From contig JAAYTA010000032.1 in the NCBI GenBank assembly GCA_012518185.1, forward strand, positions 1 to 40,773: DNA of 40,773 bases, written 5' to 3'. Below, one piece after another: positions 1 to 40,773 of this stretch; the stretch's first letter is position 1, and each line of letters begins with the position of its first letter. Under the pieces are notes generated by a model. That model saw nothing but the letters and a program-made list of their open reading frames with translations, searched no databases and was not told the DNA's origin. The position numbers and the translations under genes were made by a program. Source of the stretch: Methanobacteriota archaeon (GTDB lineage Archaea; Thermoplasmatota; Thermoplasmata; Methanomassiliicoccales; Methanomassiliicoccaceae).

Positions 1-134
1 ATCGTCGTATCGATTAGTCGGGACGTGTAAAATTCAGCGAATATTTCATCACACTTATGAAGTGCTTGAAGTGCTCTGACACTCATGTCTTGAGGCCTGG
101 ATAATCCTAAACCCACAAATATTAATTGACCCAT
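1..134 (-). CDS. dphB: Diphthine synthase, N-terminal part (cut by window edge)
   Basis: The minus strand opens with ATG at 134 and stays open to the window edge, giving about 44 residues. They begin MGQLIFVGLGLSRPQDMSV and continue through a stretch rich in Cys/Asp/Glu to EFYTSRL. The GLGL glycine loop followed by the EFYTS block is the usual N-terminus of the SAM-dependent diphthine synthase (Dph5/DphB), which methylates the modified histidine of elongation factor 2 in the cytoplasm. A second in-frame ATG at 137 overlaps the ATG of the divergent trm5 gene. No intergenic space exists between the two genes, so each promoter must lie inside the other gene. The rest of the gene lies outside the window. 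Confidence 0.85.
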   Translation of the reverse strand, partial: MGQLIFVGLGLSRPQDMSVRALQALHKCDEIFAEFYTSRLIDTT

Positions 135-135
135 C

Positions 136-1164
136 ATGACCACCGTGTGTGCTTTATGTCTAAAGGTGCCGAGGGGTGAAGCCGAGTCCACCCGTAAAAA
201 GCTTTTAGAGCTAAATCTCTTAGATATCGGTAGACGTATCCGTAGTGATGGCGACACTATATTGATCCCTGTCCTATCTAAACAGGCGAAAAAATTAGGA
301 TATAAACTAGCCGATGAAGAGTTAGAAGTTCGTGAAGTAGCCGAGACAGATTATCGAAAGATCGCCAATGTTCCCGAAGACATTAGGGAACGTCTTCCAT
401 CATCATTCGATGTTGTTGGAGATGTCGCAATAATGCGATTAGATGAAGACCTAGTTCCATATGCGGGCAGGATAGGCGAAGCACTAATGATGACATTTCC
501 TAGGCTGAGTACGGTAACACTAGATCAAGGAGTCAAGGGTGAACTACGAGTGCGCGATGTAAGAGTAGTTTCAGGGGAACCTTATACTGAAACAATACAT
601 CAGGAACACGGTATTCGCTTGAAAGTAGATCCTGCCAAGGAATATTTCAATCCGAGATTAGCCAATGAACGAATGCGGATTGCTTCATTAGTCAGGCCCG
701 GGGAAAAGATAGTGGATATGTTTGCAGGTGTAGGTCCTTTCTCAATAATGATTGCTAAGCATGCTGAGCCTGCTATAATTTATGCAATGGATCTTAACCA
801 CGATGCAGTTGAACATATGAGGGAAAACATCCGACTGAATAAAGTGGAAACCATAGTACCGTTAGAGGGTGATGCCGTAGAGTTATTATCGGGCATAGCA
901 TCGGCAAATCGCATTATAATGAACTTGCCACACTCTGCTAGGGAATACTTCGCCGATGCATTGGTTAAGTTAACCATGGGTGGAGTGATCCATCTATACG
1001 TCATCTGTGAAAGGGATTCAATAAATGATGTCGCTATTGATCTATCTATAGAATCCAAAGGGATGGGTATGCGTATAGGTCTAGAGCGCATTGAAGAACT
1101 AAAGACATATTCACCGACTATGAGTGTCTTTTCTCTAGATATCCGACTTTTGAATTGGTGCTAA
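136..1164 (+). CDS. trm5: tRNA (guanine(37)-N1)-methyltransferase Trm5
   Basis: Class I SAM-dependent methyltransferase of 342 residues that makes m1G37 in tRNA and prevents frameshifting. An N-terminal D1-like domain (about residues 1-70) is followed by the D2/D3 core. Visible are the SAM-binding block DMFAGVGPF at 194-202, the acidic end of the next strand (AMDL, 217-220), and the NLPH signature at 263-266 that takes the place of NPPY in Trm5. FNPRLANERMRIA at 171-183 is the usual segment before the SAM site. The length fits archaeal Trm5b. The ATG at 136 is kept because the family pattern (xLKVPRGEAExxRKKLLELxLLD) starts at once. It converges with the dUTPase gene, and the two overlap tail to tail by 30 bases. 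Confidence 0.93.
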   Translation: MTTVCALCLKVPRGEAESTRKKLLELNLLDIGRRIRSDGDTILIPVLSKQAKKLGYKLADEELEVREVAETDYRKIANVPEDIRERLPSSFDVVGDVAIMRLDEDLVPYAGRIGEALMMTFPRLSTVTLDQGVKGELRVRDVRVVSGEPYTETIHQEHGIRLKVDPAKEYFNPRLANERMRIASLVRPGEKIVDMFAGVGPFSIMIAKHAEPAIIYAMDLNHDAVEHMRENIRLNKVETIVPLEGDAVELLSGIASANRIIMNLPHSAREYFADALVKLTMGGVIHLYVICERDSINDVAIDLSIESKGMGMRIGLERIEELKTYSPTMSVFSLDIRLLNWC

Positions 1165-1632
1165 TGTTATTCCATTCTGCTCTTGATAATTACCACTTCT
1201 CTTGTCGTATGTGAGAGATGCCTCCGAACATAATGTTTCGAACACTATTTGCACAAATCTCGAGTCAATAGGCAGTTCAAGTGACATATCGGACATATTA
1301 ATAGCCATGAATGTTAACGTCCCCCTGAATCCTGCATCCACCTTGCCTAGACCAGCAAGCACACCTCTCCGCATCCATGATGTTCTAAGCCACAATTGAC
1401 CTGCTACATCAGAGGGAAGTTCCACTCGCTCTCTTGTTGATACAAAGAACATAGCTCCCTTTGGAATTATAGCCACTCCATCTTGGACTGTAGATTGCAC
1501 AGACGGGATTGAAACCTCAGCCACTCTCAGATCATATCCGTTGGGTGTTAAGGAAGCTTCTGAATAGTTAGTAATGATCATATTTTTTGAATCTATACGT
1601 CTAATTATCTCATGGTCAGGTAATACGCACAT
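1135..1632 (-). CDS. dut: Archaeal dUTPase (dCTP deaminase-like family)
   Basis: Hydrolyses dUTP to dUMP and diphosphate, keeping uracil out of DNA. The protein (165 residues from this start) has the common dCTP deaminase/dUTPase fold: LTPNGYDLRV near the N-terminus, LRTSWMRRG, KVDAGFRG, and SGNYQ near the C-terminus. The catalytic Glu that dCTP deaminases carry two residues after the GxxT strand is Met here (TLTFMAIN). That is the pattern I know from archaeal dUTPases such as the Thermococcus type, so dUTPase is preferred over deaminase. The ATG at 1632 gives MCVLPDHEI, the family's usual start. An upstream ATG at 1650 adds six residues and cannot be excluded, because a TATA-like box at about 1673-1684 fits either start. 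Confidence 0.85.
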   Translation of the reverse strand: MCVLPDHEIIRRIDSKNMIITNYSEASLTPNGYDLRVAEVSIPSVQSTVQDGVAIIPKGAMFFVSTRERVELPSDVAGQLWLRTSWMRRGVLAGLGKVDAGFRGTLTFMAINMSDMSLELPIDSRFVQIVFETLCSEASLTYDKRSGNYQEQNGITLAPIQKSDI

Positions 1633-1709
1633 GAGACTACATCTCATCATTAGATAGAAAACCTGCGCTAATTCATTTATCTAAGAATTGAGTAGATACT
1701 TTTTTCAAC

Positions 1710-2204
1710 ATGACCAATCTCCGCGATGAGCACATGGACCATCTAGTAAGGTTGGATTATGAGGCAAATGAACTCGAACGCCTATGTAATGGAACTAAAT
1801 GCATGATCGTACGTGGACTCTCTGATAGCAGGCCACCTCATAAATCAGTACACGATGGAGATCGTTTATTCTTTGTACAGGAAGGGTGCGAATCTATCGT
1901 AAGAGCAGTAGCTACTGTATGCAATGTAGACAGTACACGACTACTCGATCATGAGACATCAATTATGCGATTGATGCAAAATCAGCGTAAACTAATGCTA
2001 ACTGGGAAACAGTTCCAGAAATGGGGCGGTCATCGATTCATGGTATTTGTAGAAGTAAAAGACGTTGAGCGCCTAAATCTATTTTTAGTGGATCCATTGA
2101 TACTGGGATCTGATGGCTGGGCGATCATTGAAGATATTTCACTGCTGAAATGTCAATCTCTACCGACAGCTTTACACGAGTCTGGCGCCCAATTACAGAT
2201 ATAA
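1710..2204 (+). CDS. ASCH/PUA-like domain protein, function unknown
   Basis: A 164-residue soluble protein. The central part has the look of an ASCH (PUA-like) fold: TKCMIVRGLSDSRPPHK near residues 29-45, then GDRLFFVQEG, then a strand IVRAVATVCNV, and later RFMVFVEVKDVERL. ASCH domains bind RNA or nucleotides in several families, but no catalytic residues can be assigned here, so no function is claimed. A TATA-like stretch at about 1676-1684 lies roughly 30 bases before the ATG, which suggests a leaderless transcript. The gene is divergent from the dUTPase gene and reads into the aminotransferase gene in the same direction, which has its own promoter. Confidence 0.6.
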   Translation: MTNLRDEHMDHLVRLDYEANELERLCNGTKCMIVRGLSDSRPPHKSVHDGDRLFFVQEGCESIVRAVATVCNVDSTRLLDHETSIMRLMQNQRKLMLTGKQFQKWGGHRFMVFVEVKDVERLNLFLVDPLILGSDGWAIIEDISLLKCQSLPTALHESGAQLQI

Positions 2205-2231
2205 TTTAATTTAAAATCGCAATCCTCAATC

Positions 2232-2239
2232 ATTATAAT
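2232..2239 (+). promoter_or_regulatory. TATA box for ilvE
   Basis: ATTATAAT is centred about 34 bases before the ilvE ATG at 2270. A start of transcription about 25 bases downstream would fall near 2261, leaving a leader of under 10 bases. No clear Shine-Dalgarno site precedes the ATG, which fits near-leaderless initiation. Confidence 0.45.
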
Positions 2240-2269
2240 GCACCGTGACAAGAACAGTCATTCGTAAAT

Positions 2270-3370
2270 ATGACCTCAGCTTTACCCTTTTGGACGCGTG
2301 GCGATACTGTGACGATAAACACTCATAGAGTTGAGGAAAGCAGGATAGGCGGGGTCGATTTTGACCATCTTAGTTTTGGGACAACTTTCTCCGATCATAT
2401 GTTCAAGATGGAGTATTCTCATGGGGCATGGCAGGAGCCTAAAATCGTTCCATATGGTCCCATACAAGTAATGCCTTCCTTGAGCACCCTACACTATGGA
2501 CAGACTGTATTTGAAGGATTGAAAGCATTCCGAAACAGAACTGGCGGAGTTAATATCTTCCGCCTAGATAAGCATGCTGAACGAATGAGGCGCTCTTGTG
2601 AAAGAGTATGCATTCCAATGGTCAGTAAAGAACAATTTATACAAGCAGTGGAGACTCTGATAGACATCGATCGTCAATGGGTCCCTAAAGCCCGAGGCAC
2701 TGCTCTATACATTAGGCCTCTGATATTCGCTAGTGAGTCCTATATTGGAGTTAGAGTTTCTGAATCATATACATTCTTTATAATGACTTCACCAGTGGCA
2801 GCATATTTCAAAGAAGGTCTCAATCCTGTCAAGCTGATGACTTCGGGCAGTTTTGTTAGAGCTTGTCCTGGAGGACTAGGAGAAGCCAAGACTGCAGCTA
2901 ATTATGCTTCCTCATTACTCCCACAAGCTGAAGCTAATCGTATGGGATATTCTCAAGTTATCTGGTTAGATGCTCTTGAGAGTAAATATATTGACGAGGT
3001 GGGGACCATGAATATAGCCTTCATAAAAGATGGAGCTCTTATCACGCCACCACTTGGAGGAACAATACTCCCTGGTATCACTCGCAATAGTGTGCTACAA
3101 TTGGCTCGTCATTGGGACATGACAGTAGAGGAAAGGCGCATCTCTATTGATGAGGTTATGAACTCTGTTGAAGATGGAAGTATGACCGAGGTATTTGGTA
3201 CTGGCACAGCAGCAGTCATATCTCCAGTTGGGGAAATCCATCACCAGGGCAAGACCGTGGTTGTTAACGAGGGACGTATTGGTCCTATATCTCAGAAATT
3301 ATATGATACAATCACAGGAATACAATATGGCGAATTAGACGATCCATTTGGATGGGTACGAACAGTCTAA
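2270..3370 (+). CDS. ilvE: Branched-chain amino acid aminotransferase
   Basis: PLP enzyme of fold type IV that transfers amino groups between glutamate and the 2-oxo acids of Val, Leu and Ile. The 366-residue protein is of the longer, eukaryote-like BCAT class. It shows LSFGTTFSDHMF near residue 35, MPSLSTLHYGQTVFEGLKA at about 69-87, GGLGEAKTAANYASS with the probable Schiff-base Lys near 212, a GTILPGITR block, and EVFGTGTAAVISPVGEI near the C-terminus. It is transcribed alone between the ASCH-like gene and the cobalamin operon. The first 30 residues are not conserved, so the start could lie slightly downstream. Confidence 0.93.
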   Translation: MTSALPFWTRGDTVTINTHRVEESRIGGVDFDHLSFGTTFSDHMFKMEYSHGAWQEPKIVPYGPIQVMPSLSTLHYGQTVFEGLKAFRNRTGGVNIFRLDKHAERMRRSCERVCIPMVSKEQFIQAVETLIDIDRQWVPKARGTALYIRPLIFASESYIGVRVSESYTFFIMTSPVAAYFKEGLNPVKLMTSGSFVRACPGGLGEAKTAANYASSLLPQAEANRMGYSQVIWLDALESKYIDEVGTMNIAFIKDGALITPPLGGTILPGITRNSVLQLARHWDMTVEERRISIDEVMNSVEDGSMTEVFGTGTAAVISPVGEIHHQGKTVVVNEGRIGPISQKLYDTITGIQYGELDDPFGWVRTV

Positions 3371-3502
3371 CCAAACTACTTATTTCTCCTACTTTTGCAG
3401 AAAGTATACTTATTTTTCTGAATCTAACACTGTGTATATTTTTCCATATTCTATGATGTAGAATAAGCTTTAGGCAATCTTAATATATTCTATCCGGCAT
3501 TT
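3371..3502 (+). other. Noncoding gap after ilvE with T-rich tracts
   Basis: I see no ORF or RNA gene here. Several short T runs (around 3380-3415 and 3430-3445) directly follow the ilvE stop and could act as a factor-independent archaeal terminator, which needs only oligo-T on the nontemplate strand. The promoter element of the btuF operon begins right after. Confidence 0.3.
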
Positions 3503-3527
3503 CATATTAGTTGGATATATCGTCCAA
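3503..3527 (+). promoter_or_regulatory. btuF operon promoter with operator-like inverted repeat
   Basis: The inverted repeat TTGGA-N7-TCCAA (3511-3527) has its centre inside the TATA-like ATATAT (3515-3520). Transcription would start near 3542, leaving a leader of about 20 bases that holds the GGAG ribosome site (3550-3553) eight bases before the btuF ATG. A third half-site TTGGA lies at 3548-3552 and could pair with TCCAA in the DNA sense. The same 25-base element recurs in front of cobT (13588-13612, minus strand) with 20 identities. A site covering the TATA box is expected to work by blocking TBP, that is, as a repressor site. The regulator is unknown. Confidence 0.55.
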
Positions 3528-3561
3528 TTCAATCAGATGAAGTCGGATTGGAGACAAAAAT

Positions 3562-4899
3562 ATGGTTAAAAGTCGCAAATTAATTGCCATATCTCTGGTA
3601 GCAATATTAGCAATCGCCATTGGAGCAACAGCATTAATAAGTCTTCAAGGCGAGTCAGCCGGTACTTACTGGAAGGAGTGCCCCGCGGTCAAGAATAATA
3701 ATATATTTTATCTGCAAGGCCAGGGCGAGAATATATTTAATCGCCAATCGGTCAGGACAGTCGATGCCATTCAGATGATGGCTCAAATACTACATCCTGA
3801 TCTTTATGATACCAAAGTGCCGCATGATCCTATTGGAGGAACACCAAATATAATTGGCGATGATTACGCTGAATACTTACCTCCCAGATCTGAACATAAG
3901 ATCTATGAAATAGGCGAAGTATTGGAATCAAAGGATGCATCAGGAAAAACTATCAAGTTGGAAAAATCTCCAGAACGAATAGTATCATGCACTCCAGGCC
4001 TTACTGAGATGATATATGCTCTAGGTCTTGGAGATAGATTAGTTGCTGTAACTGATTATTGTGACTACCCAGAAGAAATATTGGATCGTGTCGGCGCTAA
4101 TGATATAAAAAAAATAGGTGGATTCTGGGATCCAAATTATGAGATGATTATCGATGCTAGTCCTGATCTAGTATTGGTAGATTATGGTACTAATGAACAT
4201 AAGCAACTCGCCGATAAACTCAGTGATGCCGGAGTGCCAGTTGTGCAAATGTTTGAGCAAGAAGATCTCGCCAGTGTGTATGATAATTTAGAATTATTGG
4301 GCAAGATAACAGGGACATCTGATACTGCTAATGAAATTATAGGCACTACCAAAGATACCATTGCTCAGATTAAGGATGCAGTTAGTGAGAAGGAGGTCCC
4401 AACAGTACTTTATGTGACATATGTAGAGGAACGATTTACAAACGCCTACGTATCGGGCGGCGGTACTGCTGTTGATGAGTTGATAAGATTGGCAGGAGGG
4501 AATAATATATTCGGAGATGAATCAAGTTGGTTCGCACCATCTAGTGAGCTATTGATAGACAATGTGAAAAACATTGATTATATGATAATTACTAGCATGT
4601 ATTCTCCCACGGCTGCTGAGGAACTAAATAACTTCCTTCGCTCTGAGCCCGTTATGAATAATGATCCCTCAGCAATGAATGATAGCACACTATGCTTACA
4701 GGCACAGATCGAAAACATGTTCAACTATCAATCAATCATGGCAGTTGATGCAATTCAGAATATAGCCAAAACCACACACTCGGCACTTTCTGATACTAGT
4801 ATGCTCGACACATCTAGTGAGGCAGCAATCAACATAAATGACAATCGTCATGTGGGTGACTCATATCTTGGGACAAGGTGTGTAAAAGAGTCATCTTAA
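3562..4899 (+). CDS. btuF: Corrinoid ABC transporter substrate-binding protein with duplicated terminal module
   Basis: Surface-anchored binding protein of the BtuFCD importer (445 residues). Residues 7-29 are a hydrophobic anchor with no lipobox Cys. The class III binding-protein domain starts near 118 (SPERIVSCTPGLTEMIYALG) and runs through GGFWDPNYEMIIDASPDLVL and AYVSGGGTAVDELIRLAGG. Oddly, residues 35-83 (YWKECPAVKNNNIFYL, then an NRQSVRTVDAIQMMAQILHP block) look like the last segment of a BtuF and recur at 378-411: 18 of 34 aligned residues are identical (50-83 against 378-411). The N-terminal copy keeps the typical Trp and AVKNN, while the C-terminal copy has lost them. It is first in an operon with btuC and btuD, 21 bases before btuC. 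Iron-siderophore binding is the main alternative, but the cobamide genes downstream argue for corrinoids. Confidence 0.85.
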   Translation: MVKSRKLIAISLVAILAIAIGATALISLQGESAGTYWKECPAVKNNNIFYLQGQGENIFNRQSVRTVDAIQMMAQILHPDLYDTKVPHDPIGGTPNIIGDDYAEYLPPRSEHKIYEIGEVLESKDASGKTIKLEKSPERIVSCTPGLTEMIYALGLGDRLVAVTDYCDYPEEILDRVGANDIKKIGGFWDPNYEMIIDASPDLVLVDYGTNEHKQLADKLSDAGVPVVQMFEQEDLASVYDNLELLGKITGTSDTANEIIGTTKDTIAQIKDAVSEKEVPTVLYVTYVEERFTNAYVSGGGTAVDELIRLAGGNNIFGDESSWFAPSSELLIDNVKNIDYMIITSMYSPTAAEELNNFLRSEPVMNNDPSAMNDSTLCLQAQIENMFNYQSIMAVDAIQNIAKTTHSALSDTSMLDTSSEAAININDNRHVGDSYLGTRCVKESS

Positions 4900-4920
4900 G
4901 CCGTATAGCGGGTCCCAGCC

Positions 4921-6000
4921 ATGATTGGATTTAATAAAAAAGGAGATCATGAATTGGATAACACGATGGTAAGCCGGGCGAAAGCCAAATTAGCGATGGT
5001 GCTAACCATCGGACTCTTATTTCTCTTCATTTTTTTAGTGATTTCATGGTCTCTAGGAGCTGTAGACATAGCATTCATTGATACACTGGGATATCTAAAG
5101 AATATATTAGTCAACCTCGGTCCGGATAGTTCCTCTCCACATGAACAAATAATATGGGATAGGGTAGTACGTTCGGTAGCTGTCATTGGTGTAGGTATTG
5201 GACTGTCTGTATCAGGTGTAGTTATGCAGGCCTTAATACGAAATCCACTCGTCGATCCCTACATTACTGGCATCTCCTCTGGCGCTGCCCTTGGAGCCAC
5301 ATTATCTCTTCTAGCAGGCGTTTCGATAATCTCACTATCTGGATTCACTACACCTATAGCTGCTTTTATTGGAGCCATTGTGGCTTTTTTTATTACCATG
5401 AGTCTGGCTGAAGCGACTGGTGGCCGCTCAACTAATTATGTGCTTAGTGGCGTAATAGTTGGAATAGCAATATCCTCATTCACTACGATTATCATCGTAT
5501 TCAGTGAAAGTAAGCGTCTCCACGGGGCACTTTTCTGGCTCTATGGATCTTTCTCTTATATCTCCTGGACCGAAGCACTTCTGATAATATTGCCTGTTAT
5601 GATATTATCATTTGTTCTATTAATGTTCACTAGAGAACTAAACGTCATCCTTCTGGGTGATGAACACGCGCGCCATCTCGGACTGAACGTTAAACGCTTC
5701 AAGACGCTTTCAATACTAATTGTTTCAATCCTTACAGCAATCTCAGTCGCCTTTTGTGGAATCATTGGATTCTTAGGTTTGATAGTTCCACACTCGGCAC
5801 GTATGCTCGTAGGAGGAGATCATCGTTTACTCATACCAGCATCCATAGTATTAGGTGGAAATGTCCTTCTCGTAGCGGATATATTTGCTCGCATACTATT
5901 TCGACCAATGGAGCTCCCCATAGGGGCTATAATATCGATGGTGGGTGCTCCATTCTTCATTTATCTCATGATCAAAAGGGGGAAAGGATATGGCGGTTGA
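4921..6000 (+). CDS. btuC: Corrinoid ABC transporter permease
   Basis: FecCD/BtuC family permease of 359 residues with about ten hydrophobic segments from residue 24 to the C-terminus. Family landmarks are GVVMQALIRNPLVDPYITGISSGA around 99-122, the coupling-helix region ARHLGLNVKRFK near 250-261, and CGIIGFLGLIVPHSARMLVG around 280-298. It forms the membrane channel through which BtuF-delivered corrinoid passes, driven by BtuD. The first 30 residues are charged and not conserved, so the ATG at 4966 (residue 16) is a possible alternative start. Its end overlaps btuD by 11 bases. Confidence 0.93.
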   Translation: MIGFNKKGDHELDNTMVSRAKAKLAMVLTIGLLFLFIFLVISWSLGAVDIAFIDTLGYLKNILVNLGPDSSSPHEQIIWDRVVRSVAVIGVGIGLSVSGVVMQALIRNPLVDPYITGISSGAALGATLSLLAGVSIISLSGFTTPIAAFIGAIVAFFITMSLAEATGGRSTNYVLSGVIVGIAISSFTTIIIVFSESKRLHGALFWLYGSFSYISWTEALLIILPVMILSFVLLMFTRELNVILLGDEHARHLGLNVKRFKTLSILIVSILTAISVAFCGIIGFLGLIVPHSARMLVGGDHRLLIPASIVLGGNVLLVADIFARILFRPMELPIGAIISMVGAPFFIYLMIKRGKGYGG

Positions 6001-6790
6001 CAATACAATATCATTAGAAATTGATGGCATACGTTTTGGATATAATGGATCCGATCTCCTGAACGATGTTCAATTCACAGCTCAAAGCGGGGAACTTATA
6101 GGATTAATCGGACCTAACGGCTCGGGTAAGAGCACATTACTTCGACTAATAAATGGCATACTTAAGCCTAGACTAGGCACCATCATGATGGAAGGCCATG
6201 AGCTTGATAAGCTAAAAGTAGATGAAATTGCCCGTATATGTGCAAACGTGCCTACTGAATTCTCTGAAGATTTTAATCTATCAGTTCAAGAATTAGTTGC
6301 ACTTGGAAGATATCCGTTTTCTAAAAACCTATGGTGGGATACTAGTGAGGATGAGAATTTAGTAATGGAGGCAATGAAAAAATATGGAGTATATGACCTC
6401 CGAGAACGTCGCTTTTCAGAATTATCATCGGGAGAGGGTCAGAGAGTATTACTCGCCAAGGCGATGGTACAATGTCCTAGAGTCATGCTAGTTGATGAGC
6501 CATCGGCACATTTAGACTTACGATATAAGTTAGAAGTTATGGAACACCTACGAGAGATGCTCTCAGAAAATGTAACTATTGTAATAGCATCGCATGATCT
6601 CAACCTGCTAGCCAAATATTGCGATAAAGTAATGATACTCTCCAAAGGAAAGATTGTAGCTATGGGTACGCCGGAAGAAGTTATCACTCCGGAGATAGTG
6701 GCTGAAGTATACGGCGTAGATGTTATAATCATCAAAGATGGTGATGGCATATTCGCCATACCGCGTAAGACTAGGAGGGAGCAAGTGTGA
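5990..6790 (+). CDS. btuD: Corrinoid ABC transporter ATP-binding protein
   Basis: ATPase of the BtuFCD importer, 266 residues. Walker A GPNGSGKST is at 41-49, the signature LSSGEGQ at 145-151, Walker B VMLVDEP at 165-171, and the H-loop His in SHD at 201-203. The segment FSEDFNLSVQELVALGRYPF is typical of FepC/BtuD-type subunits, the Q-loop position being less standard (NVPTEF). The ATG lies within btuC and the stop overlaps the next gene by four bases (GTGA), so translation is probably coupled. A short C-terminal extension follows the ATPase core. Confidence 0.93.
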   Translation: MAVDNTISLEIDGIRFGYNGSDLLNDVQFTAQSGELIGLIGPNGSGKSTLLRLINGILKPRLGTIMMEGHELDKLKVDEIARICANVPTEFSEDFNLSVQELVALGRYPFSKNLWWDTSEDENLVMEAMKKYGVYDLRERRFSELSSGEGQRVLLAKAMVQCPRVMLVDEPSAHLDLRYKLEVMEHLREMLSENVTIVIASHDLNLLAKYCDKVMILSKGKIVAMGTPEEVITPEIVAEVYGVDVIIIKDGDGIFAIPRKTRREQV

Positions 6791-7908
6791 TAGATAAGGC
6801 AGTCAGGCCAGAGATACGTTCAATGACTCGACCTCGCCATGGTGGAGATGTATGGAATGATCTCAGCGTTAAGGATTATAGCTCCAATATCAATCCATTC
6901 GGTCCGCCCTCTATGCTAGGACAATACATCTCCGAGGCAGCCATTGATTTACATTGCTACCCTGACGATAGTTGCACCCAGCTGAAAGATGCTATCGCCT
7001 CCCATTATGAAACGAATGTGGAAAACATCATAGTAGGAGCTGGATCGTCTGAATTGATCCGCCTATTTGCTGAAGTATTCATTTCCAGGGGCGATCGAGT
7101 AGTGATGCCATCTCCTACGTTCTCCGAGTATGGATTTGGATGTAATCTAATGGGTGCGGAGTTGATTGAGTACACCCTACCTCGCGAACAGAATTTTGAT
7201 CTGAATGTCACTGATTTATCAAACCAGTTGAGTGGTGCTAAAGCTGTCTATGTATGTAATCCCAATAATCCAACGGGCCGAATGACAGATAAGAATGATA
7301 TTCTTAGATTGATAGAAGAGGCGGCTCGAAAGGAGACTTTGGTATTTCTCGATGAGACTCTCTTGGAACTCTCATCTCGATCATCGGAATTATCACTCGT
7401 TTCTGAAGTAGAAAATTATGAAAATCTATTCATAATAAGGTCATTCACCAAATCCTTCGCCATGCCAGGCATAAGAGTTGGGTATGGATTCGGTTCTAAA
7501 GAAATGATAAATTATCTAGAGGCAGGCCGTCTCACATGGAATTTGGGAATAATTGAACAAAGAGTCGCCATACGCCTAATTGAGGAAGAACAAGATCATG
7601 TTGCTGCGGCAGTTAACATGTTAGATGAAGAGAAGCTCCGAATGCATTCTAAGGTGGAGAGGTTAATGGGCGAAGTCCCTATGCCTGATTCCTACTTCTT
7701 CTTTGCTCCTCTTAACCATTTAGGCATATCGTCTTCCGAATTCCGATCAGCCATGCTTAGACATGGTGTATTAGTGCGCGATTGTTCCTCTTTTGGAAAT
7801 ATATGCTCCCAATATACGAGATTCTGTATCAAGACTCCAGATAAGAATGATGAATTCTTAGATGCACTTTCTAGAGCTATCGACGACATAGGTGAAGGAC
7901 GGTTATGA
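6787..7908 (+). CDS. cobD: L-threonine-O-3-phosphate decarboxylase (CobD-type)
   Basis: PLP enzyme of fold type I, 373 residues, GTG start inside the btuD stop. CobD makes (R)-1-aminopropan-2-ol phosphate, the linker between the corrin ring and the nucleotide loop. The N-terminal RHGGDVW and YSSNINPFGPP (about 17-41) set CobD apart from the related histidinol-phosphate aminotransferase HisC. The PLP Lys is K222 in RSFTKSFAMPGIRVGY, and the NPNNPTGR motif is at about 158-165. A separate, typical HisC is encoded at 26280-27332, which strengthens the assignment here. It overlaps cbiB by 17 bases. Confidence 0.88.
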   Translation: MIDKAVRPEIRSMTRPRHGGDVWNDLSVKDYSSNINPFGPPSMLGQYISEAAIDLHCYPDDSCTQLKDAIASHYETNVENIIVGAGSSELIRLFAEVFISRGDRVVMPSPTFSEYGFGCNLMGAELIEYTLPREQNFDLNVTDLSNQLSGAKAVYVCNPNNPTGRMTDKNDILRLIEEAARKETLVFLDETLLELSSRSSELSLVSEVENYENLFIIRSFTKSFAMPGIRVGYGFGSKEMINYLEAGRLTWNLGIIEQRVAIRLIEEEQDHVAAAVNMLDEEKLRMHSKVERLMGEVPMPDSYFFFAPLNHLGISSSEFRSAMLRHGVLVRDCSSFGNICSQYTRFCIKTPDKNDEFLDALSRAIDDIGEGRL

Positions 7909-8899
7909 GTTGGGCATACTTCCACTCATTATCGCAATACCAATCATAGCCTTATTACTGGATCTTATTATTGGAGATCCACCTAATCGATTTCATCCAG
8001 TAGCCTGGATTGGCCATATGATTGGAATTTTAGATAATCGAATACTCCGAGGTAATCCTGCAGCAGAAAAGATTGTGGGCGCTTTCGCTGTGATATTACC
8101 AGCATTATTTTTCATTTCTCTGTTTACATTAATTTTAGCATTAACTCGTGAATTATTTGGAGCCATTATTTGGACAGTAGCATCAGCAATAATATTCAAG
8201 ATGATGTTTGCTATACGATCACTGGAAACACATACTGCCCCGATTGCATGGGATCTAAGGAAGGGAGATTTAGATGCTGCTAGGGAGAAAGTGTCTATGG
8301 TAGTATCTAGAGATGTTAACAATCTAGATGCTCCTCACATAATATCTTGTGCTTCCGAAACGGTGTCTGAAAATCTAGTCGATAGTGTTCTATCTCCAAT
8401 GTTTTATTTTGGTATAGCTGGGGTGCCAGGAGCGATATTGCTTAGGGTAGTAAATACTGCAGATGGTATGATAGGGTACATATCGGAAAGACATAGATAT
8501 GTGGGGTGGTTCGCTGCTCGCGCCGATGACATCATGCACTATATTACTGCACGTCTCTCAGTCCCTTTTATAATATTATCATTAATCCTACTTAGGAAAG
8601 ATTGGAGAAGGGGATGGAGAGCAGCATTTAGGGATCACAAACAGACATCGTCTCCTAACAAAGGCTGGCCCATCGCTGCTACAGCTGGAGGATTAGGAAC
8701 TCGCTTTGAGAAAGATGGATATTATAGCATGGGGGAAGGAGAACTTTCAGACGATCCAACAATTATTCTAGATACTATTAGGGTGATGAAAGTAACTTCA
8801 TTATTATTCTTCCTCTTGATCCTGATCCCTTTATTTACACTTCTAGGTATACATGTCCAGCTCTCGTTTGAAGATGGATTACTAGATTTATTGAGGTAA
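7892..8899 (+). CDS. cbiB: Adenosylcobinamide-phosphate synthase (CbiB)
   Basis: Polytopic membrane protein of 335 residues that joins adenosylcobyric acid to aminopropanol (phosphate). The first helix leads into LLLDLIIGDPPNRFHPVAWIGHMIG, the family signature. LDAPHIISCASETVSENLVDSVLSP (about 147-171) and a C-terminal GGLGTRFEKDGYYSMGEGE block are also typical. The GTG at 7892 overlaps cobD; a TTG at 7910 would give a start closer to the usual length. It directly follows the gene for the enzyme that makes its amino alcohol substrate, and one base separates it from cbiS. Confidence 0.92.
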   Translation: MKDGYELGILPLIIAIPIIALLLDLIIGDPPNRFHPVAWIGHMIGILDNRILRGNPAAEKIVGAFAVILPALFFISLFTLILALTRELFGAIIWTVASAIIFKMMFAIRSLETHTAPIAWDLRKGDLDAAREKVSMVVSRDVNNLDAPHIISCASETVSENLVDSVLSPMFYFGIAGVPGAILLRVVNTADGMIGYISERHRYVGWFAARADDIMHYITARLSVPFIILSLILLRKDWRRGWRAAFRDHKQTSSPNKGWPIAATAGGLGTRFEKDGYYSMGEGELSDDPTIILDTIRVMKVTSLLFFLLILIPLFTLLGIHVQLSFEDGLLDLLR

Positions 8900-8900
8900 G

Positions 8901-10067
8901 ATGATGAATAATTTTGATATCGATATGAGGGTTGAGGATAATGGTAATGAAGGCTTCGCCATTATGATTTTACCAGAGAGATATCGGTTACTAAGTTCTA
9001 CCATTATGAATGGTGGCTATGCATATAGTGATACAGTGTTTTTCTATGAAGTCCCACTTAACTACGATAACTCATTTCCAGAAGAGGATTTGGAAACGCA
9101 GTGTCACAAATTCAATATTCCCTCACATGCAGTAGGATTCATGACTGCAGCTGATATAAGACGTGTTATTACAATCAGTAAAGAGTGTGTAAATGATATA
9201 CAAGCTATTGCTGTAGCCACAGCTGGAGTCACTAATGCAGTATATGCTGGAGAACGATTACCGAAAGAGGTTCTAGATACTCTTCCTGAACATGTTCCTT
9301 CAGGAGAGAGTAACTTACCAGGAACTATCAACGTATTAGTAGCAGTCAATGTACCACTGGAGGATTGTGGACTAGCCAATGCATTAATAACGGTCACTGA
9401 AGCAAAGACAGCTGCTCTTATAGATACAGGTATAAGTGGAACAGGAACAACCAGTGATGCTGTATCGGTAGCCTGCCCTCCCGGCGGAGATCAGAAATAT
9501 GCTGGAACTGCAACAGATGTAGGCATCGCCATCGCCCGTGCGGTACGATCTGCGGTAGGGGAGTCAATACTCAAGTGGGGAAATAATGATAGGCCCAAGG
9601 ACTTTCTCACTAGGTTAGATGAATTAGGAATAGGGGAAGAAGAGATGTGGGAAGCAGCCTCCGCGCTATATATTCCATCTCCAGAATGGGATACTAAAAT
9701 GATACGCGAGAAGTTCCATCAACATCTTTCTATCCTCCGTAAAGATATCAACGTCAATGCCTTAGTGACTGCTGCCATTAGTATGGAAGGATTAGGAAAT
9801 AAAGATGTTCTATTTGGACTTGATCGAGGGCGATTCTTAGATGATCCCGTCCATCTGATAGCTGATGAATTGTTGGGGATGGCGCTCTCCGAATATGTAG
9901 CAGGCACTAAGGGTCTGTTTGAATACATACGGTATGATAAGACGAAACCTGGCATTCTCGGAGTATTAGGACCATTCCTAGACGATATCGTGGCATCGTT
10001 GATAGGAAGTATCATGTCTCGCATCTACACTGAACTATTGGAGAGTGAGGATAAATTAGGATCCTAA
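8901..10067 (+). CDS. cbiS: Bifunctional adenosylcobinamide amidohydrolase / alpha-ribazole-phosphate phosphatase (CbiS)
   Basis: A 388-residue fusion. The N-terminal part (about 1-215) matches CbiZ, which cleaves the aminopropanol arm of salvaged cobinamide to give cobyric acid: RLLSSTIMNGGYAYSDTVFF, VATAGVTNAVYAG and ALITVTEAKTAALID are family-like. The C-terminal part (about 270-388) matches CobZ, the archaeal alpha-ribazole-phosphate phosphatase: DDPVHLIADELLGMALSEY, GTKGLFEYIRYDKTKPGILG and GPFLDDIVASLIGS. The same order is known for CbiS of Methanopyrus. Between them, Gly-rich SVACPPGGDQKYAGTATDVG belongs to the CbiZ end. GAGGT lies just before ATGATG. With CbiB, CobD, CobY and CobS beside it, this gene lets the cell rebuild imported corrinoids. 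Confidence 0.88.
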   Translation: MMNNFDIDMRVEDNGNEGFAIMILPERYRLLSSTIMNGGYAYSDTVFFYEVPLNYDNSFPEEDLETQCHKFNIPSHAVGFMTAADIRRVITISKECVNDIQAIAVATAGVTNAVYAGERLPKEVLDTLPEHVPSGESNLPGTINVLVAVNVPLEDCGLANALITVTEAKTAALIDTGISGTGTTSDAVSVACPPGGDQKYAGTATDVGIAIARAVRSAVGESILKWGNNDRPKDFLTRLDELGIGEEEMWEAASALYIPSPEWDTKMIREKFHQHLSILRKDINVNALVTAAISMEGLGNKDVLFGLDRGRFLDDPVHLIADELLGMALSEYVAGTKGLFEYIRYDKTKPGILGVLGPFLDDIVASLIGSIMSRIYTELLESEDKLGS

Positions 10068-10837
10068 ATTTAATCAAGGCACAGTTTTCATTGTTCACAA
10101 TAATCCCTGTGGAGATAACTGGAAATGATGTTGATGCTCTTTCTAGAAAATTCTGGACAATTCCTATAATCGGATTATTCTATGGCCTCGTTGCAGCCAC
10201 TCTATTCTATATTCTAGGAAATGTTTTCAATGGTCTAATCTGTTCAGCCATCGTATTGTTGACAATACACGGCCTCAATCGCTTTTTGCATTTTGACGGT
10301 CTGATAGATCTAGGAGATGGACTCATTGCAACTGGTACACATGATGAAAAGTTAATGGCCATGAAAGATACCAGAGTAGGTGCTGGTGGAGTAGCATTTG
10401 GTCTTTTATTCACACTATTGATACTGTTTAGCCTTTCCTCTGTACCTCACGTGATATTCATAGTACCTATAGCTATGGAAGTGCTAGCTAAAAATTCCCT
10501 ATTCACGACTGCAGCATTTGGAAAACCTCGCGAGGGGCTAGGCAATCCATTCGTCAGTAATGCTAGGCGCTCTAATGTTGTATACTCTTCGATGATTTCC
10601 TTAGTGCTATTACTAATATTCTCCAGCATATCATATTTATCTGGTGCTCACTCCCATACATTAGCTATTATGATAGTGATGATGCTGGCAGCCAGCATAT
10701 TCACTGGATATCTAATGTCTAAGATAGCAATGCGCAGCTTCAGAAGCGTCAATGGAGATTTATTAGGGGCGACTAATGAAATTTCTAAGGCAGCAGTGTT
10801 GATAACTGCATTAGCGGTGATGGCATGGATGCCATAG
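10055..10837 (+). CDS. cobS: Adenosylcobinamide-GDP ribazoletransferase (cobalamin synthase)
   Basis: Membrane protein that joins adenosylcobinamide-GDP to alpha-ribazole (phosphate), the last assembly step. The Asp-rich active-site block FLHFDGLIDLGDGLIATGTHDEKLMAMKDTRVGAGG is the hallmark; several hydrophobic segments follow. The start is unusual. The first standard start codon is TTG at 10091, which would begin the protein at FTIIPVE. However, codons 10061-10090 encode ILNLIKAQFS, and CobS proteins normally have such a helix before the xTxIPV motif. Upstream of the in-frame stop at 10052 only ATT (10055) and ATC (10061) are available. GTGAGG at 10045-10050 could serve ATT. The start is therefore uncertain, but the gene is not. 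Confidence 0.9.
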   Translation: MRILNLIKAQFSLFTIIPVEITGNDVDALSRKFWTIPIIGLFYGLVAATLFYILGNVFNGLICSAIVLLTIHGLNRFLHFDGLIDLGDGLIATGTHDEKLMAMKDTRVGAGGVAFGLLFTLLILFSLSSVPHVIFIVPIAMEVLAKNSLFTTAAFGKPREGLGNPFVSNARRSNVVYSSMISLVLLLIFSSISYLSGAHSHTLAIMIVMMLAASIFTGYLMSKIAMRSFRSVNGDLLGATNEISKAAVLITALAVMAWMP

Positions 10838-11454
10838 ATGTTCTTGTAACTGCTGGTGGACAAGGCAGTCGCATGCGAAATATCCCTGGTGAGAAACCCC
10901 TTGTGCACATACTGGGTAGGCCTATGATTGATCATGTATTAGATGCCTTAAGATGCTCTGAAGGAGTAAACAATATCTACGTCTCAGTGAGTGAAAACGT
11001 ACCTCTGACTGAAAAATATCTGCAAAAAGCTAATGTTAGAACCATAATGACGTCTGGTAATAATTATGTAGCAGACTTACAAAAGGCTCTTGCTGAGGTT
11101 ACCTCAACTTCTGTTTTAATCTGCCCAGCTGATCTACCCCTAATCACTGCTGAAGGGATTGAATTAATTCAAACTCATTTTAATCGATCCCAATTCGAAT
11201 CATTATCTGTAGCAGTCCCCTCTAATATTGTCAAGTCGATCCGAGCAATTCCATCATACACTCTCGAACTCGATGATAGAGAAGTCGTACTCTGTGGTGT
11301 CAGTGTCGTTGATAGAGATCTCATGTTATCTGGAAAGACACTTGAGCAAGGGTTCGTAGTAGTTAACGACGAACAGTTCGCTTTAAACGTAAACACTCCC
11401 GACGAACTTGATAGGGCAGAGGAATTGCTTAACAGGAGAAAATCATTAAACTGA
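10825..11454 (+). CDS. cobY: Adenosylcobinamide-phosphate guanylyltransferase (CobY)
   Basis: Archaeal replacement for the nucleotidyltransferase half of bacterial CobU; it activates adenosylcobinamide phosphate with GTP. The 209-residue protein has a MobA/GT-A-like fold with VTAGGQGSRM at about 8-17, EKPLVHILGRPMIDHVLDAL at 23-42, and the metal-site region CPADLPLIT at about 94-102. It overlaps the end of cobS by 13 bases and closes the plus-strand cobalamin operon. The convergent K+ channel gene ends 73 bases beyond it, and that gap holds nothing recognisable. Confidence 0.9.
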   Translation: MDAIDVLVTAGGQGSRMRNIPGEKPLVHILGRPMIDHVLDALRCSEGVNNIYVSVSENVPLTEKYLQKANVRTIMTSGNNYVADLQKALAEVTSTSVLICPADLPLITAEGIELIQTHFNRSQFESLSVAVPSNIVKSIRAIPSYTLELDDREVVLCGVSVVDRDLMLSGKTLEQGFVVVNDEQFALNVNTPDELDRAEELLNRRKSLN

Positions 11455-11527
11455 ACTAATTATTAATGTAATATAATTCGATATATAGGATACAATAGCT
11501 ACTAAAGTTATTAAGAAATGTTAGTTC

Positions 11528-12226
11528 TCATTCTCTCTGCACTGGTTTCCAAGTCCCTACTAATCTTGAAATTAATATAGCCATATACATAACTCCAGTG
11601 AGAATCTCTAGGATAACCACTCCTCTAGCTACTTGTGTAGTTGGAATTATATCTCCATATCCTAGCGTTGCCAGCGTTACAAAGCTATAGTATATGAAAG
11701 TGTGAAAATCCATGGCAGCATCAGGAAATATACTATCTTCAAATGATCCAGGGATCATGACTTCTAGAGTAGAATAGATGCTAGCCCATGTCAATCCGAT
11801 GAGAATGTAGACTGTTACTGCCTCCCATAGTGTAGCTGAAGTAACTTCTTTGGTCTTGAATAATGAGAGGAAAAGGAAAAAAGTAGTCCATAATAAAGTC
11901 GCCGAAGCAGAAATATAAGAAAATAATTCTAATAAATTTCCCCCAATTAGTGAGAAAGCAATTTGAGAAGTGACAGCCATTGTAAGCATTAATATAGCTA
12001 TTAGTTTCAATCTCCTACTGCCTCTAATAGTCATTGTGGCTACTCCAAGGAGTAGGGCAAAAAGGATGATGAATACTAGAGAAATATGAGGTCGCTGCAC
12101 GAATGGTAACATAACCATCATTAATGCAAGAAATATCCACAGACCGATGTAGGATAATTTGGGCGAAGTATTTTTCCAAATCTGCTGGATCCTAATGATG
12201 ATTGGCATATCCGTACTATTCATCAC
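11528..12226 (-). CDS. Potassium channel-like membrane protein
   Basis: A 232-residue protein with five hydrophobic segments, a pore loop and a last transmembrane helix. The pore carries FIYYSFVTLATLGYGDIIPTTQ, which includes the K+ selectivity filter TLGYGD, and is followed by RGVVILEILTGVMYMAILISRLVGTW as the inner helix. No RCK (TrkA-N) regulatory domain follows, so gating is unknown. Voltage sensing is unlikely, since no helix shows regularly spaced Arg. A TATA-like AATTATAC at 12273-12280 fits a start of transcription near 12251. The gene sits between the two cobalamin units but has no evident link with them. Confidence 0.8.
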   Translation of the reverse strand: MMNSTDMPIIIRIQQIWKNTSPKLSYIGLWIFLALMMVMLPFVQRPHISLVFIILFALLLGVATMTIRGSRRLKLIAILMLTMAVTSQIAFSLIGGNLLELFSYISASATLLWTTFFLFLSLFKTKEVTSATLWEAVTVYILIGLTWASIYSTLEVMIPGSFEDSIFPDAAMDFHTFIYYSFVTLATLGYGDIIPTTQVARGVVILEILTGVMYMAILISRLVGTWKPVQRE

Positions 12227-12272
12227 TTACAGCTTCCTCTCTAATGGACATGTGATTGACGCCACCATTAGC

Positions 12273-12280
12273 GTATAATT
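12273..12280 (-). promoter_or_regulatory. TATA-like box for the K+ channel gene
   Basis: On the minus strand AATTATAC lies about 50 bases before the ATG at 12226. Initiation about 25 bases downstream would leave a leader of about 25 bases. The surrounding gap (12227-12424) contains no ORF of note; GACATGT occurs twice nearby (about 12247 and 12281). Confidence 0.3.
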
Positions 12281-12424
12281 GACATGTATTGATGAGAGAA
12301 ATTGATTAATTCATCGATGCATATATTCTGTGATTCCATAATCTAACAATAGTGATACATTCTATTACTATTATCACACTTCTTTTAAATAGAGCGTCAA
12401 TTGAAGAAAATAGAGTTAAAAGGA

Positions 12425-12460
12425 ATTCCTCACGACACTGGTTAATGGTGCGCGAGGAAT
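12425..12460 (-). terminator. Hairpin with T-rich tail after cobT
   Basis: ATTCCTC (12425-12431) pairs with GAGGAAT (12454-12460); inside, CG/CG and CAC/GTG extend the stem around a mismatch and a bulged A. It starts seven bases past the cobT stop. On the minus strand it is followed by the T-rich CCTTTTAACTCTATTTTC, so it looks like a terminator or a 3'-end-stabilising hairpin for the cobT transcript. Confidence 0.5.
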
Positions 12461-12467
12461 AACGTTC

Positions 12468-13574
12468 TTATCGCCTAGATACTAACCGAGCATAATTCTT
12501 TTCAATTTCATCAAGCAACGAGCGGCAAGTAACTCTACCATCGGTGGCAGCCATTGCGGCGATTGACATGCCTCCAGCTCCAACCCCCTCTTTCACTAAA
12601 CCAGTCTCGTAGATTTTGAGACCATCATATCTGGAGAGTGAAAAATTCAGATTAGCTGCTAATATTGGGACATCACCCATCTGTGATACTAGTCCTTTCA
12701 TATCTGACATTTTATCTTCAGTTATCCACCTTGTAGTACCAAGTGCTAGATTATCCATCACAGTATCATCCATAGCTTTGATTACAGCTAATACTGCTGC
12801 CATCTGTGTACCTCCTGCCATGAGGACAGGTACACTTTCTGCTGCTCCAGCAATTAGTCCTGCTGCGGGAGCCATCATTGGATCACCAACAGCCTCTATT
12901 GCGGCCATGGCATCTCTCTCCAACAATTCTGGCTCTATGCCACAAGCTTCAATTCCTTCAATAACTACTTGCCTTTTGAGGTCATGAGGGTTAACCGGGA
13001 ATGTACTAGAGATCTTCTCATTAGTATCGTATCCAAGCGCAGTAAGAAGTCCTAATGCAGTAGTAGTTCCGCCCGGTACGGATTCTCCTACCACTAAGTA
13101 ATCAACCATCTTAGCAAGCTGACGTCCAGCCACTAGAGCACGGTCATACGTTCTCTCAGCATTCTTAACAGACTTGCCAGTCCGTATATCTTCTCCGGGC
13201 GAGGCATCTACATCGATGTAAGGTGTATGAGGTCTAACTCTTAGTCCACCATCGATTACGACGATGGGCATAGGGGCTAACTTCAACGCTGACATTGTGA
13301 TTATGCCTGGTGTGGGAATACCATCGGGCGTTATAGGGACACCATCTATACACTTGCAGCGTCCGAAATACAAAAGCTCCATATCAGCAGCCGGGGTGAA
13401 GTCGGTTGCTTCAGGATTAGCTCCAGCAGCCGAAATACCGGGTATCTTGGCAGTTTCAGTATTTCCTATAATACAACTGTACGCTGCACGTTTATTCCAA
13501 ATATTTTCAAGAAATTCCTTTCCCCTTTCCTCGTTTAGACAGAGAACTATATCTTCTGGTACTTTGAATGACAT
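12468..13574 (-). CDS. cobT: Nicotinate-nucleotide-dependent phosphoribosyltransferase CobT (archaeal type)
   Basis: Makes alpha-ribazole phosphate (or the analogue for another lower-ligand base), which CobS and the CobZ half of CbiS then use. The 368-residue protein is of the archaeal CobT group. TPAADMELLYFG and PDGIPTPGIITMSAL are near 60-100, VVGESVPGGTTTALGLLTALGY near 160-181, and GLVKEGVGAGG near the C-terminus holds the Glu that is the catalytic base in CobT. It lies 49 bases after the ApgM-like gene but seems to have its own promoter: the TATA-overlapping element at 13588-13612 would start transcription at about the ATG, giving a leaderless message. Confidence 0.9.
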   Translation of the reverse strand: MSFKVPEDIVLCLNEERGKEFLENIWNKRAAYSCIIGNTETAKIPGISAAGANPEATDFTPAADMELLYFGRCKCIDGVPITPDGIPTPGIITMSALKLAPMPIVVIDGGLRVRPHTPYIDVDASPGEDIRTGKSVKNAERTYDRALVAGRQLAKMVDYLVVGESVPGGTTTALGLLTALGYDTNEKISSTFPVNPHDLKRQVVIEGIEACGIEPELLERDAMAAIEAVGDPMMAPAAGLIAGAAESVPVLMAGGTQMAAVLAVIKAMDDTVMDNLALGTTRWITEDKMSDMKGLVSQMGDVPILAANLNFSLSRYDGLKIYETGLVKEGVGAGGMSIAAMAATDGRVTCRSLLDEIEKNYARLVSRR

Positions 13575-13587
13575 GTTTATTCCTCAG

Positions 13588-13612
13588 CTGGATAATATGT
13601 CCAACTGATATG
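13588..13612 (-). promoter_or_regulatory. cobT promoter with operator-like inverted repeat
   Basis: Read on the minus strand this contains AGTTGGACATATTATCCAG, an inverted repeat TGGA-N7-TCCA with the TATA-like CATATTAT in its centre. It ends 13 bases before the cobT ATG. Aligned with 3503-3527 in front of btuF in the same orientation relative to the gene, 20 of 25 bases match and all five differences are transitions. This is good evidence for shared control of uptake and of lower-ligand activation. Confidence 0.55.
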
Positions 13613-13623
13613 CATCATCCTAT

Positions 13624-14700
13624 TTATACGCTGTTCGACGAGGAAGGATATGTCAAAATAGTTTTAGCCAATTTATCTAATGATACATATTGAAGATTAT
13701 TTTCGCAGAATCGAACGGTTGGCTCAGAAGAGTTAATTACTTCGGAGACTGCAAATGGAACTCTCATACTGATATGTTGGCCACTTATCGAAGAGGTGCC
13801 ATGGTCTATAATGAATGCAACGCGGTGCCCGACTAGTCTGCCAAAATTCTCTATTAATAATTCATCAATTTCCCTTAACATGCCAACCTTTTGTTCAGGA
13901 ACGCATCGATGACTAATCTCATCAGTCTCCTCCACATGCATTAGTACATTTCCATTTTCTAACAGTCGAAGTGACTCTTGAAAACCATTCCACATATTAT
14001 CTACTTTATCGCGACGTATATTGAGAAGTCCTCCAACTCCTAATGCCGAAGGGCTCTTAGAAATCATAACTAAGTCTCTAATTTCTGGAATAGTAATATC
14101 TTCTTCTAATCTAGTGAGAGACCCGCCGCCCCATGGTATGATAGTCAGGCCGTTCATGTCAGATGCAACTTTATGAATAAATTTTCTGATAGAATTCTCT
14201 GGCAGATACGAATCACGTACGGGTGCAGGAGGCATGGGAAATTGTATTACTTCCTCAGCCTCAACAGTCATAACTCCCCTGCCATCTCCAAACTCCTCAT
14301 CATAAAAGTAAATGCGTGGGCTCAAGTCATCTAATATGTCTAAATTACTCAAGATAGTGCTTTGTAGTGATGAACTAACTTCAGGCGTAACTCGGTATGC
14401 CCAACTTATGCCAGAATCATCGATATATGCTGGTGAAAAGCGATAAGCTACTCGTCCTGGCTCTATAGGGACTCCCATTCCTGCCGCTTCAACTAATCCT
14501 CTAGATACGTTGAGATTGTTTCCTGTCAGAAATTCCAAGAGGAATAAGTGAGTATATTCACGACCATCAGTCCATCCTAGAAGTCCATTGCTCGCAATCG
14601 AATCCATAAAGGGCTTTTTAAATGATTCCAGAGGGGTGAGATCTCCCAGTTCTGGAATATTTTCATCTGCTGCTCCATCTAGTAAAATAATTAAAGTATT
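13624..14700 (-). CDS. ApgM-like alkaline phosphatase superfamily protein, diverged
   Basis: Related to archaeal cofactor-independent phosphoglycerate mutase. LIILLDGAADENIPELGDLTPLE at the N-terminus holds the first metal Asp; HVEETDEISHRC and IIDHGTSSISGQH supply later metal ligands (Asp, His, Asp-His, His). The region that normally carries the phosphate-accepting Ser (GSDxAH/N or similar) reads GREYTHLFLLEFL, so Arg seems to occupy the nucleophile position. At 358 residues it is shorter than the usual 400 or so. TTG at 14700 gives a family-like start with GGTGG seven bases before; a TATA-like TTTTATTAG (14748-14757) would start transcription downstream of the alternative GTG at 14745. Its place before cobT hints at a cobamide role, but the function is open. 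Confidence 0.6.
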   Translation of the reverse strand, partial: NTLIILLDGAADENIPELGDLTPLESFKKPFMDSIASNGLLGWTDGREYTHLFLLEFLTGNNLNVSRGLVEAAGMGVPIEPGRVAYRFSPAYIDDSGISWAYRVTPEVSSSLQSTILSNLDILDDLSPRIYFYDEEFGDGRGVMTVEAEEVIQFPMPPAPVRDSYLPENSIRKFIHKVASDMNGLTIIPWGGGSLTRLEEDITIPEIRDLVMISKSPSALGVGGLLNIRRDKVDNMWNGFQESLRLLENGNVLMHVEETDEISHRCVPEQKVGMLREIDELLIENFGRLVGHRVAFIIDHGTSSISGQHISMRVPFAVSEVINSSEPTVRFCENNLQYVSLDKLAKTILTYPSSSNSV

Positions 14701-14851
14701 CAATGCCGACCCACCAATTTTCTGGTCAGAGATATTAAGATTCACTAATAAAACTTACTTACCTACTAGTCCTATCTAGAAAACTAATTTCCTTTAATAA
14801 TCAAGGATCACAATACGAAAGCAAATATCTATCTTGTACAAATGAATGTTC

Positions 14852-15208
14852 ATGATCAAGATAAAGCGAGCTTATGACGAACCATCATCCAGCGATGGTA
14901 CTAGGGTGCTTGTGGAGAGGCTTTGGCCACGAGGAGTGAGCAAGGAAGATGCAGCTATAGATCACTGGTGCAAAGACATTGCCCCCTCAACTGAACTTCG
15001 TAAATGGTATTCACACGATCCAGATAAATGGGATGAGTTTAAGAAGCGCTACAAGCAAGAGCTTGATAAGGATTTATTAAAGAGCCTAAAGTCTCTATCT
15101 CGTAAAGGAGATCTAACATTAGTTTTTGCATCTCGAGATGCTGAAAGAAGCAGCGCAGCAGTATTATTGGAAATGTTACAACATAAAGAAGTAACAATAG
15201 ATAGATAA
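14852..15208 (+). CDS. DUF488 family protein
   Basis: Small soluble protein of 118 residues from this ATG. The N-terminal IKRAYDEPSSSDGTRVLVER leads into LWPRGVSKEDAAIDHWCKDIAPSTELRKWY, the standard DUF488 pattern, and LTLVFASRDAERSSA is near the C-terminus. The biochemical role of the family is not established; no catalytic motif is evident. A TATA-like AAATATC at 14823-14829 would start transcription at about this ATG, so a leaderless start is preferred over the ATG two codons upstream (14846). It is divergent from the ApgM-like gene. Confidence 0.85.
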   Translation: MIKIKRAYDEPSSSDGTRVLVERLWPRGVSKEDAAIDHWCKDIAPSTELRKWYSHDPDKWDEFKKRYKQELDKDLLKSLKSLSRKGDLTLVFASRDAERSSAAVLLEMLQHKEVTIDR

Positions 15209-15560
15209 CAAGGATAAAATAGATAATAGGGCAAAGAATACTGATGCTAACAAGGGATGCCGCCATAGATAATTGGAGGCTATAGTCGCACACACCCCAA
15301 ACAGTTTAGCATATAATGCTGGCAAGGGTCGGCGGGGTGGTTTATCCCCTTGTAGTTGATTCCAGGAATCATTTGCCCTGTCGGCCCCCAGAAACATATT
15401 ATTATCTGAGAGATGATTATTTAGTGAACTGAATCAAATATTCTCATAGATATTAGTTCATTATCTTGGTAATTTACTGGACTCGTATTTGATAATCAGG
15501 TTAGAACCTATTTGAAGAGAGATGGGAAAATAGGGGATACAAATCAGAAAGGGATGGAGA
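15209..15560. other. 352-base gap without a protein gene
   Basis: AT-rich except for a GC-rich island at 15321-15390 described separately as an RNA candidate. Minus-strand reading frames across this gap and into the DUF488 gene are rich in Leu/Ile/Ser, have no family resemblance, and are taken as chance. Just upstream of the island is the 13-base inverted repeat AGCATATAATGCT (15308-15320) with a TATA-like core. A TATA-like ATTTGATAAT near 15488 might serve the next gene. Confidence 0.5.
15321..15392 (+). ncRNA. Candidate structured RNA (GC-rich three-way fold)
   Basis: About 65% GC by eye in a gap that is otherwise AT-rich, a known mark of RNA genes in AT-rich archaea. On the plus strand GGCAA (15321-15325) pairs with TTGCC (15373-15377) and encloses two hairpins: GGGG(TGGTTTAT)CCCC at 15334-15349 and GATTC(CAG)GAATC at 15358-15370, joined by TTGTAGTT. 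A second C run (15385-15389) could compete for the G run. The layout recalls the Alu domain of SRP RNA, including a UGUAG linker and a GG in the first loop, but no S domain follows. GAAACA at the 3' end also recalls an H/ACA box, without the required lower stem. Strand and ends are uncertain. Confidence 0.35.
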
Positions 15561-16004
15561 ATGGAAATGAACATAACAATAGAAGAATTTCTGTCGCTAG
15601 CCAAGAAATATCAGGCTCTAGGCTCCTCGACCCAGCGTCTTCTCGAAGATGTCCGTAAAGGATCCTTCAAGGTCCAAGATGGAGTCCGCCTAAGACAGCT
15701 ATATGAGTTCTTATTAGATCTCCAATTCGTGCAATGCGGTGCCGGTGAAGTCGATCAGATGGTCGCAGCATTAGGCCGCGTGCTTGCCGAATATCAAAGC
15801 GAGGAAGAAGAGAGAATAGTTTCAGAAAAATGGGTTCCTGAGAAAGGCTTCCCAGGCGCTACACTATGGATTCAGCGTGAAGATGGGAAGTGGACTATTG
15901 CGCCATCTCCTAAGGAAGGTACTTGCTTAGGTAAATGTGTGAAGGATATAGGATCTGCTAAATGGTTCGATAAGCCCCTACCTCTGCTTGTCGATGGCCA
16001 ATAA
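15561..16004 (+). CDS. Hypothetical protein of unknown function
   Basis: I do not recognise this 147-residue soluble protein. The first 85 residues are predicted largely helical (IEEFLSLAKKYQALGSSTQRL, LRQLYEFLLDLQFVQCGAGEVDQMV), the middle is acidic (YQSEEEERIVSEKW), and the last third looks like strands with Trp and paired Cys (GATLWIQREDGKWTIAP, then GTCLGKCV). The two Cys of CLGKC are too few for a usual zinc ribbon. GGGATGGAG precedes ATGGAAATG; the second ATG (15567) has the better ribosome-site spacing. The stop lies four bases from the convergent hypF stop. It seems to be a real gene: start signal, composition and length all fit. Confidence 0.7.
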   Translation: MEMNITIEEFLSLAKKYQALGSSTQRLLEDVRKGSFKVQDGVRLRQLYEFLLDLQFVQCGAGEVDQMVAALGRVLAEYQSEEEERIVSEKWVPEKGFPGATLWIQREDGKWTIAPSPKEGTCLGKCVKDIGSAKWFDKPLPLLVDGQ

Positions 16005-16008
16005 GACC

Positions 16009-18192
16009 TTAACTCTCTACTTTTTTAAGAGCCACTGCCGCCTGTCCAGAAGATATACCGCCATCTCCGTTAGGCAGGCGGTTAGGGCATACAAACCTCA
16101 AACCTCTATTTTCAACCATAGATTTTACTATTGCACATATTGTAGTGTTATATGACACTCCGCCAGTTAATCCGATATTATCTATTCCTAGAGATATAGC
16201 CTCATCAGCTGCAGCATCGACCAGGCTCTCGAGTAGTGCAGCGGTAAATGAATATGCGCGGTCTTCTATAGATCCCTTCGATGCGACTAATTGTCTGAAT
16301 GTATCAGTCGTATTGACTACTCCAGATCGTAGCTCGGCCTTCATTGGAATATTCCGCTTACCTCTTGCGAGGTATGGCTCTAATTTCATTGCTGGCTCGC
16401 CATCATAAGTTCTCTTCTGACATATCTCGAAGTAACAAGATACTGCATCCAATATTCTACCAAAGCCAGTTGATATAATGCTCTTATCCATGAGCTTCAT
16501 AAGAATTGTAGCTTCATTATCTCTGAAATATGGCAATGGAAGATCAGCCTTTGCTGAAAGTGCAAAAACTAATCGACGAGGATCTCTAACAGCCATTTCA
16601 CCGCCGAGTAGTGGAAATCCCTCCAAGTGTGCTACACGCCTATAGTTATCAAGAGTAGTATGAATGACCTCGCCTCCCCAAGCCTGGCCATCATCACCAT
16701 AGCCAGTACCATCAAGAGTTAGGCATACGGTTTCATCAATGCCTGCATCGAGAAGCAAAGCAGCTGCATGAGCCCAATGATGCTGGACCTCAACTAACTC
16801 AGCACCTGCATCAGATGCTATCTCCTTTGCTAATTTGCGATTAGAATAACCTGGATGTAGATCCATACCAATCGCATCTAATTCGCTGACTCCCAACAAT
16901 CGCTGTAAATAATCAATAGATAATTCAAGGAAATCAATCACTCGTGGGGAGGTTCCGTCTCCAATATATTGTGTAGTGAACAATTTCCCATCATTAATTA
17001 CTGCTCCTGTAAGATTTTCCTGGGCCCCTATTCCCACTGCCTGCCCCTTAAGTCCTACATCAATCGGTGACGGAATGTGGCCTCTCGATTTTCTTAGGAA
17101 AAACACGTTTTGATTGAAAGAGCGAACTACCGAATCATCGCATCGATTAACGATCTTTCTATCATGAAGGAGATATAATTCAGCCTTTAAATCTAAAGCA
17201 TCAACATCGTCCAATACCATCGGATCTCCTGGCGTATTGGCAGAAGTCATTACAAGTGCATCATCTTTTAAGTGGCTGAATAAAATATGATGCATTTCGG
17301 TATAGGGCAGGAATAGCCCTACATTATCCAATCCAGGAGATATCAATTCATTTATAGGTTCATCTGTTTGAGGAATTAAAACTACTGGGCGATGAAATGA
17401 GGTAATCAGTTCTACTTCATGCTCATTGGGATTGCCATATTTACGTAGCGCCTCAATATCTCTAATCATTACTGCGAATGGCTTCTGATCTCGATGATAC
17501 CACTCTCTGAGCCTTGGTATAGTAGGTAATGAGCAACATATGTGCATGCCTCCCCAGCTTTTCGCCACACCTATGCGGCCCTGCCTCATTTGCTCAGCGA
17601 AGTGAGCTATAGGATCATCTGCTTCTATTGGAGTTCCATCATGGTCTAAAAGATAATAATGAGGTCCACACTGAGGACAAGATATTGTCTGGTGGTGAAA
17701 TCTCCTTGCTAATGCATCATCATACTCTGCCTTACAATCCTTACACATGTTGAATTTGCTCATAGAAGTTTTACTACGATCATATGGCAAGTCCTCAATA
17801 ATAGTAAATCTAGCTCCGCAGTTGGTGCAATTGGTGAAGGGATACATATATCGACGATTACTAGGAGTACTCATCTCCCTGAGACAATCATCACAAACTG
17901 CCGAATCGTTGGGTATTCCAACTCCATGCTCTCCAGATGAGCTTGGAATTATATGAAAGCCCTTCTTGATAGCATCATCTCCATCAGTAACTTGAATAGA
18001 ATCAATACGAGCTAGTGGTGGAAGTTCACTCTGTAATCGGTTGATGAATTTATCTGCATCGCGATCAATTGCAATTAACACATCTGCGCCGTTATTTTGT
18101 ACCCATCCATTGAGGCCCATGGACGTTGCGATGCGATACACGGTCGGTCGGAAACCGACTCCTTGTACCACTCCACGTATCGCGATCCACAT
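16009..18192 (-). CDS. hypF: Carbamoyltransferase HypF ([NiFe]-hydrogenase maturation)
   Basis: Makes thiocarboxamide on HypE from carbamoyl phosphate, the source of the cyanide ligands of [NiFe]-hydrogenase. All domains are present over 727 residues: acylphosphatase-like (1-88, RGVVQGVGFRPTVYR), two zinc fingers with CxxC pairs at 100/103, 122/125, 150/153 and 172/175, the YrdC-like domain (about 190-370), and the Kae1-like carbamoyltransferase domain (HHWAHAAALLLDAG, LTLDGTGYGDDGQAWGGEV, then GLTGGVSYN). No other hyp gene is near. A TATA-like AAATAAT about 20 bases upstream of the ATG suggests a leaderless transcript. Confidence 0.95.
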   Translation of the reverse strand: MWIAIRGVVQGVGFRPTVYRIATSMGLNGWVQNNGADVLIAIDRDADKFINRLQSELPPLARIDSIQVTDGDDAIKKGFHIIPSSSGEHGVGIPNDSAVCDDCLREMSTPSNRRYMYPFTNCTNCGARFTIIEDLPYDRSKTSMSKFNMCKDCKAEYDDALARRFHHQTISCPQCGPHYYLLDHDGTPIEADDPIAHFAEQMRQGRIGVAKSWGGMHICCSLPTIPRLREWYHRDQKPFAVMIRDIEALRKYGNPNEHEVELITSFHRPVVLIPQTDEPINELISPGLDNVGLFLPYTEMHHILFSHLKDDALVMTSANTPGDPMVLDDVDALDLKAELYLLHDRKIVNRCDDSVVRSFNQNVFFLRKSRGHIPSPIDVGLKGQAVGIGAQENLTGAVINDGKLFTTQYIGDGTSPRVIDFLELSIDYLQRLLGVSELDAIGMDLHPGYSNRKLAKEIASDAGAELVEVQHHWAHAAALLLDAGIDETVCLTLDGTGYGDDGQAWGGEVIHTTLDNYRRVAHLEGFPLLGGEMAVRDPRRLVFALSAKADLPLPYFRDNEATILMKLMDKSIISTGFGRILDAVSCYFEICQKRTYDGEPAMKLEPYLARGKRNIPMKAELRSGVVNTTDTFRQLVASKGSIEDRAYSFTAALLESLVDAAADEAISLGIDNIGLTGGVSYNTTICAIVKSMVENRGLRFVCPNRLPNGDGGISSGQAAVALKKVES

Positions 18193-18268
18193 TAACGCTC
18201 CATCATCTGATGATTATTTGACATTTTCCCGCTACAATAATGGAAGGGTGGCAAGTTACAGGAACCGA

Positions 18269-18276
18269 TTAAATAT
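18269..18276 (+). promoter_or_regulatory. TATA box for gcvH
   Basis: TTAAATAT is about 35 bases before the gcvH ATG at 18308, placing the transcript start near 18297. GGGAG just before the ATG (18299-18303) is the ribosome site, so this is a very short leader with a Shine-Dalgarno sequence. Confidence 0.45.
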
Positions 18277-18307
18277 CGGATATGTCATGAACTCATAAAG
18301 GGAGAGT

Positions 18308-18700
18308 ATGGCCGATAATATTGAAATTAGAGAAGATCTCAGATACACTACAAATGATGAGTGGGTCAAGATCGAGAATGGTAATATCCGGATTGGCATA
18401 ACAGATCATGCACAACAGCAGCTGACTGATGTTGTATTCGTAGAACTTCCTAAACTTGGTACTATAGTCAAACGCGGAGACGTAATTGGTCAAGTAGAGA
18501 GCGTCAAAACGGTAGCCTCGATTAATGCTCCAGTGAATGGTGAAGTTATAGAAGTTAACGAGAGACTTGATGACCTACCTCATTTGTTCAACGAATCGCC
18601 TTATGATGAGGGGTGGCTCGCTGTGATAAAGATGAAAGACTCATCAGAATATGATGACTTGTTAGATGCTGATGAGTATCGGAAAAAGTTAGATGAGTAA
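18308..18700 (+). CDS. gcvH: Glycine cleavage system H-like lipoyl carrier
   Basis: A 130-residue protein with the full H-protein pattern: RYTTNDEWVKIENGNIRIGITDHAQQQLTD, then VVFVELPKLGTIVKRGD, the lipoylation site ESVKTVA with K67, and INAPVNGEVIEVNERLDDLPHLFNESPYDEGWLA. H protein carries the aminomethyl group between the P and T proteins. No gcvP, gcvT, lipoamide dehydrogenase or lipoate ligase gene is in the window, so this is an isolated copy. In archaea without a full cleavage system such proteins may carry lipoate for other enzymes. It has its own promoter and is followed by the convergent MTA phosphorylase gene 39 bases away. Confidence 0.93.
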   Translation: MADNIEIREDLRYTTNDEWVKIENGNIRIGITDHAQQQLTDVVFVELPKLGTIVKRGDVIGQVESVKTVASINAPVNGEVIEVNERLDDLPHLFNESPYDEGWLAVIKMKDSSEYDDLLDADEYRKKLDE

Positions 18701-18739
18701 TATCTACTCACAACTCTTCATCTATTAATTAAGGATAGC

Positions 18740-19525
18740 TTAAGTCCCTGCTGCCTCCAATGTGTGGGGACATTCACATCTATCTCTAGTCTCAGGTATT
18801 TTATCTAGGGTAGCAGCGATAAGATTTCTCACCCGCTCTACGCTCTCAGACATAGTCTTCAGAACTGTAGCTGTATCTACAGGCTTATCAGCCCATACAT
18901 CGTAATCGGTTATAGTGGCAAGCGAAGTATAGCACATCTCAGCTTCTTTAGCAAGCTGACATTCGGGCACTAATGTCATTCCAATAATGTCAGCGAAATT
19001 TCGGAACATCCGCGACTCAGCTTTAGTAGAGAATCTAGGCCCTTCAATACATACGTAAGTGCCACTACCGTGGAATGGTAAATCCATACGTCTCGCTTCC
19101 GAGGCAAATAATGAACTCATTTCTTTGCAAAATGGCTCGGCAGTAGAAATATGCATAGTTTTAGCACCGTCAAAGAATGTATAGTCACGCCCTTTGGTAA
19201 AATCTATGAATTGATCAACGATTACCAACTCACCAGGATGATACTCTTCCTGTAGGGAGCCCACTGCGCATGGAGAAATTATTCTCTCCACGCCCAGATG
19301 CTTGAGAGCCCATATATTAGCTCGGTAATTAATGCGATGAGGAGGATACACATGCCCGCTGCCGTGTCGAGATAAGAATGCTATTTCAACCCCATCCATC
19401 TCTCCGACCAAGATCCTATCAGATGGAGCACCATAGGGTGTTGATAGAGCAATCTTGTCTTTAATTTCAAAGATTTCAGGATCATAAACGCCGGTTCCTC
19501 CGATGATGCCTATGCGTGGAGCCAT
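18740..19525 (-). CDS. mtnP: S-methyl-5'-thioadenosine phosphorylase
   Basis: Phosphorolysis of methylthioadenosine (from polyamine synthesis and SAM radical chemistry) to adenine and methylthioribose 1-phosphate. The 261-residue protein shows RIGIIGGTGVYDPEIF, the phosphate loop FLSRHGSGHVYPPHRINYRANI, CIEGPRFSTKAESRMFR, and MTLVPECQLAKEAEMCYTSLATITDYDVW. The TDYD pair is the adenine-recognising type; inosine-specific relatives have Asn there. Four Cys or His near the C-terminus (CECPH) are an unusual tail. The ATG at 19525 follows a TATA-like AATTAATATC (19547-19556), consistent with leaderless initiation. It is divergent from the flavin reductase-like gene. Confidence 0.9.
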   Translation of the reverse strand: MAPRIGIIGGTGVYDPEIFEIKDKIALSTPYGAPSDRILVGEMDGVEIAFLSRHGSGHVYPPHRINYRANIWALKHLGVERIISPCAVGSLQEEYHPGELVIVDQFIDFTKGRDYTFFDGAKTMHISTAEPFCKEMSSLFASEARRMDLPFHGSGTYVCIEGPRFSTKAESRMFRNFADIIGMTLVPECQLAKEAEMCYTSLATITDYDVWADKPVDTATVLKTMSESVERVRNLIAATLDKIPETRDRCECPHTLEAAGT

Positions 19526-19613
19526 ACTCCGGGATACCGACTCATTGATATTAATTTGACGAAATAAGTAAGCGAGAGTTTATGTTATGCTCCCTCTATC
19601 CAGTGATGAGAGC

Positions 19614-20135
19614 ATGTCGAATAAAATTGAAATGAATACGGTCCGAGCAATACGGACGTTCCCCTCATTTCCGATAGCCCTTGTCGTGGTAGGCAAAGAG
19701 GAGAAGAATATAATCACAGTATCACTAGTTCACATATTCTCATTTAATCCTCCTCTAGTAGGTATAGGGATCTCTCCCTGCCGATATAGTCACGAATTAC
19801 TGCATCGCTATCCAGACTTTACTGTAAATATTCCTAGCAAGGATCTTGTTGAGGAGACATTATATTGTGGAGTAAAATCTGGCAAGGAAGTAGATAAGTT
19901 GGAAGAAACTGGTCTGACAGCTATTTCTGGTCAGAGAGTAGAGGCACCTACATTAGAAGAATGTCCTGTCTGCTTCGAATGTCGAAAAGTGCAGAATTTT
20001 GACACTGGAGATCATACATGGTTTATCGGCGAGATAGTGTCGGCTTATGTCGATGAAAGTTATGATCGCGAACGTGCCCTAATATATTGGGCAGGAGAGT
20101 TCCGTACTATAGGCGAATTAATCAGGAGTAGATGA
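19614..20135 (+). CDS. Flavin reductase-like FMN-binding protein
   Basis: Split-barrel flavoprotein of the flavin reductase/flavoredoxin group, 173 residues from this ATG. Recognisable parts are the N-terminal FPSFPIALVVVG, the FMN-site block ITVSLVHIFSFNPPLVGIGISPCRYSHELL, DFTVNIPSKDLVEETLYCG, and GLTAISGQRVEAPTLEECPVCFECR. The usual substitution of Ser/Thr at the FMN phosphate site (TVSLVHIFSF) is seen. The partner that receives electrons is not known. A TATA-like TTTATGTT (19579-19586) places the transcript start near 19607, so the upstream ATG at 19587 is unlikely and 19614 is chosen. Confidence 0.85.
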   Translation: MSNKIEMNTVRAIRTFPSFPIALVVVGKEEKNIITVSLVHIFSFNPPLVGIGISPCRYSHELLHRYPDFTVNIPSKDLVEETLYCGVKSGKEVDKLEETGLTAISGQRVEAPTLEECPVCFECRKVQNFDTGDHTWFIGEIVSAYVDESYDRERALIYWAGEFRTIGELIRSR

Positions 20136-20164
20136 TTATAACTCGTACAACAACTCTTCATTTC

Positions 20165-20986
20165 TTATGGAGGAAGCGCTCGATCATACGATCCAAGCAC
20201 CTTTACAAATACAGCTCTACGTACAAGATCGGCTAACGCTTCAGCTACTTCTGGTTCATCGGCATGACCGTCGATATCAACGAAAAATGCATATTCCCAA
20301 GTCCTACCTCTCCTAGGTCTGGACTCGACCTTAGTCATATTGATGTTCCGGGATGCGAAGCATCCCATAGCTTCATATAATGCTCCTGGCCCACTGCGAG
20401 TGGCGAATACTAAAGAAGTTTTATCTCCACTCTTAAGAAGATGAGACGCTTTCTCGAGTATGAAAAATCTAGTATAGTTCTCATTACTATCTTGTATACT
20501 CTCAAGAAGGACTTTCATATTGTAGACTTCAGCTGCACGCTTAGATGCAATGGCTACCTCATCGGCACGACTTCCATCACGTATCATTCTCACACTGCCG
20601 GCAGTATCGAATGAAGGAATTCTCTCCCAGGAAGGATGATTTGATAAGAAGCGACGACATTGTCCTAACGCTTGCGGATGCGAATATACTCTTTTTATAT
20701 CTGTGATATTAGTAGATTCGTGTCCGATTAGACAATGAACCACTTTCACTAAGACTTCGCCCACGATTATGAGATCATTCTCTAGCAATAGATCATTAAC
20801 AGCCGTAACACTCCCTTCTATCGAATTCTCAACGGGAACTACGGCCTTGTTGGCGTTATCTTCAGAGACTGCACGAAATACACTCTCAAAATCAACACAT
20901 GGTAGTGTATCGATTTCTCCGAAGAAGCGTGTTGCAGCATCCTCCGAAAATGCCCCTCTTACTCCTTGGAATGCCACTCGGACCAT
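20165..20986 (-). CDS. pheA: Prephenate dehydratase
   Basis: Converts prephenate to phenylpyruvate in Phe synthesis. The protein (273 residues) has the catalytic domain, VRVAFQGVRGAFSEDAA to NYTRFFILEK with the active Thr of the TRF motif, followed by an ACT regulatory domain: KTSLVFATRSGPGALYEAMG, then NMTKVESRPRRGRTWEYAFFVDI, where the ESRP motif binds Phe for feedback inhibition. No chorismate mutase domain is fused, since that domain sits on TyrA at 38006. The ATG at 20986 follows the lysC stop by one base and has GGTAGATGAT before it; ATGs at 21007 and 21034 lie inside lysC. It is the last gene of the his-lysC-pheA operon. Confidence 0.93.
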   Translation of the reverse strand: MVRVAFQGVRGAFSEDAATRFFGEIDTLPCVDFESVFRAVSEDNANKAVVPVENSIEGSVTAVNDLLLENDLIIVGEVLVKVVHCLIGHESTNITDIKRVYSHPQALGQCRRFLSNHPSWERIPSFDTAGSVRMIRDGSRADEVAIASKRAAEVYNMKVLLESIQDSNENYTRFFILEKASHLLKSGDKTSLVFATRSGPGALYEAMGCFASRNINMTKVESRPRRGRTWEYAFFVDIDGHADEPEVAEALADLVRRAVFVKVLGSYDRALPP

Positions 20987-20987
20987 A

Positions 20988-22358
20988 TCATCTACCGAAT
21001 AGCTCATAATGGATCGTCTTTGTCGTATGCTCAAGATCTTCTCGCTTCACAGTGAATGTAAGTGCGGCAAGAGATGCCCCAGCTGAGATTAGACCTATAT
21101 TTACTCCATTGGCAGCCACAGTGCCAAATACACTCCCAGCCACCCCTATCATTTCACCAATGCCTTCGCCAACAACACATAGTAAAGCAACTCCCTTCTC
21201 AGTCTCAATGCGATCTACGATAGTACTCTGAGCTCTAGCTAGCACTTTCTTGGCGAACTTCAGATCCACTTCCTCAATCAGGAGAGAGATGCATGTTTGA
21301 GAGGTTGCTGCTGAATAAACATTAATGCCTGCCTCTGAGAGAAGTACTGAGACTTCAGAAAGTACTCCACTTCTCGAGCCAAGACCCGGCCCATAAGCTC
21401 TCACAATAGCCATATCAGGCATACTGGAGATTGATTTTATAGTGCGAGCATCACTTATCTTTTCTGAATTACCGATGGATGTTCCAACATAGTCTGGCTT
21501 GAAGACGTTTCGGACTCTTATCATGATATCCTGGGCTTTAGCTGGTTCTACTGTCCGAGGATGCAATACTTTAGCGCCGAAATAAGATAATTCGGCTGCC
21601 TCCTCATAAGATAATATTTCTATCGGCACCGCGCCAGGAACCACTTTTGGATCGGCAGACATGAATCCATCTACGTCTTTCCATATTTCCAATGAATCGG
21701 CTTCAACAGCGCTAGCTATTACAGAGGCTGAGTAATCCGTCCCATTACGTCCGAATAATGTTATAGTCCCATCGGGAGCCTTACCGAAGAAGCCCGTGAT
21801 TACTGGTACTTCTTGCTTAGAGATCATTTCTCTAATGCGCGGTTGCACGTTCTGTCTAGTAACGCCCATATCTACTGAGGCCGAACCAAACTGTCCATCA
21901 GTAATGATGCCTAATTCATCAGCCTCTACAGGGACGGCATTGACGCCCATATCCTGAAGCATTGCTGATAATACAATGACGCTCATTCTTTCTCCGAATG
22001 ACTGAACTAGATCCTTAGTTCGAGGAGTGAGTTCTTCCAAGTATATTATCCCATAAAGTATCCTCTCTAAACGTATCAATTTCTCATTGAGCAAATTAAC
22101 TGCACGCTGCTTTACAAACATTGAGCTAGCAACGTCAGCTAGCATCCTTACATGACGATCTCGCAAGTTACGTATGAACCATTGAACATCCTGCTCCTGC
22201 CTTGGCATTGACATGAATTCAATGAGGGAATCAGTAACTCCATAGATTGCCGAAATAACTATGATGATTTCATCATCATCAGATGAAATTATAGAGCCCA
22301 CTCTTTTCATAGATATTCCATCCTTTAGTGAGCTGCCTCCGAACTTGAGTACCTTCAT
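20988..22358 (-). CDS. lysC: Aspartate kinase
   Basis: First step from aspartate toward Lys, Thr, Met and, in this organism, the ADH route to aromatics. The 456-residue single-function kinase begins VLKFGGSSLKDG. It also has GFFGKAPDGTITLFGRNGTDYSASVIA with the active Arg/Asp segment, DVDGFMSADPK, and EEAAELSYFGAKVLHPRTVEPA. Two ACT domains follow from about residue 310 (PGLGSRSGVLSEVSVLLSEAGINV, then VGEGIGEMIGVAGSVFGTVAANGVNIGLISAG), so feedback control by an amino acid is expected. Its start overlaps the PHP gene stop by one base. Confidence 0.95.
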   Translation of the reverse strand: MKVLKFGGSSLKDGISMKRVGSIISSDDDEIIIVISAIYGVTDSLIEFMSMPRQEQDVQWFIRNLRDRHVRMLADVASSMFVKQRAVNLLNEKLIRLERILYGIIYLEELTPRTKDLVQSFGERMSVIVLSAMLQDMGVNAVPVEADELGIITDGQFGSASVDMGVTRQNVQPRIREMISKQEVPVITGFFGKAPDGTITLFGRNGTDYSASVIASAVEADSLEIWKDVDGFMSADPKVVPGAVPIEILSYEEAAELSYFGAKVLHPRTVEPAKAQDIMIRVRNVFKPDYVGTSIGNSEKISDARTIKSISSMPDMAIVRAYGPGLGSRSGVLSEVSVLLSEAGINVYSAATSQTCISLLIEEVDLKFAKKVLARAQSTIVDRIETEKGVALLCVVGEGIGEMIGVAGSVFGTVAANGVNIGLISAGASLAALTFTVKREDLEHTTKTIHYELFGR

Positions 22359-23014
22359 TAACCACGTATCCTCCGAACTATCTCTCTCGGATTACGCGCA
22401 ACAGCCAATTCTATCTCTTCTTGATTCATGCCGGCGCCTGCGGCTACGGCTCTTGCCCTCTCATCAGTTATGAGATCACTAGGTGAGTGAGCATCAGAAT
22501 TAACGACAAGTTTGGCACCGATCCTTCGAGCTAAGGAAGCCACGTGCCCATTTGTCATGCAATGAGACGGCCTAGACGTTATCTCTAATAATACGCCATT
22601 ATCGGCAGCTGCCTGAACATCTTCCTCAGTTATGAGTCCAGGATGTGCTAGAATGTCAACGTCAGGATTATTTGTAGCTACCCGATTAGTACCCTTTTCT
22701 ACGGGTTCAGAGATAGTCTCGCCATGTACTACAATTATCTCGGCACCTAATTTACGAGCAGTAGACACAACTTCATCTATTTTTGTTACAGGTACATGAG
22801 TAATCTCACAGCCTACCAGTACTTCAATATCCCATTCAGCTGCTAATTCAGCGTCCTTCTTAGACTCATGTATAATTCTTTTGATATTCCCCGCAGATGC
22901 ATGATCTGTGAAGGCTAAAGCTTCATATTTCATGGCTGATGCTCTTCTGGCTAATTCGATAGGTAAGAGCGCCCCATCACTCAATAGAGTATGAGTGTGT
23001 AGATCTATCCTCAT
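22358..23014 (-). CDS. PHP-domain phosphoesterase, candidate histidinol-phosphate phosphatase
   Basis: A 218-residue PHP fold with its metal ligands in order: [11 protein letters not shown] (4-14), FTDHAS (35-40), the E of [10 protein letters not shown] after [20 protein letters not shown] and [10 protein letters not shown] near the C-terminus. Compared with bacterial HisK-type PHP phosphatases it is short and more like the stand-alone archaeal group often annotated as histidinol-phosphatase domain proteins. Its start overlaps hisIE by four bases (ATGA), so it is co-translated with histidine genes. Since no other phosphatase for histidinol phosphate is in this otherwise nearly full operon, it is the best local candidate. 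This is inference from context. Confidence 0.8.
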
Positions 23015-23622
23015 TTTCCTCCCCTATGTCTCGAAGTAAGTTTTTGAAAAATGTCTTTCCAGGGCAGATTCAGATATTCGAGAAGCACCATTTGGTGATA
23101 TACTAGATCAGCAGCCTCCCAGATCTGCGACTGTCGATCTCCTCCCTTACCAGCTATAGCGAGCTCTCCAGCCTCCTCGATGACCTTTTTTAAGACTAGA
23201 TCGTCGTCGGATAGCAATTTATTAGTGTAACTTCCTTCTACTGGATTCTCCTTCCGATCACGTATTATTCGTCTAAGCTCAGGTATAATGGCTGCTGTTT
23301 CTGATAAATTTCCATAAATAACTTCATCGAAGCAGGACGGTTTCTCAAGGTGACAAGCATCGCCAGTTTGACGAACTCTGACAAGTAATGTATCTGCATC
23401 ACAATCTATCTGCATGGATACTATATCTTGTACATTTCCCGAACTCTCTCCTTTCATCCAGAGCTTTTTCCGCGAACGTGAAAAGAAATGAGTTCGACCA
23501 GTTTCTAGCATCTTATTATATGCCTCTTCATTAGCATACGCTAGCATGAGCACTTCGTTAGTTTCAGCATCCTGTACTATTACGGGTAGTAGCCCATTCT
23601 CATCATACTTTAATCCAGTCAT
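23011..23622 (-). CDS. hisIE: Bifunctional phosphoribosyl-AMP cyclohydrolase / phosphoribosyl-ATP pyrophosphatase
   Basis: Steps 2 and 3 of His synthesis in one chain of 203 residues. The HisI domain (1 to about 110) has [37 protein letters not shown], then [13 protein letters not shown] and [12 protein letters not shown] with the zinc Cys residues. The HisE domain (about 112-203) has [29 protein letters not shown] and [13 protein letters not shown], with the acidic metal-binding helices. It overlaps hisF by four bases and the PHP gene by four bases. Confidence 0.95.
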
Positions 23623-24374
23623 CTTATTGCCACTCCCTTATCTCGAAGGTAGTCCTTTACTTGAGATACTGTCCAAGCACCATAGTGGAATATAGATGCG
23701 GCTAATGCGGCAGAAGCCCCTGTCTGCTGAAATACATCATACATATGTTCTGGGCCACCACATCCTCCCGAAGCTATAACTGGGATGCTAACAGCCTCAG
23801 AAACTGAATCTGTTAGCTCTAGATCATACCCGTTAGTAGTGCCATCGGCATCCATACTGGTCAGTAAGATCTCCCCTGCACCACGATCTTGAACTTCAGT
23901 GGCCCATGAGATCACATCTATACCAGTATTCTTGCGACCTCCTTGAGTATATACTATCCAACTGTCGCCTTCCCTCTTAGCATCAATCGCAACCATCATT
24001 CGCTGTCTACCAAATGTGTTTACACAATCATCAATGAGATCGGGAGACTGCACAGCTGCGGAACTAATCGATACTTTATCTGCTCCAGCCTTCAATGCAG
24101 CACGCATGTCTTCGACGGATCGGATGCCGCCTCCCACAGTTAGCGGGATAAACAGCTTTTCCACAGTCTTCTCTACAGATTCGAACAAAGTCTGTCTCGC
24201 TTCAATAGAAGCAGTAATGTCTAGGAAAACAATTTCGTCTGCACCTTGTGATTCATATCTCTGAGCAAGATCTGGAGGATATCCAACGCCCTCTAAGTTC
24301 TCAAATTTGACGCCCTTAACTACATGTCCATCTGAAACGTCCAAGCAAGGTATGATGCGTTTCGTAAGCGCCAC
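23619..24374 (-). CDS. hisF: Imidazole glycerol phosphate synthase, cyclase subunit
   Basis: TIM-barrel synthase that condenses ammonia with PRFAR, giving IGP and AICAR. The 251-residue protein has both catalytic Asp residues, in [14 protein letters not shown] and in [11 protein letters not shown], plus [23 protein letters not shown] and [13 protein letters not shown]. All expected HisF features are intact, in contrast to its partner HisH at 25624-26283. HisF proteins can use free ammonia in vitro, which matters here. It follows hisB directly (no gap) and overlaps hisIE by four bases. Confidence 0.95.
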
Positions 24375-24923
24375 TTACTCCCTCCTAAGGGAGACTGAAT
24401 CCTTAGTACTTAGCACACTACTTCTAGGAATGACTGCTCTTCGCAAGGCAGTGCCAAGAGCCTTGAATGAAGCCTCAATAACATGATGTTCATCGATTCC
24501 TCGATGTATAATGCCATGCAATGTTATGCCAGAAGACATAGCGAAAGAGCGGAAAAAATGAGCATATAACGTATCTGGACAATCGACATCGCAGTAAGGC
24601 CGATCGATGATATCTACTACCATAGTCACCAAGGCATCATCCATAGGGATCAGAGCAGAAGCAATACGCTCTACTGGAGAATCACCCAGTGCATCTTTGA
24701 ATGCAGTGCCAAGGGCAATAGCGATATCTTCTACCAGATGATGGATGTTATCTCCAGTAGCTTCTAATTGAAGATTGAAACTGCTGTATCTAGTTAATGT
24801 ATCTAACATATGGCAAAGGAATTGTTCATCAAGATCTATCTCGGCGCTCCCAGAGCCATCAATACCTAGCCATAGCTTGATATCTGTCTCTTTAGTCTTC
24901 CTCTCTATTCTGGAATCCCTCAT
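24375..24923 (-). CDS. hisB: Imidazoleglycerol-phosphate dehydratase
   Basis: Dehydrates IGP to imidazole acetol phosphate. The 182-residue protein has the duplicated metal-binding half-motifs: KTKETDIKLWLGIDG, QFLCHMLDTL, DNIHHLVEDIAIALG, then DDALVTMVVDIIDRP, HFFRSFA, TLHGIIHRGIDEHHVIEA. It is of the single-function type with no phosphatase domain, so histidinol phosphatase must be separate. FFDHML, the usual form of the second motif, is FLCHML here. The start is placed at 24923, where ATGA overlaps the hisA stop and GAGGGA lies before it; the ATG at 24938 is further inside hisA. Confidence 0.95.
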   Translation of the reverse strand: MRDSRIERKTKETDIKLWLGIDGSGSAEIDLDEQFLCHMLDTLTRYSSFNLQLEATGDNIHHLVEDIAIALGTAFKDALGDSPVERIASALIPMDDALVTMVVDIIDRPYCDVDCPDTLYAHFFRSFAMSSGITLHGIIHRGIDEHHVIEASFKALGTALRRAVIPRSSVLSTKDSVSLRRE

Positions 24924-25627
24924 TCCCTCTTCCTCCATATTTCTGAGTCAATGGTCCCAGCATAGAGTGCCAGGCCAACTATTGCCGAATCGATGCCTAG
25001 GTCCTCTAATTTACGAAGATCATCTTCCGTAGTGATGCCGCCGGCTGCTATGATGGGGTGTGGACATATATCTACGAACTCTGCCATCACTTCAGCATCA
25101 ATGCCTGCTGCTTTCCCTTCTACATTAATATTAGTATATAGGACACCCGCTAAGGGCAATCCCTCAGTACGATCCAGGATGTCTTTAACATCTCTATCAG
25201 AACTCTCTTTCCATCCTCTGACTTGAACCATCCCATCTCTTAGATCCAATGCCAGAACGATCTTATGTCTATTGTAATGAGCTAATTCTTCTAACCAATC
25301 AGGATCAGTAACTGCTCTTGTTCCGACTACTACTCGGGATGCGCCAAGATTAAGAAATGTCTCTGCCTTTTGAGTAGTACGTATGCCTCCGCCTATTTGG
25401 ATAGGTATACTTACTCTACTTAGAATCGATGTAATAGATTTGAAATTATCTCCCCGATCCATAGCGGCGTTAAGATCGACCAGATGGATCATAGGTGCGC
25501 CCTTTTCCTCCCATTCTAGAGCTACTTGCTGAGGATTAGGTAGAGATACTTTCTCAGTCCCTAACTTTCCACCTACAAGGGTGACTACTTTATCATCTAA
25601 TATGTCAACTGCTGGAATTATATTCAT
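24920..25627 (-). CDS. hisA: ProFAR isomerase HisA
   Basis: Isomerises ProFAR to PRFAR. A 235-residue TIM barrel with IIPAVDILDDKVV (first catalytic Asp), IPIQIGGGIRTTQKAETFLNLGA, LALDLRDGMVQVRGW (second Asp), and IIAAGGITTEDDLRKLEDLG. The phosphate/sixth-strand motif, usually TxIxxDG, is TNINVEG here, a mild change. The stop overlaps hisB and the start overlaps hisH, each by four bases. Confidence 0.94.
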   Translation of the reverse strand: MNIIPAVDILDDKVVTLVGGKLGTEKVSLPNPQQVALEWEEKGAPMIHLVDLNAAMDRGDNFKSITSILSRVSIPIQIGGGIRTTQKAETFLNLGASRVVVGTRAVTDPDWLEELAHYNRHKIVLALDLRDGMVQVRGWKESSDRDVKDILDRTEGLPLAGVLYTNINVEGKAAGIDAEVMAEFVDICPHPIIAAGGITTEDDLRKLEDLGIDSAIVGLALYAGTIDSEIWRKRE

Positions 25628-26283
25628 AATTTCTCCTCTAGGTATTTCACGAAGTTTCGCAGAAACATCGCACCTGAAGCACTGCTTTTTTCTGGATAGA
25701 ATTGTGTTCCAAACACATTCTTCTTACGTATTACTGATGGGAACTCTCCCATATAGTCAGTAGTACCTATGACTACGTCTTCTTTAGGAGAGTAATATTG
25801 AGAATGAGCGAAATAAAAGAAAGGAGACTTGACTCCCTCAAACATACGATTATCACTTTTCACTACATTCCAGCCCATATGTGGATTCTTCCCTATAGGG
25901 AACTGAGTTATGCTACCCTTAATGAGGCCAATGCCCGTAGTTCCACTATACTCATCAGTCTCAAATAATATCTGTGCTCCAGTGCCTATTCCTAGGCAAG
26001 GAGTTCCTGCATTGAGACGATCAAATATTATATCTCGATAATGGTCAAGCGACTTCATAGCATTGTTGAAAATGCCTGCGCCAGGAAATACGATTGCATC
26101 TGCGTCCATCAAGTTACGCATATTAGATTCAATCACCGGTCGTGCACCAGCTATCTCCAATGCCTTATGTATAGAATGGAGGTTTCCCACACCATAATCT
26201 GCAATAGATACTCTAACTTTAGGTCTTTGTCCAATACGATATGAATCGGTAGAATCTGGATACTTGACTGAGCGCCTTATCAT
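25624..26283 (-). CDS. hisH: HisH-family glutamine amidotransferase subunit lacking catalytic Cys and His
   Basis: In known systems HisH hydrolyses glutamine and passes ammonia to HisF. This 219-residue protein is clearly HisH: SIADYGVGNLHSIHKAL, FPGAGIFNNAM, PHMGWNVV, SPFFYFAHSQYY and FGTQFYPEKSS are in the right order. However, the nucleophile elbow, normally GICLGMQ, reads GIGTGAQ (Gly100, codon GGC at 25984-25986). The catalytic His of QFHPEKS is Tyr196 (codon TAT at 25696-25698). Only the Glu of the triad remains (198). Cys96, four residues before, is not at the elbow. The reading frame is intact and the other motifs are kept. The ATG at 26283 forms ATGA with the hisC stop; the first 20 or so residues are an N-terminal extension. 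Confidence 0.9.
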   Translation of the reverse strand: MIRRSVKYPDSTDSYRIGQRPKVRVSIADYGVGNLHSIHKALEIAGARPVIESNMRNLMDADAIVFPGAGIFNNAMKSLDHYRDIIFDRLNAGTPCLGIGTGAQILFETDEYSGTTGIGLIKGSITQFPIGKNPHMGWNVVKSDNRMFEGVKSPFFYFAHSQYYSPKEDVVIGTTDYMGEFPSVIRKKNVFGTQFYPEKSSASGAMFLRNFVKYLEEKL

Positions 26284-27332
26284 CCTTGCCATTCATCCAT
26301 CACCTCTTTCAACTTGGACAAGAGCATGCTATTGAGCTCCTCCGTCCCAACAGTAGTTCTAGCACAGTTTTCTAACAATCGCTGCCGACCGAAGTCACGT
26401 ATTAATATTCCCTTATCAGCAAGACGCGAAATCATAACTGATGAAGGCACGGGACAGCGGAAAAGGATGAAATTACTCTGCGATGGATATGGTTTGAACC
26501 CTAGATCTTCTAATCCGCGACTGAGTTTTTCTCTTTCTGTCTGAACCAATTCTATAGTCCTATCTATATATTCGTGATTTCGGAGTGCAGCTATCGCTAC
26601 CTGTTCAGAGAAACGATTAAGAGAATAGGGGATCTTGATTTTCTGCAATTGCTCGGCCATGTCTATATTAGCTGCCATATATCCTACTCTCAAACCCGCC
26701 ATCCCATATGCTTTGGAAAAGGTCCTAGTCACAATTAGATTGTCATAATCATTAACCATAGGCATGAAGGAGTAGTCAGCAAATTCTCCATAGGCCTCAT
26801 CTACAATTACTGGGCCATCATGCTCTCTTATTACTTGTTCGACAGCATCGGTGTCAAATGCATTGGCGGTCGGATTATTTGGCGTGCATAGTATTATGAT
26901 CTTACCTCTGGCCTTGATAAGAGCATCAGGATCTAGGTGAAAATCATCTGTGAGGTCAACTGTTTCGAAATGACCTCCATTGACTTTTACAAAGAAGCTA
27001 TGTAGAGAGTATGAAGGATATGGTGCAACTACTCTTTCACCCAATTCCATGAATGTTTTGAAGATAATATCTAATACCTCATCTGAACCGTTACCTACTA
27101 CAAAATTATCGGCCTTGAGATCATATGCTTCAGCCAATGCATCTCTTAAATCATCCGAATATGGTTTAGGATACTGATTAAGATTCATGTCAGCACAGTC
27201 TTCCAGAACATCATTAACTGCAGGGTTGGGACCCAGCACGTTAGTGGAAGTATCCATGCGAATTGCTTTGACTTTAGGATTATAGTACAACGGGATATCT
27301 CGAACCGTTGTCCTTACCCACTCCTTATTCAT
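26280..27332 (-). CDS. hisC: Histidinol-phosphate aminotransferase
   Basis: PLP enzyme that makes histidinol phosphate, 350 residues. It shows MDTSTNVLGPNPAV near the N-terminus, VGNGSDEVLDIIF, APYPSYSLHSFF, CTPNNPTAN, VIVDEAYGEF, and the PLP Lys in RTFSKAYGMAGLRVGYMAAN, then NFILFRCP. It differs from CobD (6787-7908) by the N-terminus and by lack of the HGGD motif. Eight bases separate it from hisG, and its stop overlaps hisH. Confidence 0.94.
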   Translation of the reverse strand: MNKEWVRTTVRDIPLYYNPKVKAIRMDTSTNVLGPNPAVNDVLEDCADMNLNQYPKPYSDDLRDALAEAYDLKADNFVVGNGSDEVLDIIFKTFMELGERVVAPYPSYSLHSFFVKVNGGHFETVDLTDDFHLDPDALIKARGKIIILCTPNNPTANAFDTDAVEQVIREHDGPVIVDEAYGEFADYSFMPMVNDYDNLIVTRTFSKAYGMAGLRVGYMAANIDMAEQLQKIKIPYSLNRFSEQVAIAALRNHEYIDRTIELVQTEREKLSRGLEDLGFKPYPSQSNFILFRCPVPSSVMISRLADKGILIRDFGRQRLLENCARTTVGTEELNSMLLSKLKEVMDEWQG

Positions 27333-27340
27333 TTTATCAC

Positions 27341-28204
27341 CTATGGAACCATCCGATCTATTGGAACTATCAGAATACCAGTACCGCCGATCCGCTTAAG
27401 CATATTAACCGAATCATAAATCTCAGCTTTATCTACAACCACATGTATGGCCACGATATCGTCTCTTCCAGCGATGTTCAATACTGTTGGTCCAGCCACT
27501 CCGGGCAGAAAGCTCCTCACTTCATCTAAAACATCGACCGGCACATCAGCCATTAAGTAACGCTTACCTTCTGCAGCCAATACACTCTCTATAGCCGATG
27601 CTAATTCCCTCATCTCCATTTCTTTATGATCTAGACTCTTTTTGGAGGCGACTAATACTGCCTGCGACTCAGCGATTACTGCTACTTCTACTAGCTTATT
27701 AGTCTTAAGCGTTGATCCTGATGATACGAGATCGACTATCACATCTGCTACGCCAAGATGCGGTGTTACCTCAGCTGCTCCAGATACAGCAATGATCTCT
27801 ACACTCTTATCGAGATTCTCAAAGAACTTACTCGTCATATGGGGAAATGATGTAGCAATTTTGGAACCATCAGGAATATCATCAATTGATTTGATATTCG
27901 ATGCTTCGGGAGCGGCTACCGAGAGGCGACATCGTCCGTAGTCAAGATCAAGCATCTTCTCAACTTCAAGATCTGTTTCAAGAACGATATCCCAACCGGT
28001 GATCCCCATATCGACCGCTCCCGAATGTACGAATCTAACAATATCTTGCGCACGCAAGAATAATACAGACATATCTCCATGATTTACAGTAGCGTAAAGT
28101 TTTCTCTCTGCTCCGTTCTCTATTTCCAGGCCCGCCTGTCGGAGGATCTCCATCGTCCTCTCGTTGAGGCGCCCCTTGTTCGGCACGGCCAGTTTCAAAG
28201 ACAT
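27341..28204 (-). CDS. hisG: ATP phosphoribosyltransferase, long form
   Basis: First step of His synthesis, 287 residues. The catalytic part has LAVPNKGRLNERTMEILRQAG, FLRAQDIVRFVHSGAVDMGITG, IATSFPHMTSKFF and the PRPP-binding EVTPHLGVADVIVDLVSSGSTLKTN. A C-terminal domain of about 75 residues (VSF-like LPGVAGPTVLNIAGRDDIVAIHVVV) is the ACT-like part of the long HisG form, which allows feedback inhibition by His and needs no HisZ. The operon starts here: GGTGATC (28207-28213) precedes the ATG, the clearest Shine-Dalgarno site in the window, and TTAATAATAA at about 28248-28257 is a likely TATA box. Confidence 0.95.
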   Translation of the reverse strand: MSLKLAVPNKGRLNERTMEILRQAGLEIENGAERKLYATVNHGDMSVLFLRAQDIVRFVHSGAVDMGITGWDIVLETDLEVEKMLDLDYGRCRLSVAAPEASNIKSIDDIPDGSKIATSFPHMTSKFFENLDKSVEIIAVSGAAEVTPHLGVADVIVDLVSSGSTLKTNKLVEVAVIAESQAVLVASKKSLDHKEMEMRELASAIESVLAAEGKRYLMADVPVDVLDEVRSFLPGVAGPTVLNIAGRDDIVAIHVVVDKAEIYDSVNMLKRIGGTGILIVPIDRMVP

Positions 28205-28206
28205 TA

Positions 28207-28213
28207 GATCACC
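28207..28213 (-). promoter_or_regulatory. Strong Shine-Dalgarno site of hisG
   Basis: GGTGATC on the minus strand is a full match to the complement of the archaeal 16S 3' end. It lies two bases before the hisG ATG (five from GGTGA). Together with the TATA-like box near 28248-28257 it marks the his operon transcript as leadered, unlike several single genes in this window. Confidence 0.6.
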
Positions 28214-28340
28214 TTATTTGAGTTAGGCATGCAGATATCGTATCCTTATTATTAACCTATGTAAGATGCTGGATATAGTCATTAATTAGATGTCTAATAA
28301 GTCCAGATAATACTCACTAAAATCATTTTTGATTGATGAT

Positions 28341-28375
28341 TATAAATCTCATCCAATTGATTACATTAGTCAATT
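28341..28375 (+). promoter_or_regulatory. Promoter and inverted repeat before the radical SAM gene
   Basis: TATAAA at 28341-28346 predicts a transcript start near 28368, so the message would be almost leaderless. AATTGA (28355-28360) and TCAATT (28370-28375) form an inverted repeat with a nine-base spacer that covers the predicted start site and ends at the ATG. This could be an operator, but six-base AT-rich arms can arise by chance. Confidence 0.35.
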
Positions 28376-29791
28376 ATGAAAATAATGCTCTCAACTCCTC
28401 CATGGATTACTACTGAGCTATGGCCTCCATTAGGATTGCTATATCTTGCAGAATCTATCAAGCGAGTAAGAGTAGATAGGATAGTGGTAGTAGATGCATT
28501 TTCTAAGAATCTCACTCCCGATCAATTCATAGAACGTACTATGGATGAGTCGCCTGACGTTCTGGGAATGAACTGCTCTACTCATACATTTCTGACGGCA
28601 ATGAGCGTATTAGGCAAGATAAAAAAACAATCTCCAGAAATCAAAATAATTTTAGGCGGCTACCATGCCACTTTCACTGCTAAGAAGATCTTAGCTGAAT
28701 ATGACTTCATTGATTATATCATCAAAGGTGAGGCGGAAGATTCACTCCCTCGCCTCTTAGAGCACATTGAGAATAATACGGATCCTAATGATGTGAAAGG
28801 AATTTCTTATCTGCGAGAGAAGACTCTAGTGGAAAATGAACAAAATATTATAGAAGATCTAGACTCACTACCATTTCCTGATCGGCGCCTTCTAGGAGAT
28901 TTTCGATATGGATATTATTTCCAAGGAATACCTTTGACTTTTGATAAATTCACGACACTATCATCTTCGCGAGGATGCTCCTTTAGTTGCACGTATTGCT
29001 CATGTACTGCCTTCTCTCATAGAAAATGGAGATGTCGAAGTGCTGAGAATGTTGTAGATGAATTGGAAATACTCTATCGCGATGGATATCGCGAATGCGT
29101 ATTTGTGGATGATAATTTTACGCAGAGAATATCTAGGGTCGAAGAAATCTGCGACATGATTTGTGAGAGAGGCATAAACATGAAATTATATTGTGAAGGC
29201 CGTGCTAATCATGCCTCGCTATCTCTACTTAAAAAGATGAAGAGTGCAGGTTTCAATGTTATTTATTTTGGAGCTGAATCTGCATCGCCACATGTCTTGA
29301 ATTATTATAACAAATCAATATCTCCGCAACAGACTATCGAAGCAGTAGCTAATGCTAAAAAAGCTGGTATGTTGGTGATAACTTCCTATATCCTGGGTGC
29401 ACCGGTAGAGACTAAGGATGATATCAGGCATACTATTGATTTTGCACAATCTCTCCGACCACATGGCGTGCAATACAACATATTGGACGTGTTAGTTGGA
29501 ACTCCTATGTGGGATTCTATGCGTGAGAGCAATATGCTAGACTCGAATGACTGGAAGATTAATCATCGCATCTACGAATATTATCCAAAATGTACCAGGG
29601 AAGAGTTGGAAGAACTAGTGAATACTGGTTATGAGAGTTTTATTGAAGCGTGGAAGAATCTAAGAGGAGTTACAGAGTTAGTTAGACTTCTATTGATTAA
29701 TTCCACCGCTCGAAAAATAATATTGGACAATATGTGGAATCCCAGTGCCGTAAATGCAATAAAAAATGGTCTAAATCCGCACAAACATTAA
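28376..29791 (+). CDS. B12-binding domain radical SAM protein
   Basis: A 471-residue protein of the class B type. The N-terminal domain (1 to about 140) has the B12-binding Rossmann layout: PPWITTELWPPLGLLYLAESI, VLGMNCSTHTF, IKIILGGYHATF, IDYIIKGEAED. The radical SAM domain holds the cluster motif C201-x3-C205-x2-C208 (RGCSFSCTYC), CVFVDDNFT, then VIYFGAESAS and YILGAPVET. Class B enzymes methylate unactivated carbons or rearrange carbon skeletons, often in tetrapyrrole, lipid or natural product pathways. The substrate here is unknown. It has its own promoter and no co-directional partner gene, so context does not help. Its need for B12 fits a genome that spends a large locus on cobamides. 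Confidence 0.85.
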   Translation: MKIMLSTPPWITTELWPPLGLLYLAESIKRVRVDRIVVVDAFSKNLTPDQFIERTMDESPDVLGMNCSTHTFLTAMSVLGKIKKQSPEIKIILGGYHATFTAKKILAEYDFIDYIIKGEAEDSLPRLLEHIENNTDPNDVKGISYLREKTLVENEQNIIEDLDSLPFPDRRLLGDFRYGYYFQGIPLTFDKFTTLSSSRGCSFSCTYCSCTAFSHRKWRCRSAENVVDELEILYRDGYRECVFVDDNFTQRISRVEEICDMICERGINMKLYCEGRANHASLSLLKKMKSAGFNVIYFGAESASPHVLNYYNKSISPQQTIEAVANAKKAGMLVITSYILGAPVETKDDIRHTIDFAQSLRPHGVQYNILDVLVGTPMWDSMRESNMLDSNDWKINHRIYEYYPKCTREELEELVNTGYESFIEAWKNLRGVTELVRLLLINSTARKIILDNMWNPSAVNAIKNGLNPHKH

Positions 29792-29925
29792 TCCTCACCA
29801 CAATAATTTTTACGAGCAATTGTAAAAGACATCCGAATAAATCGCTTCTTAAGTAATTTTTTAGATAAACTTCAAGTCGTTTTAACACCATGCCGCCGAA
29901 AGTCTTCCATTGCTGAGAGATGCAT

Positions 29926-30066
29926 ATGAATTCAAAGAATGAGTCTGAACTTAAATGGTATAAGCCATGCTTCTTGTGCTATTCTCGGATACGATGTCGC
30001 AAAGAAAAAGTCGAAAGAGGGTCTAAAAAATGCCTAAGACTTATTAGGAGAGGAGAGCGCTCATAA
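29926..30066 (+). CDS. Small Cys-rich basic protein, hypothetical
   Basis: An ORF of 46 residues, too short for usual gene calls. Its core reads YKPCFLCYSRIRCRKEKV followed by a Lys-Cys and an Arg-rich tail. Four Cys (C15, C18, C24, C36) could form a small zinc site, and the basic tail would suit nucleic acid contact. GAGAGATG stands before the ATG; an in-frame ATG at 29920 is also possible. It ends by overlapping the convergent UPF0280 stop by six bases. No relative is recognised, so it may be a chance ORF. Confidence 0.35.
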   Translation: MNSKNESELKWYKPCFLCYSRIRCRKEKVERGSKKCLRLIRRGERS

Positions 30067-30825
30067 TGTATGTGCATGTCCAGAAGGATATGAATGAATT
30101 GAAGTGACCTTTGCTATCTTAGAGATATCAACAGATGCTCGTATGAACTCCGGAATATGTCCACTCATTGCAATGCGTCCTTCTACAGCTATTATTAATC
30201 CATCAATACCAGGGATTAATGATATCTGATCAATAGAGTCCTTCAGAACTTCGTCAGAAGCATCAATTATCTTATTTCCCAATTGCGTAGCGCATGCATC
30301 CGCAAGAGCTACATTATCGGAAATTACTGTGGCCGCATCAGCTATGCCTAGAGAGATCGCTGGCCCTATAGTTCCTGATGATGTACAAATACCAAAGATA
30401 TTTTCTCGAGGCATTAACTTGAATCCTATGTTATGAATATGGCCGCCTGCATACCATCCAATCGTCATTTCTTCATGCAACAGAAATGCAATATCACCGC
30501 CATTATCAACGACTGCTTGTTTGGCTCCAGCACGCTGCATATCTGATACGGCTTTTTCAGCAATAGTTCCAGCTACGGCAGCCATGGGGCCTACGTTAGC
30601 AGATTCTGCTGCTTCGCACATTCTAACTATGATTGGAGGAGCTTTTTCGCCGGGATCGTAGGGTTCAAATGTTATTCCGAATAATGGATATCGTTGAATA
30701 AATTTCCTAATTGTACTCAAAGATTGATGTATCGATTCCTTAGCTACTAAGAGATAAGGGTCTTCACATAATATAGTAACAGCAGTCTCATCTATCTCGA
30801 AATGCCACCGTTTCATCATATTCAT
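30061..30825 (-). CDS. UPF0280 family protein (ApbE-like fold)
   Basis: A 254-residue protein of the archaeal UPF0280 group, distantly related to the FMN transferase ApbE. It has VRMCEAAESANVGPMAAVAGTIAEKAV (about 67-93), AVVDNGGDIAFLL, and a Gly/Ser/Asp-rich GICTSSGTIGPAISLGIADAATVIS around 147-171, where ApbE proteins bind FAD and metal. A biochemical role for the group is not known to me. The gene is downstream of the ACT-domain regulator in the same direction with a gap of 76 bases, so co-transcription is possible. ATGs at 30825, 30819 and 30816 are all usable as starts. Confidence 0.85.
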   Translation of the reverse strand: MNMMKRWHFEIDETAVTILCEDPYLLVAKESIHQSLSTIRKFIQRYPLFGITFEPYDPGEKAPPIIVRMCEAAESANVGPMAAVAGTIAEKAVSDMQRAGAKQAVVDNGGDIAFLLHEEMTIGWYAGGHIHNIGFKLMPRENIFGICTSSGTIGPAISLGIADAATVISDNVALADACATQLGNKIIDASDEVLKDSIDQISLIPGIDGLIIAVEGRIAMSGHIPEFIRASVDISKIAKVTSIHSYPSGHAHTL

Positions 30826-30901
30826 CGATCCTACATATCTATCTATTTTCCATCCATAAGTAAAAATCTAATTTTGGCCTAAGATATTAATTCCGAGGAT
30901 A

Positions 30902-31402
30902 TTAGTGCAATATTATGCTCCTTACTCCCTCACATCTCTTTATTCGAGGAATCATTTCAGGAGGCACCATACTCTCAGTAATAATGTAGAGGCGAGGCTC
31001 TTCCATGAGGAGTGGATCATCTACTAGGGCTTGTCGTACACTTATTCCTGCTTCTGCAATCACACTCATTATTTCCGCTAGTATTCCTGGTGAATGTGCA
31101 TCAATAGGTACTATCTCAATACATGACCACCCTATTGCTGGCGCCACATCTCGTAACATGGATGTAGAGTGCAAATTAGCGAACACTTTATGCAACTCCT
31201 TCTCAGACTCTATAGTTTCTATCGTAGAGCGAACAATGCGCCGATCAACACCGGCGGCCCTTGATAATGCTATATCCGCAATTTCAATGTCTCCACAGTG
31301 GACCTTTCCATCCTTAACGCTGAGGCCCAATGATAGGAGTAATCGAGCTACTTTTCCCTGCGAAGGGTAACGGCCAAAATATTGAGAGAGCAATAGCCAC
31401 AT
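30902..31402 (-). CDS. HTH-ACT regulator of amino acid metabolism (COG2061 type)
   Basis: A 166-residue protein in two parts. Residues 8-75 look like a DNA-binding region: YPSQGKVARLLLSLGLSV, then IADIALSRAAGVDRRIVRSTIETI, which reads as a helix-turn-helix. Residues 88-166 are an ACT domain: GWSCIEIVPIDAHSPGILAEIMSVIAEAGISVRQALVDD, then LYIITESMVPPEMIPRIKRCEGVRSI. This order is that of a conserved archaeal family of presumed amino-acid-sensing regulators. It is divergent from the aromatic amino acid operon, whose promoter holds a perfect 16-base palindrome (31496-31511). Control of that operon by Phe, Tyr or Trp is a reasonable guess but not shown. Confidence 0.75.
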   Translation of the reverse strand: MWLLLSQYFGRYPSQGKVARLLLSLGLSVKDGKVHCGDIEIADIALSRAAGVDRRIVRSTIETIESEKELHKVFANLHSTSMLRDVAPAIGWSCIEIVPIDAHSPGILAEIMSVIAEAGISVRQALVDDPLLMEEPRLYIITESMVPPEMIPRIKRCEGVRSIILH

Positions 31403-31495
31403 AACATTGAATAATATATCAAGACTATTTGAGGATTACAGGACTGTTCATTAGAGAGCATAGTAGATCATCAATGTTTCTAATGAATACTGTCA

Positions 31496-31511
31496 TACAA
31501 TCTAGATTGTA
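31496..31511. promoter_or_regulatory. 16-base perfect palindrome upstream of the aro operon
   Basis: TACAATCTAGATTGTA reads the same on both strands. It ends four bases before the TATA-like GATAATATA (31515-31523) of the aro operon, at the position of the BRE. It also lies 93 bases upstream of the divergent regulator gene, so one dimer could serve both promoters. Perfect palindromes of 16 bases are rare by chance, and I see no second copy in the window. Confidence 0.6.
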
Positions 31512-31514
31512 AAA

Positions 31515-31523
31515 GATAATATA
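31515..31523 (+). promoter_or_regulatory. TATA box of the aro operon
   Basis: GATAATATA is about 38 bases before the ADH synthase ATG at 31557; initiation is predicted near 31544. GGTGA (31546-31550) is then a ribosome site at the very 5' end of the message, seven bases before the ATG. Confidence 0.45.
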
Positions 31524-31556
31524 CGTGCTAGACATTGTCACGCATGGTGAACTCAC

Positions 31557-32348
31557 ATGTTGGGAAAGGAAATCCGCCTGGAGCGGATAATGGATAGAAA
31601 TGTGGGAAGGGCGGTGATCGTACCAGTAGATCACGGTATTACTATGGGGCCAGTAGCTGGTCTAACAGATATGAAATCGACTATAGATAATATCTCCAAG
31701 GGAGGCGCCACAGGAGTCGTTATGCACAAAGGTGTAGTCCCATATGGTCACCGATCATTTGGTCATGATATTGGCCTCATAGTTCACTTATCTGCATCTA
31801 CTAGTCTCTCCCAAGATCCCAATGCTAAGGTGCTAGTAACCTCTGTCCAGGAGGCGCTCAAGATGGGCGCTGATGCTGTATCCATCCATGTTAATATTGG
31901 TGCTGATACTGAGCCAGATATGTTGAGAGACTTCGGAAACGTAGCTAGAGAATGTCAGGAATGGGGTATGCCATTACTAGTAATGATCTACCCCCGAGGC
32001 AAAGATATCGAGGATGATTACGATGTTGAATTGATAAAGCAGTGTGCTAGGGTAGGAATGGAACTTGGAGCAGATCTTGTTAAAACATCATATACTGGAG
32101 ATATAGACTCATTCCGAGAAGTAGTCAGGGGAGCAATAATACCAGTCCTTATAGCTGGAGGCCCGAAGGTTAGTTCGGATAGGGGCCTGTTACAGATGGT
32201 CGCTGATTCCATTGAGGCCGGCGGTCGGGGCGTAAGCATTGGAAGGAATATTTTTCAGCATCATAATGTATCTGGAATTACTAGAGCTGTTGCTGACATC
32301 ACACTACGGGATGCCACGGTGGATGAAGCTCTACAATGGCTACGGTGA
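31557..32348 (+). CDS. aroA': 2-Amino-3,7-dideoxy-D-threo-hept-6-ulosonate (ADH) synthase
   Basis: Class I aldolase-like enzyme that starts the archaeal aromatic route by joining aspartate semialdehyde with a 6-deoxy-5-ketofructose phosphate donor (known for MJ0400). The 263-residue barrel has IVPVDHGITMGPVAGLTD (22-38), MIYPRGKDIEDDYD with Tyr145, and DLVKTSYTGD with the Schiff-base Lys176, then PVLIAGGPKVSSDRGLLQMV and GGRGVSIGRNIFQH. Fructose-bisphosphate aldolase of the FbaB type is the close alternative, but the next gene is DHQ synthase II, which settles the role. It overlaps that gene by 13 bases. Confidence 0.92.
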   Translation: MLGKEIRLERIMDRNVGRAVIVPVDHGITMGPVAGLTDMKSTIDNISKGGATGVVMHKGVVPYGHRSFGHDIGLIVHLSASTSLSQDPNAKVLVTSVQEALKMGADAVSIHVNIGADTEPDMLRDFGNVARECQEWGMPLLVMIYPRGKDIEDDYDVELIKQCARVGMELGADLVKTSYTGDIDSFREVVRGAIIPVLIAGGPKVSSDRGLLQMVADSIEAGGRGVSIGRNIFQHHNVSGITRAVADITLRDATVDEALQWLR

Positions 32349-33373
32349 TGTATGTGGAAAAATCCATCTGGGTGAGGGCCGATCTTCCAGACTCTTATGA
32401 AGATAGGAAGGATATTGTAACCGCAGCGCTAGAGGCAGGACTCACTGATATAATCATAAGGCAAAGCGATGAACTGCTGCATCGATTGGGACGATTCAAT
32501 GCGATGGAAATAAGAGGAAATGATGTATTTCTCCAAGATAAAATAGTAGCCCATATTATCACTATTTCCGACTCGGATGACATGGATGCAGCTTATGCTA
32601 AAGAGGGATCAGAACGAGTAATTATATCTTCGAAAGACTGGAAAGTGATACCTCTAGAGAACCTGATCGCAGCATTTCAAGAGACGAATACTATACTGAT
32701 GGCCGAATCCCATAGTGTAGAGGAGACAAGACTTTTCCTTGAAACTATGGAAGTAGGAGTAGATGGAGTCGTAGTGATAGTAGAACCAGAGAAATTAACT
32801 GAAATAGCTTCTTTATACAATACCTCCAAGAAGGTAGAATTAATCTCGCTTCCAATTACTAACATCTCCCCACTCACAATTGGAGATAGAGTATGCATTG
32901 ACACATGTTCCATTATGCATCCTGGAGAAGGAATGTTGATAGGATCTCAGTCTTCTTGCCTCTTCTTAATAAGCTCTGAGAGTATAACTTCTGAATACGT
33001 TGCCTGTCGTCCCTTTCGGGTGAATGCAGGACCAGTACATGCATATGTACTAGCCCCTAATGGGCGAACTAAGTATTTATCTGAAGTAAGTAGTGGAGAT
33101 GAACTACTAGCCGTTTCGCCAAACGGAAATTCGCGAACGGTAGTAGTAGGGCGTGCCAAAGTTGAAAGACGACCATTGCTACTGATAGAAGTGGACGGAG
33201 GCGAGAGAAAATATAGCACTATTGTGCAGAATGCAGAGACTATTCGAATGGTTACATTAGATGGCCCTGTATCTGTATCAGATCTCTCCCCTGGTGATGA
33301 AATAATGGTAAGACTTGAAGAAGGAGGACGACACTTTGGTCATGCTATCAAGGAGACAATTACGGAGATATGA
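32336..33373 (+). CDS. aroB': 3-Dehydroquinate synthase II
   Basis: Converts ADH to 3-dehydroquinate with NAD-dependent deamination, the archaeal replacement of AroB (known for MJ1249). The 345-residue protein matches the family in EKSIWVRADLPDSYEDRKD, VDGVVVIVEPEKLTEI, the C-terminal block SITSEYVACRPFRVNAGPVHAYVLAPNGRTKYLSEVSSGDE, LLIEVDGG, and TIVQNAETIRMV. It ends by overlapping the AroD-AroE gene by four bases. Confidence 0.95.
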   Translation: MATVMYVEKSIWVRADLPDSYEDRKDIVTAALEAGLTDIIIRQSDELLHRLGRFNAMEIRGNDVFLQDKIVAHIITISDSDDMDAAYAKEGSERVIISSKDWKVIPLENLIAAFQETNTILMAESHSVEETRLFLETMEVGVDGVVVIVEPEKLTEIASLYNTSKKVELISLPITNISPLTIGDRVCIDTCSIMHPGEGMLIGSQSSCLFLISSESITSEYVACRPFRVNAGPVHAYVLAPNGRTKYLSEVSSGDELLAVSPNGNSRTVVVGRAKVERRPLLLIEVDGGERKYSTIVQNAETIRMVTLDGPVSVSDLSPGDEIMVRLEEGGRHFGHAIKETITEI

Positions 33374-34830
33374 TGACAATATGTGTATCAGTGAATGCTG
33401 CCAATATTGAAGAGGCAGCAGAAGCCACTGCAGCAGCTAAAGAATTGGGCGCAGATCTGGTAGAAATACGGTTTGACCTAATGGAAAATCCCATGGAAGA
33501 TTTGACTCCACTTAAGGATATCGATATTCCAAAATTAATTACTTTGAGGAGCAAATCCTATGGTGGAGAATGGGAATCAGATGATAAAGCCAGGCTCCAA
33601 TTATATCGACGCGCTGTGAAGGCTGGATTTAAATTAATTGACTTAGAGGATGATTCATCACTACTTGGCTCGCGAGATCGAGATTTGCGGAAGGCGGAAT
33701 TATTAGTCTCTCATCATGACCTAGAGGGCACGCCCCCTGAAAGTAAGTTAATAGAGATTATGCTACAAGCAGGCGTAAAGGGCGACCTTGCAAAGGGAGC
33801 ATTTACTGTCAATACAGTTGAAGAACTACATAATCTAGTTAAAGCAGGAAATTTAATCTCAATGACGGGGAAAAAGTTTGTATTGCTAGGCATGGGTGAA
33901 TTTGGCCCCATTACTAGACTAAGATATCGACGCATTGGATCTTCAATGACTTTTGCATCATTAGAGTCTGGAAAAGAAACTGCCATGGGGCAAATAGATA
34001 TCACTACTCTTAAAAAGATGGAGAAGGGCGTGATTACTGGCATCATTGGTATGCCACTTGGACACTCATATTCTCCCACTCTTCATCACAATGCATTTGA
34101 AGCCATGGATATCTCAGGAATGTATCTGAAGTTTCCAACTAGAGAAAACGAGGTTCCCTTAATTATCGACCTCATGCGCGATCTAAATATTAATGGGCTA
34201 AATGTGACCATTCCTCATAAGGAAAGCGTGATAGAATATCTCGATAAAATAGAGGACAGTGCTGAAGACGTTGGAGCAGTCAACGTCATCGTGAATAGAA
34301 AAGGCCGACTTATTGGTATGAATACTGATGTGTCAGGTATTGCTCAAGCATTCAAAGCCGCTAATGCAGATGTTAATGGAAAACGATCTCTGATAATTGG
34401 CGCAGGAGGGGCAGCGAGAGCATGTGCAGCATTCCTCCGTAGTGAAGATGCTGATATATTCATAACTAATAGGACGATGCCAAGGGCAGAAGAAGTAGCA
34501 AGTATGTTTTCTGGACAAGCTGTTGGAGCAGATGAAGCTATCAATCTCGAACCCGATGTCGTGATCAATTGTACACCCCTTGGCATGAAAGGATTCCCCT
34601 CAGAATTACCCATAGATCCCAAGATATTGCGCACTGGACAAGTGGTTATGGATGTCATATATAATCCAGAACTAACGCCACTGTTAATAGAGGCCGAGAG
34701 TAGAGGATGCTCAATAATTTCAGGCAAGGAAATGCTGATCTATCAGGCAATAGATGCCTTTGAAGCCTGGACAGGTCAGCGCCCATCATACGAAGTCATG
34801 GCCGAGGCGGTTAGGAAGGAGCAGGAATGA
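33370..34830 (+). CDS. aroDE: Bifunctional 3-dehydroquinate dehydratase / shikimate dehydrogenase
   Basis: Two consecutive shikimate-pathway enzymes in one chain of 486 residues. The type I dehydratase (1 to about 215) has E32 in VEIRFD, the His pair 115-116 in LVSHHDLEGTP, and the Schiff-base Lys142 in GDLAKGAFTVN. The dehydrogenase (about 222-486) has GMPLGHSYSPTLHHNAFEAM, NVTIPHKES with K284, AVNVIV, GMNTDVSGI, and the NADP-binding GAGGAAR (344-350) and NRT. Both active sites look intact. The fusion is known in plants, with relatives in a few microbes, while many archaea keep two genes. It overlaps neighbours on both sides by four bases. Confidence 0.95.
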   Translation: MMTICVSVNAANIEEAAEATAAAKELGADLVEIRFDLMENPMEDLTPLKDIDIPKLITLRSKSYGGEWESDDKARLQLYRRAVKAGFKLIDLEDDSSLLGSRDRDLRKAELLVSHHDLEGTPPESKLIEIMLQAGVKGDLAKGAFTVNTVEELHNLVKAGNLISMTGKKFVLLGMGEFGPITRLRYRRIGSSMTFASLESGKETAMGQIDITTLKKMEKGVITGIIGMPLGHSYSPTLHHNAFEAMDISGMYLKFPTRENEVPLIIDLMRDLNINGLNVTIPHKESVIEYLDKIEDSAEDVGAVNVIVNRKGRLIGMNTDVSGIAQAFKAANADVNGKRSLIIGAGGAARACAAFLRSEDADIFITNRTMPRAEEVASMFSGQAVGADEAINLEPDVVINCTPLGMKGFPSELPIDPKILRTGQVVMDVIYNPELTPLLIEAESRGCSIISGKEMLIYQAIDAFEAWTGQRPSYEVMAEAVRKEQE

Positions 34831-35675
34831 GGGGGCATGGGACCAGCCATGGTGCAGCCACTATAGTCAGTGCGCTTGCTACAGGGAAGGGTGCTGCATT
34901 CGGTATAGACTTAACAACTACTGCCGACGTAATTTTAGAAGAGGGCAGCGGCATTGACGTTATCATTGAAGGCATAACAGAAGAATCTCCTTCTCTAGCT
35001 ATGGAATGTGCCCGTACTGTCTTAAACAAGTATGCCAGTGGCAAAGAATATCACGTTAGTATCGTGACGAGATCAGATATACCTGCATCACGTGGACTTA
35101 AGAGCAGTAGTGCAGCTGCCAATGCCATAATTGAAGCCATGCTAAACGCGCTGGACGTAGAATACAACGATATGGATGCAGTTCGACTTGGAGCTAAGGC
35201 GGCTATTAGGGCTGGTGTCTCAATTACAGGGGCCTTTGATGATGCCTGTGCTTCCAAATTTGGTGGTATATTTCTGACAGATAATACAACTAACACTGTC
35301 ATTTCTCGAGATATAATGTCAGACCTTTCCATATTCATACATGTTCCAGAATATCAGATTCGAAAGTCCACACTCCCTAAGGAACGCATGGTAGCTATTG
35401 GAGATATGATAGATATAGCATTTCAACTAGCAAAAAAAGGAGATTATCTCAGAGCACTCACTCTCAATGGACTTTGTTATTCTACTGCACTTAGTCTTGA
35501 TACAGAGATTGTGATAAAAGCATATCAAGCTGGTGCGATAGCAGCAGGCCTAACTGGGAGTGGACCAGCTACTATTATGTTAGTAGAGCATACGCAGGCA
35601 GATGATTTTCAACGCCAGATGAAAGAATACTCACTCATGAAAACAAGTGTAAATAATGGTAGGTCGAAAATATGA
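34827..35675 (+). CDS. aroK: Shikimate kinase, archaeal GHMP type
   Basis: Phosphorylates shikimate; the archaeal enzyme belongs to the GHMP kinase superfamily and is unrelated to bacterial AroK. The 282-residue protein starts RGHGTSHGAATIVSALATGKGAAFGIDL, has the ATP-binding motif PASRGLKSSSAAANA (around 88-102), GAFDDACASKFGG, and the C-terminal motif AGLTGSGPATIM. The ATG overlaps the stop of the AroD-AroE gene. Confidence 0.93.
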   Translation: MRGHGTSHGAATIVSALATGKGAAFGIDLTTTADVILEEGSGIDVIIEGITEESPSLAMECARTVLNKYASGKEYHVSIVTRSDIPASRGLKSSSAAANAIIEAMLNALDVEYNDMDAVRLGAKAAIRAGVSITGAFDDACASKFGGIFLTDNTTNTVISRDIMSDLSIFIHVPEYQIRKSTLPKERMVAIGDMIDIAFQLAKKGDYLRALTLNGLCYSTALSLDTEIVIKAYQAGAIAAGLTGSGPATIMLVEHTQADDFQRQMKEYSLMKTSVNNGRSKI

Positions 35676-36940
35676 AACTCGATATATCAAAATCTAGTAT
35701 TCAGGGAGTTGTTGAAGCCCCTCCTTCAAAATCATACACTCATCGAGCGATAATACTAGCTGGCCTAGCGATGGGCGAGAGTGTCATCCGTAAACCGCTG
35801 CTTAGTGATGATACTCTAGCTACTCTAAAGGCCATGGAGCAATTTGGAACTGTAGTAAAGCGCGAAGGGCAAGACTTCATATTGCGCGGAGGTAGACTGA
35901 ACGCCCCTCTTGAAGAGATAGATTGTGGGAACTCAGGCACAACGTTAAGGCTACTGACTGGAATAGCATCTTTATTATCGTCTACTGTAACGCTAACTGG
36001 TGATGCATCATTACAACAGAGACCTATGAGGCCCTTACTCAACGCGCTTAGTAGTATGGGTGTATCGGCCAAATCATCTCGAAATGATGGAAAGGCTCCT
36101 ATTCTCATCCGCGGACCAAATGAGGGAAGATGGACGCATATAAAAGGAGATATAAGCTCACAATTCATATCATCACTTCTTATCAGCTCTGCTCTCAAGG
36201 ATCTAGATACTGAAATAATATTGACTACGCCGTTAAAATCTAGGCCCTATGTAGACATGACAATTCAAATGATGGAATGGTTCGACGGCAGATGTTATGA
36301 AATTAAGAATGGCTTCCGGGTCCAGGGTGGTCAGACATATCGGCCATACTCTCTAACTATTCCTGGAGACTATTCGTCAGCTGCATATCCCCTCGTAGCC
36401 GGCGCATTAGCAGGAAAAGTCACTGTGAAAGGCCTTTCATTAGACGATCGACAGGGCGATCGAAAGATTGTAGATATTTTAGAGTCGTTTGGTGTCACAA
36501 TATCAAGAGGTGATGATCAAATTACTGCAGAGAAGGGAGCACTTACAGCCAATGATGTAAATCTTTCAGACAGTCCTGATTTATTCCCAATACTAGCAGT
36601 GCTTGCCACTCAAGCCAACGGTATAAGTCGATTATATGGAGCTAGTCATCTCAGACATAAAGAAAGTGATCGTATCCACGCCACAGTTACATTCCTTAAG
36701 ACTATGGGTGCAGATATAGAGGAGAGAGAAGATGGTTGTGAAGTTCGCGGCCCTACACCTCTAAAAGGTAATAAGGTGGAGACAACAGGAGACCATCGCA
36801 TCATGATGGCAGAAGCAGTTGCAGCATTGATAGCTGATGGAGCAACAATTATTAACGAATCAGAAAGTGCTTCTATTTCATATCCTTCCTTTGTTGATGA
36901 TTTGCGTCGACTAGGTGCCAATATCGGAGGCGATTCATGA
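35672..36940 (+). CDS. aroA: 3-Phosphoshikimate 1-carboxyvinyltransferase (EPSP synthase)
   Basis: Transfers enolpyruvate from PEP to shikimate 3-phosphate. The 422-residue protein has APPSKSYTHRAIILAGLA (11-29 region), the DCGNSGTTLRLLTGIASL motif with LTGDASLQQRPMRPLL, IKGDISSQFISSLLISSAL, GDYSSAAYPLVAGAL, the catalytic DSPDLFPILAVLA, SHLRHKESDRI, and GDHRIMMAEAVAAL. It uses ATGA-type coupling with both neighbours. Confidence 0.95.
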   Translation: MKLDISKSSIQGVVEAPPSKSYTHRAIILAGLAMGESVIRKPLLSDDTLATLKAMEQFGTVVKREGQDFILRGGRLNAPLEEIDCGNSGTTLRLLTGIASLLSSTVTLTGDASLQQRPMRPLLNALSSMGVSAKSSRNDGKAPILIRGPNEGRWTHIKGDISSQFISSLLISSALKDLDTEIILTTPLKSRPYVDMTIQMMEWFDGRCYEIKNGFRVQGGQTYRPYSLTIPGDYSSAAYPLVAGALAGKVTVKGLSLDDRQGDRKIVDILESFGVTISRGDDQITAEKGALTANDVNLSDSPDLFPILAVLATQANGISRLYGASHLRHKESDRIHATVTFLKTMGADIEEREDGCEVRGPTPLKGNKVETTGDHRIMMAEAVAALIADGATIINESESASISYPSFVDDLRRLGANIGGDS

Positions 36941-38025
36941 ACACTATTGGGACGTTACTTAGACTAACATTATTTGGCTCAAGTCACGGCCCAGGAGTAG
37001 GATGCGTCTTAGATGGCGTACCTTCCGGATTATACATTACCGAAGATGATATACAGCGAGATTTAGATCTTAGAAGGCCTGCTGCATCAATAGGGACTCC
37101 AAGAGTGGAAGCAGATCGTGTTGAACTATTAGCTGGCATTCAGGACGACTTCACGACTGGCGCTCCAATCGTGATATTTATTGCTAATCATGATACGGAT
37201 AGTTCAAAATACATTAAATTTCGAACAGTTCCTAGGCCTGGACATGCTGATTTGACTGCTCTGAATCGATATGGAGATACTGTTGATTTACGCGGTGGAG
37301 GGCAATTTTCTGGACGAATGACTGCTCCTATAGTGGCAGCAGGTGCTATTGCTAAAACTATGCTAGCATCTATTGGCGTACAAGTTGCTGCTTACACACA
37401 GAGATTGGGGTGCCTAGTTGATGAAAAGGAACGATATCTCAAAGATATTCGTCACGCTTCTAGAGAGAATCCCATTCGAGCAGCCGACCCTGAATTGGCA
37501 TTGGACATGATCAATGAGATTATGGCTATGAAAGAGGAAGGCGATAGTGTAGGTGGCGTGATACGATGCCTTGCAGTGGGACTTCCAATGGGAGTTGGAG
37601 AGCCATATTTTGACTCTCTAGAGGGAGAATTAGCCAAGATGTTATTTTCTATACCGGGCGTAAAAGGTGTAGAATTTGGCTCTGGTTTCAGGAGCGCAGA
37701 GATGCGAGGTTCAGAACACAATGATCAGTTTATCATTGAAGATGGAGAAGTTCGCACCATTACCAATAATGCAGGGGGCATTCTTGGTGGATTATCCAAT
37801 AGCATGCCTATAGACCTAAGAGTCGCTATCAAGCCTACTGCATCTATATCTAGAGAACAGAGAAGCGTAGATCTAGAGCGAATGGAAGACACTACTATAA
37901 AGGTTGACGGAAGACATGATCCTTGCATAGTACCGCGTGCTGTGATTGTAGTAGAGGCAGCTACGGCTTTAGTTCTGGCTGATATGTGTCTAAGGGGTGA
38001 TTTTATTGCGAGAGAGCATAGATGA
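36937..38025 (+). CDS. aroC: Chorismate synthase
   Basis: Eliminates phosphate from EPSP to give chorismate, with reduced FMN as cofactor. The 362-residue protein has GTLLRLTLFGSSHGPGVGCVLDGVPSGL, RPGHADLTALNRYG, DLRGGGQFSGRMTAPIVAAGAIAK, PGVKGVEFGSGF, MRGSEHNDQF, NNAGGILGGLSNSMPIDLRVAIKPTASI, and RHDPCIVPRAVIVVEA. No flavin reductase domain is fused, so reduced FMN must come from elsewhere; the flavin reductase-like gene at 19614 is one possible source. The end overlaps tyrA. Confidence 0.95.
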   Translation: MNTIGTLLRLTLFGSSHGPGVGCVLDGVPSGLYITEDDIQRDLDLRRPAASIGTPRVEADRVELLAGIQDDFTTGAPIVIFIANHDTDSSKYIKFRTVPRPGHADLTALNRYGDTVDLRGGGQFSGRMTAPIVAAGAIAKTMLASIGVQVAAYTQRLGCLVDEKERYLKDIRHASRENPIRAADPELALDMINEIMAMKEEGDSVGGVIRCLAVGLPMGVGEPYFDSLEGELAKMLFSIPGVKGVEFGSGFRSAEMRGSEHNDQFIIEDGEVRTITNNAGGILGGLSNSMPIDLRVAIKPTASISREQRSVDLERMEDTTIKVDGRHDPCIVPRAVIVVEAATALVLADMCLRGDFIAREHR

Positions 38026-39079
38026 TATTCGAAAAAGGATCGAAAAGATAGATTATGAAATCCTCCGCATGATGGCTAATAGGACTGCAGCAGCTGTAGA
38101 GATGGGGAGAATGAAGGCCAATGAATCCATGCCCCTAAGAGCCCCAGCAGTCGAGGAACGTGTCATTGGACGCTATATTGATAAAGCCAAAGATTTTGGC
38201 ATGTCCGCTTCCTCAGCTAGGCAGATAGCACGTCTGCTAATCCGCGAATCGATCGAGCAGCAGGGACACATACCTAGGCCCTCACTCTCTAAACGAGTAT
38301 TTATTATCGGAGGTAGTGGTAAAATGGGTAGATGGTTAGCAGATCTACTCGAATCTCGTGGTCATCGTATACGCATATACGATGTCGTCGAGAGTGACAA
38401 ATTTCCTATGGAGAGAGATCTAGCGCGCGGAGTACGTGAAGCTGAGGTAGTAATCATTGCCACACCAATATCTGCCACTAGAGGAATGTTAAAAAAAGTG
38501 ATTGAGCTAAAGCCTGAGGGGCTGGTATTTGACATTGCATCAGTAAAAAATCCCTTTCAAGATCTGCTACAGAATGGTGTAGAGAATGGCTTAATTCTAT
38601 GCTCTCTACATCCCATGTTCGGACCGGATGCATATAGCATTATCGATCGTAATATAGTAATATGCAACTGCGGCTCCACTGATGCAGTAGATCGTGCAAG
38701 TGCATTGATGGATGGAGCAAATATCATGGAGATCGAATTAGAAGAACATGATCCCATTATGGCATATGTATTAGGCCTTAGTCATGCCACTAACATCGCA
38801 TTCTTTGAGAGCTTGCGAGCTAGTGGGATGTCATTTGAAAACTTATCACGTGCCGCATCTACTACATTCCGAAAACAAGTGGATACTGCAAGAGATGTAG
38901 CATCGGAAAATTCACAATTATATTATGAGATACAACGTATGAATCCCCATAATGCTAATGCACTAGCGTCGCTGCAAAAGGCACTTGAAGAGATCCGAAT
39001 AGCTTCTGAGAGAGATAGTCAGGATATGTTCAAGCACATGATGAATGAGGGGAAAAATTATTTCGGAGGCAATCAATGA
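38006..39079 (+). CDS. tyrA: Bifunctional chorismate mutase / prephenate dehydrogenase
   Basis: The N-terminal AroQ-type mutase (1 to about 90) has the three-helix pattern RESIDDIRKRIEKIDYEILRMM with NRTAAAVEMGRMK. The dehydrogenase has VFIIGGSGKMGRWLADLL, VIIATPISATRGML, VFDIASVKNPF, LHPMFGPDA and LSHATNIAFFESL. It makes 4-hydroxyphenylpyruvate precursor for Tyr. The start is better placed at TTG 38006 than at GTG 37997: GGGGTGAT (37994-38001) is an excellent Shine-Dalgarno site four bases before TTG, and GTG 37997 lies inside it. From here the chain has 357 residues and overlaps aroC by 20 bases. Prephenate dehydratase is a separate gene (20165-20986). Confidence 0.93.
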   Translation: MRESIDDIRKRIEKIDYEILRMMANRTAAAVEMGRMKANESMPLRAPAVEERVIGRYIDKAKDFGMSASSARQIARLLIRESIEQQGHIPRPSLSKRVFIIGGSGKMGRWLADLLESRGHRIRIYDVVESDKFPMERDLARGVREAEVVIIATPISATRGMLKKVIELKPEGLVFDIASVKNPFQDLLQNGVENGLILCSLHPMFGPDAYSIIDRNIVICNCGSTDAVDRASALMDGANIMEIELEEHDPIMAYVLGLSHATNIAFFESLRASGMSFENLSRAASTTFRKQVDTARDVASENSQLYYEIQRMNPHNANALASLQKALEEIRIASERDSQDMFKHMMNEGKNYFGGNQ

Positions 39080-40137
39080 AGAAAATAAGTGTAGCAATTC
39101 TTGGCGCCACTGGCATGATTGGCCAGAGGTTTGTCCAGCTGCTAGAAGATCATCCCTATTTCGAATTATCTGGACTGTATGCATCAGAACGTTCTGATGG
39201 AAAACAGCTTCACGAGACATTGAAAATTAGAGATCATCAATTCACAGAAGATAGTCTGAATATGAGAATTTCAGCAATTAATATTGAAGAGATTGCTCAC
39301 ACATCTAGAGTGGCATTCTCTGGACTGCCATCTGATATTGCTGGTAATATAGAAACAGAGCTTGCAAATGCTGGAGTAGCAGTATTCTCTAATGCATCCA
39401 ATCATAGGATGAATGATGATGTCCCATTGCTCATACCTGAGTGTAATGCCGACCACCTTGATGTAGTTAAAGAGCAGGGAAGCTTCGCTAATGGCGGATT
39501 CATAGTAACCAATGCTAATTGCTCTACTACAGGTATCGCCCTACCTTTAAAAGTTCTAGATAATGCATTTGGATTAGAGCAAGTGATTGCCTCCACATAT
39601 CAAGCAATATCTGGAGCAGGATATCCAGGAGTGCCATCTTTAGATATCCTCGGAAATATTGTTCCATACATCAAGGGTGAAGAGGAAAAGATGGAGAGTG
39701 AATTAGCTAAAATACTCGGCTCATTAGATAATGGAAAGATCACTAATTCAAACATCCAGACAATGGTGAATTGTGCACGAGTTCCAGTGGTGGATGGACA
39801 CCTAGAGTCACTTATACTGAGAACCTCACGAGATGCCTCAGTAGAGGAAATAGAGGAAGTAATGGAAGAATTCCGTGGAGAACCCCAGGAATTACAATTA
39901 CCATCTGCTCCACTCCATCCGATTATAGTCCGACATGAAGCGGACCGGCCTCAGCCAGCTCTTGATGTACTTGCTGGAGAGCCTGCTAGGGCGAGAGGCA
40001 TGAGTGCGGTTGTAGGACGTGTACGCAAAAAAGAAAACTACATCAAGATGTTCGTATTGTCTCACAATACTCTCAGAGGAGGTGCGGGAGGTTCTGTGCT
40101 GAACGCTGAGCTTACTGCATCTCGTGGACTACTATAG
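39076..40137 (+). CDS. asd: Aspartate-semialdehyde dehydrogenase
   Basis: Reduces aspartyl phosphate to aspartate semialdehyde. The 353-residue protein is of the archaeal/fungal type: [16 protein letters not shown] (8-23), [35 protein letters not shown], the active Cys149 in [34 protein letters not shown], and [17 protein letters not shown]. It sits in the aromatic operon, overlapping tyrA by four bases. That fits its product being the substrate of ADH synthase at the operon start and of DUF39 just after. The kinase that precedes it (LysC) is in the his operon. Confidence 0.95.
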
Positions 40138-40145
40138 GTGAGAAC

Positions 40146-40773
40146 TTGAAACGCACATATGAGGAGATCAATGCCAAAATCCAGCGTGGCGACGCTGTCG
40201 TAATGACAGCTGAGGAAGCCATTGAGCTGGTAGAGAGCAAAGGCATAGAGAAGGCGACCAAGGAAGTGGATGTCGTTACCACCGGTACATTTGGCGCTAT
40301 GTGTTCCTCAGGAGCGTTCATAAACTTCGGACATTCAGAACCTCCGATCCGGATGAAGCGCGTATGGTTGAATGAAGTCCCAACTTTTGCAGGTATCGCT
40401 GCTGTGGATGCATATATTGGCGCTACTGAGGAAAGAGACGATTATGGAGAACTATATGGTGGCGCACATGTGATAGAGGACTTAGTGGCCGGAAAAGCTG
40501 TTCATCTGCGAGCATCAGCTACTGGTACTGACTGCTATCCTAGAAAGGATATAGACACGTATATTTCACTGAGGACGGTAAACCAGGCATACATGTATAA
40601 TCCTCGGAATATCTATCAGAATTATGGTGTAGCAACCAATTCATCTGATCGAACTCTATTTACCTATATGGGCAAGCTGCTTCCTCATTATGGAAACATT
40701 ACGTATAGTAGCGCTGGACAATTATCTCCTTTGCTAAAAGATCCCCATCTCAGAACTATCGGTATCGGTACAC
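40146..40773 (+). CDS. Homocysteine biosynthesis protein, DUF39 (C-terminus cut by window edge)
   Basis: TTG at 40146 with AGGTGA before it opens a frame that runs to the window end (209 residues). It begins [40 protein letters not shown] holds Cys53, then [33 protein letters not shown], and [11 protein letters not shown] with Cys130. This is DUF39, which in methanogens makes homocysteine from aspartate semialdehyde and sulfide with persulfide chemistry on conserved Cys. The iron-sulfur and CBS domains often found at or after its C-terminus are beyond the window. Its place eight bases after asd matches its substrate. Confidence 0.88.

Follow-up and report, generated by a model that had tools for sequence, protein, structure and literature searches.

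The window analysed in this study, a stretch of 40,773 nucleotides from a Methanomassiliicoccaceae MAG (GCA_012518185.1, contig JAAYTA010000032.1), carries a row of histidine biosynthesis genes in the order hisG, C, H, A, B, F, IE. The genes relevant here are all encoded on the minus strand:

27341..28204, minus strand, hisG (profile match)
26280..27332, minus strand, hisC, overlapping the start of hisH by 4 bp
25624..26283, minus strand, hisH (TIGR01855; PF00117; AlphaFold; Foldseek)
24920..25627, minus strand, hisA, overlapping hisH by 4 bp
24375..24938, minus strand, hisB (profile match)
23619..24374, minus strand, hisF, the cyclase partner of HisH (profile match)
23011..23622, minus strand, hisIE (profile match)
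30902..31402, minus strand, ACT-domain gene, the neighbour of carB in relatives; carAB are absent here

The strand of hisH had not been given in the initial annotation, and reading 25624-26283 on the plus strand yields stops. From the ATG at 26283 the frame is open over 219 aa, as had been claimed, and the ATGA coupling proposed for both sides of the gene agrees with the ORF coordinates, which revealed 4-base overlaps with hisC and hisA. An alternative in-frame ATG at 26292 would add three residues (222 aa), while the start at 26283 is matched in the alignment by the HisH start of a relative (L017). Residue numbers refer to the 222-aa frame, in which Gly103 and Tyr199 correspond to Gly100 and Tyr196 counted from ATG 26283. 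HisH scored 169 bits against TIGR01855 (curated cut-off 105.4), by which, together with the operon context between hisC and hisA, family membership was met, and 46 bits against PF00117. Structure prediction with AlphaFold resulted in a pLDDT of 86.9 and a pTM of 0.84, and the best Foldseek matches of this model were the solved HisH chains of 7AC8, 1KA9, and 1GPW (target-normalised TM of 0.83-0.90). Judged by the predicted model, the criterion of a retained class-I glutaminase fold is met. A second intact HisH, which the initial annotation had named as a refutation of its proposal, was searched for and not found in this genome (1.6 Mb, 139 contigs).

Compared with the solved HisH of Thermotoga maritima (7AC8/1GPW), the family, fold, place in the operon, HisF-facing motifs, and triad Glu are shared, while the catalytic Cys and His are missing and both the oxyanion strand and the glutamine-pocket loop are altered. 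The respective sites are as follows:

26215..26283, minus strand, family-specific N-terminal extension, kept (1/16 invariant sites changed)
26062..26088, minus strand, oxyanion strand, PGVGAFD changed to PGAGIFN (V72A, equivalent to T. maritima V51; A74I; D76N)
25984..25986, minus strand, nucleophile codon GGC, Gly103 (Gly100), at the position of T. maritima C84; Cys in 14/14 relatives
25933..25962, minus strand, loop after the elbow helix (glutamine pocket), SEEG..P changed to DEYS..T (S113D, E115Y, G116S, P119T)
25696..25698, minus strand, catalytic-His codon TAT, Tyr199 (Tyr196), at the position of T. maritima H178; His in 14/14 relatives
25690..25692, minus strand, triad Glu codon GAA, retained

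With a nucleophile elbow reading GIGTGAQ and a histidine motif reading QFYPEKS, the Cys-His-Glu triad of a functional HisH glutaminase is not met, the residues being Gly, Tyr, and Glu. The reported loss of both catalytic residues therefore stands, as the GGC and TAT codons are found where HisH of all 14 other Methanomassiliicoccaceae genomes compared has Cys and His. The check for a clade sharing Gly and Tyr came out negative: HisH is intact in the other five genomes of the genus, and the loss is confined to the species studied here. Further changes lie close to these positions, C103G in the elbow and H199Y in the histidine motif being accompanied by V196T in the latter; Gln107 is retained. 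V51 and L85 of T. maritima take part in the oxyanion hole of HisH (PMC8115485), and the counterparts of both fall in segments altered here. The equivalence of E115 with T. maritima E96 is based on the family alignment, HMMER placing the gap differently. Cys99 (PCLGI) was considered as a replacement nucleophile and rejected, since it is common to all relatives, which have the elbow Cys as well.

At sites that are invariant in the other genomes, HisH has changed in 17/112 cases compared with 52/1204 in nine neighbouring genes (Fisher p = 2.7e-5). Within HisH the changes are unevenly spread, affecting 10 of the 26 invariant sites in glutaminase-site segments, which were picked post hoc, and 7/86 elsewhere (p = 6e-4). 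The fold and interface motifs, likewise described as kept in the initial annotation, hold up in the Foldseek matches and in the HisF-facing motifs YGVGNLHSI (0/9 changed) and PHMGWN (0/5); together with the N-terminal extension, these segments have changed at only 1/30 invariant sites. The extension comprises about 23 residues ahead of the usual HisH start, is conserved in the family (L002-L015), and is predicted to be disordered in the monomer.

Measured on a fixed tree, HisH of this species has a branch 6.3x that of the sister species, while other genes reach 1.4-4.0x; HisF, at 4.0x, is the second-fastest gene of the compared set on this branch. HisF keeps the motifs that contain the counterparts of T. 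maritima D11, D98, K99, D130, and E167. It also displays a GGRKNTG motif near the T. maritima form where relatives have the GGRRRTE type, as well as N104S. For HisH, dS on this branch is saturated and dN is about 0.2; due to the saturation, only dN and no dN/dS ratio is given. These values indicate that the HisH frame was constrained on average over the branch, and they do not date the loss. This pattern has to be weighed against relaxed decay, in which a host-dependent, genome-reducing species would carry HisH and PurQ pathways that are on their way out with frames not yet broken. The acceleration of both HisH and HisF is in line with such decay, yet the HisF-facing motifs and the N-terminal extension were kept while the glutaminase site eroded, the other his genes and PurL are open, and the other his genes are little changed at invariant sites. 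Moreover, saturated dS implies ample time for stop codons to arise had hisH escaped constraint over most of this branch. Overall, we regard decay as unlikely, though as a possibility to be kept in mind.

A profile search with PF00117 detected only HisH in this genome, while each of nine relatives gave 5-11 matches. The conclusion that all class-I glutaminases had been lost was rejected, as PF13507 revealed PurQ, the glutaminase of FGAM synthase, on contig C8 (10762-11607; 209 bits), which itself lacks the nucleophile. Its elbow reads GIGNGFQ in place of the GICNGFQ or GVCNGFQ of the eight relatives aligned, the same Cys-to-Gly exchange as in HisH, and its oxyanion strand PGGSSAGD instead of PGGFSAGD (F-to-S). 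Archaeal PurQ was reported to keep its Cys and Glu throughout in a survey of purine genes (PMC3261824), and the PurQ of this genome differs. The change in PurQ is accelerated, with 18/124 invariant sites changed in this species compared with 5/210 in GlmS and 11/305 in GatE. PurL adjoins PurQ and its frame is open. The catalytic His of PurQ is retained, which is a point against the explanation favoured below. HisH, for its part, keeps the triad Glu and Gln107, as might be expected if catalysis had changed and both proteins had gained a new activity or turned to another amide donor. However, neither has a nucleophile in the elbow, and the shared Cys-to-Gly exchange, taken with the absence of glutamine synthetase, suggests that the reaction was lost rather than replaced by a new one, so that we consider changed catalysis very improbable.

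Loss of a gene and a gap in the assembly were told apart by the neighbouring genes in relatives. Queries with PyrG, CarA, CarB, and GMPS-A from relatives resulted in no match in this genome, while all were found in three relatives. The GMPS-A locus of relatives has the order FprA, GMPS-A, HAD; here FprA (contig C110, 19208-20398) adjoins HAD (20765-21490), which is followed by a retained GMPS-B (21499-22467). No glutamine synthetase (PF00120) was detected in this genome, compared with at least one in each of 9/9 relatives, and the second GlnA-like gene of relatives was not found in it either. In two relatives (G005 and G007), glnA lies between AlaX and NAC, while here AlaX (contig C114, 2326-3546) is followed by NAC (3783-4151) with about 240 bp in between. 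For carAB, relatives show the order ACT, carB, carA, pelota; here the ACT gene (window 30902-31402) adjoins UPF0280 and pelota (contig C21) adjoins a NIL-ferredoxin gene. carAB are thus missing at both ancestral junctions, and no remnants were detectable in the stretches read. As far as can be deduced from gene order, this fits an inversion of the block from ACT to ferredoxin plus a deletion of carAB. Within the window, the ACT-shikimate-asd block (30902-40773) has the opposite orientation to that in relatives; its breakpoints lie at UPF0280 and next to the missing carAB. All three deletions (glnA, GMPS subunit A, and carAB; contigs C114, C110, and C21) are clean and lie between conserved neighbours.

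Other genes of relatives that were not found here are pyrG, aIF2-beta, gatB, and those for a presenilin-type protease and a SprT-like protein, by gap or loss. Loss of PyrG is not claimed, as its neighbour aIF2-beta is missing too and its absence is probably an assembly gap; neither is loss of GatB, since AspRS is cut by a contig end where GatB would follow. On sequence grounds, the putatively dead or absent triad glutaminases are HisH, PurQ, GMPS-A, and CarA among those covered, a comparison that does not extend to PyrG, cobalamin-type GATase_3 enzymes, and PdxT.

The evidence comes from one MAG (1.6 Mb, 139 contigs, 95.7% complete, 2% contamination) without reads or a second strain, which leaves room for errors of sequencing, assembly, or binning. 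Such errors would have to explain many clustered amino-acid changes in HisH beyond the two codons and the same pattern in PurQ on a separate contig. In addition, synteny is conserved, base composition is uniform, and the deletions lie inside contigs with intact flanks, so that we give this explanation hardly any credence. The GC content of the window and other stretches of the genome is about 42%, compared with 54-65% in the stretches sampled from other members of the genus, and the genome is smaller, which fits genome reduction. Composition and size, together with the deletion of several biosynthetic genes, are also what relaxed decay would predict.

Glutamine has not disappeared from the metabolism of this species. 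A complete switch to ammonia was rejected, as PurF and GlmS keep their N-terminal catalytic Cys. GatD and GatE are also present, GatD with the TGGT and HGTDT motifs; GatDE may take Asn in place of glutamine. Retention of these enzymes, a point against the ammonia reading, indicates that glutamine, or Asn in the case of GatDE, is still used somewhere, whether imported or made otherwise. GlmS, to our knowledge, cannot use free ammonia, and some glutamine must therefore still reach the cell.

Several known properties of the synthase partners bear on the likely nitrogen donor. HisF forms its product in vitro in the absence of HisH when ammonium salts are supplied (PMC11350729), and high NH4+ rescues hisH mutants of Klebsiella pneumoniae (cited in PMC5919458). 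The ATPPase subunit of two-subunit GMPS uses external ammonia (PMC10526850). Free ammonia is normally low because it is captured by glutamine synthetase (PMC3376133), and in relatives within the order it is thought to come from the environment or from methanogenesis on monomethylamine (PMC4153887). The lost glutamine synthetase, the known use of ammonia by HisF and GMPS-B, and the ammonia sources of relatives make direct use of ammonia likely, and it is probably free ammonia that supplies these pathways in this species. This reading lacks direct support from ammonia levels, from transporters, or from glutamate dehydrogenase, which counts against it.

Taken together, we consider it likely that HisH is glutaminase-dead and kept as a partner of HisF, as part of a shift across the lineage in which free ammonia replaces glutamine for reactions of this class; loss of activity, the complex of dead HisH with HisF, and ammonia as donor are inferred. 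HisH would be unable to hydrolyse glutamine and would serve HisF as a structural, possibly regulatory, partner, an allosteric function not having been shown. Of the initial annotation's proposal, the pseudo-glutaminase kept as HisF partner remains the best reading in view of the losses of glnA, GMPS-A, and CarAB and the Cys-to-Gly exchange in PurQ; ammonia from another amidotransferase, which it had left as an option, is less likely because the other examinable class-I glutaminases are dead or gone. HisF, PurL, and GMPS-B, which all stay, may take ammonia directly, while glnA, the PurQ nucleophile, GMPS-A, and carAB would be parallel losses in one species. A wider version, to which we lean only slightly, holds that triad-class glutamine transfer has been dismantled genome-wide, with histidine, FGAM, and GMP made via ammonia and dead glutaminases surviving only as permanent structural partners. 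In two-subunit GMPS the partners come together only transiently, which sets it apart from other glutamine amidotransferases built from two subunits (PMC10526850). We infer that GMPS-A may have been dropped for this reason, and that HisH and PurQ may have been kept as permanent structural partners; this rule of retention is likewise an inference.

By analogy, the clearest precedent is CPS1, in which a class-I glutaminase domain without catalytic Cys is kept and the synthase works on free ammonia (PMC4655335). HisH meets the criterion of a pseudo-glutaminase of this type, the nucleophile being lost and the fold and synthase partner kept, with use of ammonia by HisF inferred here. CPS1, however, is one fused animal enzyme with a Cys-to-Ser exchange, while the present case concerns separate archaeal subunits from two pathways, both with Cys replaced by Gly and HisH additionally with His replaced by Tyr, other glutaminases having been deleted. 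Single-domain NadE similarly draws on free ammonia in vivo for an ATP-dependent amidation (PMC3376133), though there the glutaminase is absent and not retained as a dead subunit. In the Klebsiella hisH mutants supplied with NH4+, HisF likewise runs without glutaminase, but these are laboratory mutants and not a natural lineage (cited in PMC5919458). Pseudo-glutaminases such as CPS1 have been described before, as has HisF supplied with ammonium; no description of a natural pseudo-HisH, a pseudo-PurQ, or such a genome-wide set was found in the open-licence literature, and the genome-level pattern, predicted from sequence, was not found described.

Amidotransferases are commonly held to need their glutaminase because glutamine synthetase keeps free ammonia low. 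In this lineage the synthetase and, one after another, the glutaminases seem to have been lost, which would offer a natural test of the roles of a glutaminase subunit beyond making ammonia. The prediction is that HisH and PurQ would be needed for shape or regulation, while GMPS-A would be dispensable. The species may also be a source of well-studied allosteric enzymes in forms that naturally run on ammonia.
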